Translations under genes and position numbers: made by a program
Shown: piece by piece, positions 1 to 64,000 of the stretch
Numbering within the stretch: the stretch's first letter is position 1
Layout of the letters: every line of letters starts with the position of its first letter
NCBI RefSeq assembly: GCF_000787835.1
Contig: NZ_BBPP01000007.1
Coordinates: forward strand, 149,292-213,291
Length of the DNA stretch: 64,000 nucleotides
DNA from: Streptacidiphilus melanogenes
GTDB lineage: Bacteria > Actinomycetota > Actinomycetes > Streptomycetales > Streptomycetaceae
Direction of reading: 5' to 3'
The notes under the pieces: model-generated
Told to the model about the DNA's origin: nothing
The model's database searches: none
Seen by the model: the letters and a program-made list of their open reading frames with translations, nothing else

Positions 1-2453
1 CGCTGGCCGAGCAGTGGCAGGACGAACTGCGCACCAAGTTCGGCATCGACGCCGAACTCGTGCTCTCCTCCACCGTGCCGCGCCTGGAGCGCGGCCTGAA
101 CCTGGGCCAGTCCCTGTTCGACCGCTATCCGAACGTCATCGTCTCCCTCGACTTCATCAAGTCCGCCCGTCACCGCGAGGACTTCCTGCGGCATTGCCCC
201 GACCTGGTCATCGTTGATGAGGCCCACACCTGTGTTGCGGCCGACCCGACCACCGCGGGCAAGCAGAGCCAGCTGCGCTACGAGCTGCTGCGCCGCCTCG
301 CCGAGGACACCGACCGGCACCTGCTGCTGGTCACCGCCACCCCGCACTCGGGCAAGGTGGACGCCTTCCACAACCTCCTCGGCCTGCTCAAGCCGGAACT
401 GGCGCACTCCGACATGAACCGGGAAGCCAGCCGCGTCGAGCTGGCCAAGCACTTCGTCCAGCGTCGCCGCGCCGACATCCGCCGTTTCCTCGACCAGGAC
501 ACCGAGTTCCCGTCCGACCGCTTCTTCAAGGACGAGACCTACCGCCTCACCCCCGCCTACCGCGCGCTGCTCGACGACGCCATCGCCTACGCCGGAGAGC
601 GCGTCACCGACGCGAACGGCGTCGGCAAGCGCGAGGCCCGCATCGCCTGGTGGTCCGCGATCGCGCTGCTGCGCTCGCTCGTCTCCTCCCCGCGCGCCGC
701 CGCCCAAACGCTGCGGACCCGCTCCGCCTCCGCTGTCGCCGCCACCGCCGAAGAGGCCGACGAGCTCGGCCGCCCGCTCACCCACGACCTCGCCGACGAC
801 GAGAACCTGGAAGGCCTCGACGCCGCCCCCGGCGCCGACGCCGGTGCCGCACAGCACCGCCTCGCCGAACTCGCCGACCGAGCCGATCAGTTGGAAGGCG
901 CCGAGCACGACAAGAAGCTCGCCGCCCTCATCAAGCACCTCAAGGCCCTGCTCGCCGACGGCTACAACCCCATCGTCTTCTGCCGCTACATCCCCACCGC
1001 CGAGTACGTCGCCGATCACCTGGGCGGCGCCCTCGGCCGCAAGACCGTCGTCCGCGCCGTCACCGGCAGCATCTCCCCACAGCAGCGCATCGCCCGCATC
1101 GAGGAGCTGGCCGACGCCACCTCCGAGGACCCCGCCGCCCGCCGCGTCCTGGTCGCCACCGACTGCCTGTCCGAAGGCGTCAACCTCCAGCACCACTTCG
1201 ACGCCGTCGTCCACTACGACCTCGCCTGGAACCCCACCCGCCACGACCAGCGCGAAGGCCGCGTGGACCGGTTCGGGCAGCAGCGCGACGAAGTCCGCGT
1301 CATCACCCTCTACGGCAGCGACAACGGCATCGACGGCAAGGTCCTGGAGGTGCTGATCAAGAAGCACCGCCAGATCCGCAAGGACCTCGGCATCTCCGTT
1401 TCCGTTCCCGACGAGACCGCCAGCGGCGTCACCGACGCCATCATCGAGTGGCTGCTCATGCGAGACCAGCAGCTGGAGCAACTCCCGCTGTTCGAGGCGA
1501 CGATCGACCGGCACGCCGAGGCGCTGGAGGCCGACTGGAAGTCCACCGTCGAGCGCGAGCGCGCCTCCCGGTCCCGCTTCGCCCAACAGGCCATCCACCC
1601 CGAGGAAGTCGCCCGCGAAGTCTCCTCAATCCGTGCCGCGCTCGGCGCAACCGGCGAGGTCCGCACCTTCGTCCGCGACTCGCTGCGCGCGCTCGGCGCC
1701 GACCTGCGCGGCGGCACCCCCACCGACGGCGACTTCACCGCCGCCGTCGACGGCACCCCCGCAGGCCTGCGCGACGCCTTCGCCCCCTACGTAGGCGGCC
1801 TCGCGATCACGAGCGGCCGGCCCATCCCCTTCCGCACCACGCCGGCCATCGCCCGCGGCGAAGCGGCCCTCGTCCGCACCGACCCCGTTGTCGGCGCACT
1901 CGCCGGATACGTCCTCAACGCGGCCCTCGACCGCCAGTTGCCGGAGCCTCACCGCCCCGCCCGCCGCTGCGGCGTCATCCGCACCCACGCGGTCACCACC
2001 CGGACCACCCTGCTCCTGGTCCGCTACCGCTTCCACCTCACCCTGCCCTCCCGCAGCGGCGACAAGCAGCTCGTCGCCGAAGACGCCCGCCTGCTCGCCC
2101 TCCAGGGCTCACCCGCCGACGCCACCTGGCTCACCCCCGACCAGGCCACCGCGCTCCTCGACCTCACCGCCGACGAGAACACCGCCCCCGCCTTCGCCGA
2201 ATCCACCATCGAACGCGTCCTCGACGGCCTGCCCGACCTCGTGGAGGAGCTGGAGCGCCAAGGCGACGCGCTCGCCGCCGAACTGCGCGACTCGCACCTG
2301 CGCGTCCGCGAACAGACCCAGGAACTGCGCCGCGGCCTGAAGGTCATCGCCCAAAAGCCCGCCGACATCCTCGGCGTCTACGTCTACCTGCCCGCCACCA
2401 CCACGCCTGCGAACGCCACCACCACCACCGCCGCCGCAGGGGGAGCCCGCTGA
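1..2453 (+). CDS. SNF2/DEAH-type helicase, DrmD-like, 5' end outside window
   Basis: This is a superfamily 2 ATP-dependent DNA helicase/translocase, probably the motor of a restriction-type defence system. The reading frame is open from base 3 (LAEQWQDELRTKF), so the N-terminus with Walker A lies upstream of the window and the GTG at 60 is internal. Visible motifs are the DEAH box in IVDEAHTC (around base 213), motif III VTATPH (around 331), and a C-terminal helicase domain with VATDCLSEGVNLQ, then QREGRVDRFGQ around 1250-1280. The last 350 residues are helical and Arg/Glu rich. The TGA stop overlaps the methyltransferase ATG, so the two are translationally coupled. The helicase plus Eco57I-type methylase order matches DrmD-DrmMI of class 1 DISARM. 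That assignment is inference, because drmA, drmB and drmC are not seen here. Confidence 0.85.
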   Translation, partial: LAEQWQDELRTKFGIDAELVLSSTVPRLERGLNLGQSLFDRYPNVIVSLDFIKSARHREDFLRHCPDLVIVDEAHTCVAADPTTAGKQSQLRYELLRRLAEDTDRHLLLVTATPHSGKVDAFHNLLGLLKPELAHSDMNREASRVELAKHFVQRRRADIRRFLDQDTEFPSDRFFKDETYRLTPAYRALLDDAIAYAGERVTDANGVGKREARIAWWSAIALLRSLVSSPRAAAQTLRTRSASAVAATAEEADELGRPLTHDLADDENLEGLDAAPGADAGAAQHRLAELADRADQLEGAEHDKKLAALIKHLKALLADGYNPIVFCRYIPTAEYVADHLGGALGRKTVVRAVTGSISPQQRIARIEELADATSEDPAARRVLVATDCLSEGVNLQHHFDAVVHYDLAWNPTRHDQREGRVDRFGQQRDEVRVITLYGSDNGIDGKVLEVLIKKHRQIRKDLGISVSVPDETASGVTDAIIEWLLMRDQQLEQLPLFEATIDRHAEALEADWKSTVERERASRSRFAQQAIHPEEVAREVSSIRAALGATGEVRTFVRDSLRALGADLRGGTPTDGDFTAAVDGTPAGLRDAFAPYVGGLAITSGRPIPFRTTPAIARGEAALVRTDPVVGALAGYVLNAALDRQLPEPHRPARRCGVIRTHAVTTRTTLLLVRYRFHLTLPSRSGDKQLVAEDARLLALQGSPADATWLTPDQATALLDLTADENTAPAFAESTIERVLDGLPDLVEELERQGDALAAELRDSHLRVREQTQELRRGLKVIAQKPADILGVYVYLPATTTPANATTTTAAAGGAR

Positions 2454-5400
2454 TGTCCGCAACCGCCAGGAACCAGGTCTTCACCGCCGTCCACACCATC
2501 GGCGCCCTGCTCCCCGCCGACATGCTGCTGCGCATCTCCGAGGGCAAGGACGTCTCCGGCTCCACCCCCGCCGACTACCACCTCGTCGGCAGCCGCAACG
2601 TCCAAGACGAAGCCGAACGCCACTGGGACTACCTCAAGGGCATCTGGCGCGACCTGCGCGCCAAGCTCCCCTACGCCCCCGACGCGGCAGCCCCCGCCGA
2701 CCCGACCGGCCTGGGCCAGACCCAGTGGCTCGAACCCCTCTTCGCCGAACTCGGCTTCGGCCGCCTCACCCGCACCGCGACCGGCATCCCCAGTGATGAC
2801 GGCACGAAGACCTTCCCCATCAGCCACCGCTGGCAGCACGTCCCCATCCACCTCACCGCCTGGAACACCGACCTCGACAAGCGCCCGGCCCCGGGCACCG
2901 TCCCGCCGCAGTCCCTCGTCCAGGAGTGCCTCAACCGCACCGACGCCCACCTGTGGGCACTCCTGTCCAACGGCCGCCAACTCCGCCTGCTCCGCGACTC
3001 CACCGCCATGACCGGAGCCGCGTACGTCGAGTTCGACCTCGAAGCCATCCTCGACGGAGAGCTGTTCAGCGAATTCGTCCTGCTCTACCGGCTGTTGCAT
3101 GTCTCCCGCTTCGAAGTAGCCGAGGGCGCTGCGGCGTCCGTCTGCCGGCTGGAGAAGTGGCGCACCGAGGCCATCGAGTCCGGTGTCCGCGCGCTCGACC
3201 AGCTCCGCGAAGGCGTCCGTACCGCCATCACCACCCTCGGCACCGGCTTCCTGCGCCACCCCGCCAACACCGAGTTGCGCGAGACCGTCGATGTCCGGGC
3301 CCTTCACTACGCGCTGCTCCGACTGGTTTATCGACTCTTGTTCCTCTTCGTCGCCGAGGACCGCGGCGCCCTCCTGCATCCCGACGCCGACGAGACCGCC
3401 CAGCGCCGCTACCGCGACTACTTCTCCTCCGCGCGACTGCGTCGGCACGCCGAACGCCGCCGGGGTACCGCCCACGGTGACCTCTATCAGGCCTTGAACG
3501 TTGTTCTGACGGGCCTGGGTTCCGAAGACGGCCGCCCCGAGCTGGGCCTGCCTGGCCTCGGCGGCATCTTCGACGATGCGGACGCCGACAAGCTGCTGCA
3601 CGGCCTGAACCTCGCCAACGAGGACCTGCTCACCGCCATCCGGGCCCTCGCCATCGTCTACGACACGCAGGCGAAGCGGAACCGCACTGTGGACTACCAG
3701 CACCTCGGCGCGGAGGAACTCGGCTCCGTCTACGAGTCACTCCTCGAACTCGTCCCCAAGCACGACGCCGCGGTGCCCAGCTTCGAACTCGTCGAGTTCG
3801 CCGGCAACACCCGCAAGACCACCGGCTCCTACTACACCCCGACCTCGCTGATTGAATGCTTGCTCGATTCAGCTCTCGACCCGGTCATCAACGACGCGGT
3901 CAAGCGCGGCGAAGACAAGGCCGCGCGAGCAAGTCAGGCCGACCCGCGCGACGCGATCGTTCAGGAGCTGCTGTCCCTCACCGTCTGCGACCCTGCCTGC
4001 GGATCCGGCCATTTCCTCGTCGCCTCAGCGCGCCGCATCGCCAAGCAGGTCGCCGCCGTCCGAGAACAGAACCCCGAACCCACCGTCGGCGCGCTCCGCG
4101 CCGCGCTACGCGACGTCGTCGCCCGCTGCATCTACGGCGTCGACCTCAACCCCATGGCAGTCGAACTCGCCAAGGTGTCGCTCTGGTTGGAGGCGCTGGA
4201 GCCCGGAAAGGCACTCGGCTTCCTCGACGCCCACATCAAGCGTGGCAACGCGCTCATCGGCACCACGCCCGGGCTGCTCCAGAACGGCATCCCGGACGAC
4301 GCGTTCAAGCCCATCGAGGGCGACGACAAGAAGCACGCGACGGCGCTGAAGAAGCTCAACGCCAAGCAGGCCCCCGGGCAGGAGCAGCTCTTCGAGACCG
4401 AACTGGAAGTCAAGGTCGCCAACCTGGTCTTCGCGACATCCCTGCACCAGATCTCGACCGCAAAGGCCGACGACCTCCGAGACGTGCGCAAGCAGGCCGA
4501 GGCATACCGCGAGTGGGAAAAAGACACTGCCTACCTGCATGCCCGGCACGTCGCGGACGCATGGTGCGCCGCCTTCGTCTGGCCCAAGCGTGCGGACGCG
4601 CCACAGGCCCCCACCAACGCCGTCTTCCGCGCCATCCAGAACCCCTCAGCGGCGGGCGCAACGGCGGCGGCAAACGCGGAGATTGTCCGTCTCGCCAAGC
4701 AGTACGATTTCTTTCACTGGCACCTGGAGTTCCCCGAAGTATTCCGCGTCTCGCAGACGGGGGAGGGAGTCGAGCCCGCCGGGTGGAGCGGCGGCTTCAG
4801 CTTCATCGGCGGCAATCCACCATGGGAGCACATTGAACTCAAGGAACAAGAGTTCTTCGCCGCACGCGATGCCGCGATCGCAGAAGCAGCTGGTGCCAAG
4901 CGGAAGAAGCTCATCGATCAACTCCCGATCATGAACCCCGACTTGGCCAAGGAGTTCGAGCAGACCAAGCGCCAGATCGATGGACTGCGACATTTTGCGA
5001 GCAACTCCGACATGTACCCGTTGTGTGGGCGAGGGCGAATCAAGACCGATCCCGTCTTCGCGGAGCAGGGACGGCGCCTGGTCGATCCGAGGGGTCGCTT
5101 CGGGATGATCCTGCCGACCGGCATCGCCACAGATGCCACCACGCAGCACTTCTTCAAGGACATTGTCAATCAAGGTTCACTCGTCGCGCTCTACGACTTC
5201 GAGAACCGCAGCGGCCTATTCCCAGCCGTCGACTCGCGTATGAAGTTCAGCCTGCTGTCCCTCGCCGGGCGTGCCACCCGCGAACCGTCTGCCACCTTCG
5301 CTTTCTTCCTCCAAGACCCCACCGAGCTCGACGCCCCCGACAAGCGCTTCACGCTCACGCCCGAGGAGATCACGCTCCTCAACCCCAACACCGGCACTTG

Positions 5401-6487
5401 CCCGATCTTCCGAGCCCGGCGCGAGGCCGAGATCACCCTAGGCATTTACCGCCGCGTCCCGATTCTCATCCAGGAACGCGATGAGCAGCACCCTCGGGGC
5501 AGTAACCCCTGGGGCGTGTCGTTCACGCAGGGCTTGTTCAACATGACCAGTGACTCGCACCTCTTCCATACCCGGGAGGAGTTGGAACGCGACGGCTGGT
5601 CCCTCGTCGGGAACGTCTTCGGGCGCGGCAACTCCCGCATGCTGCCGCTCTACGAAGCGAAGATGGCTCATCACTTCGACCACCGCTGGGCCACCTACAA
5701 TCCCGACGGCACGACGCGCGACCTCTTCCTCCATGAGAAGGAGGACCCGACAACCGTCGTTGCGCCGCGCTACTGGGTCGCAGAGCACGAGGTTGACGTC
5801 AAGCTGGCCTCCAAGCATTGGGACCGCGACTGGCTCCTTGGCTGGCGTGATATCTGTCGAGCCACCGATGAACGGACTGCGATCTCCTTCGCGTTCCCCA
5901 AGTCCGGTGTGGGTAACAAGATTCCACTCATGTACGTTAGTCAGCCGCCGTGGCTTGCGGCCGCGCTAGTAGCTTGCCAGAGCTCCATCGTCCACGACTT
6001 CGCGAGCCGCCAGAAGATGGGTGGCGTCACCATGAACTTCTTTATTTGGCAGCAATTGCCGGTCCTCACGCCAGAACGTCTTCGCCCGTTTCAGAGGTTC
6101 ATCCTTCCTCGAATCGTTGAGCTCACATACACCGCATATGACATGACGCCATTTGGTCGAGACCTCGGCGACTCCAGCGGTCCCTTCCACTGGGACGAGG
6201 AGCGCCGCACGGTCATCCGTGCCGAGCTGGACGCGCTGTTCTTCCTCCTCTATGGCATTGCCCGCGACGACGTGGACTACATCATGGAGAGTTTCCCGAT
6301 CGTCAAGCGCAAGGACGTTGCCAAGCATGGCTCCTACCGCACCAAGGAGCTGGTACTTGACCTGTACGACCGCATGACCGCCGCCGGGCCGACCGTGGAG
6401 AACCGGCTCGCCGACCCGGATGGATTCAGCAGTCTGACCCCGCCCCCAGGCCAGGGCGAGCGGTATCCAGATGCTGGAGTCAGCTGA
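2453..6487 (+). CDS. Eco57I/PglX/DrmMI-like N6-adenine DNA methyltransferase
   Basis: A large SAM-dependent DNA adenine methyltransferase (1,344 aa) of the COG1002 type used by PglX (BREX), DrmMI (DISARM) and type IIG enzymes. The start is the ATG at 2453, overlapping the helicase stop. It has a long helical N-terminal region and then TTGSYYTP around residue 460, typical of the entry to these methylase domains. SAM-binding motif I is DPACGSGHF (about residue 514), followed by GVDLNPMAVELAKVSLW. Catalytic motif IV is GGNPPWE (about 787), the NPPY-type tetrapeptide with Trp. The C-terminal half is probably a target recognition region. No PD-(D/E)xK nuclease motif was found in it, which suggests a separate cleavage subunit. 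It would mark host DNA; its site cannot be read from sequence. Confidence 0.88.
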   Translation: MSATARNQVFTAVHTIGALLPADMLLRISEGKDVSGSTPADYHLVGSRNVQDEAERHWDYLKGIWRDLRAKLPYAPDAAAPADPTGLGQTQWLEPLFAELGFGRLTRTATGIPSDDGTKTFPISHRWQHVPIHLTAWNTDLDKRPAPGTVPPQSLVQECLNRTDAHLWALLSNGRQLRLLRDSTAMTGAAYVEFDLEAILDGELFSEFVLLYRLLHVSRFEVAEGAAASVCRLEKWRTEAIESGVRALDQLREGVRTAITTLGTGFLRHPANTELRETVDVRALHYALLRLVYRLLFLFVAEDRGALLHPDADETAQRRYRDYFSSARLRRHAERRRGTAHGDLYQALNVVLTGLGSEDGRPELGLPGLGGIFDDADADKLLHGLNLANEDLLTAIRALAIVYDTQAKRNRTVDYQHLGAEELGSVYESLLELVPKHDAAVPSFELVEFAGNTRKTTGSYYTPTSLIECLLDSALDPVINDAVKRGEDKAARASQADPRDAIVQELLSLTVCDPACGSGHFLVASARRIAKQVAAVREQNPEPTVGALRAALRDVVARCIYGVDLNPMAVELAKVSLWLEALEPGKALGFLDAHIKRGNALIGTTPGLLQNGIPDDAFKPIEGDDKKHATALKKLNAKQAPGQEQLFETELEVKVANLVFATSLHQISTAKADDLRDVRKQAEAYREWEKDTAYLHARHVADAWCAAFVWPKRADAPQAPTNAVFRAIQNPSAAGATAAANAEIVRLAKQYDFFHWHLEFPEVFRVSQTGEGVEPAGWSGGFSFIGGNPPWEHIELKEQEFFAARDAAIAEAAGAKRKKLIDQLPIMNPDLAKEFEQTKRQIDGLRHFASNSDMYPLCGRGRIKTDPVFAEQGRRLVDPRGRFGMILPTGIATDATTQHFFKDIVNQGSLVALYDFENRSGLFPAVDSRMKFSLLSLAGRATREPSATFAFFLQDPTELDAPDKRFTLTPEEITLLNPNTGTCPIFRARREAEITLGIYRRVPILIQERDEQHPRGSNPWGVSFTQGLFNMTSDSHLFHTREELERDGWSLVGNVFGRGNSRMLPLYEAKMAHHFDHRWATYNPDGTTRDLFLHEKEDPTTVVAPRYWVAEHEVDVKLASKHWDRDWLLGWRDICRATDERTAISFAFPKSGVGNKIPLMYVSQPPWLAAALVACQSSIVHDFASRQKMGGVTMNFFIWQQLPVLTPERLRPFQRFILPRIVELTYTAYDMTPFGRDLGDSSGPFHWDEERRTVIRAELDALFFLLYGIARDDVDYIMESFPIVKRKDVAKHGSYRTKELVLDLYDRMTAAGPTVENRLADPDGFSSLTPPPGQGERYPDAGVS

Positions 6488-6570
6488 GCACTGCCAGTAG
6501 TCCAGGGCGAAGACCGGTCTGGAGTTACTCCCCCGACATGATCTAACGCAGAAGATCAGGAGCCGTATCC

Positions 6571-8478
6571 ATGGCAGCCGTGACGAAGCAACGCGCCGCC
6601 GAGCTCGTACTCGGGCTCTTCACCGTGCTCGCGTCCCGCCCAGAGGGCATGCGTTCAGTCGAGGCGATCGCGGAGACCCAGCGGCTGCTGCCCCCAACTG
6701 ACCAGGAATTGGCGCGCGATGGCAAGAACACCTGGAACAGGTACGAGAGCACCGTCGGATGGCAGACCTCTGGTCCGGTGAAGTACGGATGGCTGATCAA
6801 GAACAACGGCCACTGGACGCTGACGGAGGAAGGTCGGCAGGTCCTTCGGCGCTACCAGTCCGATCTGGATGGATACATGGCGGAGGACGACCGGCTCTAC
6901 AAGGAGTACCTGGCGTCGCGCCCCGTCGCTGGCGGCCGCGCTTGGCTGGTTCGAGGGTCGAACGTGTCCGGCTTCGACCTCGTCCAGCGCCTCTGGCTGC
7001 CCGATGGGCTCGTATCTCTCCAGGCATCCCGACTGCGCAATGGCGCATCCGTTGAGACCAGCAAGAACTCACTGCGTGACTGGGTCGAGGAGGACTACGG
7101 GGCGGCCACCAGCTACAACCAGAAGCAAGAGCTGGTCGAGGCATTGCACACGTTCCTGTCGCGCATGCGGATCGGCGACACGGTGTGCGCGCTTTCGAGC
7201 GGGAACCTCTACTTGGGCGAAGTCGTGGGCGACGCCGTTCAGGCAGCCTCTCCGGACGGACGGTCCAACCTCCGCCGGCCCGTGCGCTGGCGGGACATCG
7301 CATATCCGTATGACGAGCTGCCCGAGGAGGTGCAGCAGAAGCTCTCCATGCAGCACGATGTCGTCGAACTGACAGCAGTGCTGGACCTGCTCAACGCCCT
7401 CGGCCTCAACCCTGAACAGATCGAGGAAGTCAAGGCAGAGGCAGTCGAGGACCCCAGCGTTGAGCTGCCAGCGCTCCCCACGCGAGAGCTGGATCTTCCG
7501 CAGCCCACCCAGGAGCTCGCCGACCGGCTGCTGATCCACAACCTCAACTGGCTTGGCGAGGTCCGCGACCTCCTCTGGGACGAGCGACAGATCGTCTTCT
7601 ACGGACCACCTGGTACCGGCAAGACGTTCCTTGCGCAGGAGATCGCGGCCTTTCTCGGTGGCGGACCGGAGCAGGTGAAGCTGGTTCAGTTCCACCCGGC
7701 GTACGCATACGAGGACTTCTTCGAGGGCTTCCGACCGCGTGAGGACGCCGTGAGCGGGCAGGTCGGCTTCCGGCTTACCGCGGGTCCGCTGCGGGAACTC
7801 GCCGACTTGGCCTCTCGGGAGGGCAATCGGCACGTGCCGTACTTCCTGATCATCGACGAGCTGAACCGTGCCAACCTGGCGAAGGTCTTCGGTGAGCTGT
7901 ACTTCCTCCTGGAGTACCGCAACCGGTCCGTCCGGCTGACCTATTCTGCTGAGGACTTCGCCCTCCCGCCCAACGTCTTCATCATCGGCACGATGAACAC
8001 CGCCGACCGGTCCATCGCCCTCGTTGACGCGGCGATGCGCCGCCGGTTCGCGTTCGTCGAGCTTTCCCCGCGCGAGGAGCCGACCAGCGGGCTGCTGCGA
8101 CGCTGGCTCGAAGACAAGAAGTACGGCAGCGAACCAGCCGACCTACTGGATGAGCTGAACCGCCGCATCGCCGACCCTGACTTCCGCATCGGCCCGTCCT
8201 ACCTGATGAAAGCGAGCGTCTACCGCGACGCCGACGGGCTGGCCCGCACATGGCGCACGAAGATCATTCCGCTGCTGGAGGAACATCACTACGGAGAAGG
8301 TGTCGACATCGAAGCCCGCTACGGGCTCACCGCTCTCCGCCGCGGCCTCCATCGGGCCACTGCAAACGCCAATGCGGATTCCGCTGCGGACGGAACCACC
8401 GGACTGGCCGCGGGCGCCTTCACGGATGCGGTCCCGCCGACTCCCCAGGCGGATCCTGATGACGACGGTGCCGCGTGA
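6571..8478 (+). CDS. mcrB: McrB-like AAA+ GTPase with N-terminal Mrr-type winged helix
   Basis: The motor subunit of a McrBC-type modification-dependent restriction system (635 aa). An AGGAG lies just before the ATG. The first ~90 residues (AAELVLGLFTVLASRPEGM ... GWLIKNNGHWTLTEEG) look like the Mrr_N winged helix. A middle segment around residues 190-240 (GDTVCALSSGNLYLGEVVGD ... VRWRD) looks like a small PUA/EVE-type reader domain. The AAA+ core follows: Walker A GPPGTGKT (about 345), Walker B FLIIDELNRA (about 425) and the McrB signature GTMNTADRS (about 473), with MRRRFAF as the arginine-finger region. It overlaps mcrC by 4 nt (GTGA), the usual McrBC coupling. The modified base it senses is unknown. 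Confidence 0.88.
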   Translation: MAAVTKQRAAELVLGLFTVLASRPEGMRSVEAIAETQRLLPPTDQELARDGKNTWNRYESTVGWQTSGPVKYGWLIKNNGHWTLTEEGRQVLRRYQSDLDGYMAEDDRLYKEYLASRPVAGGRAWLVRGSNVSGFDLVQRLWLPDGLVSLQASRLRNGASVETSKNSLRDWVEEDYGAATSYNQKQELVEALHTFLSRMRIGDTVCALSSGNLYLGEVVGDAVQAASPDGRSNLRRPVRWRDIAYPYDELPEEVQQKLSMQHDVVELTAVLDLLNALGLNPEQIEEVKAEAVEDPSVELPALPTRELDLPQPTQELADRLLIHNLNWLGEVRDLLWDERQIVFYGPPGTGKTFLAQEIAAFLGGGPEQVKLVQFHPAYAYEDFFEGFRPREDAVSGQVGFRLTAGPLRELADLASREGNRHVPYFLIIDELNRANLAKVFGELYFLLEYRNRSVRLTYSAEDFALPPNVFIIGTMNTADRSIALVDAAMRRRFAFVELSPREEPTSGLLRRWLEDKKYGSEPADLLDELNRRIADPDFRIGPSYLMKASVYRDADGLARTWRTKIIPLLEEHHYGEGVDIEARYGLTALRRGLHRATANANADSAADGTTGLAAGAFTDAVPPTPQADPDDDGAA

Positions 8479-9725
8479 CACCTGGCCCCCCACTGATCGA
8501 GCTGCGTGAACACGCACGCTCGACGGCGTTTCTCCTCCCGGACGCGGTCGGACGCGCTCTCGCGGACTCCCGGATCGTGGAGGCCACGCCAGATCCTTAC
8601 GAGCCGGGCTGGTGGCAGTTGAGGGCCGGCAGCACCGTGGGCGCGGCGACATTCACCGTGCCCGGGGGAGCATCGATCACACTGCGCATCACCCCGAAAG
8701 TGCGCATCGCCCGACTCTTCTTCCTCCTCGGCTACGCGCTCAACCCTAAGGGTTGGCGCGACGAGACCGTCGAAGTCGCCGAACACGCAGGGCTTGTCCC
8801 GGCACTCGCGCATGCCTACGAGCGCCAGCTCGAACGCGCCCTGCGCCAAGGCGTCCTCCAGGGCTACCGCACCACCGAGGAGGCCTCCCTGCTCGTGCGC
8901 GGACGCATTCGGCAGGCGGACCAGCTCGGCCGCCGCTACGGCCTCACGCTCCCCGTCGAGATCAGCTACGACGAGTACACCGTCGACATCCCAGAGAACC
9001 AACTCCTGCACACCGCCGCTGAGCGGCTGCTCGGCCTGCCAGGCATTCCGCGCCCGGTCCGCAGCCGACTGCTGCACCACCGTGCACGCCTCGTCGACGT
9101 CACCCCACCGGTCCGCGGTCACACGCTGCCCGAGTGGCAACCAACTCGCCTCAACGCTCGCTACCACTCCGCCCTGCACCTCGCGCGGGCCATCCTCCGC
9201 GATGCCTCCGCCGAGCACGCATCAGGCAGCCTCCGTATCGACGGCTTCCTGTTCGACATGAACAAGATCTTCGAGGACTTCGTCTGTACGGCACTACGCG
9301 AAGCCCTCCACAATCGCGGTGGCCGGACCGAACTTCAAGCCCGGGGCGTCTACCTCGACCAAGCCTCTGCCATCCGGGTGAAACCGGACTTCGTCTGGTA
9401 TGAGGAGAGCGGGCGGCCACTGGCCGTCGTGGACGCCAAGTACAAGGCCGAGCGGCCGGAGGGCTTTCCCGACGCCGACCTCTATCAACTCCTGGCCTAC
9501 TGCACCACGCTGGGCCTGCAGGCCGGCCACCTCGTCTACGCGAAGGGCAACGCCCCACACGCCGCGCATGACATCCGAAATGCCAACATCCGGATTCATC
9601 AGCACGTTCTTGATCTCGACCAGCCCCCGGAGCTTCTCCTCGCCGAAGTCTCCCGGATCGCCGCCGTGCTCGGGAGCCACCACGGCCCCGAACAGAGGCG
9701 GCCGCCGGACCAGTCGCATGCCTGA
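8475..9725 (+). CDS. mcrC: McrC-like endonuclease subunit
   Basis: The nuclease partner of the preceding McrB (416 aa). It starts at a GTG inside the mcrB stop. The N-terminal ~220 residues form the beta-rich/helical McrC adaptor that docks on the AAA+ ring. The C-terminal PD-(D/E)xK nuclease is visible as IRVKPDFVWY (about residue 300) and then LAVVDAKYK (about 315), supplying the Asp and Asp-x-Lys metal-binding residues, followed by DLYQLLAYC, a conserved McrC helix. Length and motif spacing fit the family. Together with McrB it should cleave DNA carrying a recognised modification. Beside an adenine methylase cassette it could act as a second restriction layer or as that cassette's missing effector; that link is inference. 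Confidence 0.88.
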   Translation: MTPGPPLIELREHARSTAFLLPDAVGRALADSRIVEATPDPYEPGWWQLRAGSTVGAATFTVPGGASITLRITPKVRIARLFFLLGYALNPKGWRDETVEVAEHAGLVPALAHAYERQLERALRQGVLQGYRTTEEASLLVRGRIRQADQLGRRYGLTLPVEISYDEYTVDIPENQLLHTAAERLLGLPGIPRPVRSRLLHHRARLVDVTPPVRGHTLPEWQPTRLNARYHSALHLARAILRDASAEHASGSLRIDGFLFDMNKIFEDFVCTALREALHNRGGRTELQARGVYLDQASAIRVKPDFVWYEESGRPLAVVDAKYKAERPEGFPDADLYQLLAYCTTLGLQAGHLVYAKGNAPHAAHDIRNANIRIHQHVLDLDQPPELLLAEVSRIAAVLGSHHGPEQRRPPDQSHA

Positions 9726-9779
9726 CGAACGCGGCATCGCTCAAACGCACCCTCTTCATCCACGAGTCAAGGAGATCAA

Positions 9780-10469
9780 GTGCCGATCCCTCCGCAGGAC
9801 TTCACAGTCCCGGATCTCGACACCGTGCTGAGCCAGGCGATCCCGTTCGACAAGGAGCGCTGGATGCCCCTGCTGCCTGACGCCACATGGTGGCCCGACG
9901 AACTGGACGCCTGCCCGGAGCACGGACGATGGCCCCGAGTCGACCGGCGAACCGTGTTCACCATCGCCCGGCGCGCCGGGACCGCCCAGGGCAACCGACA
10001 CCTTCTCGTGGCCGCGCTGGTATGGGGAACAGGCACAAAGGCGCAGTCGGTGCACCGCCGCGGTCAGATTTTCGCCCACACGGCCGCGGCAGAGATCGAC
10101 GCCCGACTCGGCGTCGCGCTCACGACACTCCGGGAGAAGGGAGCGGCGGAGGCGTACTGGGCGTTCAACAACGAACAGAAGATCCCGCATCTGGGACCGG
10201 CCTTCTTCACCAAGGTGCTCTACTTCGCTGGAGAAGCGGGCATTCCTGGCCCACACCATCCGCTCATCTTGGACAGCGTCGTCGCGGGAGCCCTCAAGAA
10301 CCTCGGCCTTGTCCACACAGCCTGGCCTGACAACGGCTGGACAACGGCCCAGTACGGGGAGTATCTCGGCGCTCTCCACGGCCTTGCCACCGAGCGATCT
10401 GTCCAGCCGGACCAGATCGAGGCGGCCCTCTTCCACCACGGCAAGCAGGCACCCAGGGCCAGCGCCTGA
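9780..10469 (+). CDS. OGG-fold (HhH-GPD-like) DNA glycosylase-related protein
   Basis: A 229-residue protein starting at GTG 9780 with a strong AAGGAG before it. The segment HLGPAFFTKVLYFAG (about residues 141-155) reads as a helix-hairpin-helix element like that of base-excision glycosylases of the 8-oxoguanine glycosylase fold. The 55 bp spacing from mcrC suggests one operon. OGG-fold proteins without an obvious catalytic Lys are often found in defence islands. Here no confident catalytic Lys/Asp pair is seen, so it may bind a modified or flipped base rather than excise it. The biological role is not known; linkage to McrBC and EVE makes modified-base recognition plausible. Confidence 0.6.
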   Translation: MPIPPQDFTVPDLDTVLSQAIPFDKERWMPLLPDATWWPDELDACPEHGRWPRVDRRTVFTIARRAGTAQGNRHLLVAALVWGTGTKAQSVHRRGQIFAHTAAAEIDARLGVALTTLREKGAAEAYWAFNNEQKIPHLGPAFFTKVLYFAGEAGIPGPHHPLILDSVVAGALKNLGLVHTAWPDNGWTTAQYGEYLGALHGLATERSVQPDQIEAALFHHGKQAPRASA

Positions 10470-10560
10470 AGGCGCGCTCGCCCTGCCGCTTCACGGAGGC
10501 GAGCGGCTGGGCTGGAACACCACCCTCACGCCGACACCCTCTGCGACCTGCCCCAAAGTC

Positions 10561-10575
10561 GCTATCGTGACGTCC
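10561..10575 (+). promoter_or_regulatory. Probable leaderless promoter of the EVE gene
   Basis: A -10-like TATCGT (10563-10568) lies exactly 7 nt before the ATG, and no Shine-Dalgarno sequence is present. The 18-nt block GCTATCGTGACGTCCATG differs at two bases from that before the PIN-like gene at 13685. Leaderless mRNAs are common in Streptomyces. No good -35 was found. Confidence 0.4.
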
Positions 10576-11085
10576 ATGGCCTCCACGCACCTGGTGATCA
10601 TCAGCAACCGCGCCGCCCTCAGCTGGGTCGTGACTGAGCAACGCATGGCGTTCCCTGCCGGGCGCTCGAAACGGGCCCACAGACTGGAGCCTGGCGACCA
10701 GGTCCTCCTGTATGCGACCCGCGCCTGTTTCGGGAATCCAACTCGGGACGTTGGGCGGGTGATCGGGCAGGCTGCCGTGGCCAGCACCGCACAGGTGCTC
10801 ACGGATCCGGTCCGGTTCGGCGAGCGGACCTTCACCGAGGGCTTCCGCCTGGACTTCCAGGGCCTAGCCCCGTTCCGTGAGGGAGTCGCGTTGCGCGACC
10901 TCGTCCCGCAGCTCGCTGTCTTCCCGGACCCGGCGACCTGGAGTGTGTGGATGCGCCGTACCGCCCTTGCCCTCCCGCCGGCGGACGCGGAACTGGTGAC
11001 GGCGGAGCTGCGCCCGCTACTTCGCCCCTACGGCGAGGTGGCCGAGCAGTACCGATGGGAGCCTGCGGCGCATGCGCGATCGTGA
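10576..11085 (+). CDS. EVE-domain (PUA-like) modified-base reader
   Basis: A 169-aa protein starting MASTHLVIISNRAALSWVV, with RLEPGDQVLLYATRACFGNP and GRVIGQAAV following. This pattern (GD.v..Y.T...., then g..vg..v) is characteristic of EVE/ASCH/PUA-like domains, which bind modified bases in DNA or RNA. EVE proteins are known to associate with or fuse to McrB-type systems, so position after mcrBC and the OGG-fold gene supports a role in sensing modified DNA. The ATG at 10576 was chosen because a -10 element sits 7 nt before it and the family N-terminus begins there; no RBS is visible. No nuclease domain is fused, so an enzymatic partner would be needed. Confidence 0.65.
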   Translation: MASTHLVIISNRAALSWVVTEQRMAFPAGRSKRAHRLEPGDQVLLYATRACFGNPTRDVGRVIGQAAVASTAQVLTDPVRFGERTFTEGFRLDFQGLAPFREGVALRDLVPQLAVFPDPATWSVWMRRTALALPPADAELVTAELRPLLRPYGEVAEQYRWEPAAHARS

Positions 11086-11222
11086 AGCGTGCAGACTTGC
11101 CCGGAGAGCGTGAGCGAGCAGCGGGGCTGTCTACGTCAGCCTGAGATCCTGGGGTTGGCGCGTCGTGCCGGTCCAGGACAGCCCTTGGGCGTGGATCAAG
11201 ACAAGGGAAGCGAGCGGGGGGC

Positions 11223-12065
11223 ATGACCGCGGGTGAACACGCGAACGTCGTAGCGGCGAACGCGCCGATGGTGACGGTGGGGATCGACTTGGCGGGCGAC
11301 ACGGGAACGACGGGGGTCTGTCGCGTCACCTGGGCAGACGAGCCAGTCGTCGAGCTGCTCGCAGCGAGGAGCGACGACGACCTCCTGGCAGCGATGCGGA
11401 GCGCCGACAAGACTGGGCTGGATTCGCCGATCGGATGGCCGGTCGCGTTCACGGCCCTGCTCACCGCGCACCAGGCCGCCGACCAGCTGCCGCCCGCCCG
11501 CTCGCGCTACCTGCCCGACCATGGCGGGCGCGACGGGCTGAACAGGTTCACTCATCGCCTGACCGACGACGTGGCGTGGAAGCGCACCGGTGCGGGGAAG
11601 CAGCGCCCTCTCTCGGTCGCAGCCGACAAGCTCGGCGTCGTCGCCATCCGAGCGGTGCACCTCCTGGAACGCCTCGCCGACGCGGGCCCCGCCATTCCCC
11701 GAGACGGCTCCGGCCCGGTCGCCGAGGTCTACCCCGCGTTCGCCCTGATCCAATGGGGACTCGCGAGCAAGGACAGTTACAAGGGTCCCAAGCCCACCGC
11801 GTTCGCCGCGCGAGCAGAGATCCTCGCCGGCCTGACACAAGGACTGCGTCTCAGCCTCACTGACGACGTGCGTGACCGGTGCATTCGCAGCGACCACGAT
11901 CTGGACGCTCTGATATCAGCAGTCGTTGCCCGCGCCGCAGCCTGCGGAATGACCCACCCGCCCGCGACCGAGCACGAGCACACTGTGGCCGCGGCGGAGG
12001 GCTGGATGCACCTACCCGTACGCGATCTTCCGCTCTCTGCAGTGCGGCACGGGACAGGCGCCTGA
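11223..12065 (+). CDS. DUF429 predicted RNase H-like nuclease
   Basis: A 280-aa protein of the DUF429 family, predicted to adopt an RNase H-like nuclease fold. Signature segments are VTVGIDLAGD (about residues 18-27, first catalytic Asp), DSPIGWP (about 69), VAEVYPAF (about 167) and SDHDLDALISAVVA (about 222), which carries the late acidic residues. The start is the ATG at 11223; the preceding AGCGAGCGGGGGGC gives a G-rich ribosome site. It is co-oriented with the defence genes and ends that cluster. DUF429 biochemistry is unsettled, so substrate and defensive role are inferred only from fold and position. Confidence 0.75.
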   Translation: MTAGEHANVVAANAPMVTVGIDLAGDTGTTGVCRVTWADEPVVELLAARSDDDLLAAMRSADKTGLDSPIGWPVAFTALLTAHQAADQLPPARSRYLPDHGGRDGLNRFTHRLTDDVAWKRTGAGKQRPLSVAADKLGVVAIRAVHLLERLADAGPAIPRDGSGPVAEVYPAFALIQWGLASKDSYKGPKPTAFAARAEILAGLTQGLRLSLTDDVRDRCIRSDHDLDALISAVVARAAACGMTHPPATEHEHTVAAAEGWMHLPVRDLPLSAVRHGTGA

Positions 12066-12364
12066 GCTGCATCGGTGCCCGCCCATCTGGGCACTCTTAC
12101 GCGGCCATGCGAGAGCCCTGGCCTACGGCGAGGAGCTGCGTGGCGGCGCACGCAGGAGCGGGGGAGAGTCTGATCGACACGTCCTGCGGGCTCAACCGGG
12201 CCCATCGGCGGATCACCACTGGTCGCGCCTCGATCCGTCTCGGACAGGCCCAGATGCGGTAGAAGGACCGCGCAGGGAACGCCGCCCACCGCGTCGGCGC
12301 AGCGCGCTGGTGCTGCGCCTGGGACTATCGCCCCGGTCTCAGCGGCAAGATCGTTATGCACGGC

Positions 12365-12387
12365 TTGTGGATGACCCTGTGGATAAG
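12365..12387 (-). promoter_or_regulatory. Two DnaA-box-like sites
   Basis: TTGTGGATG (12365-12373) and TGTGGATAA (12379-12387) read on the minus strand as CATCCACAA and TTATCCACA. The second is a perfect classical DnaA box. The two are in the same orientation 14-15 bp apart. No A+T-rich unwinding region or replication gene is evident beside them, so an origin function is doubtful. Confidence 0.35.
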
Positions 12388-12811
12388 CCGATTGGTTCGA
12401 TTGTGCGAGTAGGGGTCCAACGTGCACGGATGTTGGCGACGCCGGACCAATAAGTAAGACGTTGTTCCGTCAGTTCAGTCCACTTCGTCCGCGTGCTCTT
12501 CAACTCTCCCCAGGCGCAAGTGCGCGAATGGGAGCGACGGCTCTTTGACCTGCGGTGATCCAAGATCGTCGAGCACCTCGTTCGCTCGCGCGTCCAGCGG
12601 GGTCTCGGAGTAGTGAGGCGATGCTTGATCGGCTACGGGACGGCTTGCTGGCCCCGAATTGGCCCCGAGGTGTTCCCTGCGTGCTCAGGCAGCCGCCTGA
12701 CCTGCGACGTTGCATGGCGGCGGACGAGTCGGCCATGCACGCCGGGTTCTTCCGCCCCACCTTTCTGACCTGCACCGATGGGGTGGCAAACCGGTTATGA
12801 CCTGCGGAGAT

Positions 12812-13154
12812 GGCAGTCATCAGAGGCAATCAGAGGCAGTCACCCTGCTTGGCCCCCAGATTGCTGGCCCCGAAAGGGCCGTAGGTCTCGGCTGATGCTG
12901 TGAGCGCTTGCCTGCCTCCGAGCAGTGCCGGACATACGAATGCCCCCAGGAGTGGAGTCCTGGAGGCTTCGCTGGCACCGATTGGAGGTCGGTTCCGGAC
13001 ACCACCCGCGGTTTTGACGGGCCTCGGTGTTGGCGTCCTCGTCTTTGCGAGACAGCCCCAGAATGCCATATCCGACCCCCTCTCGGCACTCCCGAGAGCA
13101 CGATTCTGCGCTCTCCGCGAGGCAGCCAGAGGCAGCCAGAGGCAGTCACCCAGA
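12812..13154 (+). repeat. Two clusters of CAGAGGCA direct repeats
   Basis: Cluster one (12812-12848) contains CAGAGGCAATCAGAGGCAGT, and cluster two (13121-13154) repeats GGCAGCCAGA. Both end in the same 15-mer CAGAGGCAGTCACCC (12831 and 13137), about 305 bp apart in direct orientation. Such paired short repeats can be integrase arm sites or remains of insertion; no integrase is visible. Confidence 0.5.
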
Positions 13155-13211
13155 ACCTTTCGGCATCCACCAGGTTTCCCAGTGCTGCTGCAGACTGTCG
13201 TCGACGGGTGA

Positions 13212-13607
13212 AACGAAACCGTCGCCGACACAGACCTGATCTTGCTGGGCGACCTCACCGGCCGGTATGCCGTCGGCGCCTACAGCCGGTCTGCAAGGGA
13301 CGGCACGGTCGCCCTGCGAGACCATCGGCAGGGAGCTGCTGAGCACGGTCACCGGATCACCGCCGCCATCGCGTGCCACGTCGCTCGGGCCGGCGGCAGC
13401 GTCGACTCCTTTGCTCGGATGCTGCTGCACCCCGACCACGAGGGAGGTCGGCACGCTCGGACGATTTCTGCCCGCTCGGGCCACGCTCGACTGCAGGGGT
13501 ACATCGAGCGGGTCTGGGCCAACGCCGTCGCCCTGGTCGGCAGCACCGGGCGACTGGGCCGGGACTCTCGTGCGAGCAACAGCGGTTGGCCGCTGTTCGC
13601 GATGTAG
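13212..13607 (+). pseudogene. Probable gene remnant, unknown plasmid-type protein
   Basis: The frame is open from just after the TGA at 13209 to the stop at 13607, with no ATG or GTG start and no RBS; the first possible start is TTG 13242. The translation is protein-like rather than shadow-like, including DLILLGDLTGRYAVGAYSRS and LLHPDHEGGRHARTI, then YIERVWANAV. The HPDHEGGRHAR-type segment seems familiar from actinomycete replication or regulatory proteins of mobile elements, but I cannot assign it. The short length and absent start suggest a fragment whose ends were lost. Confidence 0.35.
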
Positions 13608-13669
13608 CCCGAATACGCCTGTCGGCCCCGACTGCCCCGAAAATTGGGACTGCCGGGGCCTCGACGGGG

Positions 13670-13684
13670 GCTATCTTGACTTCC
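13670..13684 (+). promoter_or_regulatory. Probable leaderless promoter of the PIN-like gene
   Basis: GCTATCTTGACTTCCATG holds a -10-like TATCTT (13672-13677) 7 nt before the ATG. Sequence and spacing nearly duplicate those before the EVE gene at 10576. No Shine-Dalgarno sequence is present. Confidence 0.4.
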
Positions 13685-14305
13685 ATGCCCGTGCCTGCTC
13701 TGCACAACATCACCGCGCTCCACCTCTACGTGGACACGCACATCATCGACGCGACGGACGACGCCGCGACGGAGCTGCGGCGGCTGGGGGAGGAGGGATG
13801 GGTCAGCCTCAGCGTCACGGACGCGATGGACACAGAACTCGCGGACGCACCGCCCGAGAAGTGGGCCGCGCTCACCGGACTGAGCGCCCAGTACCCGGAG
13901 TCGTACGGCCCGGCCATCGTCGGTCACTCTCGACTCGACTCCTCCGTCGTCGCCAGTGAGGAGGACAAGGAGCGCTTCGACCGCGTCTTCGCCATCCTCT
14001 TCCCAGGCACCGCGGGCCCAGCAGCTGTACGGGATAACCACGTTCGTGACGCCATGCACGTCTCCACGGCCGTGCGCTACGGGGGCAACGCCTTCATCAC
14101 CCGTGAGAAGAAGCTGCGGAACAAGAACGCTGTGATCGCGGAGCAGTTCGGGGGATTCCACATCTGGTCGCCAGAGGATGCTCTCGCTGAGGCAGCCGCG
14201 CGGATTCGTGGAGTCAGGGAACTTCGTCGCCGCGAGCCTTCGAGGGAGACCCTGCCTGCCTGGCCTGACGACGCGACTCTGGCTCGATGGACCAACGGGC
14301 CGTGA
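13685..14305 (+). CDS. PIN-like domain protein
   Basis: A 206-aa protein with the layout of a PIN-type ribonuclease. LYVDTHIID (about residues 13-21) gives the first Asp, SVTDAMDTEL (about 40) the second acidic position, VRDNHVRDAMHVSTAV (about 117) the conserved D..HA helix, and AFITREKKL (about 138) the final strand with T..E. PIN proteins cleave single-stranded RNA and often act as toxins, but no small antitoxin gene lies immediately upstream. It probably starts leaderless at ATG 13685. It lies about 500 bp from the HEPN-like gene on the other strand. Solitary function is unknown; a stand-alone RNase linked to the defence island is possible. Confidence 0.6.
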   Translation: MPVPALHNITALHLYVDTHIIDATDDAATELRRLGEEGWVSLSVTDAMDTELADAPPEKWAALTGLSAQYPESYGPAIVGHSRLDSSVVASEEDKERFDRVFAILFPGTAGPAAVRDNHVRDAMHVSTAVRYGGNAFITREKKLRNKNAVIAEQFGGFHIWSPEDALAEAAARIRGVRELRRREPSRETLPAWPDDATLARWTNGP

Positions 14306-14421
14306 GGGGAGGGGAGCCTCGTGCCCGAACGGCATGATTCCCAGTCATCCCGTGGCCGCAGCAGCCCGCGCAGTCCCGGTCCAACCCCTCCCCCGTGGGG
14401 TCGGTCGGGGCCTTATCCCAG

Positions 14422-14437
14422 TCAGCCAAATGGCTGA
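14422..14437. repeat. Short palindrome TCAGCCA-AA-TGGCTGA
   Basis: A perfect 7-bp inverted repeat with a 2-bp centre lies about 95 bp before the small gene at 14531, in an otherwise featureless 225-bp gap. Its size and symmetry suit a repressor operator, but no regulator can be linked to it. Confidence 0.35.
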
Positions 14438-14530
14438 TCCTGCGCGCCGGTCTGCAACGCGTTCCCGCGCACTGATCGGCCTCCTCCCACCCTGGGCTTG
14501 ATCTGACTGAAGGACACCGGAGGCTTCGCC

Positions 14531-14818
14531 TTGGTCTTCCACCTCGCAGGCTGCCCACTGAGTACAGCAGCTTGGCTTCGCCACGCCATCGCGGCAGCTG
14601 GTCGTCTCTCGGCCCCGGAGCCCGGCGAATGGGTAGAGGCTTCCGACAGAGTGTCCGCCACCAGCTTGACGGATTCACTCGCGCGCCTGGCGGAGCCGGA
14701 CGACTGGGAGACGGTGACACTCCGAGTGGTCGCTGAAGACGCGGTGATCGAGAACGAGAGCCTGAAATACATGTGCACCTGTGGTGCCTATGAGGCCGAC
14801 TCAGGCGCGGGTCACTAG
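14531..14818 (+). CDS. Small hypothetical protein
   Basis: A 95-residue open frame starting at TTG 14531, preceded by GGAGG at suitable spacing. The sequence has normal composition and includes AEPDDWETVTLRVVAEDAV and YMCTCGAYEA. It resembles no family I recognise. Its 3' end overlaps the convergent gene at 14801 by 18 bp, which weakens the call. No partner or function can be proposed. Confidence 0.4.
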   Translation: MVFHLAGCPLSTAAWLRHAIAAAGRLSAPEPGEWVEASDRVSATSLTDSLARLAEPDDWETVTLRVVAEDAVIENESLKYMCTCGAYEADSGAGH

Positions 14819-15646
14819 CAGCGCTTCGCCGTGCGCCAGGCGCTCGGCGAAGTCTGTCGCCTCCGGGAAGGTAGAGGAGGAGAGGCGCAAGCCGGCCGCA
14901 CTCAGCGTGGCGACCACCTTGGCCGCCAGCACGGGCCGCTCGGGCTTGTTCTCCTCCATGAGTCGGATCGACACCCACACCCTGTTGTCGTTGCCAGGGG
15001 AGACGAGTATGGGCCCGCCCGGCGCTCCGTAAGGGATCTGTGCTGTGGTGAGCGCCGCGACCGTCGCAGTGCGCGTCTCCATCGCGGTGCGGGCATCCAC
15101 AGCACGCGCGGCCGTGTAGATCGCCTGGCATAGTTCACGCGCGGCGTCACGCGCTGCTGGTACGGAGATTGTGTATGGGCCGAACCTCACGGTCTCAGCC
15201 GCTGGGTCATAGCCGAAGCCCCAGAATTCACGAGCAATGTCGCGCGGGAGCTGTCCCTTGTCTCGTGCCTTCTTCTGAGGCCCGAACTTCCCCATGCCCC
15301 GTGACCACTCATCGAAGTGTTGCAGGCCATCCCGGACGTGCTTGATGCCAGGGAGGCTTGTCTCGAAGCGCTGCTCCGCCTTGTCCAGAGCCTCGATGAC
15401 GCCCGGGTCCATGGAGAGGTCCGCGAGGGCCCACCGTTCCAGCGCCACGGCTGTCATGAGCTGCCGGAGGGCGTGGACAAGGAAGCGTGCGTCCATCTGC
15501 TGCGAACTGAAGAAGCCGAGCCGCGTCGGTTCCTTCATCCGCTGAGCGGTCAGTAGCACCATGTTCTTCCACCACTGCGACTCAGAGACGGCGATGGCGT
15601 ACGGGGCGTCTGCTGGCGACCAGTCGGTCGGCGGCGTGCTGTTCAT
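14801..15646 (-). CDS. HEPN-like hypothetical protein
   Basis: A 281-residue protein on the minus strand. An all-helical N-terminal half (MDARFLVHALRQLMTAVAL) leads to KHVRDGLQHFDEWSRG around residues 102-117. This contains RDGLQH, an R-x4-H motif in the position and context typical of HEPN-fold RNases and nucleotide-transferase partners. The C-terminal half (YTISVPAARDAARELCQAI) is helical and ends in a beta-rich tail. HEPN proteins act as toxins or RNA-cleaving effectors in defence, but many relatives with RD...H are uncharacterised. No nucleotidyltransferase antitoxin lies beside it. It is the only minus-strand gene in the first 24 kb. Confidence 0.6.
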   Translation of the reverse strand: MNSTPPTDWSPADAPYAIAVSESQWWKNMVLLTAQRMKEPTRLGFFSSQQMDARFLVHALRQLMTAVALERWALADLSMDPGVIEALDKAEQRFETSLPGIKHVRDGLQHFDEWSRGMGKFGPQKKARDKGQLPRDIAREFWGFGYDPAAETVRFGPYTISVPAARDAARELCQAIYTAARAVDARTAMETRTATVAALTTAQIPYGAPGGPILVSPGNDNRVWVSIRLMEENKPERPVLAAKVVATLSAAGLRLSSSTFPEATDFAERLAHGEALLVTRA

Positions 15647-16201
15647 TGGCTAAGGATGGACCGGCCCGCCGCCTGGCGTTTGGGATTTTCGGTGTGTGTG
15701 CCGACGAGCCAGGTCGGTGTATTGCGGGCGAGCGGTTGCGGCGAGGCCCCCGAACTGCGCGGAAGGGGTGTCGTACTAGCGGAACCCGACCCGCAATGGG
15801 CGCCCCGCGTGCGGCACGGGGCAGACCAGGTCCTTCGGGAGCGCGCTCAGCGGCAGGCGGCTACCTCTGGCCCCGGCTCCTCAGGGCCGTGGCCATTGGC
15901 GGCTGGGTGAGGGTTGCCCCTTCCCGGCAATCGATCATGGAATGCCGTCGGTCTGCACGCTAGGTCGTCGGGCGCCTTTCTTCTTGCTTCGCGGCGAACA
16001 AAGCCGCCTTCCTCCCCAGCGTTCCGCCCGCCGGCCCTCCAAGCTCTCCTTTGCCGGGAGGGGGCCGGGGCGATCAGCCTCCAGGCCTGCCGGGGCGTGC
16101 GCCCGTGCGCGCAGTGCGGTCCGTAGGCGGGAAGAGCGCCGCAGGGGGCGCGTCCGCTTCGCGGACTCGGCGTATCGGCGCAGGTGGGACTGGGTTCTCC
16201 G

Positions 16202-16237
16202 TTGACACCCCTCCCCATATTCGATAGATTTACCTAT
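16202..16237 (+). promoter_or_regulatory. Consensus promoter P1 with ATAG-N6-CTAT operator
   Basis: TTGACA (16202-16207), a 17-bp spacer and TAGATT (16225-16230) form a near-consensus housekeeping sigma promoter. ATAG (16224) and CTAT (16234) make an inverted repeat straddling the -10, so a repressor there would block transcription. The same arrangement occurs at 18987 and 20900. Transcription would start around 16237, only a few bases before the RNA hairpin. Confidence 0.75.
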
Positions 16238-16244
16238 GTCGAAA

Positions 16245-16274
16245 GGGGGCAGGGCAAGCCCCCGAAACTCCACC
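16245..16274 (+). ncRNA. AGGGCAA-loop leader hairpin 1
   Basis: GGGGGC (16245-16250) pairs with GCCCCC (16258-16263) around the 7-nt loop AGGGCAA, followed by CTCCACC at 16268. It sits at the very 5' end of the predicted transcript, 36 nt before the ATG at 16300. It is one of six such elements in this region. Confidence 0.7.
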
Positions 16275-16299
16275 ACCACACTCTGAGGGGAACCTCTGC

Positions 16300-16929
16300 A
16301 TGAGCATCGTTGTGCCTCTATCCACCCTGGCGGCCGAGTTGCGGCCCTATCTCGACGCCAGCCTCGACGGCGCCGGCCGCCTGGTCATCGTGCTGCCCAG
16401 CAGTCGGGACCGCCTGGTCATCAAGCCGAGCGCGATCCGCACCCCGCACCCCCAACTGCTGTGGGAGGTGCGCACCTTCCTGGACACGGCGACCGGCGCG
16501 CGGGGATACCTGGACTGGCCGGACGAGCTCCCGCCCCTGGTCGCCTTCGTCCATCGGCGGGCCTTCTCCCTTGAGGAGGTCGGCCCGCAGTACCAGCTCG
16601 TCATTGACACGCTCGCTCTCCACGGCCTGAAGGCCGAGGTCATCGCCGCTGACGGCGGGGGCTACCAGATCCGGGTAGAGGTCCCCCGGCGCTGGTACCA
16701 GGCCATGGGGCTGCGGCCCGCTACCCACCTCCTGATCGGCGCGCCGGAGGTGCTGCCCGCACGGTCCCAGGAGGTTGATGGCTGGCACGTGGAGCACCAC
16801 GCGCCGGGCCACTTCATCGCCGTCGTCTACGACACGATCCCGGACGGCCGCGCGGAGACGACGTGGCGTAACGCCTCGCCGACGCTGCTGGCCGAGTACC
16901 TCGCGGAGTACATCAGCACAGCGCGCTGA
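16300..16929 (+). CDS. Hypothetical mobile-element protein behind leader hairpin 1
   Basis: A 209-residue soluble protein of unknown family, with a GAGGGG ribosome site 10 nt before the ATG. It reads as two alpha/beta halves: residues 1-100 include RLVIVLPSSRDRLVIKPSA, and residues 101-209 include IRVEVPRRWYQAMGL and FIAVVYDTIP. No signal peptide or membrane segment is seen. It is the first gene of the + strand block that runs to oriT, has its own strong promoter, and is followed by the C5-methyltransferase. Position suggests an early-expressed function such as anti-restriction or establishment, but the sequence itself does not show this. Confidence 0.75.
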   Translation: MSIVVPLSTLAAELRPYLDASLDGAGRLVIVLPSSRDRLVIKPSAIRTPHPQLLWEVRTFLDTATGARGYLDWPDELPPLVAFVHRRAFSLEEVGPQYQLVIDTLALHGLKAEVIAADGGGYQIRVEVPRRWYQAMGLRPATHLLIGAPEVLPARSQEVDGWHVEHHAPGHFIAVVYDTIPDGRAETTWRNASPTLLAEYLAEYISTAR

Positions 16930-16965
16930 GCGCGCCCTGGTTCCGCTGCCTTCGCGCAGTGCGAC

Positions 16966-17006
16966 GGCCGGACCCGGAGGGCAACCGGGTCCGGCCCTTC
17001 TCTACC
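16966..17006 (+). ncRNA. AGGGCAA-loop leader hairpin 2
   Basis: A perfect 12-bp stem (16966-16977 with 16985-16996) closes the loop AGGGCAA, followed by CTCTACC at 17000. The stem sequence is unrelated to those of the other copies. It lies 35 nt before the methyltransferase start. It could alternatively be read as a terminator for the upstream gene, but it lacks a T-tract. Confidence 0.65.
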
Positions 17007-17031
17007 GGCTCACCGACTCCGAGGATTCGCC

Positions 17032-18474
17032 TTGATCACCTTTACGGACCTCTTCTGTGGCGCAGGCGGCGCTTCCACCGGCCTGGTTCACGCCGGTTGG
17101 AAGCTCATTCTCGCTATGAACCACTGGTGGACCGCCATCGAGACCCACATGGCGAACCACCCGGACGCCGAGCACGCCTGCGAAAACGTGTCGACCTACG
17201 ACCTACGCCGCATCCCGAAGACCGACGTTCTGTGGGCAAGCCCGATCTGCACCGAGATCTCGCCCGCCGGTGGCCGAGCCCGCGCGAAGCGCAAGCGGAA
17301 GCTCACCGTCGAGCAGATGCGGCACCTCACCGAGGAGGAGATCCGCCAGCTCAAGGAAGAGTTGGAGTCGATCCCGGATGCAGCGTTCGAGCGCACCCGG
17401 GTCACCGCCTTCGACGTGATCCGCGCGATGGAACTCCACGACTACAAGGCAGTGCTGGTGGAGAACGTCGTCGAGTTCGCGCTCGACTGGAAGCTGTTCG
17501 ACCTGTGGCTCGCCATGGCGGCCCGGCTCGGCTACAACTACCAGATCGTCTCGGTCAGTTCGGCGCACGTTGGCGATGACACGAACCTGGCTGCACCGCA
17601 GTGGCGCGACCGCCTCTACATCGTCTTCACGAAGGAGGGCATCCGACTGCCGGACGTCGCCCCTCGCCCCCTGGCCCACTGCCACGAGTGCGACGAGGAC
17701 GTGTACTCCGTCCAGGCGTGGCGCCCCGAGCACACCGAGACCCGGATCGGCAAGTACGGCCAGCAGTACGACTACGCCTGCCCGAACCACGACAGGCCCG
17801 TGATCGTCGAGCCGTACACCCGACCGGCAGCCGCCATCATCGACTGGACCAACCTGGGCACCCGGATCGGCGACCGCAAGCGTCCGCTGGTGCCCAGCAC
17901 CATGGCCCGCATCCGCAAGGGCCTGGAACTGTACCCGGCTGACCCGTCGCTGATCACCCTCAACCACTCCGGGCACGACGGCCGCGCCTTCCGCGCCGAC
18001 CAGGCTCCGCTGCCGACGCGCGCCACGAAGATCGGCGAAGGGCTACTCGTCCCCACCAGCTACTACGACCGCGCCCTGTCGAGGGCAGACCTGGCTGCGC
18101 CGCCCTTTGTGATCACCTACCGCAACCACGGTGGCGCGGCGGGCGTGGACAGGCCGCTGACCGGCATCAACGCGAAGGGCAATCACCATGGGCTGGTCAT
18201 TCCCTACCGCAAGGGTTGCATCCCGAAGCCCGTCGAACAGCCCATTCACACGATGTCCACCCGCGACTCTGCAGGACTCCTGCTCACCGCCGCCGACGTC
18301 GATGACTGCTACTTCCGCATGATCCAGTGGCGCGAGCAGATGAGCGCCCAGCGCTTCCCCGCGGACTACATCGTCATGGGCGACACCCAGGAGGAGAAGA
18401 CGATGCAGGCGGGCAACGCCGTGTCGTGCAACGTCGCCCAGTGGCTCGGCAATGCCCTGAGTGCGGTCCTCTAA
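17032..18474 (+). CDS. Orphan C5-cytosine DNA methyltransferase, variant motif IV
   Basis: A 480-aa SAM-dependent cytosine-5 methyltransferase starting at TTG 17032. Motif I is DLFCGAGGAS (residues 5-14), motif VI VLVENVVEF, motif VIII QWRDRLYIVF and motif X AGNAVSCNVAQWL. The catalytic loop, usually PPCQ, is SPICTEIS here, with the nucleophile at Cys73 and the preceding Pro replaced by Ile. This variant also occurs in phage-like methylases. A charged insertion rich in Lys/Glu (about residues 83-110) follows. No cognate nuclease is adjacent, so it is an orphan. A mobile element could use it to protect itself from recipient restriction; the specificity is unknown. Confidence 0.88.
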   Translation: MITFTDLFCGAGGASTGLVHAGWKLILAMNHWWTAIETHMANHPDAEHACENVSTYDLRRIPKTDVLWASPICTEISPAGGRARAKRKRKLTVEQMRHLTEEEIRQLKEELESIPDAAFERTRVTAFDVIRAMELHDYKAVLVENVVEFALDWKLFDLWLAMAARLGYNYQIVSVSSAHVGDDTNLAAPQWRDRLYIVFTKEGIRLPDVAPRPLAHCHECDEDVYSVQAWRPEHTETRIGKYGQQYDYACPNHDRPVIVEPYTRPAAAIIDWTNLGTRIGDRKRPLVPSTMARIRKGLELYPADPSLITLNHSGHDGRAFRADQAPLPTRATKIGEGLLVPTSYYDRALSRADLAAPPFVITYRNHGGAAGVDRPLTGINAKGNHHGLVIPYRKGCIPKPVEQPIHTMSTRDSAGLLLTAADVDDCYFRMIQWREQMSAQRFPADYIVMGDTQEEKTMQAGNAVSCNVAQWLGNALSAVL

Positions 18475-18485
18475 CGCCTCGCGCC

Positions 18486-18518
18486 GGGTCGGGTCCGTCA
18501 CCCTGACGGGCCCGGCCC
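18486..18518 (+). terminator. Hairpin terminator after the C5-methyltransferase
   Basis: A 15-bp stem (two G-T wobbles) closes a CCC loop 11 bp after the stop codon. There is no T-tract, as is common for Streptomyces terminators. Confidence 0.6.
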
Positions 18519-18562
18519 AGCCTGAGGCCCAGCACGTCCGACAATCACCGAAGGAAGGCGCC

Positions 18563-18877
18563 ATGCCCACCTACAACCCCTACCCTGCCCTGACTCAGGC
18601 CCTGCGCGTCGTCGGCGCTCAGCCCGTCGTCGACTGGGGGCTGAGCGACTACATCGTCACCGTCGCCCTGCCCGACGGCCGCGAGATCGTCATCTCGCCC
18701 CCGCAGGAGCCGAGCGAACCGCACCCGCCGCGCGCCTGGACCGCCGACCTGCACGACCGTCAGGCCGACAGCGCCGAAGTCATCTACGACTCCACCGATT
18801 CCGGCCCCGATGCGGAGCATGCGGGCAGCCTCGACCCGCTGTTGAGCGCGGTCCGCAGCCACCTTCCGTCCAACTAG
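18563..18877 (+). CDS. Small hypothetical acidic protein
   Basis: A 104-residue protein starting at ATG 18563 with GAAGGAAGG before it. The first 50 residues look folded (TQALRVVGAQPVVDWGL then YIVTVALPDGREIVI, a beta hairpin). The remainder is Asp/Glu/Pro rich and probably extended. No family was recognised. It lacks the AGGGCAA leader of its neighbours and lies after the methyltransferase terminator. Confidence 0.65.
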   Translation: MPTYNPYPALTQALRVVGAQPVVDWGLSDYIVTVALPDGREIVISPPQEPSEPHPPRAWTADLHDRQADSAEVIYDSTDSGPDAEHAGSLDPLLSAVRSHLPSN

Positions 18878-18986
18878 CCGATCCCGGCGACCACCCCGTC
18901 GGCGTCAGGAACCGTCCAACTCTGGCGCGATGCCGCCGAGGCGACTGCTCGGGCTGTCGAGGAGCCGCCGACACCGCCGAACAGCG

Positions 18987-19022
18987 TTGACGCCCTTCCC
19001 TATGATCGATAGATTTACCTAT
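18987..19022 (+). promoter_or_regulatory. Promoter P2 of the shared type
   Basis: TTGACG (18987-18992), a 17-bp spacer and TAGATT (19010-19015), with the same ATAG-N6-CTAT repeat over the -10 as at 16224 and 20922. The -10 core GATAGATTTACCTATGTC is identical in all three, although the flanks here are otherwise unrelated. Confidence 0.75.
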
Positions 19023-19057
19023 GTCATTGGGGGGTGTGGTGAACCCTCCGGACCCCA

Positions 19058-19099
19058 CCTGGTGCGCGGCAGGGCAAGCCCCGCACCAGGGCCTCCACT
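19058..19099 (+). ncRNA. AGGGCAA-loop leader hairpin 3
   Basis: Twelve base pairs with one C-C mismatch (19058-19070 with 19078-19090) close the loop AGGGCAA (19071-19077), followed by CTCCACT at 19093. It lies 65 nt before the ATG at 19156, the longest distance of the six. Confidence 0.7.
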
Positions 19100-19155
19100 G
19101 CCACGCGGGCGGACTGCGGGCTGCGCTCCAAGCCGCCCCGACCGAAGGGGACTTC

Positions 19156-19368
19156 ATGGCCCACTATGTACAGACGCCGCACGGCGATCCCGGATTCGAC
19201 CGCTGGGTGGCGCAGGCGATCGCCCTCACCAGGCGGCTGCGCCTCGTCGCGCCGAGCGACCGGCCGCATCCCGCGCCCCTCGCGAGCGATGCCGACGCCG
19301 ACATCGAGGCGCTCGCCACCATGCTGGGCCTGCTGGCCCCGGCGCCCACGGGAAGCGGTGGGCAGTAA
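19156..19368 (+). CDS. Small hypothetical protein behind leader hairpin 3
   Basis: A 70-residue protein. The ATG at 19156 is preceded by GAAGGGG and was preferred to an upstream ATG at 19021, which would place the hairpin inside the coding region. It has one helical core (FDRWVAQAIALTRRLRLV) and a second helix near the C-terminus (ADIEALATMLGLL). There is no signal peptide and no recognised family. The small helical form could suit a protein-binding inhibitor or regulator, but nothing specific supports that. Confidence 0.6.
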   Translation: MAHYVQTPHGDPGFDRWVAQAIALTRRLRLVAPSDRPHPAPLASDADADIEALATMLGLLAPAPTGSGGQ

Positions 19369-19458
19369 CGGCCTGCACTTGCAGGATGGCCATCCGGCTC
19401 CATTGTGGCGACGGGACCGCGAACCGCCGCCGGTGCGGCTCGCCGCCTGGGGAGAAGT

Positions 19459-19491
19459 GGGGGCGGCGCGGCAATCAGCCGCGCCGCCCCC
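19459..19491 (+). terminator. Perfect 14-bp hairpin terminator
   Basis: GGGGGCGGCGCGGC and its complement flank AATCA in the 306-bp gap between the genes at 19156 and 19675. A small CCTGCA-CT-TGCAGG palindrome lies just after the upstream stop codon. The rest of the gap (19492-19674) shows no gene. Confidence 0.65.
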
Positions 19492-19674
19492 GAAGACTGG
19501 GTGGGGCCGACGATACGAACACAGGGTTCGTGCCAGCGCCGCCGAAGGCCCGCTGACTCGGGCAAACCGCCGACCCCGTTCTCCATCACCTACCGAACAA
19601 CTGGGCCGAAGCCCCGCTCTTCTGCAAGGGGTGCCCACAGTGTACGGCCCACAATGCGACAGGATGGACCCACC

Positions 19675-20544
19675 ATGACGACGACCAAAGCGCAGTTCGA
19701 GCAGCGACTCGGGGCACTCACTGGAGACTGGGTCTCCCGCACGGACCTCAGGCACCTGGCGGGCATCTCCGAGAAGACCCTCAAGCTCTGGCTCGGCAGC
19801 GAGCCGTTCACCGAGGACCAGATCCAGATCGGCCCGCGCGGCGTCCTGCTCTACGCCCGCGACCCGGCCGCTACCTGGATCAAGGGGAAGCTGTTCGAGC
19901 AAGGCAAGGACGGGAGTGCTCCGTCGGGTCCGCGACTGTCGGCCGAGCCGACGCGCATGCCGCACGCTCCCGGCGACCGGTGGCGCTGGACCGACATCGC
20001 CCGACTCCGCGGTGTCACGCCAGGAGCGGTGAGCAACCTCGCGAAAGCGTACGAGGCGCACGCCGAGCACCCGTTCCCGCCGGCGGAGGCCGACCGCAAG
20101 CGGTCAGCCGAAGCCGTTGCCGCCTGGTTCCTCTGGTACGACGAGGAGCGACCCGGATACGCGGAGCGAGGCAAGCAGGCCACCCCCAGCGCTCCCGCGG
20201 GAAGAGTGGGCGAAGTCGTCGCGATCCTGGAGCATGCCGTCGCGGCACGGCAGTCCCTTTCCGCCGAAGCGCTCGCCCGCAGCTTGGACGTGACGCCCGC
20301 CGTCGCCGCTCGCTACCTGGCCCAGGCCGAGGACGTCGTCATGTCGAAGGCGGGCCTGATCGCGCGCAGTGCCATCGCCGCCATGCTGCCCGACGCGGCC
20401 CAGCTCACCCCCCGCCAGCGAACCGACAGGGTCAAGACCCTCCTGCGACGCAAGGGCGCCCCCAGGAGCGTCCTCAGCGTCGGGAGCGCCGACTACTTCG
20501 ACCGCACCGAGGTGACGCGGCTCTTGACCGCGGCCGCGAGGTGA
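19675..20544 (+). CDS. Multi-HTH DNA-binding protein
   Basis: A 289-residue protein with three helix-turn-helix-like segments: VSRTDLRHLAGISEKTLKLW (about residues 20-40), TDIARLRGVTPGAVSNLAKA (about 104-123) and SAEALARSLDVTPAVAARYL (about 200-220). A basic C-terminus (TLLRRKGAPRSVL) follows. It is probably a transcriptional regulator or a replication/partition DNA-binding protein of the element. It lies between two copies of the shared operator-bearing promoter (19010 and 20923), which makes it the best local candidate for the protein that binds them; that link is inference. The start at ATG 19675 has only a weak ribosome site. Confidence 0.65.
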   Translation: MTTTKAQFEQRLGALTGDWVSRTDLRHLAGISEKTLKLWLGSEPFTEDQIQIGPRGVLLYARDPAATWIKGKLFEQGKDGSAPSGPRLSAEPTRMPHAPGDRWRWTDIARLRGVTPGAVSNLAKAYEAHAEHPFPPAEADRKRSAEAVAAWFLWYDEERPGYAERGKQATPSAPAGRVGEVVAILEHAVAARQSLSAEALARSLDVTPAVAARYLAQAEDVVMSKAGLIARSAIAAMLPDAAQLTPRQRTDRVKTLLRRKGAPRSVLSVGSADYFDRTEVTRLLTAAAR

Positions 20545-20899
20545 CGGCTGGGCGGCGAAAGATCCACGGCCTGCGGTGGGCGGGTGGTGTGGTCCTGTTG
20601 TGGGGTGGGTGGCCCTTCCCGGCAATCGATCATGGAATGCCGTCGGGGTCTGCACGCTAGGTCGTCGGGCGCCTTTCTTCTTGCTTCGCGGCGAACAAAG
20701 CCGCCTTCCTCCCCAGCGTTCCGCCCGCCGGCCCTCCAAGCTCTCCTTTGCCGGGAGGGGGCCGGGGGCGATCAGCCTCCGGGCCTGCCATAGCGTGCGC
20801 CCGTGCGCGCAGTGCGGACCGTAGGCGGGAGGACGACAGCAGGGGGCACGTCCGCTTCGCAGGCTCGGCGTATCGGTGCAGGTGGGACTGGGTTCTCCG

Positions 20900-20935
20900 T
20901 TGACACCCCTCCCCAGATTCGATAGATTTACCTAT
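20900..20935 (+). promoter_or_regulatory. Promoter P3 of the shared type
   Basis: TTGACA (20900-20905), a 17-bp spacer and TAGATT (20923-20928), with the ATAG-N6-CTAT inverted repeat over the -10. It is nearly identical to P1 because it lies inside the duplicated cassette. Confidence 0.75.
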
Positions 20936-20942
20936 GTCGAAA

Positions 20943-20972
20943 GGGGGTAGGGCAAGCCCCCGAAACTCCACC
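20943..20972 (+). ncRNA. AGGGCAA-loop leader hairpin 4
   Basis: GGGGGT (20943-20948) pairs with GCCCCC (20956-20961), the closing pair being a T-G wobble, around the loop AGGGCAA, followed by CTCCACC at 20966. The single C-to-T change relative to hairpin 1 keeps pairing possible. It lies 33 nt before the GTG start. Confidence 0.7.
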
Positions 20973-20994
20973 ATCAACACCCCAGGAGGGGACT

Positions 20995-21249
20995 GTGGCC
21001 GAGGCACTCAACTTCATCGTCTGGAACGAGGTCGCCGACATGCTCGGCGAGTTCGACAACGCCGCCGACGCGGACGCCTGCGTCGAGCGCGAGCAGGCCG
21101 CCTGCGCGGAGATCTGCGGGACCGACGGTCGGGACACCAACGGGAACGGCGCATTCGCCTGCGGCGTCATGTCGCCCCACGGCATCCACGTGCAGGTCGA
21201 GGACGCCAACGGCGTCGACCGCACGAGCGACCCCGCGATCCGGCTCTGA
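20995..21249 (+). CDS. Small hypothetical protein behind leader hairpin 4
   Basis: An 84-residue acidic protein starting at GTG 20995 with a strong AGGAGGGG ribosome site. The N-terminal helix (LNFIVWNEVADMLGEFDNAADADA) precedes a segment with three cysteines in VEREQAACAEICG and FACGVM, possibly metal-binding. No family was recognised. It shares promoter and leader type with the gene at 16300, so the two are probably expressed together. Confidence 0.65.
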   Translation: MAEALNFIVWNEVADMLGEFDNAADADACVEREQAACAEICGTDGRDTNGNGAFACGVMSPHGIHVQVEDANGVDRTSDPAIRL

Positions 21250-21313
21250 CCAGCACGCCAACCCGACTCGCGCCGCAGCTGACTGCAGCGCGCACAACGG
21301 CACGGAGACCACG

Positions 21314-21700
21314 ATGGCATTCGGCACCCCTGTGAACATGGACGACCAGACCCAGCTCCGCCCCGTCTTCGACCCCCGGCTGTACTGCTACAGCATCCAG
21401 CTCTGGGTCGACGGGCAGCCGGGCGGCATCCACGGCCTGGTGGAGCAGTTCCCCCACCCGGACGACGTGATGGACACCCTCAACGCCTTCCTGGAGGAGA
21501 ACCAGATCCGCCACATCACGAGCGAGGAGTACAGCGCGCTCTGCCGCTCGCTGATCGAGGCCAAGGACGGCCCCGAGTGGGCGTTGATCCAGGCGATTGA
21601 GCAGGACCCGGAGGTGGCTGCCCTGTTCGGCTTCCTGGAGGAGGACGAGGACGGGTGCGAGAGGGAGTACGACGAGGACGAAGGGGAGATCGCGGAGTAG
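21314..21700 (+). CDS. Small highly acidic protein
   Basis: A 128-residue protein with GGAGA before the ATG. The body (YSIQLWVDGQPGGIHGLVEQ, DVMDTLNAFLEENQIRHI) looks folded and helical. The last 20 residues are almost all Glu/Asp, and the whole protein is strongly negative. Small acidic proteins of mobile elements sometimes mimic DNA and inhibit restriction enzymes or nucleoid proteins, but no known family (Ocr, ArdA, DMP) is recognisable. It has no AGGGCAA leader and is probably co-transcribed with the gene at 20995. Confidence 0.65.
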   Translation: MAFGTPVNMDDQTQLRPVFDPRLYCYSIQLWVDGQPGGIHGLVEQFPHPDDVMDTLNAFLEENQIRHITSEEYSALCRSLIEAKDGPEWALIQAIEQDPEVAALFGFLEEDEDGCEREYDEDEGEIAE

Positions 21701-21750
21701 CCCACCGGCGCAACCTGGTGGGCCGAGGCAGGCCCTCGGCCCACCACCCA

Positions 21751-21811
21751 GGCCACGCGAGACGGACGGACGGGCAGTGCCCCGATCGCAGGTTCGACCC
21801 CTGCCGTGGCC
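21751..21811 (+). ncRNA. tRNA-like element A, reduced
   Basis: GGCCACG (21751-21757) pairs perfectly with CGTGGCC (21805-21811) like an acceptor stem. GCAGG-TTCGACC-CCTGC (21788-21804) is a canonical T-arm directly joined to it. Between them only 30 nt remain, with a GGGC-AGT-GCCC mini-hairpin, so there is no D-arm and no 7-nt anticodon loop. At 61 nt it cannot be an ordinary tRNA. It ends 12 nt before leader hairpin 5. Confidence 0.55.
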
Positions 21812-21822
21812 GCGCACAGGCA

Positions 21823-21859
21823 GCACGCGGGACAGGGCAAGTCCCCGTGCGACTCCATC
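21823..21859 (+). ncRNA. AGGGCAA-loop leader hairpin 5
   Basis: Ten base pairs with one bulged C (21823-21833 with 21841-21850) close the loop AGGGCAA, followed by CTCCATC at 21853. It lies 26 nt before the ATG at 21877. Confidence 0.7.
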
Positions 21860-21876
21860 ACCCAACGGGAGTTCGT

Positions 21877-22383
21877 ATGAGCGGCACCAACGTGCACCGA
21901 CTCACCGTCCAGCGCCGTCAGAGTGAAATCGACCGCGACGTCCGGCGCCTCTACCGGCTGGCCTACGCGGCAACCCACCTCTCAACCAGGGTCCACCACC
22001 AGATCATGACCGCCGATCGGGTCCGGGCCATCGCCGTTCGCATCAGGGCGGCTAACACCGTTGCCGTGCGTATCACCGGCCGGCCCGGCGTTGCCGATCA
22101 CGCCGAAACCGAATACGCGCTCCAACTGCTCAGCGACGCCGCCGAGAGCGTTCCCGAGGTGACCGTCGAGCTGCTGTCCATCGCCCACAGGGCGCGCTCA
22201 GCGGCGCGGCAGCCCGGCCTGAAGATCCCAACCCGCTTGAACCTGGGCGACATCGCCTACGAGGCCCGAGCCATGGCCCTCGACCTGCCCTTCATTGGCC
22301 TGCCCCTGCGCAGCCCGCGCGGCCGAGCCGCACTCGCCCGAATCAGGATGCGAGCCGCCGAGTACGGGCTGACCGAGGGATAG
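21877..22383 (+). CDS. Hypothetical helical basic protein behind leader hairpin 5
   Basis: A 168-residue, Arg/Ala-rich, wholly helical protein. The ATG at 21877 has a modest GGGAG ribosome site; it was chosen because the open frame extends upstream through the tRNA-like element and hairpin. Segments such as RQSEIDRDVRRLYRLAYAAT and DRVRAIAVRIRAANTVAVRI suggest long amphipathic helices, and the C-terminus is basic (SPRGRAALARIRMRA). No family was recognised. The basic helical character would suit nucleic-acid or membrane-surface binding. Confidence 0.65.
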   Translation: MSGTNVHRLTVQRRQSEIDRDVRRLYRLAYAATHLSTRVHHQIMTADRVRAIAVRIRAANTVAVRITGRPGVADHAETEYALQLLSDAAESVPEVTVELLSIAHRARSAARQPGLKIPTRLNLGDIAYEARAMALDLPFIGLPLRSPRGRAALARIRMRAAEYGLTEG

Positions 22384-22429
22384 TCCGGGCCGCAGACAAC
22401 GGCTGCGCCCACAAGTCGGCGCAGCGCCA

Positions 22430-22495
22430 GACCACGCAACACGGAAGAGCTGCAGTCAACCATCGCAGCGCGCAGGTTCGAATCCTGCCGTGGTC
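22430..22495 (+). ncRNA. tRNA-like element B, D-arm-less
   Basis: GACCACG (22430-22436) pairs with CGTGGTC (22489-22495), and GCAGG-TTCGAAT-CCTGC (22472-22488) is a perfect T-arm containing the tRNA box GGTTCGAATCC. A GCTGC/GCAGC stem with an 11-nt loop occupies the anticodon-arm position, and the D-arm is missing. Total length is 66 nt with no encoded CCA. Acceptor and T stems match element A in layout, with compensating changes in the acceptor stem. It ends 23 nt before leader hairpin 6. Confidence 0.6.
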
Positions 22496-22518
22496 ACGCA
22501 GTACCCGCAACATCCGCA

Positions 22519-22552
22519 CGGCGAGGACAGGGCAAGTCTTCGCCGCTCCACC
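22519..22552 (+). ncRNA. AGGGCAA-loop leader hairpin 6
   Basis: Ten base pairs including one G-T wobble (22519-22528 with 22536-22545) close the loop AGGGCAA, followed at once by CTCCACC (22546-22552). It lies 30 nt before the ATG at 22575. Confidence 0.7.
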
Positions 22553-22574
22553 TACCGGTCCCGGAGAGACAACC

Positions 22575-23777
22575 ATGGAAGCAGAGCAGAACCCCGCACC
22601 GACACCGGGCGCAGCCCTGGCGAAGGCCCTGACCCACTTCTTCACCGAGTGGCCGACAGGCGGCGACGACGCCAAGGCCAGGACGACCATCACCATCACC
22701 GACCCGGGCCACCCCGCGCACACCCTGTACCTCCGCGTCGAGGAGACCAACGCCCTCACGACGCTGGTGATGAACGAGGACGCCTCCTACCGCAACAGCC
22801 ACCCGGACATCGACGGCCCGTGCGGGCACTGCGGCAGCACCCGCGAGCCCGCTGGAAACGGCCCCGCCGGCGAGCCTCGGCGCCGGGCAGCCCCAGACGG
22901 ACCGGACTGCGCCGGGCGGCTCCAGGAGCCGGACACGACGGACAGCAGCGACTACGCGCTCGCCACCGTCCGCCACCTCGTCCCGTGCGCGGACCAGCGC
23001 ATCATCAAGGCAGCCCGCGATGCTGTCAGCCACGTCCCGCAGCTCCATGACGGCGCAGCGCTGATCGGTCTGGAGACTGGGGCCATCAGCGCGGCATACC
23101 TGGGCGGCGACTGCGCCGGGATCCCGCTCTACTGGGACGCTCGGGCCACGACGCTGGTCTACGCGGACGGCTCGCGGTTCCCGGCCGACCTGGGCGACTC
23201 GGACTACGACCGGCTCCTCACCGCTCTGAGCGAGTCGGTCCCCGCTCAGAGCGGATCGCACTTCCTGCGCGTCACGCTCGTCCGGGAGCCAGTGGGGGAG
23301 CCGATGCTCGTCACGGTCGAGGCCACCATGCACGGCCCCTACCTCGGCTTGCCAGCCACGCTGCCCCAGGACCGATCCTCCACCTACCTGTTCACCCGCC
23401 AGACCGTCTACCAGATCATCGACGACCTGGACGCGGACACCCGCGAGGTGACCGCCGCCTGGGAGGGGGACGCCGTCCGGTTCACCTGGACCACCGCCCA
23501 CGACGGCGACGGTGGAACCCTCCTGGTCTTCCCCGACGCCCACCAGCGTTACCCGATCGGCCACGGCATGTGGTGCTGGGAGCCCTGGGGCAGCCAGCTC
23601 TTCGCGTCCGAGCGGCAGTACGCATTCGTCCTCGGCTGCACCACCTACGACAGCGACATCCCGAGCCCGTCCGAACCGATGGACGGCAACGACTACCTCC
23701 GGCGCAACTTCGAGTACTACTACCTCCGAGGGCGCGCGGAGGCCCGCCGCCTGACGCTCCACCGCAGCGACTCCTAG
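22575..23777 (+). CDS. Hypothetical 400-aa protein with a Cys-pair knuckle
   Basis: A soluble, acidic protein of unknown family, with CCGGAGAG before the ATG. The N-terminal domain (residues 1-90, TITITDPGHPAHTLYLRVEE) is followed by CGHCG, a possible zinc knuckle. A Pro/Gly linker then leads to a large C-terminal domain rich in aromatic residues (YLFTRQTVYQIIDDL, GMWCWEPWGSQLF, NFEYYYLRGRAEARR). No signal peptide or catalytic motif was found. It is the largest gene carrying the AGGGCAA leader and stands alone between its tRNA-like element and a terminator. Confidence 0.7.
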   Translation: MEAEQNPAPTPGAALAKALTHFFTEWPTGGDDAKARTTITITDPGHPAHTLYLRVEETNALTTLVMNEDASYRNSHPDIDGPCGHCGSTREPAGNGPAGEPRRRAAPDGPDCAGRLQEPDTTDSSDYALATVRHLVPCADQRIIKAARDAVSHVPQLHDGAALIGLETGAISAAYLGGDCAGIPLYWDARATTLVYADGSRFPADLGDSDYDRLLTALSESVPAQSGSHFLRVTLVREPVGEPMLVTVEATMHGPYLGLPATLPQDRSSTYLFTRQTVYQIIDDLDADTREVTAAWEGDAVRFTWTTAHDGDGGTLLVFPDAHQRYPIGHGMWCWEPWGSQLFASERQYAFVLGCTTYDSDIPSPSEPMDGNDYLRRNFEYYYLRGRAEARRLTLHRSDS

Positions 23778-23793
23778 CTCCACCCGCCGCAGC

Positions 23794-23841
23794 GCGAGGT
23801 CCCTTCCGGCCCTACGGGTGCTGGGAGGGACCTCGCCTTTT
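23794..23841 (+). terminator. Hairpin terminator with T-tract
   Basis: GCGAGGTCCCTTCC pairs with GGGAGGGACCTCGC (one G-T wobble) and is followed by CTTTTG, 16 bp after the stop at 23777. A typical intrinsic terminator. Confidence 0.8.
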
Positions 23842-23921
23842 GCCAGCCCGCAGGGGCTGGGACGGAGGTAGTGTCGAGTCTCAGCGCCTGTCCGCAAGGC
23901 GCCCTCGGGAAAGGGGAGCCC

Positions 23922-24290
23922 GTGACTCAGCCCGCCATGGACGAGCAGCCCATCGAAGAACTCACTCCAGAGTGGATCGACGCGGCGGTGGAGGTCGTCA
24001 CGCCGGACGGATCAACCGTCGGCTTTCGCCTGAGCCGGTACGAGAAGACCACCAGAGACGGAGAACCGCTCTGGATGCTGTTCAGCACCGAGCAGCCGTG
24101 GCGGATCGAGGTCGGCGCCGGCGCGGTACTGCGCCGCACACCAAAGCCCGCCGGAATGCCGGGCCCCGCTGGGGGCTTCGGTCCCGCCCCCGTCGTCTCG
24201 CCAGCGCCGGTAACAGCTCCCGCGGCACCCACGCCAGCACCGCTGAGCCCGCAGTCGTGGGTGATCGCTCCACCCGCCGAACAGCGCTGA
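23922..24290 (+). CDS. Small hypothetical protein with Pro/Ala tail
   Basis: A 122-residue protein starting at GTG 23922 with AAGGGGAG before it. Residues 8-70 form a compact beta-rich unit (EVVTPDGSTVGFRLSRYEKT, PLWMLFSTEQPWRIEVGAGA). The rest is a Pro/Ala/Thr-rich low-complexity tail. No family was recognised. It is the last + strand gene before oriT and faces the small DNA-binding protein across a bidirectional terminator. Confidence 0.65.
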   Translation: MTQPAMDEQPIEELTPEWIDAAVEVVTPDGSTVGFRLSRYEKTTRDGEPLWMLFSTEQPWRIEVGAGAVLRRTPKPAGMPGPAGGFGPAPVVSPAPVTAPAAPTPAPLSPQSWVIAPPAEQR

Positions 24291-24301
24291 ACCACCGCTG
24301 C

Positions 24302-24341
24302 GCAGCCCCGCCCTGACTGGTAACAGTCAGGGCGGGGCTGC
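24302..24341. terminator. Bidirectional terminator, perfect 18-bp stem
   Basis: GCAGCCCCGCCCTGACTG and its exact complement flank GTAA between the convergent stops at 24290 and 24369. Symmetry and placement indicate that it serves both genes. Confidence 0.75.
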
Positions 24342-24368
24342 ACGCGTTCTTCGTCCCGTGCGCGCCTC

Positions 24369-24782
24369 CTAAGGCGTCACGGAGCCGGCCTGAGAGGTAG
24401 GTGACGGCGCCGATGCAGCCGCCGCGTCGCCGGGCGTGCCGCTGGCCTTCCGTGTCGCCTTGATCTCCCGCACCTTCGCGACAGGGATACCCAGGCGGTC
24501 GGCGACGTCGGAGGCGTTGGCCAGCTCCAACATCTCCGCCGCAGCGTCCGTCAACCTCTGCTCAAGCTGCCCGACTTGCTGCACCAGCTCGCCCCTGATC
24601 CTCGCCGTGTACTGGTCGATCCGAGCCTGCGCTGCTTCGCGGAGACCCCCGATCTGATCGTCCACCTCGAACCACGTCGTCGCCAGGTCTTCCAGGCGCT
24701 GCTCCCGCTCGCGCGCCCCCGCTGTGCGTGCCCTTGCCTTCTCGCGTGCCGCGACCGCGCGCGAGCCCCTGCGTTCCGCCAT
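24369..24782 (-). CDS. Relaxosome-type accessory DNA-binding protein (probable)
   Basis: A 137-residue protein transcribed away from the candidate oriT and divergent from the relaxase. The ATG at 24782 begins MAERRGSRAVAAREKARART, a very basic N-terminus. A long coiled-coil-like helix follows (QRLEDLATTWFEVDDQIGGL ... VQQVGQLEQRLTDAA). Next is a helix-turn-helix-like ASDVADRLGIPVAKVREIKA (about residues 92-111) and a flexible Ala/Ser/Pro tail. Size, charge, coiled coil and position beside the oriT repeats fit a MobC/TraK-type accessory factor or a local repressor. No named family was confirmed. Confidence 0.65.
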   Translation of the reverse strand: MAERRGSRAVAAREKARARTAGAREREQRLEDLATTWFEVDDQIGGLREAAQARIDQYTARIRGELVQQVGQLEQRLTDAAAEMLELANASDVADRLGIPVAKVREIKATRKASGTPGDAAAASAPSPTSQAGSVTP

Positions 24783-24942
24783 CGTCTCGTCCTCCCCAGA
24801 CTGGCCGGTGCCCCTCCCCTGACTGATCACTGCACCGCCATTGTCACCCGCCAACGGCCGGTCCGGAGCGGCCACGAGCAGCCCGATCTGCTGGCGCATC
24901 GTCAGCTGCCGCCAAACCGCCGCGGATCCATGATCGTCTTCC

Positions 24943-24951
24943 TGTGGACAA
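24943..24951 (-). promoter_or_regulatory. DnaA box in the oriT region
   Basis: TGTGGACAA is the complement of TTGTCCACA, the Streptomyces DnaA-box consensus. It lies 11 bp before the first large inverted repeat. A single box does not make an origin, but it could help second-strand replication after transfer. Confidence 0.4.
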
Positions 24952-24962
24952 GCCGGACCTGC

Positions 24963-25008
24963 GGCCGTCCCCAGGTTGCGCTCAGGAGAGCGCAACCTGG
25001 GGACGGCC
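24963..25008. repeat. Perfect 21-bp inverted repeat, part of candidate oriT
   Basis: The arm at 24963-24983 is exactly complementary to that at 24988-25008, with the loop AGGA. It lies between the divergent accessory and relaxase genes and is followed by TATTGCGCTGCGCGG. A terminator reading is unlikely because no gene ends here. Such hairpins next to MOBF relaxase genes usually form the relaxase-binding part of oriT. Confidence 0.65.
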
Positions 25009-25022
25009 TATTGCGCTGCGCG

Positions 25023-25118
25023 GATCGTGAAGGCAGTTGAGGTGCGTCGGCTCGGCGGCTCGGCTCGTTCCTCGCCTTCTCCACCCTCCCCTTCCACACC
25101 TCAACTGCCTTCACGATC
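25023..25118. repeat. Perfect 22-bp inverted repeat with 52-bp spacer, candidate oriT
   Basis: The arm at 25023-25044 is exactly complementary to that at 25097-25118. The spacer between them is a strand-biased stretch (many C and T on the + strand towards its end). It ends 8 bp before the relaxase -35 element. Together with the 24963-25008 repeat this makes a compact double-hairpin oriT candidate. The nick site cannot be fixed by eye. Confidence 0.6.
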
Positions 25119-25125
25119 GAAGCTC

Positions 25126-25160
25126 TTGCATTCACAATGTCACAAGGTATGCTGAGCATA
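25126..25160 (+). promoter_or_regulatory. Leaderless relaxase promoter with palindrome
   Basis: TTGCAT (25126-25131), a 16-bp spacer and TATGCT (25148-25153) place transcription start at about the ATG of 25160. The -10 is half of TATGCT-G-AGCATA (25148-25160), a palindrome reaching the start codon, so a bound repressor or the relaxase could shut off its own gene. Confidence 0.55.
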
Positions 25161-28100
25161 TGATGACCATTCACAAGCTGTCCGCTGGTGATGGTTACCT
25201 GTACTACTCGCGCGAGATCGCGACCGGCGACGAACGCCGCACGGGCGAGAAGAAGATCAGCGACTACTACCACGCCGACGGCAACCCACCCGGCATCTGG
25301 GTAGGCTCGGGAATCACCGAACTCGGCGTGTCCGGCACCGTTTCCGAGAGCCAGATGGCCGCCCTCTACGGTGAGGGACTGCACCCCGATGCCGACCGCA
25401 TCATCGAGCGGGCCGTCGCGGATGGACTGACGTCAGCGCAGGCCATGCGGCTGGCGCGACTTGGCCGGCGCTACTACCGCTACGACCAGACTGAAGGCCC
25501 CCTGGCGGCCCAAATCCAGGACGCCTTGGAGGCGTTCGAGGCCAGGAAGGGTGAGATCGCGACCGAGGAGGAGCGCAAGCAGCAGCGCGGCAAGGTCGGC
25601 GCCATCGCGTTCCGGGCAGACTTCGGCCGCTCGCCGAAGGACGCTGAGGAGCTGAGCCGCTACATCAGCGCGAACACGGCTTGCAGCCGCCAGGCGGTGG
25701 CCGGCTTCGATCTGGTCTTCCGCAACAAGTACGCCTCCGTCCTCTGGGCACTGTGCGACGAGGACACCCGGCTTGAAGTCGAGGCGGCCCACGAGCAGGC
25801 CATCGCGGAGACGCTCTCGTGGATCGAGGAACACGCCCTCGCCACCCGCACCGGTATCAACGGCGTCGCCCAGGAGGACGTCCGCGGGGGCATCATCGCG
25901 GCGCGCTACCGGCACTACGACAGCCGCCGCGGCGACCCGCTCCTGCACGACCACGTGGTCGTGGCCAACAAGGTTTTGGGCGTCGATGGCAAGTGGCGCA
26001 CCATCGACGGCAAGCTCCTCTACGCGATGGAGGTAGCCGCCAGCGAGTTCTACAACCAGCGCGTCGTCGAGGAGATGTGCCGTCGCCTCGGTGTGCAGGC
26101 GGAAGAGCGGGAAGTGACGCCAGGCAAGCGGCCGGTGGTCGCGATCTCGGGCCTGGATGACGACCTGATCGAGACGTTCAGCAAGCGCGCCCAGGACATC
26201 CGGAAAGACCTGGCGGTCCTCTTGGCGGGCTACCGTCGTCGGTACGGCAAGGAGCCCGACACCGCCGCACGAATGGCCCTGATCCAGCAGGCCGCGCAGC
26301 AGACGCGACCCAAGAAGAAGGCGGCCCGGTCGCTGTTCGAATTGCGTGCCGCATGGCGCGCGGAGGCTATCGCTCTGTTCGGCGATTCCCGCATCAACGC
26401 GCTGCTTCAGCGCTGCCGACAGGCCGTCAGCCTTGCGGACGGCGGTCGCGATCCGGTGGCGTCCCTCGACCTGGACCAGCTCGCGGAAGGCGTGCTGGGG
26501 GTTGTCTCCGAAGAGCGGGCGGTCTGGGCTGAGCGGCACGTCCTGGCGGAGGCACGGCGGCACGTCGTCCGGGCCACCAAGGGGCGCGGTGACACCCGCG
26601 GACTGGCCGAGCGCATCACGCAACTGGTGCTCAGCAACGGATCCTTGGACATCACCCCGCCGGACATCAACCCGGCCTTCGCGCCCCTGCAGCGCGCCGA
26701 CGGCGCCAGCATCTACCGCCGCAAGGAGTCGCGGCTGTTCACCTCCGCAGCGATCCTGGCCGCCGAGGCACGGATCCTGGACGCCGCGCTGTCCGCCGCC
26801 ATCCCCGCCGTCTCGGCGGAGGCTTTTGCAACGGCATCGAGGGCGTTCGCCGGGCCGCAGCTGGATGCCGGGCAACGGCGTCTTGTCGAGAGCTTCGCCT
26901 GCTCGGAGCGGCTGGTGCAGGTCGGCATCGGCCCCGCCGGCTCGGGCAAAACCACCGCGCTGCAGCTCGTGCGCGACGCGGTCCAGGCATCGGGTGGACG
27001 GGTGATTCCGCTCGCTCCCTCCAGCCGCGCCGCCGCCGTGCTCAAGGCCGACCTCGACGTCGACGCCCACACCCTGCACAGCTGGATCGTGCAGCGGCAG
27101 CGCCTCGCTGAAGGCAGCCGCGTCCAATACGACTGCCAGCTGCGGCCCGGCGACGTCCTCGTCATTGACGAGGCCGGGATGGCAGGCACCCGCCGACTCG
27201 CGCGCATTGTGGATGACGCCATCGCCGCCGGCGCGATGGTCCGCCTCATCGGTGACCCCGCACAGCTCGGCGCGGTCGAGTCCGGCGGCGTCCTGCGGCT
27301 GATCGCCCGCGAGGTCGGCGCCGTAGAACTGGAGCAGCTGCACCGGTTCCGCGCCGAGGGCGAGAGCGCAGCTACCCTGGCGCTGCGCGACGGCGACGCG
27401 GCCGACGCGTGGACTTGGCACCTGGCGAACGGGCGGATCGTCGGCGGCAGCAGCGAGGACATGCTCGACGGCCTGTTCCAGGCTTGGCAGGCCGACACGG
27501 AGCAGGGCCTGCTCTCCCTGATGATGGCCGACGACGACGACAGCGTCCGCGAGCTGAACCTGCGCGCCCAGAGCTTCCAGGTCGCCTCCGGCCGACTCGA
27601 CCTGTCCCGCTCGATCCCCCTGCGGGACGATGCGCAGGCCGCCGTCGGAGACCTGATCGTCACCCGCCGCAACCAGCGCCGACTGCTGACGCTGGGCGGA
27701 AAGGACTGGGTCAAGAACGGCGACCAGTGGCAGATCGAGGCCCTGGACGACAAGGGCAACGCGACGGTCCAGCACACGGGACACCGCGGACGCGTGATCC
27801 TGCCCGCCCGCTACCTGCGTCGGCACGGCCAGCTCGGCTACGCCTGCACCGTTCACCGCGCCCAAGGGCTGACGGTCGACACTTCCCACGGCCTGGTGAC
27901 CGCCCGGACCAGCCGCGAGTCCGCGTACGTGATGGCCACCCGCGGACGACTGTCCAACCGCCTGGCGGTCGTCACCGACGAAGGCCGGAGCATGCGGGAC
28001 GTGCTCGACTCCGTCGCCCGCAGCAACAGCGCGTCGGTCTCCGCCCACGAGGCCATCCAGGCAGAGCAGGAGCGGACCTACAGCATCGGCCAGCTGGCCG

Positions 28101-29938
28101 CCGAGTACACCGACGTCTACGCCCGCGCGCAGTCACACCGCCTCCGCGCCCTTGCCCGCCGGGTCCTTGGCACAGCAGCTGAGGAGTTCATCGCCCTCGA
28201 CGCCTGGTCGGCCGTCGAGCGCGCCCTTGCCCGGGGCGAGAACAGCGGTTGGGACGCAGGTCGCCTGCTGCAAACCGCCCACGCACAGCGGGACTTCCGC
28301 AGCGCCGAGGACCTGTCCGCCGTGCTCTCCTGGCGGATCGACGCGGTCGTCGAGGAGGGCCGACGGGCCGCCGAGCGCGCTGCTGAGCGCGAAGCCGAGG
28401 CCGGCGGCAGCCGCCCACTGCGAGACCTGACCAACGAGCAGCTGGGTCGGCTGTTCGAGCGCGCACAGCAGCGTCGCGCCGACGCGCTGGAGGAACTGCA
28501 ACGCGCGGAAGCGGCCGTGGCAGGTCAGCCCCGTCCGGTCGTGGTCGACGGCCTCCCGCACCCGGCCTGGCCGCACCGCACCTACGGCCACTTCACCCGC
28601 ACCCAGCTGGCCGATGCCATCGCCGACGCTCGCCAACGGAGGCGGCGGGCCGAGCGTGAGGGTGACCAGCAGGGCGAGCGCTCCGCCGCCGCAGAGCACT
28701 CGCTCCTGCGCCGGGAGCAGCGGCTTCGGCGGACGATGCGGCCGCTGGACCGGATGCGCGAGGACTGGCAGCGCGAGCCCCGCACCGGTTCCAGTCGAAC
28801 GGCACACCAGCCGCTGGAGACCACCGTCGCCGAACTGACGGAGAACCTCTACCGGCACGAGGCGGCGGCGGACCGCCTGCGCCTGGCCCAGGTGATCGCG
28901 GACCGCGTGGACGCGGAACGCCGTCTTCGGACGCGGTTGCCCGACGGGCCTGCTCCCACGCCGGACCACTCCGGGGTGCTGCCGGACTGGCTGGCGCCGT
29001 CGGCAGCCCTTCGCGACCAGGACACCCCGGCCGGGTGGCGTCAACACCTCGTGGAGCGGCGGATCATCCTGGCTGAGCGGCTGCAGCACCAAGGCCTGTC
29101 GCTGTCGGCAGAGCCGCCGGCGTGGAGCCGCCCCCTGGGACCGGTCCCGAGTGCTGACGGCGAGCTGCGCGCCCTGTGGGAGCGCACGGCCGCGCTGGTC
29201 GAGGTGTGGCGTCAGCGCTACGGCCTGGACGACAACGCCATGGGATTGGGCCCGCAACCAGAGGAGCCACGAGACGCGCACGCCTGGGCCGTGTTCCAAG
29301 AGCGGGTGGAACTGGTCGGTCGCCGCACGCGGGCGTGGGCAGCAGCGGTCGCCCGCCCCGATGACCCCTCCCAGGGGATGCGCATCGCCGCCCGCACGGC
29401 CGAGAACGTGTTGCTGCGGTTGCTGGAGACGCGGGTCGCCGACGAGCAGGACCGGGGCGCGGTCTCGGCCGCGGCCGCCGCGTTCGCGGACGTGGCCCTG
29501 TTCCGTGCGATGGCCTCCGAGGAACCGGCGGAGGAGTGGGTGCAGCAGATCCCGACGCCGGACCCTGAAGACCCGGGCCAGCAGCAGCAATGGCGAGACC
29601 TGGTAACGGCCTTGGCGACCTACCGGATGGTGCATCAGACTGATTCTGCTGACCCGCTGGGCGAATCCCCGGACGACGAGGAGCAGCGCCTGGTGTGGTC
29701 GGATCTCCAGGCCGCGATGACGCTCTTCCAGCGCGCCCGGATCCAGCAGCGACTGGCCGAGATCACGGCCCTGCGCGACGCCGAGCGCGCCCACCGCGGC
29801 CTGGCTGCGCATTCGGCTACCCGCCCGGACCCTGAGGCCGCCCCCGGGCGGCGAGCCCGCCAACGCGCCGAGGACGAGCAGCAGCGTCAGCAGCGCCCCG
29901 GACCGGCTTCTGGCCCCCGTCGGGGGCCAGGTATCTGA
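25160..29938 (+). CDS. MOBF (TrwC/TraA-type) conjugative relaxase-helicase
   Basis: A 1,592-aa enzyme that nicks and unwinds DNA at oriT for conjugative transfer. The N-terminal relaxase domain has candidate catalytic tyrosines in GYLYYSRE (Tyr13, 15 and 16) and the three-His metal site with His252 in YRHYDSRRGDP and LLHDHVVV (His263, His265). The SF1B helicase follows: Walker A GPAGSGKTT (about 592), Walker B VLVIDEAGMAG (about 667) and YACTVHRAQGLTVD (about 895-908). The C-terminal ~600 residues are helical, Arg/Glu rich and probably a protein-interaction region. The ATG at 25160 was chosen because it follows the promoter and matches the family N-terminus. The next small gene follows 21 bp later. 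Confidence 0.92.
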   Translation: MMTIHKLSAGDGYLYYSREIATGDERRTGEKKISDYYHADGNPPGIWVGSGITELGVSGTVSESQMAALYGEGLHPDADRIIERAVADGLTSAQAMRLARLGRRYYRYDQTEGPLAAQIQDALEAFEARKGEIATEEERKQQRGKVGAIAFRADFGRSPKDAEELSRYISANTACSRQAVAGFDLVFRNKYASVLWALCDEDTRLEVEAAHEQAIAETLSWIEEHALATRTGINGVAQEDVRGGIIAARYRHYDSRRGDPLLHDHVVVANKVLGVDGKWRTIDGKLLYAMEVAASEFYNQRVVEEMCRRLGVQAEEREVTPGKRPVVAISGLDDDLIETFSKRAQDIRKDLAVLLAGYRRRYGKEPDTAARMALIQQAAQQTRPKKKAARSLFELRAAWRAEAIALFGDSRINALLQRCRQAVSLADGGRDPVASLDLDQLAEGVLGVVSEERAVWAERHVLAEARRHVVRATKGRGDTRGLAERITQLVLSNGSLDITPPDINPAFAPLQRADGASIYRRKESRLFTSAAILAAEARILDAALSAAIPAVSAEAFATASRAFAGPQLDAGQRRLVESFACSERLVQVGIGPAGSGKTTALQLVRDAVQASGGRVIPLAPSSRAAAVLKADLDVDAHTLHSWIVQRQRLAEGSRVQYDCQLRPGDVLVIDEAGMAGTRRLARIVDDAIAAGAMVRLIGDPAQLGAVESGGVLRLIAREVGAVELEQLHRFRAEGESAATLALRDGDAADAWTWHLANGRIVGGSSEDMLDGLFQAWQADTEQGLLSLMMADDDDSVRELNLRAQSFQVASGRLDLSRSIPLRDDAQAAVGDLIVTRRNQRRLLTLGGKDWVKNGDQWQIEALDDKGNATVQHTGHRGRVILPARYLRRHGQLGYACTVHRAQGLTVDTSHGLVTARTSRESAYVMATRGRLSNRLAVVTDEGRSMRDVLDSVARSNSASVSAHEAIQAEQERTYSIGQLAAEYTDVYARAQSHRLRALARRVLGTAAEEFIALDAWSAVERALARGENSGWDAGRLLQTAHAQRDFRSAEDLSAVLSWRIDAVVEEGRRAAERAAEREAEAGGSRPLRDLTNEQLGRLFERAQQRRADALEELQRAEAAVAGQPRPVVVDGLPHPAWPHRTYGHFTRTQLADAIADARQRRRRAEREGDQQGERSAAAEHSLLRREQRLRRTMRPLDRMREDWQREPRTGSSRTAHQPLETTVAELTENLYRHEAAADRLRLAQVIADRVDAERRLRTRLPDGPAPTPDHSGVLPDWLAPSAALRDQDTPAGWRQHLVERRIILAERLQHQGLSLSAEPPAWSRPLGPVPSADGELRALWERTAALVEVWRQRYGLDDNAMGLGPQPEEPRDAHAWAVFQERVELVGRRTRAWAAAVARPDDPSQGMRIAARTAENVLLRLLETRVADEQDRGAVSAAAAAFADVALFRAMASEEPAEEWVQQIPTPDPEDPGQQQQWRDLVTALATYRMVHQTDSADPLGESPDDEEQRLVWSDLQAAMTLFQRARIQQRLAEITALRDAERAHRGLAAHSATRPDPEAAPGRRARQRAEDEQQRQQRPGPASGPRRGPGI

Positions 29939-29959
29939 GAATCACAGAGGAGAACGGAC

Positions 29960-30238
29960 ATGGATGAGAGCACGAACCCGCTCAGCGCCGAGCAGCGCGG
30001 GGAGCTGGCCCGCTGGGCGGCCGAGCGCGAGGCGCGGCTGGCCGCCCGCGGGGTGAACGCCCCGGAGGGGACGCTGCAGGAACGTCTTGCGGCGCTGGAC
30101 GCGGAGTTCGACAAGAACCCCGACAAGGAGAACCCGCTCGTTGCGGAGAACCACGAGCTGCGGCGGCTCGTGGCGATCTACGAAGACGCCACGCGCGACC
30201 TGCTGAGCGGCAGGCTCCTGGTGCCGGCCGAGGGGTGA
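29960..30238 (+). CDS. Small helical protein downstream of the relaxase
   Basis: A 92-residue, charged, all-helical protein with AGAGGAGAA before the ATG, 21 bp after the relaxase stop, so probably co-transcribed. SAEQRGELARWAAEREARLA and NHELRRLVAIYEDATRDLL look like paired amphipathic helices. It may be a relaxase accessory or stabilising protein; the evidence is position only. It ends 4 bp from a convergent minus-strand gene. Confidence 0.65.
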   Translation: MDESTNPLSAEQRGELARWAAEREARLAARGVNAPEGTLQERLAALDAEFDKNPDKENPLVAENHELRRLVAIYEDATRDLLSGRLLVPAEG

Positions 30239-30242
30239 GCCG

Positions 30243-30770
30243 CTACCTCCTCATGCCGACGCCGTACCCCGCCGCTGTCTCGGGTCGGTGCTGCTGCAGC
30301 TGCGCCTCCGCCTCGGCGTGACGTCGCGCACGCGCCGAGCCGGAGGCCTGTCCTTCCAACTGCTGTGCCGCTTGCACGTTCTGGGTCGCCGCGAGCAGCA
30401 GGGCATCGACCAGCGCACGACGGACAGCAGCCTCAGCCGCGCGTTGACGTTGGTCCATCCGGATCCGGCGCTGCAACTCCACGGTGACGCGCAGCAGCTC
30501 ATCCGAGGTCTGCTGAACGAGCAGGCTCCGAGCAACCAGCGCATCGTCCACCGGGCGGTCCGCATCGCGGAGGTCCCGCACCCGGTTCAGCGCCCGCTGC
30601 GTCGCCACCACCTCAGCGGCGGCCTTCCCACGGGCCGCGCTCAACTGCGCGTCGGTCATCAGCACCAGCTGCCCGGCCCCAGCGAGGCGGATCACCGAGG
30701 CCCTGGCCAGCTCGCGCGCCAACTCCTCCAATCGACCATCCACAGGACCGCCACCAGGTGGGCTGCTCAT
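30243..30770 (-). CDS. Helical hypothetical protein, last gene of the transfer unit
   Basis: A 175-residue Ala/Arg/Gln-rich protein predicted to be one long coiled coil (LEELARELARASVIRLAGAG, LLRVTVELQRRIRMDQRQR) with a disordered Gly/Arg tail. No signal peptide or membrane segment is present. It follows the giant gene by about 100 bp in the same direction and ends the minus-strand unit. Function is unknown. Confidence 0.65.
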   Translation of the reverse strand: MSSPPGGGPVDGRLEELARELARASVIRLAGAGQLVLMTDAQLSAARGKAAAEVVATQRALNRVRDLRDADRPVDDALVARSLLVQQTSDELLRVTVELQRRIRMDQRQRAAEAAVRRALVDALLLAATQNVQAAQQLEGQASGSARARRHAEAEAQLQQHRPETAAGYGVGMRR

Positions 30771-30835
30771 CTCCGCTCCCTTCTCCAGCCGAACATGAAG
30801 ACCTACGGGCTCACAGCCCGGCCACGCGTACCGGC

Positions 30836-30859
30836 GGCCCCGCCGGGAAGCGCGGGGCC
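30836..30859 (-). terminator. GC-rich hairpin after the giant gene (tentative)
   Basis: GGCCCCGC and GCGGGGCC flank an 8-nt loop just past the stop at 30875. There is no T-tract. It may attenuate transcription into the gene at 30770. Confidence 0.3.
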
Positions 30860-30874
30860 ACCGATCGGGTGCAC

Positions 30875-33800
30875 TTACATGCGCGGACCGTGCGGAGTGG
30901 CGCGCTGCTGCTCTTGCCGCTGCTGCTGTTCCCGCTGCTGAGCCCTGCGCCCGTCCGTCTGCTGCTGGCCGCCCTTCCCGGCGGGAGCCGTCCCGGCGCC
31001 GGGCCCCCCAGCGCCAGGGCTGCTGCTCTTGGGCCCACCCGTGGCCTTGACCGCAGCCGCCCAGGCGCTCTGCACGACGTCCTCCGGCAGTGCAGCGCCG
31101 CTGGCCGCAGCCATCATCCGCAACGCCCGCAGGAACGGCTCTGCCATCAGCGCTCCCCGCTCGGGTGTCGCAGCGGCAGGCCCCTGCGCCATCAGGTCCG
31201 CCGTGTCCTTAGTCTTCGTTGCCAGTTTTTGAAGCGTGGCCGCAGCCGCCTGCTCTCGGGGATTGGACGCAGCCGAGACAGCGAAGGTGGCCTTGTCCGC
31301 CAGCCTCTTGGCCTGGGCGGTCAGCACCGCCTGCGTGGACGCCCCCGGGTCGGCGTCGGGCTGACGCTGCACTGCCGCCGGCCTCGGCTGGCCGGGGCCC
31401 GGCCTGGCAGCGGAACGCTGCCGCTGCGGCAATCCCGGTGCACTCACCTGGTCGCCCGGGATCGCCTCCGCGACGACCGCAGGTGCCTCGACCGGGTCGG
31501 CAGGGGCTGCGCTCGCCGGTGCCGGAGCCCGCTCTGCCGCCGGCGCAGCATCGGGCTGCCCGGCTTGCTGTGCCTGTGCGAGGATGCGCCGTGCCTCCTC
31601 GCGGTCGCGGACCAGCACGGGCCGAAGACGATCGCCTTCCTTCCGGCCGACGATCCCCAGCCCCTCCAGCCTCCCCATGACCCGGAGGGTCTGCTCCGAG
31701 TCGATCGAGAGCCGCCTCCTGACGAGCAGTTCAGCCGCGAACGGCGCTCCGACCACGAAGTCGACCGCTTCGCGCAGCTGCTCCCAGTTCTCGGGCCCCT
31801 GTGCTTCCTCCTGGGGGGTCGATGCGGCGGCGTTGCTTACCGGAGCGGTCGCGGCCGGGCGGTTCGCCTCTTCAGCCTGCGCGGTATCGGCGGTGGCGGC
31901 GGGCTCTGCGCCCAGGGCCGTAGCGGAGACGGCTGCCTCCTCGGCGGTGCCTCGTTCGGGTTCGTAGTAGGTGCCCAACGGGCTGTTGATGTGCTCGGGG
32001 ACGAGACCGCGCAGGTGGGAGATGCCCTCTTCGGCGGCGTGGTGCAGCACCCGCAGAGCGTTCCACCGCAAGCCGTCACGGTGACCGCCGTGCTCCAGGC
32101 GGTCCAGCAGGCTCCGTGCGGAGTGCGCGATGATCTCCAGGGTCCGCACCCACAGTGTGCGGCCGGTGCCCAGGGTGGCGTGATCGGCGGCCAGCCGGTG
32201 AAGCCCCGCGTGAGCCCCGTCCAACGCCTGCCGGGCGGACTCGAAGACGGTGACGATCCGCCGCCACAGGGGATGCTGAGCCCAGTCCGCGATCCGGTCG
32301 GCGGCGGTCTGGTAGTTGCCCCTGACCGTCTCGAAGCTGCGGGCGATCAACGACAGTTGATGTCCCGAAGCGCCGTCGTCCGCTCGGTCGGGGAGGCGGC
32401 TGGCGATGCTGTCCGCGAGCCACTGCCAGGCGCTGCGGAGCTGAGTGGCCAGGTCGATCCGTTGCCCTGCGGGCAGCAGTCCGGTCAGCCGGTCGGCCCG
32501 GGTTGAGGCCGCGCGGTGCAGACGCCACACTGCGCGCCAGGCCGCCGAATCGCGCATGCCGCCGCTGTCCAGCCGCCGCGCCAGCAGGTAGGCGCTGTGC
32601 GATACCGCCCGCGCGGCCCACGCCTGGATGGTGCGGTCGAGCCCGTGGGTACGGACGTCCCGGACCAGTGCCTCCGCATGGGTCATCACCGCGTCGCGCA
32701 CGGCTGACCGCAGCGCCTGGCTGGCCTGGTGAACGTCGCGGATGGACTGCCACTCCGGGGTGCCCCAGTACGCTCCGGCCTCCGCTTGAGCGGCGCCGAT
32801 AGCGGCGTCGAGCTCAGCGGCGTCAGCCGCGTCCACCGACGGCTCCGTGCCCTGTGGCTGAACCGGCGCACTGTCGAGCGCTCCCAGCAGGTCGGCCAAG
32901 TGGCTGCGCAGGTCCGCGTACTGCAGCTCCAGACGCTGCTGGTCCTGGGGGCTGAGCCGTGCAGGAGACCTGAGCGCCTGCACGATGCTGGCGAAATGCC
33001 GGTCGAGCTCGTCCGGTTCGACGGCTCTGGGAACAGGCGGTTCGGCCACCACTTCCTCCAGGCTGGGCACGGTGGGCGCACTCTGCGTGGGTGCGCCCTG
33101 GTCAGAGGGGGCGGCGTCATCGGTCGCCGCCCCGCTCGGCGTGCTCGCGGGCGGTACCTCCGCCGCTGCGGGCCGGTCCGCCCGAGCTGGGTTCTCCGGG
33201 AGCTCCACCACGAAGTCGGGTTCGTTCACCAGCTCGGTGTCGCCGACGATTCCCTCTCCGATGACGTCGACCCAGGGTTCGGCCTCGACTCCCGGGTCGT
33301 CGTGCGAGAACTGAGCGAGCTCGTCGTCCGCCTCCACCGCGGGGTCCGGCACGGTGGGCGAGTGCGGCACCGCCCCGGGAGCGGAAGCTGCTGCGGCCTC
33401 ATCCTCCGGTTCCCCCTCGTGCAGCGGCGCCGACGAAGCCTCCGGCTCCACCAGTGCGGATGCCGGCTCGGGGGTGGCCTCTGACTGGGGGACAGGTCCG
33501 GGCGCCACGGCGGGTGCGGCGACCTCCGGTACGGTCGTCACCTCTGCTTGCGACGCGGGCTCTGCCTCCGTCGACCGTGTGGGGGCCGCCTCCTGCTCGA
33601 CGGGAACGGCCGTGTCCTGGGTTTCGGGCGGCGAGGCGGTGGCGCGCTGCCACTGCTCGTACAGCTTGGCCAGCTCGGTGCGGGGCATGTCCTTGGACGA
33701 CTTGTGGCCCTGGTCGATGTACCACTCGCCGAACGCCCTGGCTTCCTTCGCGGTCGCGCCGAACTCACCCTCAGCGGCCTTGCGCACTCCCGTACGCCAC

Positions 33801-36800
33801 GCTGCCTGCGCGAGCTTTGCGCTCCGGTCCGGCCTGTTGTCGGCCTGCTCCGAGGGCGCGAGGCTGCGCAGCCTCTCGGCGACCGCCTGCGTAGTTGCTT
33901 GGTCGGCGGCCGGTGGCTCTGGGGCGGCCTGCACCGGCTCCGGCCTTTGGGCTCCGAAGGCAGCCTCGATCTGGTCCGCGACCGCAATGGCGTTGCTGAA
34001 CAGCGCGAGCAGCACGTGCCGGTCCACAGGCGAGGCGTACTGGCTGCTGGCGGTCAGTGTCCTGCCGACCTCGGCGACCGCCTCCGCTAGCTCACGAAGT
34101 CGTCCAGCCAGCAGAGGGGCGACGCTGGCGCGATCCTGCGTGACCTGCTCCAGCTGCTCCCACGCGGTCTGGATCCGGGCAGCGAGCTGTCCTCCGGCGG
34201 CGTTGGCAGGATGGGTCAAGCGGGCGGCCGTCATGGACGCCGCCCACGCCTGGTGCGTCTCGCGCAGGCGGGCGAGCTCCGCCCCAAACAGGGCCATACC
34301 ATTCCAATCGGGCCGCTGCCCGTCCGCGACCGCTCCGGTGGTCTGGGGGGCGGCATCGCCGCTCGCGACAGCGGCGGCGGCTTCCGCGGCCCCTTCGGCA
34401 GCGACGCTGCCTGCCGCGTCGCTGTGGAGAGCGGCCGTGCCGAGCGATGCGGTCGCATCCATGCGGTCCGCAGCCCGTCGGGCACCCCCGATCGCCTTCT
34501 GGAGAGCCTGACGGTCAGCGACGTCGGCGAACGACTCCATGTCCCGCAGTGACCGCCCGGTCGCAGTCGCCACCTCGTCGAACCGCCGCAGCCTCTGGGC
34601 CGTCTCCTGCACGTCGATCTCGCGTGCGCCGAGGAGAGCCAGCATGAGGTCCAGCCACGGCTCCTGGATCTGCTGGGCCTCGTTGATGACTGGGCCATCC
34701 GTGAGACTGCGCATCTCCCGGGCATGCTCATTGAGTCGGCGCACAGTGGGCGAACCGCTCCAGGCGGTGAACGCCTGCCGAGTCTCGTCCAGGTCGGCAG
34801 TGAAGTCCTCCAACGTGGAGTACGGCTCAGCAGCGGGAACTGCCGGTTCGGTCGCTGGCGTGGCGTGGGCCACTGGGAAGCCCGCAGGCTGCACCGTCTG
34901 GCTCTCCTCGACCACGGCCCCAGGCTCCTCAGGCGCCGTCTCAGTCACCTCCGCCTCAGCTGCTGCAGTCGACTCCAGCCCCTGCTCCGGCAGTTCGGCG
35001 GCTTGCGTGGTGTTCTCGGCAGTCGCGTTGTCGGTGGACCAGCTGGCGGTGTCGGCGGCAACGTCCGTGAGTCCAGCGAGGGTCGTGGGCAGGAGCAGCC
35101 GCGGGACCAGCTGGGTCAGGTCGGTGTGGTCGTGCACCCAGGTGTAGGGGCGGGCTTGTCCGGAGGCCAGGCCCAGCACGCCCGCGATCATGGTGGTGCC
35201 GCCAGACACCTCGGCCGCCCCCTGGGCCACGAACGGCAGGCGCTGCGGGGAGATGCTCCAGAAGGCGTCACCGGCCGTGATCTCCGACAGCGGAACATGC
35301 TGGGTGTGGTGGTCCGGCAGTACGGCGCGGATCGTCCGCAGCCGCTCCAGGGTCTGCTCCCCGGCGGCGCGCTCGCGGGCCGTGTCGGGGTCCACGAGGC
35401 TTTCCAGGCTGATGAGTCCGTCGTCCGGTTCGTCGGCGTCGCGTCGGTTGCGGGCGATCAGGGTCTCTGCCTGCCCGGTCAGGTGGGCTTGGAGGGACTC
35501 ATCGACCAACGTGCGAACCAGGTCGCCGCTTATCTTCTGGACCTCTTGCTGTACTGCGCGGAATCGGTCGTGCTCGCCGATCACGCGGAAGCCGTCCTCG
35601 GTCCTGGCCAACGCGTTGCCCGTCGTCCAGGCGGTGTTCAGGATCTCCTTGCGCTGTTCGGTCAGCGCCGGCCGGAGCCAGGCCAGGGCCTTCGCCCATG
35701 TGATCCGGCCGGTGCGGACCTCAGTGCCTCCGACGGAGACGGTGATGTCCAGGCCGCCGGTGCGGGACCACACGCTGCCTGTCTCAGCGTTCCCGTCCTC
35801 GCCGGGACGGGCGGGCATCCGGAAGAAGCCGTCGAACACTTGAGGCGTGTGCTTCCTCTCACCGTCGCTGTGGAAGATCCACTGGCCGAAGCTGTGGTCC
35901 GAGATCCGGCCCAGGGCGACGGCGATGTCGCGGTCCGTCAGCGGCTCGGCCTCGCTGACGGGGGTGCTGGCAGCTTCGGCCAGCTCAGCGAGGTGCGCTG
36001 CCTCTTCCGGCGCCGCAGCTTCGGCGGACTGCTTCGGGGCCTGGGCCTGCTGCTCGTGGTCGGCGATCAGTGTGCGGATGCGGCCGTAGGTCTCCAGCGC
36101 CGTGGCGTTGAGGCCGAGCTCCGCGATCAGTTCGCGGGCTGCGTCGAGCTGGACCTCTACGGGGGCGAGCGCCGCGTCCACCCCAGGGTTCGACTCGCCT
36201 CCCGGGTGCAGTCGGACTCCGGCGAGCCCCACCACCTGGTCGAGGGCGTCGCGCACAACGCTGCTGTTGATCTTGCGGCTGGCGGCGGTCTGCTCGGCGT
36301 CGTCCAGAGTCTGCAGGACCAGGATGAGCGCCTCACGCGCGAATGCGTTGCCGATCTCCGGGATCCGGTTGTCGGCCACCAACTGCTGGTCGAGCGCGTC
36401 GAGTGCGGCCGGATTCCCGGCGAGCGGCACGATCAGCCCGTTGTAGTGGGTCGACGCCCGGTCGGCGATCTGCTCGATCCTGCCCTGCAGCTCGGTCGCG
36501 ATGTCCTCGACCAAGCTGGAGGCAGGCTCGTCATCTTGGAGGGCGGCCAGGACGTGACGCAGGTTCGCGTGGAACTGGGCCCACGGGTTGTCCTGTCGCC
36601 AGACATCCCCGATCTCCTGTCCGCGCCCCACAGCGTTCACGATCTCGGTGCGCAGGTTGGGGACCGGGCTCTTCTCCTCCCTTCGCAGCCCGGCGACACC
36701 ACGCTGACGGATCTTCGCCGTGTCCCAGGGCAACGGTGCCGGCTCGGCAACGCCCTCGGCGCGGGCCAGTTCCTCGTTCTCGTTCGAGCTGTCGGCCCCT

Positions 36801-39800
36801 TGAGCTGGCGCCGTGGCGGCCGCCGGCTGTTCCTCCGCGACCGCAGCGGGGCTCTCTGAGGCGGCCTTCGCTCCCTGCGCGGAGACGGCGGTCGCCGCGG
36901 CCTCAGGTGTCTCGGCCTCCGCATCCAGCTCGGTGAGCGCATCCGTCACGGCCACCTCTTCAGCGGGGGCGACCTCCGTCGCGCGGCTCGCGGATGCTCG
37001 CGCCATCAGGTTTGGGTCCATCAGCCGGACCCAGTCGAGCGATCCGAGTTCGAGCCTCGCCTTGGCCCGGGTCACCGTGACGTAGGCCAGGCGAAGCTCC
37101 GAGGGCGGAGGCAGGATGACTTCCCCAGTGCTCGTGTCCTCTTTCGGCTGCGGGAAGTCAGGGCCGATGCGGACGTTGTCCCATTCCCTTCCCTTGGATT
37201 TGTGCGCGGTGCTGACGACCAGCTCCGGCTTGCTCTCCTCGTCGACCGCGTCCTCGGGAACGAGGCTCTCGATCATCCGCAGCAGGCCGTCAGGCCGGTA
37301 GCGGTCCACGAGCCGGACGAGGGTCTGCAGTGCCTTGGCGTCCTCGTCGGTGTCCGCGAACTCGCGAACCTCATTCCAGTTGGCGAAGGCCGAGAGCTCG
37401 GGGTGCTTGGTGCGGCGCCCGTTTTGCAGGTCCTGCGCGGCCTTCGCTATGGCCTCGATGTCGCCGCCGCCGCCGACGAGCGCGACGCGCTTGCCCTGGT
37501 CGAAGCCCTCGATGACCGCTCCGATGGCTCCGATGTTCGTCTTGGTGAGGATGGCGTCGGGCTCATCAACGTCTCCGATGCTGCTGTCGAGGCTCGGGTT
37601 CCCCTCCAGCACCAAGTCGGCGTCGAGGAGCCGGAGGTAGGCGTTGCCGACGGCCGCCACCTCGGGACCGAAGCGCCAGCTCTGCGTGAGCGGCAGGGAT
37701 TCGTCGGCTGGCCAGTCCTTGAGAGCGTCGATCGCGCCCCGAAACTCGTAGATCGACTGGTGGCTGTCGCCGACGACGATCTTCTGCGCCTGCTGATCGG
37801 CGACGACCTTCTCCAGTACCGGATTGATGTCCTGCGCCTCGTCGAACATGATCAGGTCGAACGGGAGCCGCGGGCTACCCAGGGCCCAGACCTTGATGTA
37901 GTCGTCGGGCTCGAAGATGAACCTGTTGCTCTCCGGGTCGGCCTTGTCGTCCCAGATCTGCTGCGCGAACCGCAGGAGCCGGCCGGTCACCGGGCTGTCC
38001 GCCCAGCGTTCGCCGAGGTGCTGCGGGCCGAGCTCGGCGTCGGCGCTTTCGCGGTAGCGCCGTACGGCGGTCAGCGCGATCCGGGCGACCTCCTGCGGTT
38101 CGAGGCCCCCGTCCTGGAACTTCAGCGGCTTGGTCAGGCCGAGGAGCGGCGCGACGTCCTTGGGGAACCGCGCGCCACCGTTCCTGCCCGCTCGGGAGAC
38201 TTTGTCCCACAGCGGCGTGTTGCGCAGCGCGGTCCGGGCGTAGGAGTGGCTGGTCCCCGAGGTCACCCGTCGGGGGAACTTCCGGCGGGCCTCGTCGGCG
38301 ATGGCCCGGTTGAATGCGATGTAGGCGATGCGCTTCTTCGGGAGCCTCTCGGTGAGCATGAGCAGCGTCGAAGTCTTGCCGGTGCCGGCGAGCGCCTGAA
38401 CGGCGACGTCCTTCCCCGCCAGGACAGAATCTATGATCCGCTGCTGCTGCGGCGTGGGGGGGTATCGGCCCGGCTTGGAAGCCTCGGCTGCAGCAGCCTC
38501 GGCGTCCTTCGTGCGGAGGTAGGCGCGGATCTCGGCGATGGCGCGTTCCCGGTTCGCTGGGCGGCCCGAGTAGCGCCAACGTCCTTCCCGGAAGGTGAAG
38601 TTCTGACCGCTCTTCTTGAGCTGCTTCCGCAGGTCTGCTTCCTGCGGGAAGTAGTCGCCGCCGGTTCCCGTGACGAACGTTGCGCCGCCTTCGGTCACGA
38701 TCTTGATCCGGCTGGACCACGCACCCTCAGCCGCGGCTTCGGCAGTTTCCGGCATGTTCTCCTCCAGCGTGGACACTGCTGACTCACGGCTAGTCAGCTC
38801 TGTGGACTCCTCGGCGACTCCCGGGATGTCGGCGCCAGCGATCGCTTCGGCTGCTGGCTCGGCGAGCCGCCGGGCCTGCTCCTCGTAGGCCGGGGCTTCC
38901 GCAAGTTGCCGCGCGTGGCGGCGGATGCGCGGCATGACCTGCTCCACCGTGGCGACGGATGCCACCGACACGGTGTCGGTCTGGTGCTCAAAATCCGGCA
39001 TGAACCGCACGGAGAAGTTCTGGCGGTCGAAGCCGGGCTGCCGGATGACGTACCGGCCGCCAGGGACCGCAACGTCATAGTCCCCGCCCCAGCGTCCCCG
39101 GTAGCCGAGGTACTGCTCCGAGGGCAGCAGCCCGAGCGCCTCCTCCAGCGTGCGCTGCCGCAGCGTGGGTTCGGTGCCGCCCGTCTGCTCCTGCGAGCCC
39201 GGCTGCCCGGGGCTCTCGGTAGCCGGCTGCACCAGCTGCGCGTCTTCCGACGGCGCAAGGTCTGCCGGTGCGGTGTCCGGACCCGCTTCCTGAACTTCCT
39301 GAGCGCTCGTCGTACCCACGGACTCGTGAGCCGTCTCGGCCTGGGCCTCCCCGGTTTCGGTGGGGGGCTCTGCGACGTTGTCCGCCTCGGCAGCCGCGCT
39401 CGTCTGGTCCGTCGGGAGGGCACGGAGCGCGGCTTCGTAGGTTCCGGCCGCCAACTCGCGAACGGTCGCCCAGGGGATCGGCTCTCGCAAGGGGAGGATG
39501 CGCGCCCCCTGCATGGACAGCAGGTCTCCGGCGAACCAACGCCCCTCCACGCTGGTGGACAGCAGGTTGGTCGGGGGGAGGATCTGGGCACCGCGCACGA
39601 CAGGTTCGTCGTCCAGCTCGTCGCCGCTGTCCTCCACGGACTGCAGGAGCAGCAGTGCGTCGTCAACGGTCCCGTCAGGCAAGGACAGTGTGGCCATGAC
39701 GGCGAGCCGGGCATCAGCGCTGGGCCCCACCTGCTCGTAGAGGGGCAGAGTGTCGATCCCGGAGATCAGCGCGTCGAGCCCGTGCGGCACCGCTGCGGGG

Positions 39801-42800
39801 CGAGGACTCGTCGCGGGGTCCTCGTCCGGGGCAGGCGCCGTGGAGTAGAGCGCGGCGAACGCGTCCGCTGTGATGTCCGTGCGGGCGCTGGGCCGGCTGC
39901 TCAACCCGATCCAGTCCTCGTATCGGGTTCCCGCGCCGGACACCGGATCGGTGACGACCAGGTAGCTCAGCCACTCGTCGAACCTGGCTCGGGCCTCTTC
40001 CTCGGTTCCGCTGTGCAGCCAGGAGAGGACGCTATCGGCGTCGGACGCCGCGCGGACCACCCAGTCGCGCGCCTCCTCGTGGATGCGCGCGTCGTGAGTG
40101 GCCGTGTCAGCTGCGCGTTCCCGGGCGCGCTGCGCACGAGCGGCTTCCTTGGCCTCCTGCTCCATGCGGTAGGTCAAGGAGAGACGAACGATGTGCGTCT
40201 CGGTCGCGCTGATGAGCTCGTTGGCCGGGGCGCGCAAGGCCGGAGAGATTCGGGCCCGTTCCTGCTCCATCGCACGGATAGCGATGCCCGTGGCGTCTAT
40301 GGCCTTGCCGTAGGCGGCCAGGGCCGCGGCGAACTCTTCTTCCCCGCCCAGCGCGACGCGTCCGGCGGTGTCGGCAGTCTCCCAGGTCTCCTTGACGGTC
40401 TCGTGCAGGTCCGCGTCAGCGAGCGCCAGGATCTCTGTGCCGCGCAGGAGCTCAGCGACAAGGGAGTTGATCCGCTCGACCGCCACTGCCAGCTGGCCAT
40501 CGCTGTAGGGGCCCGCCAGCAGCGGGTCCGCCGAGGTGGAGGTCGGTGCCACGGCGGCCTCGGACACGTCGTCGTCAGCAGGTGGTGCGGGTTCGGCCAA
40601 TGCTGCAGCAGCATCGGGAGGCATTGCGCCTTCTCCGGCGGCCGCCGCAGGCTGAGCGGCAGACACCGGGGTGGCGAACAGCTCCTCCCATCGCCCATCG
40701 TCGGCGACCGTGGCGGAGATGCGCGACGCCAGTAGGGTCGCGTACTGCGTCATCGCGCGCAGGTGCGGGAGCGCCGCCGGCGCCCGGTACTTCTCCACAG
40801 CGAGGTGCTGGGAGATGGTCTGGGTCGCGCGGGCCAGCTCGACGGTCCGCAGCGCCACGGCGTCGCCCGGGTGGGCGAACGGATCCAGGTTGGATCCCAC
40901 AGCGCCTTGACGCAGGTCTTCGAGCGCGGCGTGGACGGCGCGGCCGTCTGGACGACCGTCGCTGCCCATCAGGCGTCTGCCCGCCGGGGTGTCCCTGAGA
41001 CTCCAGTAGGCGGAGAACGCAGCCCGGAAGTCTTCTTCAGCCTCGGCACGAGTGGCGTAGGGCTCGCCAGCCGGGATCCGGATCTCGACCGGTGGCTCCT
41101 GCGCCGCGGTCTCGATCATCTGGTGACTGCGGCCGAGCTTCGACAGTTCCTGCACGAGGCGGCGGATGCGCTCGTTGCGCTGGTGCATGTCGGCGAGCGC
41201 GCCGGAGCGGGGCAGGACCCAGTGGCTTTGCTTCCCCTTGTACTTGAAGCCGAGTCGGTCCAGCAGCCGCCGCACCTCGGTGTCGGCGGGCAGGTTGGTG
41301 GTGCCGCGCACGATCGTGGTGCGGTAATTGTGCTCGATCTCCAGCGGCGCCGCGCTGCTGACGGCCGGGACGGCGCTCTCGGGCAAGGCCTCAGGCACCT
41401 CCGGTGTGTTCCCCAAGGCCATCTGCCGCTGGGCAACGCCATGTCGGACTTGCGCTGCCGCGGCAGGCTGCAGCGACGCCGCCCGGCAGGCGGCGGCGTG
41501 TTCGTATGCCGTCCGCACCAGCCGGACAAGCACCTGCTGGTCACCCCGTTGGCGGAATGTTTCCTCCCGCAAGCTCAGAACGAGCGCGTAGGTGGTGTGC
41601 GCGAGCTTGGTGGTCTGCCGGGTGACCTCGTCCAGCGTGCCGTCCTCGGTCGAGGCCAGCTCCACTGAGCGCAGGGCTTCCTGGACCTCTTCCATGGCGG
41701 CGCGGGCAGCGGTGAAGGGGGCATCCTGCGGGCGGGAACCGTCGCCTTCGCCGAGCTCGCGAGCGGTGGCCGTGGCGAGCCAGGTCTCCCAGGCGCTGAC
41801 AAGGCCCTCGGCCCCTTGGGTGAACGCCTCGCTGTCTTCGTAGGGACTGCTCTCGGCGGCTGCGAGCTGGTGGGCTGACAGGTGCTGGTGGTGCTGGAAG
41901 GCGCGCTGTGCGACATCGCGCAGGATGGCACGCGTCTCGCCCTCCGCTGCGTCGGCGGCCCCCATGGCGAGGGCGACGACCTGCAGCCACTCGGGCAGCC
42001 CGGCGGTCAAGCGGGTGTCGGGCATCTCGCGGCGCTCCCACATAGACCCGCGCAGAGCGGCTTCCGCCTTCCCTCCGCCGCCGGACACCAGCGGCCAGCG
42101 GTCGTACGCCTGGAAGAGGATGCTTCGGCTGTGGTTGAGGTGGGTGCTGTCGCTGTACGGGGTGGGGCGTTCCTTCGCGGGGTCGCCGCGGCCGAGGACC
42201 GCCAAAGACTCCGGGTCCAGCGCGGACGCGTCCATCAGCTCGTCGGTCAGATGGTTGCCGAGGGCCTGCATCCGGGCCAGGTGGCGTTCGGTCCGAAGCT
42301 GCAGCCGCTCGGCGAGCGCAGCCACTTCTCCCTCACCGCTGTCGACCAGGGCGGAGGCAGCCAGGGCCAAGCGGTCGTAGATGCCGAACGTTTCCTCCGG
42401 CGACAGCTGGGTGCTCTCGTGTGCCGCTGTGAGTGCAGTGGAGAGCTCCGCGGTGAACTCGTGCCCCAGCGACGCCGATTGCTGCCGAAGGATGCCCTCC
42501 AGCTGGCGCCCGGTGGCGGCGACGAGTTCCCGGCCGGCGACGAGCTCGGCCGCGTCGACGTAGTGCCCCAGCACGACCGAGGCCCACTCGATGTTCGGCA
42601 GCGAGGAACGGGGCGAGTCCGTGTCCGAGGCAGCGACTCGGGCCTGCACTTCCGCGTCGGCCCCGATCAGCGGCTCCGGTTCCTCGACGTCGAGCGCGGT
42701 GGGATCGACGACGTCGTACCGGGCCCCGTCAGCCAGGGCGAGAACGAGCCCGGTGGCGGTCTGCTCGACACGAGCCCCGTCGGCGATGAGCTGCGCCACG

Positions 42801-45800
42801 CCAGCGGCCAGGTCCGCGCCCAGGGTCGGTTCCGCACTCAGCCCACCGGGGCCGGTCACCGTGTACTGGCCCAGCGGGTCCAGGAGCGCTGCCGCGTCCT
42901 CGGCCGCCTGGTCATCGACGTTGACCGGCTCATCGGTGGAGGCCCAACGCCGGTACTCGGCGCTGCCTGGGTCGGCGACGGTGGCGCGGTACCGGGAGGC
43001 GTGATCCCGGATGGCTGTGGACAACTGCCAGGTGTCGCGGACCGCCTGCGGGTTTCGCTGCTGGCGGTCCCACTGCTCGGCGACGGCACGGATCTGGCGT
43101 GCGAGGTCGTCCACGACCAGCAGCCCGGTGAGGTGGTCGAATCCGAGCAGTCGACTCTGGCGCGCTCCCGTGCTCTCGGTCAGCAGCAGTTCCGCCGCTT
43201 GCGCGAGGCCGCGCTCCTCCGCAGATCCACGGTCAAGGTGCGCCCCGAGCTGCTCCGTCCACTGGCGGTAGGAGCTGGTCACGGACTCCTCAGCCGCCCA
43301 ACTCGCCGCGCGATCGACGTACGGGGCAGTGGGCGGTGACCCGGGCCTGGCTGACGGTCCGCTGCTGTCGGCAGAGGCGGCCTCCGAGGACGAGGCAGCA
43401 GGAGCGACCGTGGTGCTGGCCGCAGGTTGGGATGGCGCGGCTGCCTCTGCCGGATCGTCCTCCGTGCGGGCCCGGCCTTCGGCCTGCGCCTGGATGTCCG
43501 AGTTGATCTGGGCTTGCTCGGAGCGGGCGCGCAGGAGCCGGTCCATCTTGCCGAACGGCTTGCCGACGAGCTTCTGCGCACGGTCGATCTCCTGCCGCAG
43601 CTCCTCCACCACGCCTTGCAGGGTGGTGTGCAGGCGATCGAGTTTGCCGATGTGGTTCTCGATGCGTGTGATCAGGCCGACGGGCGGCTTCCCCGGCGCG
43701 AGCGCGGCGTTGACGTCGTCCACGGTGAAGGTCGCCTGCGGAACCTCAGCCAGCCCTCGGATGGTGAACTCGATGAAGTCGTGGCCGTTGTTGACCCGAG
43801 CCATGATCATCTGGCCGGAGACCGTAGCCACGTGCTCGTACTGGCTGCGCCCCTCCCGGCCGGCGCGGCGCTGCATCAAGGACAGCTGCGTTCGCAGCGC
43901 GGTGGCCGCCTCCGTGCGCTTGGTGACCTCGGTGCCGCTCGGAAGCTCGGCGCGGAACTCCTCGGTGTGGTTGGCGGCACGGCGCTCAACGGCCTTGCCG
44001 ACCAGGTCCGCGAAGCCCTGGGCAGCGGCGAGGGTCTCGTCGGCGGAGTCGACCACGTTGCGCAGGTGCTGCTCGGTGCGCTTCCAGTTGGTGTAGGCGG
44101 CCTCCAACTGGCGGACCTCTTCGTCTGCCGCCGCCTGCTTGAGCAGGAGCGGGTTGCCGGTCGCGATGGCCTTGATCTCCCCGAACTCCAGGTAATCCCG
44201 ACCGAGATCGCCGTCAAGGGCCTGCTCCTGCTCAGCCCGGTCGCGGCCGGTACGGACCTGGTCGGTGAAGCGTGCCTTCCGCTCGACCGTCTGCCACATG
44301 AAGGAGTCGAACGAGCCCTCCTTGACCCAGCGGTAGACCTGCACGGGGATCTGCTGCAGGTAGTGCTGGTTGAACTGCCGCACGATGCGGCCTTCTCGCT
44401 GGGTGACGTCACTGGGCCGCCACGGGCAGTCGAGGTGGTGCAGCGCGATCGCGCGGTCCTGGACGTTGACCCCGACGCCCATGGTGTCGGTGGAGCCCAC
44501 CAGGATCGCCACCTTGCCCAGGCGTGCGTCGCTGAACAGCTGAGCCTTCTCTTCCGCAGTGTTGGCGTCCTGCGCGAACCGGATCAGGTCCTGGGGCACG
44601 CCCCGGGCAACCAGCTCGTCGCGCAGGTAGTGGTAGGCGATGAACCGTCCCTCCTTGATGGCCTTGTCGGAGGGGGTGCCACGGTCGGAGAAGACCAGCT
44701 GCAGCGCGCCCGTCAGCGGGTTCGGCGCACCGTCGCGGTCGGTGTACTTGCGGCCCTTGTGCTCGTGGTAGATCGCGGCGATCCGCTCCACGGCGGCGTC
44801 GAGCTTGCCTTGGCCGTCCGCTTCCCAGCCGACCATCCGCAGGTCCAGGGCGGCAAGGCGGCCGTCGTTGCTGATCTTGAGGAGGTTATCGACGGAGGCA
44901 TCGACCTCTCCCGCGCGGACGATCTCCGCTCGGTCGGCGATCTCCGCCATGAACGCCTTGTCCTGCGCGGTGGCGGGGACGACCACGGTCTCGGTGTACT
45001 TGTCGGGGACCGGGAGCTTGATGTCGTCTTTGGTCTTCACGTCGGCCATGGACTTCCACAGCCGGGAGAAGTTCATCGCGTTACGGAAGGCTCCGATGCG
45101 CTCCTTGATGCGCGGGATGCCCTCCGGAGAGATCTCCGGTGCCATCGTCTCCGTGAGGTACTGCGCCTGGAAGGAGGAGAAGGCGGAGAGGCCGGCCCGC
45201 TCCAGCAGATCCGGGCGGAAGTAGTTGAGCATCACGTATGCCTGCGGCATCGCGTTCGGGAACGGCGTCCCGGTCGAGCCGATGGCGACCCGGTTGTTCG
45301 GGTTGCGAAGCTTGACCATCAGGTCCCTGGACTGCGCCGAGACCGTGAGGGAGAGCTCGGAGTTGTTGGCGCCGATCTCGGCGTTCGCGAAGTCCTGGAC
45401 TTCGTCGACGACAATCCCGTCGATGCCGGTCTGCTCCCAGGAGATGCCGGTCATCGTGTTCTTGACCAGGTTCTTTTGCGCGCGCTGGGTGTGCCGCTTG
45501 AGGTCTCCCTGGAGGCGCTTGATGGTGTCCTTGGTGCGGCTGCTGACGTGCCGCAGCTCGGTGCTGTTGGCGGCGGCCACGTCCAGGGATTCGGCTACGA
45601 GCGGGTCGCCGCCCGGGTTGAGCCCCGGGGCGAGCGCGTCGTCGCTGCCGGTGAGGATCTTGTGGATCCGGGCGCGGTACTCCGCGGTCTGGTCTGCGAC
45701 GAACTGCTCCTGGCCGCGGCCCGAGACCGGGATCCGCTTGAAGAGACTCTGCGGAAGGATCACCGCGTCCCAGTCGCCGTTGGCGATCTGGGCGATGTAG

Positions 45801-48800
45801 GCCGCGGCCGTGTCCTTGGTGAAGTCCGCGCTGTCGATCGCGAGCACGCGCGCGGTCGGGTAGCACTTGAGGAAGTCGTTGCGGAAGTCGCCGACGGTCG
45901 GGTTCTTCACGACGACGCACGGCTTGCTGACCATGCCCAGGCGCTTCATCTCCATGAGCGTCATGGCGATGGTGTAGGTCTTGCCGAATCCGACCTCGTA
46001 GTCGAAGAAGCTGTGACCGCCCTCGTGCAAGGCACGGGCCACGCCGGCGCGCTGGTGCGGGCGCGGCACGACCTGGTCGGAGAGGCCGGGGAAGGTGAGG
46101 TGGTTGCCGTCGCCCTGGTAGGGCACCCAGGAGTTGAAGCGCCTGTTGTAGGCGTTCAGCACGTCGGTTGCGCGCTCGTGGTCCTGCCAGAGCCAGTCAC
46201 CGAACAGCCTGTTCAGCTCCTCCGCCTTCGCGACGGCCTGCTCGGTCTGCTCCGCTGCTACACGCTTGGCGTTGGCGATGTCCTCCGGAGAGGCGTCCTC
46301 GTCCAGCTTGCCGGGGTGCACGACCAGCGAGTTACGTCGCAGCAGTCGCTGGAAGAGCTCGACGGCGTTTCGCTTCGCCGTGCCGTAGACGACCGTGGCC
46401 GCACGCGACTTGAGGACGCCGCGCGGAGCGGTGACCTCCCAGTCGGCCCCGGACTCGCACGCCACGTCGACGAACTGCGACTGCAGCAGCTGCCGGATGA
46501 AGTCCTGGTAGTGGCGGGGCGCGATCCAGGTCGCGCCGATCTGGATGTCCTCGATGTCGCCCGGCGTCTTGGGCGGCGGCATGGTCCGCCGCAGGGCTTC
46601 GGCGTTGGCCTGGAAGGGGTGCTGCTCGCGCCGCTCGGGTGAGACCATCCGCAGGACGGACTCCACCTGCTCCAGCTTCTCGCCCAGATCACCGCTCAGG
46701 TAGTCCGCGGCCAGCACGAGCTTCTGGGTGCCGGGCTCGTTGAAGACCAGGTCCCCGAGCGCCTGGCGGGCCTCGTCCAGCGACTCCAGCCCGAGCAGCT
46801 CGGCGATCTCGCCCAGGCGCACCTCGCGATAGCGGTTGAGGCTGATGGCCAGCGCGTCCTGCGGCGTTTCGGCGGTGTTCTGCTCCTGCTGGGGGTGGGT
46901 GACAGCCTTGGTGAAGATCGCGGACTTCTTCGCGGTCCCGGTGTCCTGGTCGTAGATTTCGAGCGCGTAGACGCCGGCGGCGTACGGGTCGGTGCGGAAG
47001 GTGCCGTGGGCGGTTCGCGGGTCGCGTCGGCTCTGCCGGACGTTGAGGAAGCCGTACTTCGCGGTGTGGGCGTCGTAGTGGTCGTTGAGCTGGGTGCGAA
47101 GGGCAGTCGCCCCGTCCTCTGCTCCGCTGGTGGACTCGGCGCTCAGCAGGGAGACATAGGTGTCGCGCAGCCGCAAGAGTGAGGTGAGCTCGTCGCCTGC
47201 GTTCTTGAAGACGGTCCTCTCGGTGAGCTCACCTCCTGCGATCTGCAGGAACGTTCCGTCGTGCTGGTCGATGACGGTGCCCTCGAAGCGGTCGAGGTCA
47301 TTGCCGAACATCTCCTCGGCGAACCGCATCCGCTCGACCCGCCGCTCCACGGCGGCCCGCTGTTCGGCGGCCGGGGACGCGCTCATGGTGAGCCCGTCCT
47401 CGTGGGCCTTCCGGGTGACCCCCGCGAGCGCTCGGGTCAGCGCCTGACCCAGGTCCACGCCTTCGGCCGGGCGGACGGTGATGTCCTTGTCGGTGAACTG
47501 GCTGCTGGTGACGGCGTGCGTGCCGAGCACCATCTCCGGGTGCCGCTGGAAGTGGGAGTTGACCAGGATGCTGGTCTCCTCGTCCAAGGCCACCCGGGAC
47601 AGGCCGACCCAGTCGGGAGGCGTGACGGGCGGCTCGCCGTCGCGCCGCCGCAGGATCAGCAGGTCGGTGACGGCCTTGGTCCCCGCCGCCGCCCAGTGAG
47701 CGCCGGCGGGCAGGCGCACCGCGCCCACCAGGTCGGCCCGGTCGGCGATCTCCAGGCGGGCGGTGCGCCCGGTCGAGTCCAGCGTGTAGCGGCTGGTCAG
47801 CACCGCCACCAGTCCACCGGGACGCGTCAACTCCAGTGCCTTGACGATGAAATGATTGTGAGTTGCCAACCTGAGCGGGTTGTGGAGCGGGTCCGTCATC
47901 GCGATCTCGTCGAACGGGACATTGCCGATACTCGCGTCGAAGTAAGCCTCGGGGTAGCGGGTGGCGACGAAGGACTCGTTCCTGATCTCGGCGTCGGGGT
48001 ACAGCGCTCGGGAGACTTCGGCCGTCACCGGGTCGAGCTCGACACCGGTCATCTGCGCCGAGTCGGGAGCGAAGGCGATGAAGTTCCCGCTGCCGCTGCC
48101 CGGCTCCAGGACGCGGCCGCCGGTGAAGCCAAGGTCGGCCAGGGCCTTCCATACGGGCTCGACCAGGGACGCATCGGTGAAGTGCGCGTTGCGGGTCGTG
48201 GCTTCCGCCGCGTGCCACTCGGCTTCCGTCAGCAGGCTTCTGAGCTGTCCTCGAAGGGCGGAGAAGTCGTGTTGGCGTGGGTCAAAGATCCCGGGGACTG
48301 CGCCCCAGGAGCTCCACCGGGCAAGAACAGCTTGCTCTTCCGGCGTCGCCGGGCGACGCTGCTCGCGCAGGTCGTGCAGGACACGGATGGCGGCGATGTT
48401 GGCGCGAACCCGGGCCATGCGCCCGGAGGGAGCCAGATCATGCTGCCCGGCCGGGCGGAAGCGTGACGGGGGCGCGGCCTTCTCTACGGTCGGCACGTGG
48501 TGGGAGACAATGCGGTCGACCGCGATCGGGAACGGTTCGTCGTCCTCGTCCACGTCCTGCACCAGGATGTCCCCGGTCACCGGGTCGGGGCGGGAGCGCA
48601 CGATGGCCTCGATGAGGTCGACTGCCTCGATGAGGTCGTCAGGATCGAGGGCGTGCTCCTGATCGGTGCTGGGGTACAGCACGCGGACGCCGGGCGTCAG
48701 TTCCTCCGTGTGGCCCGAGGTGGCAGTCCAGACGACGTCTGCTTCCTCCGGCGGCCGCGGGGCGGGACCGACCGGCCGGGTGGGCTCGGGGTCCGGGCCG

Positions 48801-49144
48801 TTGACGATGTCCTCGGCCAAGGCCTCCTCGGCGTCGCCGTCGCCGCTGCCGGGAAGGGTTCCGTCCTCCAGCCCGTCCCACAGGCGGTCGAACAGGGTCT
48901 CCGCCCACTCCTGGTGCCGCAGGTCGATCGGCGCGGCCACCTCGTGCACCTTGCCGTCATCGCCGACGCGGACGATGAGGAAACGGCCCTGCTCGGACGG
49001 GTCTGCAGAGGGGTGGTCGGGGCCGATGACGTACAGGCGGTACTGGCAGGCCGCGTCCGGGACGCTGGTCACTGCGCGCAGCAGAATCGTTCCTGCGGCC
49101 GTCTCGGCGTCCAGCTCGGAGAGTCGACGGGGTGTCTGGTACAC
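30875..49144 (-). CDS. Giant 6,089-aa methyltransferase/SNF2/UvrD/FtsK-gamma-like protein
   Basis: One uninterrupted 18.3-kb gene starting at GTG 49144 after GGAGG. From the N-terminus: an N6-methyltransferase-like domain with GSGSGNF (about residue 349) and GNVPFDE (about 409); an SF2/SNF2 helicase with YEVGFGKTY (about 1048), VVDEVQDF and the C-terminal GVNVQDRAIALHHLD (about 1558) and QREGRIVRQF; long helical linkers; a UvrD-like helicase with QALAGTGKTST (about 3586), FDEAQDINP (about 3768), TAHKSKGREWDNV (about 3986) and VTRAKARLELG; and a C-terminal FtsK-gamma-like winged helix, LREAVDFVV ... RVMGRLEGLGIVG (about 5785-5850). Methylase-helicase giants such as DarB of phage P1 and ICE homologues travel with or protect transferred DNA. 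NVPF in place of NPPY leaves methylase activity uncertain. It lies in the same unit as the secretion genes. Confidence 0.88.
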   Translation of the reverse strand: MYQTPRRLSELDAETAAGTILLRAVTSVPDAACQYRLYVIGPDHPSADPSEQGRFLIVRVGDDGKVHEVAAPIDLRHQEWAETLFDRLWDGLEDGTLPGSGDGDAEEALAEDIVNGPDPEPTRPVGPAPRPPEEADVVWTATSGHTEELTPGVRVLYPSTDQEHALDPDDLIEAVDLIEAIVRSRPDPVTGDILVQDVDEDDEPFPIAVDRIVSHHVPTVEKAAPPSRFRPAGQHDLAPSGRMARVRANIAAIRVLHDLREQRRPATPEEQAVLARWSSWGAVPGIFDPRQHDFSALRGQLRSLLTEAEWHAAEATTRNAHFTDASLVEPVWKALADLGFTGGRVLEPGSGSGNFIAFAPDSAQMTGVELDPVTAEVSRALYPDAEIRNESFVATRYPEAYFDASIGNVPFDEIAMTDPLHNPLRLATHNHFIVKALELTRPGGLVAVLTSRYTLDSTGRTARLEIADRADLVGAVRLPAGAHWAAAGTKAVTDLLILRRRDGEPPVTPPDWVGLSRVALDEETSILVNSHFQRHPEMVLGTHAVTSSQFTDKDITVRPAEGVDLGQALTRALAGVTRKAHEDGLTMSASPAAEQRAAVERRVERMRFAEEMFGNDLDRFEGTVIDQHDGTFLQIAGGELTERTVFKNAGDELTSLLRLRDTYVSLLSAESTSGAEDGATALRTQLNDHYDAHTAKYGFLNVRQSRRDPRTAHGTFRTDPYAAGVYALEIYDQDTGTAKKSAIFTKAVTHPQQEQNTAETPQDALAISLNRYREVRLGEIAELLGLESLDEARQALGDLVFNEPGTQKLVLAADYLSGDLGEKLEQVESVLRMVSPERREQHPFQANAEALRRTMPPPKTPGDIEDIQIGATWIAPRHYQDFIRQLLQSQFVDVACESGADWEVTAPRGVLKSRAATVVYGTAKRNAVELFQRLLRRNSLVVHPGKLDEDASPEDIANAKRVAAEQTEQAVAKAEELNRLFGDWLWQDHERATDVLNAYNRRFNSWVPYQGDGNHLTFPGLSDQVVPRPHQRAGVARALHEGGHSFFDYEVGFGKTYTIAMTLMEMKRLGMVSKPCVVVKNPTVGDFRNDFLKCYPTARVLAIDSADFTKDTAAAYIAQIANGDWDAVILPQSLFKRIPVSGRGQEQFVADQTAEYRARIHKILTGSDDALAPGLNPGGDPLVAESLDVAAANSTELRHVSSRTKDTIKRLQGDLKRHTQRAQKNLVKNTMTGISWEQTGIDGIVVDEVQDFANAEIGANNSELSLTVSAQSRDLMVKLRNPNNRVAIGSTGTPFPNAMPQAYVMLNYFRPDLLERAGLSAFSSFQAQYLTETMAPEISPEGIPRIKERIGAFRNAMNFSRLWKSMADVKTKDDIKLPVPDKYTETVVVPATAQDKAFMAEIADRAEIVRAGEVDASVDNLLKISNDGRLAALDLRMVGWEADGQGKLDAAVERIAAIYHEHKGRKYTDRDGAPNPLTGALQLVFSDRGTPSDKAIKEGRFIAYHYLRDELVARGVPQDLIRFAQDANTAEEKAQLFSDARLGKVAILVGSTDTMGVGVNVQDRAIALHHLDCPWRPSDVTQREGRIVRQFNQHYLQQIPVQVYRWVKEGSFDSFMWQTVERKARFTDQVRTGRDRAEQEQALDGDLGRDYLEFGEIKAIATGNPLLLKQAAADEEVRQLEAAYTNWKRTEQHLRNVVDSADETLAAAQGFADLVGKAVERRAANHTEEFRAELPSGTEVTKRTEAATALRTQLSLMQRRAGREGRSQYEHVATVSGQMIMARVNNGHDFIEFTIRGLAEVPQATFTVDDVNAALAPGKPPVGLITRIENHIGKLDRLHTTLQGVVEELRQEIDRAQKLVGKPFGKMDRLLRARSEQAQINSDIQAQAEGRARTEDDPAEAAAPSQPAASTTVAPAASSSEAASADSSGPSARPGSPPTAPYVDRAASWAAEESVTSSYRQWTEQLGAHLDRGSAEERGLAQAAELLLTESTGARQSRLLGFDHLTGLLVVDDLARQIRAVAEQWDRQQRNPQAVRDTWQLSTAIRDHASRYRATVADPGSAEYRRWASTDEPVNVDDQAAEDAAALLDPLGQYTVTGPGGLSAEPTLGADLAAGVAQLIADGARVEQTATGLVLALADGARYDVVDPTALDVEEPEPLIGADAEVQARVAASDTDSPRSSLPNIEWASVVLGHYVDAAELVAGRELVAATGRQLEGILRQQSASLGHEFTAELSTALTAAHESTQLSPEETFGIYDRLALAASALVDSGEGEVAALAERLQLRTERHLARMQALGNHLTDELMDASALDPESLAVLGRGDPAKERPTPYSDSTHLNHSRSILFQAYDRWPLVSGGGGKAEAALRGSMWERREMPDTRLTAGLPEWLQVVALAMGAADAAEGETRAILRDVAQRAFQHHQHLSAHQLAAAESSPYEDSEAFTQGAEGLVSAWETWLATATARELGEGDGSRPQDAPFTAARAAMEEVQEALRSVELASTEDGTLDEVTRQTTKLAHTTYALVLSLREETFRQRGDQQVLVRLVRTAYEHAAACRAASLQPAAAAQVRHGVAQRQMALGNTPEVPEALPESAVPAVSSAAPLEIEHNYRTTIVRGTTNLPADTEVRRLLDRLGFKYKGKQSHWVLPRSGALADMHQRNERIRRLVQELSKLGRSHQMIETAAQEPPVEIRIPAGEPYATRAEAEEDFRAAFSAYWSLRDTPAGRRLMGSDGRPDGRAVHAALEDLRQGAVGSNLDPFAHPGDAVALRTVELARATQTISQHLAVEKYRAPAALPHLRAMTQYATLLASRISATVADDGRWEELFATPVSAAQPAAAAGEGAMPPDAAAALAEPAPPADDDVSEAAVAPTSTSADPLLAGPYSDGQLAVAVERINSLVAELLRGTEILALADADLHETVKETWETADTAGRVALGGEEEFAAALAAYGKAIDATGIAIRAMEQERARISPALRAPANELISATETHIVRLSLTYRMEQEAKEAARAQRARERAADTATHDARIHEEARDWVVRAASDADSVLSWLHSGTEEEARARFDEWLSYLVVTDPVSGAGTRYEDWIGLSSRPSARTDITADAFAALYSTAPAPDEDPATSPRPAAVPHGLDALISGIDTLPLYEQVGPSADARLAVMATLSLPDGTVDDALLLLQSVEDSGDELDDEPVVRGAQILPPTNLLSTSVEGRWFAGDLLSMQGARILPLREPIPWATVRELAAGTYEAALRALPTDQTSAAAEADNVAEPPTETGEAQAETAHESVGTTSAQEVQEAGPDTAPADLAPSEDAQLVQPATESPGQPGSQEQTGGTEPTLRQRTLEEALGLLPSEQYLGYRGRWGGDYDVAVPGGRYVIRQPGFDRQNFSVRFMPDFEHQTDTVSVASVATVEQVMPRIRRHARQLAEAPAYEEQARRLAEPAAEAIAGADIPGVAEESTELTSRESAVSTLEENMPETAEAAAEGAWSSRIKIVTEGGATFVTGTGGDYFPQEADLRKQLKKSGQNFTFREGRWRYSGRPANRERAIAEIRAYLRTKDAEAAAAEASKPGRYPPTPQQQRIIDSVLAGKDVAVQALAGTGKTSTLLMLTERLPKKRIAYIAFNRAIADEARRKFPRRVTSGTSHSYARTALRNTPLWDKVSRAGRNGGARFPKDVAPLLGLTKPLKFQDGGLEPQEVARIALTAVRRYRESADAELGPQHLGERWADSPVTGRLLRFAQQIWDDKADPESNRFIFEPDDYIKVWALGSPRLPFDLIMFDEAQDINPVLEKVVADQQAQKIVVGDSHQSIYEFRGAIDALKDWPADESLPLTQSWRFGPEVAAVGNAYLRLLDADLVLEGNPSLDSSIGDVDEPDAILTKTNIGAIGAVIEGFDQGKRVALVGGGGDIEAIAKAAQDLQNGRRTKHPELSAFANWNEVREFADTDEDAKALQTLVRLVDRYRPDGLLRMIESLVPEDAVDEESKPELVVSTAHKSKGREWDNVRIGPDFPQPKEDTSTGEVILPPPSELRLAYVTVTRAKARLELGSLDWVRLMDPNLMARASASRATEVAPAEEVAVTDALTELDAEAETPEAAATAVSAQGAKAASESPAAVAEEQPAAATAPAQGADSSNENEELARAEGVAEPAPLPWDTAKIRQRGVAGLRREEKSPVPNLRTEIVNAVGRGQEIGDVWRQDNPWAQFHANLRHVLAALQDDEPASSLVEDIATELQGRIEQIADRASTHYNGLIVPLAGNPAALDALDQQLVADNRIPEIGNAFAREALILVLQTLDDAEQTAASRKINSSVVRDALDQVVGLAGVRLHPGGESNPGVDAALAPVEVQLDAARELIAELGLNATALETYGRIRTLIADHEQQAQAPKQSAEAAAPEEAAHLAELAEAASTPVSEAEPLTDRDIAVALGRISDHSFGQWIFHSDGERKHTPQVFDGFFRMPARPGEDGNAETGSVWSRTGGLDITVSVGGTEVRTGRITWAKALAWLRPALTEQRKEILNTAWTTGNALARTEDGFRVIGEHDRFRAVQQEVQKISGDLVRTLVDESLQAHLTGQAETLIARNRRDADEPDDGLISLESLVDPDTARERAAGEQTLERLRTIRAVLPDHHTQHVPLSEITAGDAFWSISPQRLPFVAQGAAEVSGGTTMIAGVLGLASGQARPYTWVHDHTDLTQLVPRLLLPTTLAGLTDVAADTASWSTDNATAENTTQAAELPEQGLESTAAAEAEVTETAPEEPGAVVEESQTVQPAGFPVAHATPATEPAVPAAEPYSTLEDFTADLDETRQAFTAWSGSPTVRRLNEHAREMRSLTDGPVINEAQQIQEPWLDLMLALLGAREIDVQETAQRLRRFDEVATATGRSLRDMESFADVADRQALQKAIGGARRAADRMDATASLGTAALHSDAAGSVAAEGAAEAAAAVASGDAAPQTTGAVADGQRPDWNGMALFGAELARLRETHQAWAASMTAARLTHPANAAGGQLAARIQTAWEQLEQVTQDRASVAPLLAGRLRELAEAVAEVGRTLTASSQYASPVDRHVLLALFSNAIAVADQIEAAFGAQRPEPVQAAPEPPAADQATTQAVAERLRSLAPSEQADNRPDRSAKLAQAAWRTGVRKAAEGEFGATAKEARAFGEWYIDQGHKSSKDMPRTELAKLYEQWQRATASPPETQDTAVPVEQEAAPTRSTEAEPASQAEVTTVPEVAAPAVAPGPVPQSEATPEPASALVEPEASSAPLHEGEPEDEAAAASAPGAVPHSPTVPDPAVEADDELAQFSHDDPGVEAEPWVDVIGEGIVGDTELVNEPDFVVELPENPARADRPAAAEVPPASTPSGAATDDAAPSDQGAPTQSAPTVPSLEEVVAEPPVPRAVEPDELDRHFASIVQALRSPARLSPQDQQRLELQYADLRSHLADLLGALDSAPVQPQGTEPSVDAADAAELDAAIGAAQAEAGAYWGTPEWQSIRDVHQASQALRSAVRDAVMTHAEALVRDVRTHGLDRTIQAWAARAVSHSAYLLARRLDSGGMRDSAAWRAVWRLHRAASTRADRLTGLLPAGQRIDLATQLRSAWQWLADSIASRLPDRADDGASGHQLSLIARSFETVRGNYQTAADRIADWAQHPLWRRIVTVFESARQALDGAHAGLHRLAADHATLGTGRTLWVRTLEIIAHSARSLLDRLEHGGHRDGLRWNALRVLHHAAEEGISHLRGLVPEHINSPLGTYYEPERGTAEEAAVSATALGAEPAATADTAQAEEANRPAATAPVSNAAASTPQEEAQGPENWEQLREAVDFVVGAPFAAELLVRRRLSIDSEQTLRVMGRLEGLGIVGRKEGDRLRPVLVRDREEARRILAQAQQAGQPDAAPAAERAPAPASAAPADPVEAPAVVAEAIPGDQVSAPGLPQRQRSAARPGPGQPRPAAVQRQPDADPGASTQAVLTAQAKRLADKATFAVSAASNPREQAAAATLQKLATKTKDTADLMAQGPAAATPERGALMAEPFLRALRMMAAASGAALPEDVVQSAWAAAVKATGGPKSSSPGAGGPGAGTAPAGKGGQQQTDGRRAQQREQQQRQEQQRATPHGPRM

Positions 49145-49195
49145 GGTCTTCCTCCACGTGCGTCGTTCGAGTGCTTGTCGGCGGGGCCGCGGCGG

Positions 49196-49717
49196 CTAGA
49201 GCTGCCGCCCTCGGGCGCGGAGGTCGTCGACTGAGGTCCCGAGCACGCGCAGCCAGGAGGGCGTCAGGTAGTCCAGGAGGGCGCGCAGTTGCTCGTCGTC
49301 GAGCTCGTCGAGGGTGGTTGTCCCGTCGATCAGGGCGTCGGCGGTGCTGGCCAGCCACTCGGTGTGATCGCGGGTGCGTTGGATGCGGGCCTCGAACTCG
49401 GCGTCGCTCTCCAGTCCTTCGTCATCGTTGTCAAGTCCGGCACCCGGCTCGGGGGGCAGGCGGACGAGCTCTGCCAGGACCTCGTACTCGGCGGTGGCCT
49501 TGAGTAGGCCCAGGCGACCGACCCGTTGCTCGTGGGTCTCGTCGGCGGGGACCTGGTCGGTAACGACCAGGGAGTCCCACAGGTCGCCAACCTGCTGCTC
49601 GACCTGTTCTCCGAGGTTGGTGAAGAAGGTGATGGGGTCGGGCAGGGCGGCGTAGCGCTGGGGCAGCCAACGACGCCAGTAGGCGCGGGCCTCGCGTCCG
49701 TATCGGTTCATCGTCAT
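49196..49717 (-). CDS. Hypothetical transfer-unit protein
   Basis: A 173-residue acidic, helical protein with a GAGGAG ribosome site. It begins MTMNRYGREARAYWRRWLPQ and continues ALPDPITFFTNLGEQVEQQV. The C-terminus has short helices rich in Asp/Glu (TLDELDDEQLRALLDYLTPS). No signal peptide or membrane segment is present. It is conserved in position between the coupling-protein genes and the giant gene, but no family was recognised. It could be a cytoplasmic adaptor for the giant protein. Confidence 0.65.
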   Translation of the reverse strand: MTMNRYGREARAYWRRWLPQRYAALPDPITFFTNLGEQVEQQVGDLWDSLVVTDQVPADETHEQRVGRLGLLKATAEYEVLAELVRLPPEPGAGLDNDDEGLESDAEFEARIQRTRDHTEWLASTADALIDGTTTLDELDDEQLRALLDYLTPSWLRVLGTSVDDLRARGRQL

Positions 49718-49738
49718 GAGGGGGTTCTCCTCGGTAGG

Positions 49739-50392
49739 TCAGCCCTGCTCGGGCCGGTCGTTGTCGCCCGCCTCGGAAGGCGGCGTCTGTGGGGTCTCAG
49801 TGGCCCCCTGCTGAGGGCCTTCGGTCGGCGGCCCGTAGGCCTGGAGGACTTCCTCCAGGTACGGCTCTTCTCCGATCCACGGCTGGCGGTGCCGCTCCTT
49901 GTGCTGGCCGTTGCGGCAGCTGCCGAGCCAAAGGCGGCCGATGCGCTCGATCGCGCGCGAGAGCGCGTCCTGCCACAGGTAGGGAGCGGAGCCAGCGTCC
50001 TCCTCGGCCGCGTAGGCAGATTGGTGCGAGGTCCACAGGGCGGTCAGCTCCTCGACCAGTGCCCCGTGCTTCCACCAGCACTGGCGCGGGATCTGGTCGT
50101 TGGTCACCTCGTAGCGGTCGGCCAGCCACAGAGTCCAAACGACGAACTGGGGCCACAACACGCTGCGCTGCTGCGGCGTGAGGTTGTGCCAGGAGACAGC
50201 GGCCCCCGGAACCCATGCCAGCTCTGCCGCCTCGCCCTGCTGCGTCGCTACCTCGGCCGGGGCAGAGCGCTCTTCGAGGATTCGCAGGCGCTCGTTGAAC
50301 AGCACGTGCTCAGCGTCGTTGTTGGCCAGGTCCGCGACGATGCCGCGGATGTGCTCGAAGATCTCCTCGAATCCGCCGCCCCCGCTACTCAT
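49739..50392 (-). CDS. DUF4913-like hypothetical protein
   Basis: A 217-residue protein. The central segment LWPQFVVWTLWLADRYEVTN then CWWKHGALVEELTALWTSHQ and IGRLWLGSCRNGQHK resembles DUF4913, a family of actinomycete mobile-element proteins with a conserved CWW..H..LV.EL.AL core. The ATG lies inside the end of the coupling-protein gene (8-bp overlap), so the two are translationally coupled. This suggests a cytoplasmic partner of the coupling protein, though the family has no known activity. Confidence 0.55.
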   Translation of the reverse strand: MSSGGGGFEEIFEHIRGIVADLANNDAEHVLFNERLRILEERSAPAEVATQQGEAAELAWVPGAAVSWHNLTPQQRSVLWPQFVVWTLWLADRYEVTNDQIPRQCWWKHGALVEELTALWTSHQSAYAAEEDAGSAPYLWQDALSRAIERIGRLWLGSCRNGQHKERHRQPWIGEEPYLEEVLQAYGPPTEGPQQGATETPQTPPSEAGDNDRPEQG

Positions 50393-52205
50393 TCACGCCT
50401 GCCTTCTCCGACAGCGCCGCGCTGTCCGCCACGATCTGACGGGCGGCTCGGGTGGCGTCCTTGATCTCTTGGGCGCGCGGCCCCTCGTGGGCGCGGACGA
50501 AGCTGACGTGGACGGCGGGCGTGCGGCGGTGGATGACCAGGCCGCCGCGTTCGGGGATCATTCGGATGTCGGCGGGCTCCAGGACGGGGCGGCGGCGCAA
50601 CGACGTGGAGACGGAGATCCGGTCGCCGTCATCGGAAATGGATTCCACGTCCTCGTCGAACTCGCCGGTCAGCGCGGAGTACGACTTGAGCTCTTCGGGG
50701 TCGGAGATGCCGCCGAGGAACAGCTTCACCGTGCCGGCCGCGTACATCTTCCTGACCCCGAGCGGTCCCCAGCGCTCTTCCGCTTGGGCGTAGGACTGGA
50801 GCACCGCGAGGATGAAGATGTTCTGCGAGCCGCTGACCGACATCAGGGACGGGATCTCTGGCAGTGGCGCCACGTTGGCGAGCTCGTCCAGGAAGCACCC
50901 GAACGGGATCGGGAGCCGGCCGTTCGGCGCCCGACCGGCGATGGCCTTGGCCCGGTCGAACAGAGCCTTCGCGAAGGCCGCGTTCAACGGCGCGAAGGCG
51001 GAACCTTCCTCTTCCTCTCCGATCAGGAACAAGGTGCCGGACTCGGTGAGGAACTTGTCGATGTCGAAGACCTCAGCGTCCAGCGGCGGGGCGAAGATCT
51101 CGGCCACGGCGTCGTCGTACAGGGCGATGAACGACTGCTGGGCGGTGCGCCAGGTGGCGCTCCGCTCCTCTTCCGCTGCTGTGTGCTGACCGGCCAGAGC
51201 CTGCGCCAGGCTGTGCTTGCCCTTCTCCGCCAGAAGGTCGACGGCCTCGCGGTTGTCCGGGTCTGCCGCCCAAGCCAGGACATCCGCCACCGGTCGTCCG
51301 TTGAGCGCGGCGGCATGCAACCAACAGGTGATCAGCGTCTTCGCGTTCAGCGCGAAGTAGCCACCGTTGGAGACACCCTCATCGCTTTTCGTGGTCGCGA
51401 CCAGGGTCTCGGCCCGCTTGCGGGCAACCTGATAGCGCTCGCAGCCGGCGGTGAGCGGCCAGCGCAGTTGGTGGGGCCAGCCGGACAGCCCGGTGGGGTC
51501 CAACACCCATACCGGCCCGTGCTCCTTGCGGAGTTCGGCCGTGTTGTAGAGGACATCGGTCTTGGAGCTGGTGGCAAGGACTGTGCCCTTGAACTCCAGG
51601 ATCTCCGGCAGGATGATCTGGCTGGTCTTGCCCTCGCGCGGCGGGGCGACCAGGATCACGGACTCCTCGATCGTGATCCACAGATGAATCTGCGAGGGGT
51701 CGGCGCAGCCGATGTAGACCGCTACGTCGCGGATTTGGATCGCTGTCGGGTTCTTCTCGTACAAGTCCGGCCGCAGGGACGCGGCGCGGGCCAGGGCCTG
51801 CTTCTCGCCCATCGCCTTCTCCAACTGAGCTGACGTGGCCTTGCCGTCCGCACCATCTGCTCCCCGGCGCTTCCACCACCAGTAGGTCTTCCACGCGCCG
51901 TAGACGGCGGCGACGAGCAGCACGGCGAAAGACACCCAGTAGGCGATGGGCCCACCGACCCCGTCCCGGCGGGGCCAAGCAGCGGCAGGGTCGCCGGGAT
52001 GCACGAGGACGCCACGCAGCGCCGTACCCGCGACGTCCCAGCTCACTGCAGCGGGGCGACCGTGCGCCAAGAGACCGGATACGACGGCTGCGGCCCACAG
52101 CAGCACGGTGAGCAGCAACAGGGCGATCATCGGCACGATCCACACCGCGTCGCGGCCAAGCCGCAGTCGTGCCGCGGTCTTGGGGGTGGCCGCCTTCGGC
52201 ATCAT
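50385..52205 (-). CDS. Type IV coupling protein (VirD4/TraG/TraD family)
   Basis: A 606-aa hexameric ATPase at the inner face of the membrane that recruits the relaxase-DNA complex to the secretion channel. It has an N-terminal transmembrane hairpin: AVWIVPMIALLLLTVLLWAA (about residues 19-38) and the segment VSFAVLLVAAVYGAWKTYWW (about 90-109). Walker A is a variant, APPREGKTSQI, as is common in actinomycete coupling proteins. Walker B is FLDELANVAPLPEI, followed by VLQSYAQAEERWG. The start at ATG 52205 overlaps the VirB4-like stop; a second in-frame ATG follows at 52202. Length and layout fit the family. Confidence 0.9.
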   Translation of the reverse strand: MMPKAATPKTAARLRLGRDAVWIVPMIALLLLTVLLWAAAVVSGLLAHGRPAAVSWDVAGTALRGVLVHPGDPAAAWPRRDGVGGPIAYWVSFAVLLVAAVYGAWKTYWWWKRRGADGADGKATSAQLEKAMGEKQALARAASLRPDLYEKNPTAIQIRDVAVYIGCADPSQIHLWITIEESVILVAPPREGKTSQIILPEILEFKGTVLATSSKTDVLYNTAELRKEHGPVWVLDPTGLSGWPHQLRWPLTAGCERYQVARKRAETLVATTKSDEGVSNGGYFALNAKTLITCWLHAAALNGRPVADVLAWAADPDNREAVDLLAEKGKHSLAQALAGQHTAAEEERSATWRTAQQSFIALYDDAVAEIFAPPLDAEVFDIDKFLTESGTLFLIGEEEEGSAFAPLNAAFAKALFDRAKAIAGRAPNGRLPIPFGCFLDELANVAPLPEIPSLMSVSGSQNIFILAVLQSYAQAEERWGPLGVRKMYAAGTVKLFLGGISDPEELKSYSALTGEFDEDVESISDDGDRISVSTSLRRRPVLEPADIRMIPERGGLVIHRRTPAVHVSFVRAHEGPRAQEIKDATRAARQIVADSAALSEKAGVNE

Positions 52206-53569
52206 GCTGCGGCCCCCTTGCGCATGGGCACCATGGGGCCGTGGCTCTGGTCGCTGCTGGCCCTCTCGGTCATCCTGCGGTTGGTGTCGGTCAGTCGAAT
52301 TTCCGCTTTCGTGCGGATATGTTCCACGAGATTGATTCGGGAGCCGACCTGCCATATCGCGCGCCCGGGGGCGCAGACGTTCGCGCCGTCGGCGAGTGCG
52401 TCACGGGCCCAAGAGGGAAGCCCCAGGTAGTCGGCAGTGACGTCGGCCTCGGCGCGGTCCAGGTGGTAGAGCACACGGACCGCGGTGAGTTTGAGGATGG
52501 CCGCGGCCTCGGGGGCGTCCGCCAGCACGAGGTCCGCCAGGTGGTGCATCACCGCGACGAAGCTCAAGCCGAGTCGGCGGCCGTAACGGACCAGCTCCTC
52601 GAACAATCGGGCCACGGGCCTGTGCGAGAGGATGTGCCACGCTTCCTCCACGATCAGTGTTCTCTTGATGCTGTCGCCGGACTTGATCCAGCCGAACCGG
52701 ATCCACGGCCCGATGACCGCCATGAGCAGCGGCATCGCCTCCCCCTCACGGGGCAGACGGGTCAGGTCGAAGACGATCAGCCGTGCGTCGAGGTCGATGC
52801 CCTCACTGGTGGGACCGTCGAACAGGCCAGCCAAGTCGCGGTGCGGGTTGCACAGTTCGTCGAGAGCGAGCGCCGCCGGTTGCCCCCACTCGGTCAGCTC
52901 CTGCGGGGTGACCGGCTGCTGTCCCAGCAGCGCCGCGCTGGGCGCGGTCAGTGCGTCGAGGACGTCGGAGAGGATCACGACTCGTCGCTCCGAGGCCGCC
53001 TTGGCCACCGCCGCCCGGTGCGCCTCGGCGAGGGCGAACTTGCACTGCGACGTGATGACCGTTCCCGTGAGGATTTCGAACATCGAGACGAGGACCTTGA
53101 ACTGGTGCTCCTGCGGAATTCGGCGGTCGAGCGGATTGATGCGGATCCCGTCGGTGGCGCCGACGTCCCCGTAGACCAGGCGGACCGGTGTGATGCCCAG
53201 TTCGCGCGCGATGCCGTCCCACTCGCCCGCGCCGTCCTCGCCCTGAGCGTCTAGGACGCAGAAACTCCGGTCGCGGAACCGCAGTTGCCGCAGAACGTAG
53301 GTCTTCTCCAGCGCAGACTTCCCGTGCCCCGACTTCCCGAGAATCAGGACGTGCCCGCTGGGCAGCCTGATCCGAGCCTTCGGGTCGTACAGGATGAACG
53401 GATCGAAGATGTAAGCGGCCCCGGAGTACGCCTCGCGGCCGATGATCACCCCCCGGGGATCCATGCTCGACGCACCGACAGCCGGATACAGGCCGCAGGC
53501 GTTGGTGGTTGTGGATCGGATGGCGCGTCGGCGGGTCTGCGTCTGCCGGCGGAGAGAGCCCAGGATCAT
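52202..53569 (-). CDS. VirB4-like ATPase, type IV secretion
   Basis: A 455-aa P-loop ATPase corresponding to the C-terminal motor domain of VirB4/TraC. Walker A is ILGKSGHGKSA (about residue 76) and Walker B LIVEEAWHIL (about 310), followed by GRRLGLSFVAVMHHLADLVL, the conserved sensor helix. The ATG at 53569 has GGAGAG before it and is 2 bp from the upstream stop. The usual N-terminal VirB4 domain is absent and is probably supplied by the preceding SCO6880-like protein, a split arrangement typical of actinomycete systems. It energises channel assembly and transfer at the membrane. Confidence 0.88.
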   Translation of the reverse strand: MILGSLRRQTQTRRRAIRSTTTNACGLYPAVGASSMDPRGVIIGREAYSGAAYIFDPFILYDPKARIRLPSGHVLILGKSGHGKSALEKTYVLRQLRFRDRSFCVLDAQGEDGAGEWDGIARELGITPVRLVYGDVGATDGIRINPLDRRIPQEHQFKVLVSMFEILTGTVITSQCKFALAEAHRAAVAKAASERRVVILSDVLDALTAPSAALLGQQPVTPQELTEWGQPAALALDELCNPHRDLAGLFDGPTSEGIDLDARLIVFDLTRLPREGEAMPLLMAVIGPWIRFGWIKSGDSIKRTLIVEEAWHILSHRPVARLFEELVRYGRRLGLSFVAVMHHLADLVLADAPEAAAILKLTAVRVLYHLDRAEADVTADYLGLPSWARDALADGANVCAPGRAIWQVGSRINLVEHIRTKAEIRLTDTNRRMTERASSDQSHGPMVPMRKGAAA

Positions 53570-53571
53570 GG

Positions 53572-55068
53572 TCAGCTCTCCTTGATGAGGCCGCCCGCGA
53601 AGGGCTGAGTGTTGGCGAATGCGCGATGGTGCTCGTGGTCCATCCACTCCAGGCGCAGTCCGCTGCGGGTGGCCGCGTTGCGCGTGGTGTCGGAGTCCCG
53701 GCGCAGCGCCTCGGCGTCGGGCGAGGTCACCGTCACCCAGCCGGTGAGCCGCACGCCCGCGGCGCCGTCCGCGATCTCGCGCATCGTGGCCACGGACGCG
53801 CTCTGGGCCTTGCGCTCACGCGGGTCCTCGATCTTGCCGGCGCGCTTGTCGGCTTGACCGAGCTCGGCCGTGGCGTCGGCCATGGCCTGGGTGATGGCCT
53901 GATCGGTGGGGACGAGATCCATCGTCACCGCCACCGAGAGGATCACATCCGAGACATACAGAAGGAGAGGCGCCATGAAGTTGACGCCGACCGGCATCAC
54001 GGGCCACTGCTTGATCCAGGCTGTGCGCGAGTGCCAGGCCTTCGCGGAGCTGTCCCAGCTCCGGGAGACCATGCGCTCGGTGGGGCGGGCGTCGAGTTCG
54101 GCGGGCCATGCCGTGACACGGTCCATGCCTGTGGTGTCGTCGATCCAGTGGCTCGGGTCGAAGGTGTGGTGCAGGTAGGACGCGAGCAAGGACTCGTCGT
54201 AGTTCCGGATGTGTCTGAGCTGGCCGCGTCCCAGGCCCCGGATGAAGGACTCGACCTCCTTGCCGAGGGTGATGCCGTATCCCTCGTGCAGGCTGTTGTA
54301 GCGGCGCGCTTCCGCCACGAGGTCCGTGCTGTAGGGGATGCCCACGACCATGATCAGGCGGCGGTCTTCGGCCGTGACGGCGACCTGCCTGACCAGCTCG
54401 GAATAGGAGTCCTCCAGCCACTGCGGGGCGGCAGAGTCGCGCCGCGCTGCAGCGTCGCGTAGGTGGGCGTTCGGATCGGTGGGGATGATCCTCGTGATCC
54501 ACTGCAGACGGCGGATCCGCCCGCCGCTGTCGGCCGTCGACCTGAGCAGGTACTCATAGGCCCTGATCAAGGCCTCCTTGTCGTCGGTGTCGAGGCTGCC
54601 GAAGTCCCGCATGGCTTCGACCTCCAGGGCGGCGGTGAACCACAGCTCGTGAGGTTGCAGCACGAAGGCGATCTCTCCGAACGCCGTGCGCGACGTGATC
54701 CACTCCATGTTCTGCGGCGCCCCGGGCGGCACGTCGATCGGCACGCGCCGACCGCTGCTGAGCCGCCCAGCCTCCGGGGCCCTGGAGCGGTAGAGCAGAG
54801 TGCCGTCGCGCAGCAGCCGCTTGTAGGTGCGGCGGATCTCGAACCAGCGCACCCAGGTCCGGCCCTTGTAGGGCGCGAGGGTGGCCCAGCTGCCCGATCC
54901 TGCGATGGCCGCGAAGACGAGAACCTTGAGGATGATGTCGGCGACGAGGTATCCCGCGATGAGGCCCGAGACGAAGGCGGCGCACAGGATGTACTGGTCG
55001 TCGGCTTCAAGTTTCCGGCCGAGGAGACCTCGCGGCCGGGGCCTGGGGAAGGTGAAGGTCCGTGGCAT
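53572..55068 (-). CDS. SCO6880-like membrane protein (VirB3/VirB4 N-domain role)
   Basis: A 498-aa protein resembling the SCO6880 family of Streptomyces secretion loci. An N-terminal pair of membrane segments (YILCAAFVSGLIAGYLVADI and IILKVLVFAAIAGSGSWATL, about residues 26-65) is VirB3-like. The rest is cytoplasmic and resembles the VirB4 N-terminal region, with RTWVRWFEIRRTYKRLL, LWFTAALEVEAMRDFG and SRSWDSSAKAWHSRTAWIKQ. There is no Walker motif, consistent with the ATPase domain being encoded next. It probably anchors that ATPase to the inner membrane. The start is ATG 55068 with GGAAGG upstream. Confidence 0.8.
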   Translation of the reverse strand: MPRTFTFPRPRPRGLLGRKLEADDQYILCAAFVSGLIAGYLVADIILKVLVFAAIAGSGSWATLAPYKGRTWVRWFEIRRTYKRLLRDGTLLYRSRAPEAGRLSSGRRVPIDVPPGAPQNMEWITSRTAFGEIAFVLQPHELWFTAALEVEAMRDFGSLDTDDKEALIRAYEYLLRSTADSGGRIRRLQWITRIIPTDPNAHLRDAAARRDSAAPQWLEDSYSELVRQVAVTAEDRRLIMVVGIPYSTDLVAEARRYNSLHEGYGITLGKEVESFIRGLGRGQLRHIRNYDESLLASYLHHTFDPSHWIDDTTGMDRVTAWPAELDARPTERMVSRSWDSSAKAWHSRTAWIKQWPVMPVGVNFMAPLLLYVSDVILSVAVTMDLVPTDQAITQAMADATAELGQADKRAGKIEDPRERKAQSASVATMREIADGAAGVRLTGWVTVTSPDAEALRRDSDTTRNAATRSGLRLEWMDHEHHRAFANTQPFAGGLIKES

Positions 55069-55100
55069 CGGGCGCTACCTTCCGGCCGTTCGGCTGGTGA

Positions 55101-56615
55101 TCACGAGGACTCCGTCTCTGGGGGCTCCGGGGGAGTGTGCATTGGTGGTTCGTCTGGCGGCGGCGCGGGCGGCGGCTGGGCGCCACTGTGGGTGTCCGCA
55201 TCCCAGGTCGGAGCGCTCGGCGAGTCAGCGCTGGAGCCTGTGGTCCTGCTGGGGACTGATGGGTCAGTGGCGGCGTCGGACCGGGACCCGCTTGCTTCCG
55301 GGTCGTCCACTGCAGCGCTGGTTGAGGTGTCCGCGGAAGTGGGCGGTTCGTCTGCCCCTCCCATCGCGTTGGAGGTGCTCTGCTCGGCGGTCTGCTTCGC
55401 TTCGTTCTTGGCGGTGTCGGCTGCTTCCTTCGCGGCCAACGCGTTCCCCGCGGGGGAGTCGCCTTCCTCGGAGCCGCCCTCGTCGTCGCCGTCGTCCCCC
55501 TCGTCGTCCCCGTCGCCGCTGCCGAGGCGGTTCCTGAGTTCGCCGAAGGTGTCGCCCACCTTGCCGCCGATGTTCTGGGCTCGGCCCTTGAAGTCGTCTC
55601 TGGCGGCGTACATGGCCTGGAGCTCGTCGCCCAGAACTGGCAGGAACTTCGCCAGCGTGAACGGCAGGTACAGCGCCAGCCACAGAACGCCGATGCCGGT
55701 GAAGACCGTGGCGAACGCCTGGCCGACGGAGGGTGGCCCGGTGCCGTTGGTGGATACCAGTCCTGTGCCGAGAGCGAGGGTTGTAAAGGTGACGTACCGG
55801 GACGCGATGATCCCGGCGATCACCCCGATCCACCTCTTGCAGTGACCCCAAAGGTTCCTGTCGACCAGCCCGCTGAACACGGTGGCCCCGAAGACGAGTC
55901 CGCACAGGATGAGTGCGGCTCGGATGATGAGTTCCATCCAGACCCCGGCAATGGCGGAGAGCATCGCCAGCGCCAGAAAGATCACGATGATCTGGCCGCC
56001 GGGGATCGCCATGAGTACCGCGAGCGCTGTCGACACGCTGCTGGCCATGCTCCCGATATCTGATGAGACCGGCGCGAACATCGCGGCGGCTGCCTGGTCA
56101 CCGAGCTCCGTGGCGTAGGCGACTGCGGCAGGGGCCAGTGCAGTGACGAAGACGGAGAGCATCAGGAAGCCGATCGACTCCCCCGCGGCCTGCAGAGGCG
56201 GAACCCCCTGCAGCGCTCGCTTCAGAACCGCGATCAGCCAGAGGATCACGGTGAGGATCGTCGATGCTCCGAAAGCCATGCCGTAGGTCCGCAGGAAACC
56301 CGCGTTGCTCCAGTCGATGGTCGTCGACGACAGCAGTGCCTTGACCATCTCGTGGAACAAGCTGGCGACGGCGTTGTTGAAGAACTGCGCGATGTAGCCC
56401 AAAGGGTCGTTCATGAAGTCGACCGACTTGTTGACCGTCTGCACGATGCCGCAGAGCTTGTCGGCGAACGGGATGCCCTTGCAGATCCCGCCGCCTCCGT
56501 CGGCTCGGGCCCGGCCGGCGAAGAAGAAGAGCTGCATCACCGTGGCCATCACGGCTATCAGGCGCAGTCGCGCCGCCAGGCGCTTGATCGCTTCAGCCGA
56601 CATAGGGCGGCGCAT
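55101..56615 (-). CDS. VirB6/TrbL-like polytopic membrane protein (SCO6881-like)
   Basis: A 504-aa integral membrane protein. An N-terminal signal-like segment (LRLIAVMATVMQLFFFAGRA) is followed by CKGIPFADKLCG and at least six hydrophobic helices, e.g. STILTVILWLIAVLKRAL, GQIIVIFLALAMLSAIAGV and IGVLWLALYLPFTLAKFL. The last ~130 residues form a long, disordered, acidic and Pro-rich cytoplasmic tail. Topology and position between VirB8-like and SCO6880-like genes fit the VirB6/TrbL channel protein. The start could be ATG 56615 or 56603; both overlap the upstream stop. Confidence 0.82.
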   Translation of the reverse strand: MRRPMSAEAIKRLAARLRLIAVMATVMQLFFFAGRARADGGGGICKGIPFADKLCGIVQTVNKSVDFMNDPLGYIAQFFNNAVASLFHEMVKALLSSTTIDWSNAGFLRTYGMAFGASTILTVILWLIAVLKRALQGVPPLQAAGESIGFLMLSVFVTALAPAAVAYATELGDQAAAAMFAPVSSDIGSMASSVSTALAVLMAIPGGQIIVIFLALAMLSAIAGVWMELIIRAALILCGLVFGATVFSGLVDRNLWGHCKRWIGVIAGIIASRYVTFTTLALGTGLVSTNGTGPPSVGQAFATVFTGIGVLWLALYLPFTLAKFLPVLGDELQAMYAARDDFKGRAQNIGGKVGDTFGELRNRLGSGDGDDEGDDGDDEGGSEEGDSPAGNALAAKEAADTAKNEAKQTAEQSTSNAMGGADEPPTSADTSTSAAVDDPEASGSRSDAATDPSVPSRTTGSSADSPSAPTWDADTHSGAQPPPAPPPDEPPMHTPPEPPETESS

Positions 56616-57411
56616 CGAATGAGGAGTTGGCGGTGCGGAAGTCGTCCACGGAGGTCGGGCTGCCCGACCCGGTGTCCAACGGCGTGGGGCCGGCGGCCGA
56701 GGTCACGGAGACCAGCTTCCAGTCGCTCGACTCCCATTGAAGGGTCAGTGTGTAGGTGGCCCACGAGGCTGAGACGGGGAGCGGCGCACTCTTCGAAGTC
56801 GTTCCGATCACCCCGGCCATCCACACCTCGACCGTGGCCACCTGGTTCGAGTAGCTGTCGGACTTGGTACCCAAAGCCGCAGCCCGCGCGACCAGCGTGT
56901 TCGCGTTGGAGCTGTTGATACCCAGCGAGACCAGCAGCTGCTTCATCGCCGCGTCCTCGTTGCTGATCATCTGCGGACGCGCCCCGGAGGCAGCCATCGC
57001 ACCGATGACCTTGTGCCGAGCGGTGGGGTCGGTGAAGTAGCTCGCGGAGGACCGGGCGAGCTCGTAGTTGACCGCTGCCTGGACAGCACCGGTCTGCGTG
57101 TCGGGGTAGCCCACGGGGACGCCGGCCACGGTCCTCTGGGTCGAGGTGCTGGGGTTCCCGCCAGCGCCGGTCACTGGCTGGGGCAGGGAAGTCCCGGTAC
57201 TCGAAGTGGGCGACGGCGTAGCTGCACCGGCAGGGATGGACGACCCGCCCTTCGTCAGATTGACCGCCAACGCCATGACGAGCAGCGCCGCCAACACCGA
57301 TCCGGCAATCGCAAGTCCGCGCCACCACGGCGGTTGCTTCCGGGTAGACGGCGAAGGCTCCTCTGTCAGAACTCGCGTGCCGCCACGTTCCTCACGTCCT
57401 CGGGCTGCCAT
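56593..57411 (-). CDS. VirB8-like conjugal transfer protein
   Basis: A 272-aa bitopic membrane protein. A short cytoplasmic tail is followed by one membrane helix (GLAIAGSVLAALLVMALAVN, about residues 32-51), a Ser/Thr/Pro linker and a periplasm-side domain with an NTF2-like pattern: helices (AAVNYELARSSASYFTDPTA), then strands (NQVATVEVWMAGVIGT, SWATYTLTLQWESSDWKLVS). VirB8/TcpC scaffold proteins have this layout. It starts at ATG 57411, just past the pilin-like gene's stop, so the genes are coupled. Confidence 0.75.
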   Translation of the reverse strand: MAARGREERGGTRVLTEEPSPSTRKQPPWWRGLAIAGSVLAALLVMALAVNLTKGGSSIPAGAATPSPTSSTGTSLPQPVTGAGGNPSTSTQRTVAGVPVGYPDTQTGAVQAAVNYELARSSASYFTDPTARHKVIGAMAASGARPQMISNEDAAMKQLLVSLGINSSNANTLVARAAALGTKSDSYSNQVATVEVWMAGVIGTTSKSAPLPVSASWATYTLTLQWESSDWKLVSVTSAAGPTPLDTGSGSPTSVDDFRTANSSFDAPPYVG

Positions 57412-57412
57412 G

Positions 57413-57736
57413 TCAGATCCCCATCCCGTAGACGATGGTGAAGACAGTGCCGAGAGAGGCGACGACGAAGGCGCCGATCAAGGAGCCGGCCACCTCCTTC
57501 TTGCCCTTGCTGACCTGGGCAATGTCGTTCTGTCCTTCCCCGATCTTGATGTGGAAGGAGCCCAGTGCCGCCCTGCCCAGCAACGCGCTGATGACGGCGG
57601 CCATCACGATGTCGATCACGGTCTTCGCGGTGTTTCCGAGCGCCGAGAAGGGGCCCCAGTTCGGCGCGACGCCGTTGACGAGCCCCCCGATGTTGCCGTT
57701 CGCGGCGAGCTCCACGAGATGGTGCACAGCCGACAT
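57413..57736 (-). CDS. Small two-helix membrane protein, VirB2/pilin-like
   Basis: A 107-residue protein opening the secretion unit. Two hydrophobic helices, TVIDIVMAAVISALLGRAAL and AGSLIGAFVVASLGTVFTIV, flank a polar charged loop (KIGEGQNDIAQVSKGKK), the form of VirB2-type pilins and related small channel subunits. There is no clear cleavable signal peptide. First position, directly behind the TAAAC-N4-GTTTA operator, fits a structural component needed in high amounts. The pilin assignment rests on topology and order, not on sequence identity. Confidence 0.65.
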   Translation of the reverse strand: MSAVHHLVELAANGNIGGLVNGVAPNWGPFSALGNTAKTVIDIVMAAVISALLGRAALGSFHIKIGEGQNDIAQVSKGKKEVAGSLIGAFVVASLGTVFTIVYGMGI

Positions 57737-57812
57737 AACCCAACTCCCTCCCAGGCCTCACCGGATTCGTACATCTCGGCGAGGCAGTTCGGCACGACGC
57801 CAGAGGCCACAT

Positions 57813-57829
57813 CATAAACACACGTTTAC
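57813..57829. promoter_or_regulatory. Operator-like site upstream of the minus-strand transfer unit
   Basis: CATAAACACACGTTTAC contains TAAAC-ACAC-GTTTA, an A+T-rich inverted repeat standing out in very G+C-rich DNA, 77 bp before the pilin-like gene. It matches the site at 58158 at 16 of 17 positions. It probably overlaps the promoter of the secretion unit. Confidence 0.6.
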
Positions 57830-58157
57830 ATAATGGCGAGAGGGATTGGAGTGTTCGGTGGAGGTGATCAGAGGGGGATCGTAAGCGGAACGTAGACTTC
57901 CACTCCTTGTCATTCCTGGGGCTGTCCGACAGGCTGGCGCTCGCCTGGGCTCTACATAATCCCAGGTGAGGAGTCAAAGGAGCGAGGGTGGCGGACTGTG
58001 GCTTTGGGATCGCCATCAGGTGTCCAGAGTGGCTCGACTCGATGGCCGGGGGGCGGATCCGGGGACCTGATCTTGTCAGTGCCAGGTCGGGCGCGAGGAG
58101 GGTGGGCCAGGTGAACCCTGGCTCTATGTGCGCCGCTGATGCTCTACTGAGGCCGTG
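57830..58157. other. Divergent intergenic region between transfer units
   Basis: The core of a 450-bp gap (57737-58186) between the leftward secretion unit and the rightward hydrolase unit. It holds a second TACATAAT word at 57953 resembling that at 57828, and no convincing gene. The matching operator-like sites at its two edges suggest common control. Confidence 0.5.
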
Positions 58158-58174
58158 CATAAACACTCGTTTAC
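58158..58174. promoter_or_regulatory. Operator-like site upstream of the hydrolase unit
   Basis: CATAAACACTCGTTTAC contains TAAAC-ACTC-GTTTA only 12 bp before the ATG at 58187. The arms are identical to those at 57813, and only the centre differs by one base. A protein bound here would block transcription or ribosome access. Confidence 0.6.
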
Positions 58175-58186
58175 GGATGCGGAAGC

Positions 58187-59311
58187 ATGAAGGGCGCCGT
58201 CGGCGGGCTCGCCGCAGCTCTCGTGGTCGTGTTCGCGGTCCTGGCACTGCCGCTCTTTGTTGTCGCGGAGGCGACGGGGACTGCGAACGCGCAGACCTGC
58301 ACGTCCGGCCTTCAACCGGTCGGTACAGGACAGCAGGGAGCCGGGGCGGGCGGAGGCGGCACGGTCTTCGAGGGCACAACGCGACCGGGCGACGGACAGG
58401 TGATCGTGCCCCTCGATCCTCAGGGGCCCCAGGCCACAGCGACGTGGAGCCCGAGTCAACTGCGGAACGCGGCCACCATCACCAACGTGGCCCGCACCCG
58501 GTCGCTCTCTCCGCGTGCTGCCGTCATCGCCGTGGCCGTTGCGATGCAGGAGTCCAGCCTCAACAACATCGATTCCGGGAACCTCGACTCGGTCGGGCTC
58601 TTTCAGCAGCGCCCCAGCCAGGGCTGGGGAACTGTCGCCCAGCTGACCGACCCGGTGTACGCCTCGAACAAGTTCTACGATGCGCTCGTCAAGGTCCCCA
58701 GCTGGCAGACCGGCGCACTCAGCGTCGTCGCCCAGGCTGTGCAGCGAAGCGGCTTCCCGTACGCCTACGCCAAGTGGGAGCGGGCCGCCGGTGCCGTGGT
58801 CTCGATGACCTGGGGGACGTCGGCGGTGACGTCAATCTCGACCGGATGTGCGAGCACGGGCGCCAACGACCCTGTAGTCAACTTCAACGTCAAGAACCCG
58901 CGTACTGCAGCCCAGGCCATCGCGGCCGCCCGCAAGGAGGCGGGAACTACGGGCTGGTACCGGCGGTGCGACAACTTCGTTGCACAGTCCTACGGCTGGT
59001 TCTACTCCGGTTCCGATACCGCGAACGAGCACTGGCAGCGTCTCGTCGCCGCGGGCCTGGCCCACCCTGGGGACAGCAACCCGCCGGCCGGTGCGTTGTT
59101 GTTCTACGACTCCGGTGAGCCTGCTGGCCACGTAGCCCTCTACCTGGGCGGCGACATGGTCGCCAGCAACGATGTCCTGGACTCGTACAAGGGCGAAGGC
59201 ATGATCGCCATCGTCCACCGGTCAGACATCACCAATGGGCACTGGAGGCTCCGCTATCGAGGCTGGGCGGCGCCGAGCTTCCCCAGCGCCGGCGGAGCAG
59301 CCACGTTCTGA
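58187..59311 (+). CDS. Secreted two-domain peptidoglycan hydrolase of the transfer system
   Basis: A 374-aa exported protein. The signal or anchor helix (GLAAALVVVFAVLALPLFVV, about residues 6-25) is followed by a Gly-rich linker. An SLT-like lytic domain has AVIAVAVAMQESSLNN (Glu about residue 122) and DSVGLFQQRPSQGWG, the actinomycete lysozyme-like pattern. A C-terminal NlpC/P60 or CHAP-like domain has RRCDNFVAQSYGWFY (Cys about 260) and EPAGHVALYLGGD (His about 311). Such VirB1-like enzymes open the cell wall for the secretion channel. It is encoded opposite to the channel genes but behind the same operator-like site. The TPR-like gene follows 28 bp later. Confidence 0.85.
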   Translation: MKGAVGGLAAALVVVFAVLALPLFVVAEATGTANAQTCTSGLQPVGTGQQGAGAGGGGTVFEGTTRPGDGQVIVPLDPQGPQATATWSPSQLRNAATITNVARTRSLSPRAAVIAVAVAMQESSLNNIDSGNLDSVGLFQQRPSQGWGTVAQLTDPVYASNKFYDALVKVPSWQTGALSVVAQAVQRSGFPYAYAKWERAAGAVVSMTWGTSAVTSISTGCASTGANDPVVNFNVKNPRTAAQAIAAARKEAGTTGWYRRCDNFVAQSYGWFYSGSDTANEHWQRLVAAGLAHPGDSNPPAGALLFYDSGEPAGHVALYLGGDMVASNDVLDSYKGEGMIAIVHRSDITNGHWRLRYRGWAAPSFPSAGGAATF

Positions 59312-59339
59312 CACCACGTACGGAGAGGCAACAGGGCAC

Positions 59340-60152
59340 ATGGAATGCTCGGTGCACGTACGCATCGCCAATGACGGAAGCTGCTTCATCGATGACGAGT
59401 TCTTCCCGGTGCCGCCGGGGGCGTCTTTGAACGAGGCGGTCCTCCGGCACCTCGCCCTAGAAGCCGCCGCCCTTGAGGCGCCGGTTCGGGCTCAGATTCA
59501 CGATGAACAGTCCGACTACACCGTCGAGATCGAAGTCCGCCCCGACGGCGCGAGCGCACCCGTGGTTCGCCCGGGAGGCGCTTCCGTCCTGTCGGGGTCC
59601 CTTGCCGAGACGCTGGGAGACGGGCAATCCGCCGGACCGTCGCGGGTCCGAGAGCGTGATACGCAGTCGCTGCCTGATCCCCCCACAATCAGGGAACCTG
59701 TGCCTCCGGACCGGCCATATGAACCACTCGTTGAACCTCACCGAAGTCGCCTTGCGACCGTACTGAGCCTGGCTCGCGCGGGGGACATCGCCACGGCCAG
59801 CCGCAGCGCTGACGCGCTCCTTCGCGAGCTATCCGCGATCCACGGATCCACCCATGTCTCCACGGTGGCAGTCCTGACCGTTCGGGGCGATCTGGCGCAC
59901 CTCAGCGGCGACTTCCACTACGGGCTGCGGCTCTGGTCTTTCGTGGCCGAGCTGTGGGGGCAGCAGCTCGGCCCCGTGCACCCCAGCACAGTGCGGGCCG
60001 CTGGCAACGCGGTCGGGTGTTGGAGGCGACTTGCACCAGCCGACGCTGTGACAACGAGCCAGGCAGTCGTCGAGCTGCTCAGTCAGGTCCCGATCCCTCG
60101 GGCCGAGGTTGCACAGCGACTGATTGAGTCGCGAACGAAGCTATGGCACTAG
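59340..60152 (+). CDS. Hypothetical protein with TPR-like C-terminal domain
   Basis: A 270-aa cytoplasmic protein starting at ATG 59340, with GGAGAGG about 12 nt before it. The N-terminal ~70 residues are beta-rich and acidic (SVHVRIANDGSCFIDDEFFP). A Pro-rich linker leads to helical repeats: SRLATVLSLARAGDIATASR, STVAVLTVRGDLAHLSGDF and HPSTVRAAGNAVGCWRRLA, typical of TPR units. It is probably an adaptor or regulatory partner co-transcribed with the hydrolase. No specific family was recognised. Confidence 0.7.
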   Translation: MECSVHVRIANDGSCFIDDEFFPVPPGASLNEAVLRHLALEAAALEAPVRAQIHDEQSDYTVEIEVRPDGASAPVVRPGGASVLSGSLAETLGDGQSAGPSRVRERDTQSLPDPPTIREPVPPDRPYEPLVEPHRSRLATVLSLARAGDIATASRSADALLRELSAIHGSTHVSTVAVLTVRGDLAHLSGDFHYGLRLWSFVAELWGQQLGPVHPSTVRAAGNAVGCWRRLAPADAVTTSQAVVELLSQVPIPRAEVAQRLIESRTKLWH

Positions 60153-60185
60153 ATAGCTGATGTTCATTCAGGGAGAATGAAACCC

Positions 60186-60386
60186 ATGAATCCCATACGT
60201 GTGGGCCGTCTCGTCCTCTTCCTCCTTCCCTACGTCCTGGTGATCACGGGCATCCTCGTTGCGGGCAAGGTGCACGGGCAGGTCGGCGGTGGTCACGTGG
60301 CGTTCGAAGCCCTCGCCGTCGCTGCGGTCGGAGTGACCTGGGCGAGCATTCGTGGCATGCGTACCCGCCGGGGCCCTCGGCGCTAG
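60186..60386 (+). CDS. Small membrane protein
   Basis: A 66-residue protein with two hydrophobic helices (LVLFLLPYVLVITGILVAGK and AFEALAVAAVGVTWASI) separated by a His/Gly loop, ending in a basic tail (RGMRTRRGPRR) expected to stay in the cytoplasm. The ATG at 60186 is preferred over 60177 because GGGAG at 60171 is well spaced for it. It follows the TPR-like gene by 33 bp and may belong to the same unit. Function is unknown. Confidence 0.6.
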   Translation: MNPIRVGRLVLFLLPYVLVITGILVAGKVHGQVGGGHVAFEALAVAAVGVTWASIRGMRTRRGPRR

Positions 60387-60471
60387 GGCGCCTATGGAGT
60401 CGTAATCCGCACTGAATCTGCGTCAGAGCGTTCGCCGAAGGCTCGCTGGAGCCTGTCTGAGCGCAGCCTAG

Positions 60472-60798
60472 AGGGCCGGGCTCAATACCCTCTTCCAGGC
60501 TGCCCGCCGCTACGGCACTCACGTGGAGCTGGAGATGAAGGCGGCCGCAGCCGACCACCGCGGCCCCGTCTTCACCGAGATCAGCAACGATCTCGCCGCG
60601 CTCGTGGTCAGGCACGCGGACCGCGGCCGGCCCCTCGGCGGGTCGTGGTCGAGTACGGCGGTACAGCTGGGTCTGCCCGCGTCGCCCGTTGCTTCCACAA
60701 GACGGCCAACAGCGCGGGAGATCGACCAACTGCCTTCCAATTCAGGCGAGTCGCGCCAGTCTCTCAGGGCTCTTGTGGCAGGGTCGTACCGTGCGTGA
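60472..60798 (+). pseudogene. Possible gene remnant in the 60.4-60.95 kb gap
   Basis: The frame is open from a TAG at 60469 to the stop at 60798 with no good start or RBS. The first half reads like protein (LNTLFQAARRYGTHVELEMK, FTEISNDLAALVVRHADRG), and the second half looks random. I cannot assign a family. The remaining parts of the 570-bp gap (60387-60471 and 60799-60953) show nothing recognisable. Confidence 0.3.
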
Positions 60799-60953
60799 AT
60801 TGGATTATGGGGTCGTCCGTAGCGACCCAGTTGCCACGTCCCTCCCGGGGTCGGGTCTTCGGCGACTCGCCTCAGTAAGAGCCGATGACCAGGGGGTGAC
60901 CCTCGCGGTGGCGGTGCCACGCAGTGGTTTGCCTGGCGGCGCGGGGGTAGCCG

Positions 60954-61514
60954 ATGACAATCAGTAATGCCGAAGTCTCGGACGCTCTGTCGTCGTACCT
61001 GGAGCGCTATCCCGACGAGGCAAATCGGCTGGCGGAACCGCTGAGGCTGCTGGCGTCCGGCCAGGACTCCACTTCACGGCGCAGCTTCCCCATGCACGTG
61101 ACCGTCGGCGCGCTCCTCGTCCGCGACGGGCGCGAGATCCTGCTCATCGAGCACCTTGCCTACGGGATCATTCTGCAGCCTGGCGGCCATCTGGAGCCGA
61201 GCGACCCCACGCTGATCGCCGCGGCAAAACGCGAGCTGACAGAGGAGACTGGCGTTGATCCCGGCCATGTCTCTCCGGTCACCCTGACTCCCGCCTACAT
61301 CGAATACGGACAAGTGCCGGCCAGGCCCGAGAAGGACGAACCCGAGCACCATCACCTGGACATCGGTTACGCCTTCACGACGGTGCGCGGCGAGATCGGG
61401 CTCATTCAGGAGTCCGAGGTGACCGGTGCCGGCTGGTATCCGCTGGACATCGCGGAGCGCCTTGTTGGTGAGCGCATCGCGCGGGCAGTCAGCGCGCCGG
61501 TCCGGTCCGGCTGA
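60954..61514 (+). CDS. NUDIX hydrolase
   Basis: A 186-aa protein of the NUDIX superfamily, which hydrolyses nucleoside diphosphates linked to other groups. The NUDIX box is complete: GGHLEPSDPTLIAAAKRELT then EETGVD (about residues 76-101), matching GX5EX7REUXEEXGU with one small length difference. An N-terminal helical extension of ~40 residues (SSYLERYPDEANRLAEPLRL) precedes the beta strand MHVTVGALLVRDGREILLI, and EHHHLDIGYAF lies after the box. The substrate cannot be inferred. It stands alone, ends at a bidirectional terminator and looks chromosomal in character. Confidence 0.88.
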   Translation: MTISNAEVSDALSSYLERYPDEANRLAEPLRLLASGQDSTSRRSFPMHVTVGALLVRDGREILLIEHLAYGIILQPGGHLEPSDPTLIAAAKRELTEETGVDPGHVSPVTLTPAYIEYGQVPARPEKDEPEHHHLDIGYAFTTVRGEIGLIQESEVTGAGWYPLDIAERLVGERIARAVSAPVRSG

Positions 61515-61522
61515 CCGAGCGT

Positions 61523-61562
61523 CGACCAGGGGAGGCATCCATGGTGCTGCCTGCCCTGGTCG
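61523..61562. terminator. Bidirectional hairpin terminator
   Basis: CGACCAGGG pairs with CCCTGGTCG, extended by AGGCA/TGCCT after one mismatch, in the gap between the NUDIX stop and the convergent Rv2466c-like gene. Confidence 0.6.
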
Positions 61563-61664
61563 TGGCCGGGCGGCTTGGGCCGGAAGCGCGCTCCGGGCCC
61601 AAGGGTGGACTGCCGGGATGCGGCAACCGGGCGGTGTCTACCACCCCGGCCGTCGCGGGGCTGC

Positions 61665-62297
61665 TCACTCGAACGACGGTTTGATGCCGGTCCGGCTTCG
61701 CTTGATCTCGAAGAATCCATCCGTTCCGGCGACCAGTACCAGGCCGTCCCAGAGGCGTCCGGCCTCTTCGCCGCGGGGGGCTTGCTGGAGCACCGGGCCG
61801 AACAGCGTTGTGCCAGCGACGCGAAGGATGGGCGTCCCGACATCGAGGCCGACCTCGGTGAAGGCTTCGTTGTGCGAGTCCTTGATGAGCTGGTCGAACT
61901 CGGTGCTGGCGGCGGCTGAGGCGAGGGACGCGGGCAGGCTCGTCTCGGCAAGTGCCTCGGTGATGACGGTGGGGTCCTCACGGCGCCGCTGGTTGTGAAG
62001 GCGCGTGCCGATGGCCGTGTAGAGCGGGCCGAGGACACCGTGCCCGGCGTGTTCGGCGGCTGCTGCGCAGACCCGCACCGAGCCCCATGCCGTCTCCATC
62101 AGCGCGCGGTATTCGTCACTGAGTCCCTTGCCTTCGCGTTGTTCGAGGTTGAGGTAGGCCAGCGACATGATGCGCCAGTCCGGGCGCACGGGGCGGACCT
62201 TCTCGACTTCCAGGAGCCAGCGCGAGGTGACCCAGGCCCACGGGCAGAGCGGGTCGAACCAGAAGGGCACCTCGGTGAGCTGTTGTTCCTTGACCAT
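61665..62297 (-). CDS. Rv2466c-like mycothiol-dependent oxidoreductase
   Basis: A 210-aa DsbA-fold thioredoxin-superfamily protein resembling the Rv2466c nitroreductase family of mycothiol-producing actinomycetes. The active site FWFDPLCPWAWVTSRW is near the N-terminus (Cys18-Pro-Trp-Ala). The second Cys of a CPWC-type site is replaced by Ala, so it would work by a monothiol, mycothiol-assisted mechanism. The helical insertion and the cis-Pro region VGTPILRVAGTTLFGPVL are present. The ATG at 62297 was chosen over an upstream one because the family begins a few residues before FWFDP. It is convergent with the NUDIX gene and probably co-transcribed with the exonuclease gene. Confidence 0.85.
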   Translation of the reverse strand: MVKEQQLTEVPFWFDPLCPWAWVTSRWLLEVEKVRPVRPDWRIMSLAYLNLEQREGKGLSDEYRALMETAWGSVRVCAAAAEHAGHGVLGPLYTAIGTRLHNQRRREDPTVITEALAETSLPASLASAAASTEFDQLIKDSHNEAFTEVGLDVGTPILRVAGTTLFGPVLQQAPRGEEAGRLWDGLVLVAGTDGFFEIKRSRTGIKPSFE

Positions 62298-62349
62298 GAG
62301 CCGTGCACCGTCCTTTCGAGCGGTCGTGCGGATGCCGGGCGGGATGCCG

Positions 62350-63012
62350 TCACACGTCAAATAGCCCCGCTTGGAGCGGCTGGTTGGCCTTGGCCGTGCG
62401 GCCCGCGGTTCTGACGAGCGCCGCGAGGTCGCCGAGCTGCCAGTCATCGTCGGCGGCGCGGACGAGCCGCTGGAAGAGCTGGGCGGTGACGTCGACGTCG
62501 GCGTAAGCCCGGTGCCGGTCGCGCGGTTGCGGGATGCCGAAGTGCGCCAGCAGCGTGTCGAGCTTGTAGTTCGGCAGCCCGGGGATCAGGTGCTTGGCCA
62601 GCGGGATCGTGTCGAGGAAGTCGATTCGGGCAAGCCTTGGGCAGTGCTCCGCCTGGTTGTGGATGATGCCCGCCTCGGTGGCCGCGTGCTGGGCCACCAG
62701 CAGGTATGGGCTGCCGGCGATGAGCCGCCGGTCCAGTGCCCCCAGTGCGTCGGTCGGCGTGGGGGCCTGCTGGAGCTGTGCGGCGGTCAGGCCGGTCTGG
62801 GCGGTGTCGGCCGGTGTCACCGGGGCGAACGCGGGCGGCCGGATCAGACTTGTGCTGCGGCCGGTCTCCTTCCACACGCCGTCTTCGCAGCGTAGCGCGA
62901 GCGCCGCGACCTCGATGGGCTGCGCCGGGTAGCCGGTGGGGGTCGTCGTCTCGAAGTCGATGACCACGTAGGTCGTCGCCCGGAAGGCGGGATCGGCCGT
63001 CAAGCCGCCCAT
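62350..63012 (-). CDS. DEDDh-type 3'-5' exonuclease (DnaQ-like)
   Basis: A 220-aa exonuclease of the DnaQ/RNase T superfamily. Exo I is YVVIDFETTTP (about residues 15-25, supplying Asp and Glu). Exo II would be QHAATEAGIIHNQAEH (about 108), and Exo III is HRAYADVDVTAQLF (about 168), with the His and Asp of the DEDDh class. It is stand-alone, with no polymerase or BRCT domain, as in many Streptomyces repair or RNA-processing homologues. It lies 52 bp before the Rv2466c-like gene on the same strand. Confidence 0.88.
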   Translation of the reverse strand: MGGLTADPAFRATTYVVIDFETTTPTGYPAQPIEVAALALRCEDGVWKETGRSTSLIRPPAFAPVTPADTAQTGLTAAQLQQAPTPTDALGALDRRLIAGSPYLLVAQHAATEAGIIHNQAEHCPRLARIDFLDTIPLAKHLIPGLPNYKLDTLLAHFGIPQPRDRHRAYADVDVTAQLFQRLVRAADDDWQLGDLAALVRTAGRTAKANQPLQAGLFDV

Positions 63013-63109
63013 CGGTTCACCGTCCTCGCAGAGTCCATCGCGCCGCAGCCACCGGCCGGGGAGCTCGTTGTGAAGAGCATGCCTTGCTGACGGCCGCCCC
63101 GATGGCCGG

Positions 63110-64000
63110 TCATCGGCAGATCACACTGGCGACAGTACGAGTGGCGGCCGTCAGAGGCGGGGCGTCCCAGTGACGCTCGCCCGTCCAGGTCTCGCTCAGG
63201 GACCGGTACAGGTCCGTCATCACTGGCAGGAAGTCGGACGGGAGCGAGGCTGGCTCGGGCCAGCGGTCCCTGGGCACGCCGTCGGCGATTAGCTGACCGG
63301 TCGGGATCTCGTGGCCGGACCGGACGTACCAGTCCCGCAGGACCTGCTTGCCGCAGTGGACGCCGTTCAGCATCAGGCGGCTCTCGTCCGGTGTGCCGGG
63401 GCTGTCGGCGACCAATAGCTGCTGACTGCCCGTCATCAGGCACTCGACTTTGCCGTCGCAGTGGCTCAGGCCGACCTTGGACGCGTGCCCAGTCAGCAGT
63501 TCGTTGACCTTGAAGGTGGTGTCGCGGAGCACCTGGAACTGCTCGTCGTCCAGTCCCGCGAGCTGCTGAGCCTCCTGGGGGGTGATGAAGCGGTTGACGA
63601 CTTCTCGTGTTGTCGCGTACTCGATGAGCGGCCGCTTCAGCATTTCTCCGACCGGCGGGACGGTGTCGAGCCCGATCTCGGCCGGGGTCAGTTCGCCCGC
63701 AGCCAGGCGCCGGTGAATGGAGCTGCCCGGGGGGAGTTCGTTGCGGAAGAGGACCTGGAGAGGGAGGAGGTAGTTGCCGCGGACCGGAGCACCTGGCGGG
63801 GTTGCCGGGTCGGGGAGACGGGCGAGGGTGAACTCGATCTGGTTCGGGGCGATGAACCTGCGGAAGTGTGTCCGGATGCCAGCCTCCTCCAGCATGGTGA
63901 AGTTGAAGACGGCCATGCGACACACCGCTTCGCCCTTGCCGGGGATCGTGTCCGGCATACGACCGTAGTGAAAGACGGTGAAGTGGTCGGTGTAGTCGAA
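63110..64000 (-). CDS. SAICAR synthetase (PurC)-like protein, 5' end outside window
   Basis: The frame is open through 64000, with FDYTDHFTVFHYGR preceding the first in-window Met, so that Met (63958) is internal and the gene starts beyond the window. Segments MPDTIPGKGEAVCRMAVF, NYLLPLQVLFRNELPPGSS, SHCDGKVECLM and LLVADSPGTPDESRL correspond to conserved blocks of phosphoribosylaminoimidazole-succinocarboxamide synthase, the ATP-dependent step joining CAIR and aspartate in purine synthesis. Divergence (SPGTPDESR where most have VLTPDSSR) suggests a paralogue, perhaps of secondary metabolism. No other pur gene is visible. Confidence 0.75.
   Translation of the reverse strand, partial: FDYTDHFTVFHYGRMPDTIPGKGEAVCRMAVFNFTMLEEAGIRTHFRRFIAPNQIEFTLARLPDPATPPGAPVRGNYLLPLQVLFRNELPPGSSIHRRLAAGELTPAEIGLDTVPPVGEMLKRPLIEYATTREVVNRFITPQEAQQLAGLDDEQFQVLRDTTFKVNELLTGHASKVGLSHCDGKVECLMTGSQQLLVADSPGTPDESRLMLNGVHCGKQVLRDWYVRSGHEIPTGQLIADGVPRDRWPEPASLPSDFLPVMTDLYRSLSETWTGERHWDAPPLTAATRTVASVICR

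Follow-up and report, generated by a model that had tools for sequence, protein, structure and literature searches.

EGeRS1 of the pLS20-family plasmids is a block of 400-600 bp that is conserved as a whole, occurs once per operon and contains several inverted repeats, and in the sections of the paper considered here no strong sigma-A promoter was found in it (PMC8708921). EGeRS2, of the p576 type, has according to the same sections a strong promoter that is repressed in the donor, the repressor being a ribbon-helix-helix protein (PMC8708921). How actinobacterial conjugative elements express their anti-defence and establishment genes on entry into a host is poorly known, and the literature covered here, in part as excerpts, offers as solutions promoters in single-stranded DNA, duplex promoters under repression and, unexplained as they are, the EGeRS1 blocks. 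The phage nut site (boxA-boxB) combines a hairpin of fixed loop and variable stem with a linear segment and is recognised by a protein specific to the element, and in the CsrA/Rsm system many mRNAs are marked for one RNA-binding protein by a single loop motif with a GGA core. The hairpins described here are best explained, with a probability that we put at roughly 0.53, as a leader module that acts in cis in the mRNAs of leading-region (establishment) genes in the MOBF conjugative elements of Streptomycetaceae.

Results

The window, a stretch of 64,000 nt from Streptacidiphilus melanogenes, carries six hairpins on the plus strand, each before a gene of the same strand. Hairpin 1 (16245..16263; GGGGGC[AGGGCAA]GCCCCC, 6 pairs, loop at 16251, CTCCAC at 16268-16273) stands 36 nt before the start codon of a 209-aa protein of unknown function (16300..16929) with relatives in G039, G055 and G042. 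The intercistronic hairpin 2 (16966..16996; 12 bp, loop at 16978, CTCTAC at 17000-17005) lies 35 nt before the gene of a C-5 cytosine DNA methyltransferase (17032..18474; PF00145, 1e-25). The four other genes encode proteins of unknown function, of 70 aa (19156..19368) 66 nt behind hairpin 3 (19059..19089; 12 pairs with one C-C mismatch, loop at 19071, CTCCAC at 19093-19098), of 84 aa (20995..21249) 33 nt behind hairpin 4 (20943..20961; GGGGGT[AGGGCAA]GCCCCC, 6 pairs, loop at 20949, CTCCAC at 20966-20971), of 168 aa (21877..22383) 26 nt behind hairpin 5 (21823..21850; 10 bp and one bulge, loop at 21834, CTCCAT at 21853-21858) and of 400 aa (22575..23777) 29 nt behind hairpin 6 (22519..22545; 10 bp with one G-T, loop at 22529, CTCCAC at 22546-22551). 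The CTCYAY segment begins 4, 3, 3, 4, 2 and 0 nt 3' of hairpins 1 to 6. Downstream, on the same strand, follows the gene of a MOBF relaxase-helicase of 1633 aa (TrwC + AAA_30; 25037..29938), and four of the 10 putative genes in the window lack the hairpin module.

The initial annotation, which had reported six AGGGCAA hairpins before unrelated genes with at least five unrelated stems, thus describes the locus correctly: all loops are exact, all copies are in gene sense and the six proteins encoded behind them do not match one another at E 0.1. Hairpins 16245 and 20943 are near-copies within a duplicated block of ~330 nt, leaving five independent stems. Its spacings needed slight correction, the measured distances being 26-66 nt to the gene (26-65 claimed) and 0-4 nt to CTCYAY (0-6 claimed). 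The window contains 19 copies of AGGGCAA where 4.7 would be expected (0/100 shuffles as high). Uninterrupted stems of at least 6 pairs are found at 4/19 of these sites; for 7-nt loops of any sequence the figure is 499 of ~127,900 positions (binomial ~9e-7, post hoc). The remaining 13 copies are not in hairpins.

A sigma-70-like promoter precedes three of the six hairpins, which begin shortly 3' of its -10 block. The first, TTGACA-17-TAGATT (16202..16240, plus strand), is overlapped at -10/+1 by the conserved ATAGATTTACCTATGTC block; the second promoter/operator block (TTGACG-17-TAGATT) lies at 18987..19025 and the third, a duplicate of the first, at 20900..20938, both on the plus strand. These are the three promoter-like sites between 15.9 and 23.0 kb (shuffle mean 0.3), and all lie outside and upstream of the hairpins. 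The ATAGATTTACCTATGTC-type block, found at three places in the window and also in G039, G055 and G042, is judged from its sequence a candidate operator layer at the DNA level, beside the hairpin module. Its putative regulator, through the TAGATTTACCTAT block, is a 289-aa protein (19675..20544, plus strand) whose gene has no AGGGCAA hairpin before it. This protein had no match in Pfam, PHROG or NCBIfam and is present in 6/200 genomes, and a pattern scan of the contigs found no relatives. We considered it as the RNA factor and rejected this, as the 35 kb around its G177 copy contain an operator-like block and neither an AGGGCAA hairpin nor a relaxase match; it is therefore read as acting at the DNA level. 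A phage origin was also set aside: the promoter 16-mer matches 21 viral contigs (GC 0.32-0.47), none with the leader alongside, and one stem-loop 21-mer searched against viral contigs gave no match.

Further copies elsewhere, named beforehand as a check, were found in many relatives, where the hairpins recur upstream of MOBF relaxase genes, on the same strand, in conjugative elements of Streptomycetaceae. One plasmid has ~40 copies, and in its densest stretch 18/22 genes are preceded by one; leading genes without the module number 4/22 in S. xanthii and 12/23 in the Kitasatospora stretch. In G001, G150, G065, G144, G005 and G093, all outside the model, the model finds a match on the strand of the relaxase gene, 7-11 kb before it, and 14/32 relaxase loci in the tree have no hairpins in the stretch examined. 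A count of heptamers before gene starts that was blind to hairpins recovers the loop as well as the segment in the window, L040, L041, L042, L009 and the RTGGCA set. At a wider scale 7/296 class-level genomes match at E 0.005, four of them outside the family: G289 and G380, of one genus, have a perfect hairpin with the same loop which, by eye, is followed by neither segment nor evident gene start, and the other two, also judged by eye, look unrelated. Inspection by eye of 21 three-kb loci with weak model matches inside the family identified only G112 as a leader, the rest not being leader-like. The statement that no motif with this loop has been described also stands, since Rfam 15 gave no match at the gathering cut-off in the window, L005, L009 or L041 and our literature search found no description of the motif; between 15.8 and 23.0 kb there are two snoRNA matches below threshold, neither of which overlaps a hairpin.

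That a constant loop on covarying stems marks a selected structure was tested in two alignments and upheld in both. Paired cells amount to 85.8% against 51.2% after shuffling in 16 copies with a 7-nt loop (score 0.744, shuffled 0.178, slid at most 0.264) and to 86.1% against 56.9% in 19 copies with an 8-nt loop (0.600, shuffled 0.160, slid at most 0.168); if only doubly changed pairs are counted, 42/500 shuffles reach the figure of the first alignment. The family contains 67 distinct stems, variable yet paired, and 131 hairpins have 4-16 counted pairs.

Each hairpin is followed by a second constant segment, short, A/C-rich and near the ribosome site, which from one element to another changes along with the loop. 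AGGGCAA is combined with a CCCAC-type segment (CTCCAC in the window), RTGGCA with CTCGAAACCC and the CGGGAAT loop of G176 with CCTCAAC. CTCGAAACCC, with at most one mismatch, follows 66/70 RTGGCA hairpins and 1/19 RTGGCA sites outside hairpins, and near-identical leaders differ jointly in both parts, having AGGGCAA/CCCACGA in L104 and GTGGCA/CTCGAAACCC in L005. With start codons picked by script, the distance from segment to start codon is 25-30 nt and varies little in three of the five groups, namely Kitasatospora (sd 2.4 nt, 11/11), RTGGCA (sd 3.3, 65/66) and the G001 type (sd 3.9, 20/21), and is loose in the window group (sd 14.4, 17/22) and G176 (sd 17.0, 7/7). The segment is clearly positioned from the start codon rather than from the stem only in the Kitasatospora plasmid, where the stem-to-segment sd is 12.6; G001-type leaders vary less in the spacing of stem and segment (sd 2.8) than in that of segment and start codon.

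The proposal that CTCC pairs with GGAG-type ribosome sites as a switch is not supported in general, as the predicted pairing of shuffled segments is as high or higher in five of the six sets: observed and shuffled values are 0.23 and 0.32 in the window (five leaders with a segment), 0.10 and 0.11 in the rest of its group, 0.02 and 0.02 in Kitasatospora, 0.09 and 0.14 in the G001 type and 0.09 and 0.13 in the RTGGCA set, with G176 slightly over its control (0.17 and 0.15, four leaders). Within the window only the leaders at 21834 (0.68) and 22529 (0.34) show the predicted pairing, and predicted access to the ribosome site is independent of the hairpin. A search of the assembly for a 16S rRNA found none. 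An antisense RNA to the segment, considered for S. xanthii only, was rejected: several segment sites without a leader proved to be variant-loop leaders and the others look unrelated. An intrinsic terminator is ruled out by the missing U tract, 1/132 hairpins having four or more T among the 12 nt that follow.

Discussion

In the leader module that we favour, an element-specific invariant loop on a free stem would be followed by the A/C-rich segment and then by the ribosome site. The module stands at predicted transcript 5' ends, shortly after a promoter, as well as between cistrons, and it would thus act in the RNA and on one cistron at a time, the simplest target being the initiation of translation. 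A trans factor specific to the element family, either an activator or a repressor, would read loop and segment together and set translation of the regulon, probably so that its expression is confined to entry into a new host. A loop-binding factor is plausible, and a search that compared 87 annotated Kitasatospora proteins and the open frames of the window and G001 stretches with other elements found, among 12 elements (several fetched in part), only the relaxase to be universal. Relaxases of MOBF type can travel with the transferred DNA. A bolder version, which we offer tentatively and hold to be doubtful, is a transmissible loop code in which each element family has its own RNA password and the cognate factor admits only marked messages to translation. 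As the relaxase is the only common protein and can accompany the DNA, the reader of the password could even arrive with the transferred strand, ahead of the expression of any element gene.

Among the alternatives a role in RNA processing or stability survives best, although we consider it unlikely. The hairpin would then form the 5' end of the mature mRNA, made by transcription start or by intercistronic cleavage, and shield the message, with loop and segment recruiting or repelling an RNase and tRNA-like minihelices as cleavage signals. Consistent with this, promoter-linked copies begin soon after the -10 block, uninterrupted stems in the S. xanthii plasmid are longer in intercistronic than in promoter-linked copies, and tRNA-like minihelices lie directly 5' of hairpin 5 (21751..21811, plus strand; a 7-bp acceptor and a 5-bp T arm, with no tRNA call) and hairpin 6 (22430..22495, plus strand). 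However, plain shielding needs no invariant, element-specific loop with a matching segment, and among 18 stretches scanned this tRNA-like pair was found in the window only, with one dissimilar match in L108.

The hairpins could instead act on the transferred single-stranded DNA as a promoter or priming site like Frpo or ssi, a reading that we think improbable. It would suit their leading-region-like site beside a MOBF relaxase gene and the gene content of the named relatives, in which the genes upstream of the relaxase are mostly on one strand and include ArdC-like and methyltransferase genes, and Frpo promoters are described as widespread in leading regions in the portion of the source considered (PMC11541004). 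Yet stems of 4-16 pairs are too short for the ~29 bp of a -35, spacer and -10, and the three promoter-like sites between 15.9 and 23.0 kb of the window lie outside the hairpins. Nearly all copies lie on one strand; in S. xanthii two or three, compared with 39, are on the other and stand before genes of that strand. That they follow their gene would favour RNA, small as their number is. No real-looking opposite-strand copy was found in pZL1. Pairing alone does not decide between RNA and DNA, the excess of G-T over A-C being small in a symmetric count (14 and 8); a first count (98 and 13) was discarded because its pairing score favoured G-T, as was a fold-based G-T count (sense 12, other strand 48) that took in pairs outside the stem.

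We rank next, and also as improbable, a processive antitermination or anti-polarity site of the nut or put kind, read by a factor or by RNA polymerase directly. A hairpin joined by a linear segment, placed beside promoters and at cistron junctions in long runs of genes on one strand, is what such a site would look like, but one copy per transcript would do, whereas in the densest stretch most genes have their own; the segment moreover lies near the start codon, and no terminator-like sites were found in 15.9-23.0 kb. A neutral or selfish palindromic repeat spread by duplication, with no regulatory role, is very improbable, for although some copies are recent duplicates and the stems of RTGGCA plasmids are largely uniform, it would not be expected to have distinct paired stems around a loop that stays constant, to stand in gene sense before starts or to carry another constant segment.

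If the leader module that we favour is real, marking single cistrons at the RNA level with a loop particular to the element would add a further, post-transcriptional layer to the solutions described for entry genes. The hairpin provides a sequence handle for locating uncharacterised entry genes in plasmids and integrated elements of Streptomyces, and is perhaps a source of orthogonal RNA-factor pairs for the control of expression in Streptomyces.

The fixed loop, variable stem and linear segment of the leader hairpins are shared with the nut site, but here copies precede many single cistrons and the segment follows the hairpin on its 3' side, close to the start codon. As in CsrA/Rsm, many mRNAs are marked by the same loop motif; here, however, loops vary between elements, and GGA is absent from AGGGCAA and RTGGCA, though present in the CGGGAAT of G176. 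With the EGeRS elements, as set out in the sections considered, the hairpins share the placement of a repeated regulatory sequence before establishment genes (PMC8708921). They differ from EGeRS1 in being short hairpins (19-32 nt for the window copies) that precede many individual cistrons and combine a free stem with an invariant loop and a second segment, in having a sigma-70-like promoter at three of the six window copies and in their host group, the Streptomycetaceae. The repeated TTGAC-17-TAGATT + ATAGATTTACCTATGTC promoter resembles EGeRS2 in being repeated at several places, a likeness of the promoter layer only, in which the operator role is putative. With Frpo and ssi, as far as the portion of the source considered goes, they share the form of leading-region hairpins near conjugation genes that are tied to early expression after transfer; in Frpo the DNA structure itself contains the promoter, whereas here a duplex promoter lies upstream of three window hairpins (PMC11541004).

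The six hairpins of the window

The six hairpins reported in the initial annotation, at 16245, 16966, 19058, 20943, 21823 and 22519 of the window, are all present with the loop AGGGCAA, and CTCYAY follows every one, although at a gap of 0–4 nt rather than the 0–6 nt first given. The heptamer occurs 19 times in the window against 4.7 expected, a fourfold excess, and is the most frequent 7-nt loop among uninterrupted stems of at least six pairs, which enclose 4 of its 19 sites against a background of 499 of about 127,900 positions. The six downstream genes are mutually unrelated, as had been proposed, their proteins sharing no similarity at E 0.1. One encodes a C-5 cytosine methyltransferase, while the other five proteins have no Pfam match at E 0.01, no NCBIfam match at E 0.1 and only marginal PHROG matches (E 0.065–0.067). 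Hairpins 16245 and 20943 derive from a single duplicated block of about 330 nt (15950–16278 and 20647–20976), partly 100% identical, which contains both promoter and leader. Two tRNA-like minihelices (21751–21811 and 22430–22495) each lie immediately 5′ of an AGGGCAA hairpin; they have a perfect 7-bp acceptor and a 5-bp T arm (loop TTCGACC or TTCGAAT) without normal D and anticodon arms, and neither is called as a tRNA by ARAGORN. The T-arm and acceptor string of the second has an exact copy in two viral contigs; in one of them, L130, it lies inside a called tRNA-Arg.

Recurrence and loop classes

The recurrence that the initial annotation proposed to look for is found: further copies, sought with a covariance model and in stretches from relatives, are present in many Streptomycetaceae elements. 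AGGGCAA leaders with changing stems precede genes 5′ of the relaxase in the genomes G039, G055 and G042 (with the window, the window group), and do so too in G001, G150, G065, G144, G005 and G184, as well as in G093, whose relaxase is only 29% identical. The Kitasatospora plasmid NZ_CP108486 carries 11 leaders by eye, 10 of them with at least four uninterrupted pairs, and over its whole 79 kb the heptamer appears 17 times on the + strand and once on the opposite strand. The covariance model, trained on 16 leader copies, has matches at E ≤0.05 in 38 of 200 Streptomycetaceae genomes, many of the weak ones being chance, since among 21 three-kb loci viewed by eye a leader was seen only in G112. 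In six elements outside the training set a model match lies 7–11 kb 5′ of the relaxase match on the same strand; that in G093 itself lacks the usual segment (the short constant stretch 3′ of each hairpin), and four neighbours there carry the segment or a near form. Among 296 genomes sampled at class level, seven have matches at E ≤0.005, and the four matches outside Streptomycetaceae are, by eye, not leader-like. An isolated perfect AGGGCAA hairpin without a following segment or evident gene start lies at 1501–1532 of L167 and L168, stretches from one genus of another family (G380 and G289). Heptamer counts revealed no prominent loop heptamer 5′ of three Microbacteriaceae relaxases (L054–L056).

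The same architecture is built with other loops. RTGGCA followed by CTCGAAACCC is found in S. xanthii, NBC_01732, pZL1 and NBC_01601, heptamers of this class occur also in NBC_00586 and NBC_01241, and G176 pairs the loop CGGGAAT with CCTCAAC. When NTGGYN loops with at least four pairs and a segment within two mismatches are counted, the main strand holds 39 leader sites in the S. xanthii plasmid and 33 in pZL1, against means of 0.8 and 0.4 in five base shuffles each. The segment, with at most one mismatch, follows 66 of 70 RTGGCA hairpins but only 1 of 19 non-hairpin RTGGCA sites, and otherwise near-identical leaders (L104 8246 and the promoter copies of L005) differ jointly in loop and segment. 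A tree of the relaxases has 32 rows, 14 of which showed no leader in the stretches viewed, a few of these being short. RTGGCA forms one supported clade in this tree and AGGGCAA falls on either side of the longest inner branch; AGGGCAA is therefore perhaps the ancestral loop, which would imply two later switches. The annotated gene start at 4776 of L005 (NZ_CP061283.1) is the ATG within a hairpin loop ATGGCA, and this annotation is probably wrong.

Covariation of the stems

A constant loop on a covarying stem, as originally described, is borne out by both stem alignments, in which covariation lies well above shuffled and slid controls. Neither alignment has gaps around the loop. The 7-nt-loop set (16 copies, 15 distinct) has 85.8% of cells paired and a covariation of 0.744 (shuffled 0.178, slid ≤0.264), and the 8-nt-loop set (19 copies, 18 distinct) has 86.1% and 0.600 (shuffled 0.160, slid ≤0.168); the percentages paired are biased upward, because members were picked by loop and leader position, with stemless sites such as L040 16274 and coding-sequence copies omitted, and were assigned to a set according to their pairing. 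Stem diversity is independent of this selection. Double changes occur at all eight pairs in both sets, although 42 (7-nt) and 9 (8-nt) of 500 shuffles reach this count taken by itself. Across all classes, 67 distinct stems trimmed to their best-scoring length contain 656 Watson–Crick, 14 GT, 8 AC and 20 other opposites. A hairpin was scored at 131 of the 167 loop-word sites examined; by eye, the remaining 36 are mostly coding-sequence-like and at least five lie in leader-like places (L040 16274, L041 10692, L042 8480 and 14253, and L008 8207).

Genomic setting and promoters

The window occupies 149292–213291 of a 266-kb contig in a genome of 8.77 Mb. The last leadered gene is followed, 1.3 kb further on the same strand, by a 1633-aa MOBF relaxase-helicase (25037..29938, +), whose closest named relatives (50–55% identity) reside mostly on Streptomyces or Kitasatospora plasmids, some with T4SS genes. 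In these relatives the genes 5′ of the relaxase are mostly directed towards it, and 4 of the 5 first fetched carry an ArdC-like gene there. Because such gene direction and an ArdC-like gene are usual leading-region content, the leadered stretch would represent the leading region of conjugative elements. Elsewhere in the window, an open frame of 6089 codons (30875–49144, −) with helicase and UvrD-like matches, and like stretches in G039, G055, G042 and G176, may encode a giant conjugation-associated protein, and at 6571–9725 lies a McrBC-type restriction pair, consisting of an AAA_5/Mrr_N protein and a McrBC component. Directly before 20013 in the stretch L009, a long inverted repeat (gtgacccttaacgatctt...) 5′ of the relaxase gene is an oriT candidate. 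The reversed stretch L044 (G113:C45) bears two regular CRISPR-like arrays near 8.8–9.3 and 15.9–16.4 kb, with repeats of roughly 29 nt, a period of 61 nt and mostly unique spacers, 5′ of a MOBF relaxase without leader hairpins.

A block of the type TTGAC...TAGATTTACCTATGTC is common to the promoter-linked leaders of the window group, and in most of them the inverted repeat ATAG...CTAT covers the −10. Inside the array, a 289-aa gene (19675..20544, +) has no AGGGCAA hairpin before it. Of 200 genomes, six have matches to its product (the four of the window group, G177 and, weakly, G030), which is likely to be a DNA-level regulator; around the G177 copy an operator-like block is present and hairpins are absent in 35 kb.

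Discussion

The orientation of the hairpin module follows that of its gene. In S. xanthii two promoter and leader copies are on the other strand, each ahead of an other-strand gene: one at 24599 (gene at 24649, Pycsar-effector-like) and one at 57317 (gene at 57385). An other-strand variant with the loop CGGCA precedes 65045; the four other-strand matches of pZL1 are chance-like, and the Kitasatospora plasmid has no leaders on its other strand. This orientation argues for a module that acts as RNA, towards which the excess of GT over AC also leans, though it is weak and non-significant. That the hairpins serve as promoters or priming sites in single-stranded DNA is improbable, as stems of 4–16 counted pairs are too short for a promoter, the only three promoter-like sites found in the window region all lie 5′ of hairpins 1, 3 and 4, and the S. 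xanthii other-strand copies, though only two or three beside 39 on the main strand, precede genes of that strand.

Some leaders follow promoters and others lie between cistrons. In the S. xanthii stretch they precede 17 of 22 annotated + genes, and one further annotated start coincides with the ATG of the loop; the Kitasatospora stretch has them before 11 of 23 genes, and the window before 6 of 10 putative genes at 16.3–24.3 kb. With start codons chosen by script and copies within one element non-independent, the median distance from segment to start is 25 (sd 2.4, 11/11) in the Kitasatospora plasmid, where stem-to-segment sd is 12.6; it is 30 (sd 3.3, 65/66; stem-to-segment sd 4.4) in RTGGCA elements, 30.5 (sd 3.9, 20/21; stem-to-segment sd 2.8) in the G001 type, and widely spread in the window group (29, sd 14.4, 17/22) and G176 (22, sd 17.0, 7/7). 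A fixed distance is clear in the Kitasatospora group only. That each cistron has its segment placed near the ribosome site suggests translation initiation as the level of action. A processive antitermination or anti-polarity site of the nut or put kind is, like the single-stranded DNA reading, improbable.

The initial annotation had suggested that the segment pairs with the ribosome site in a CTCC–GGAG switch; this finds no general support, the predicted pairing being no higher than in the control. Predicted access to the ribosome site is likewise unchanged by the hairpin, and on these predictions a bound factor appears more likely than an intramolecular switch. The leaders would accordingly be read as cis-acting mRNA elements, one per cistron, through which an element-specific trans factor would set the translation of leading-region genes, a model to which as a whole we give a little better than even odds (about 0.53). 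Comparison of 12 elements, several of them sampled only in part, brought up no protein present in all except the relaxase.

As the initial annotation supposed, no description of a motif with this loop was found in the open-access literature searched. The systems of most similar purpose are those that govern establishment genes in pLS20 and p576 (PMC8708921) and the Frpo promoters of leading regions (PMC11541004); in the parts of these sources consulted, a hairpin for each cistron with an element-specific loop, as in the leaders, was not met. The leaders would belong to a known kind, the multi-copy cis-regulatory leader RNA, of which their element-specific code would be an unusual feature.
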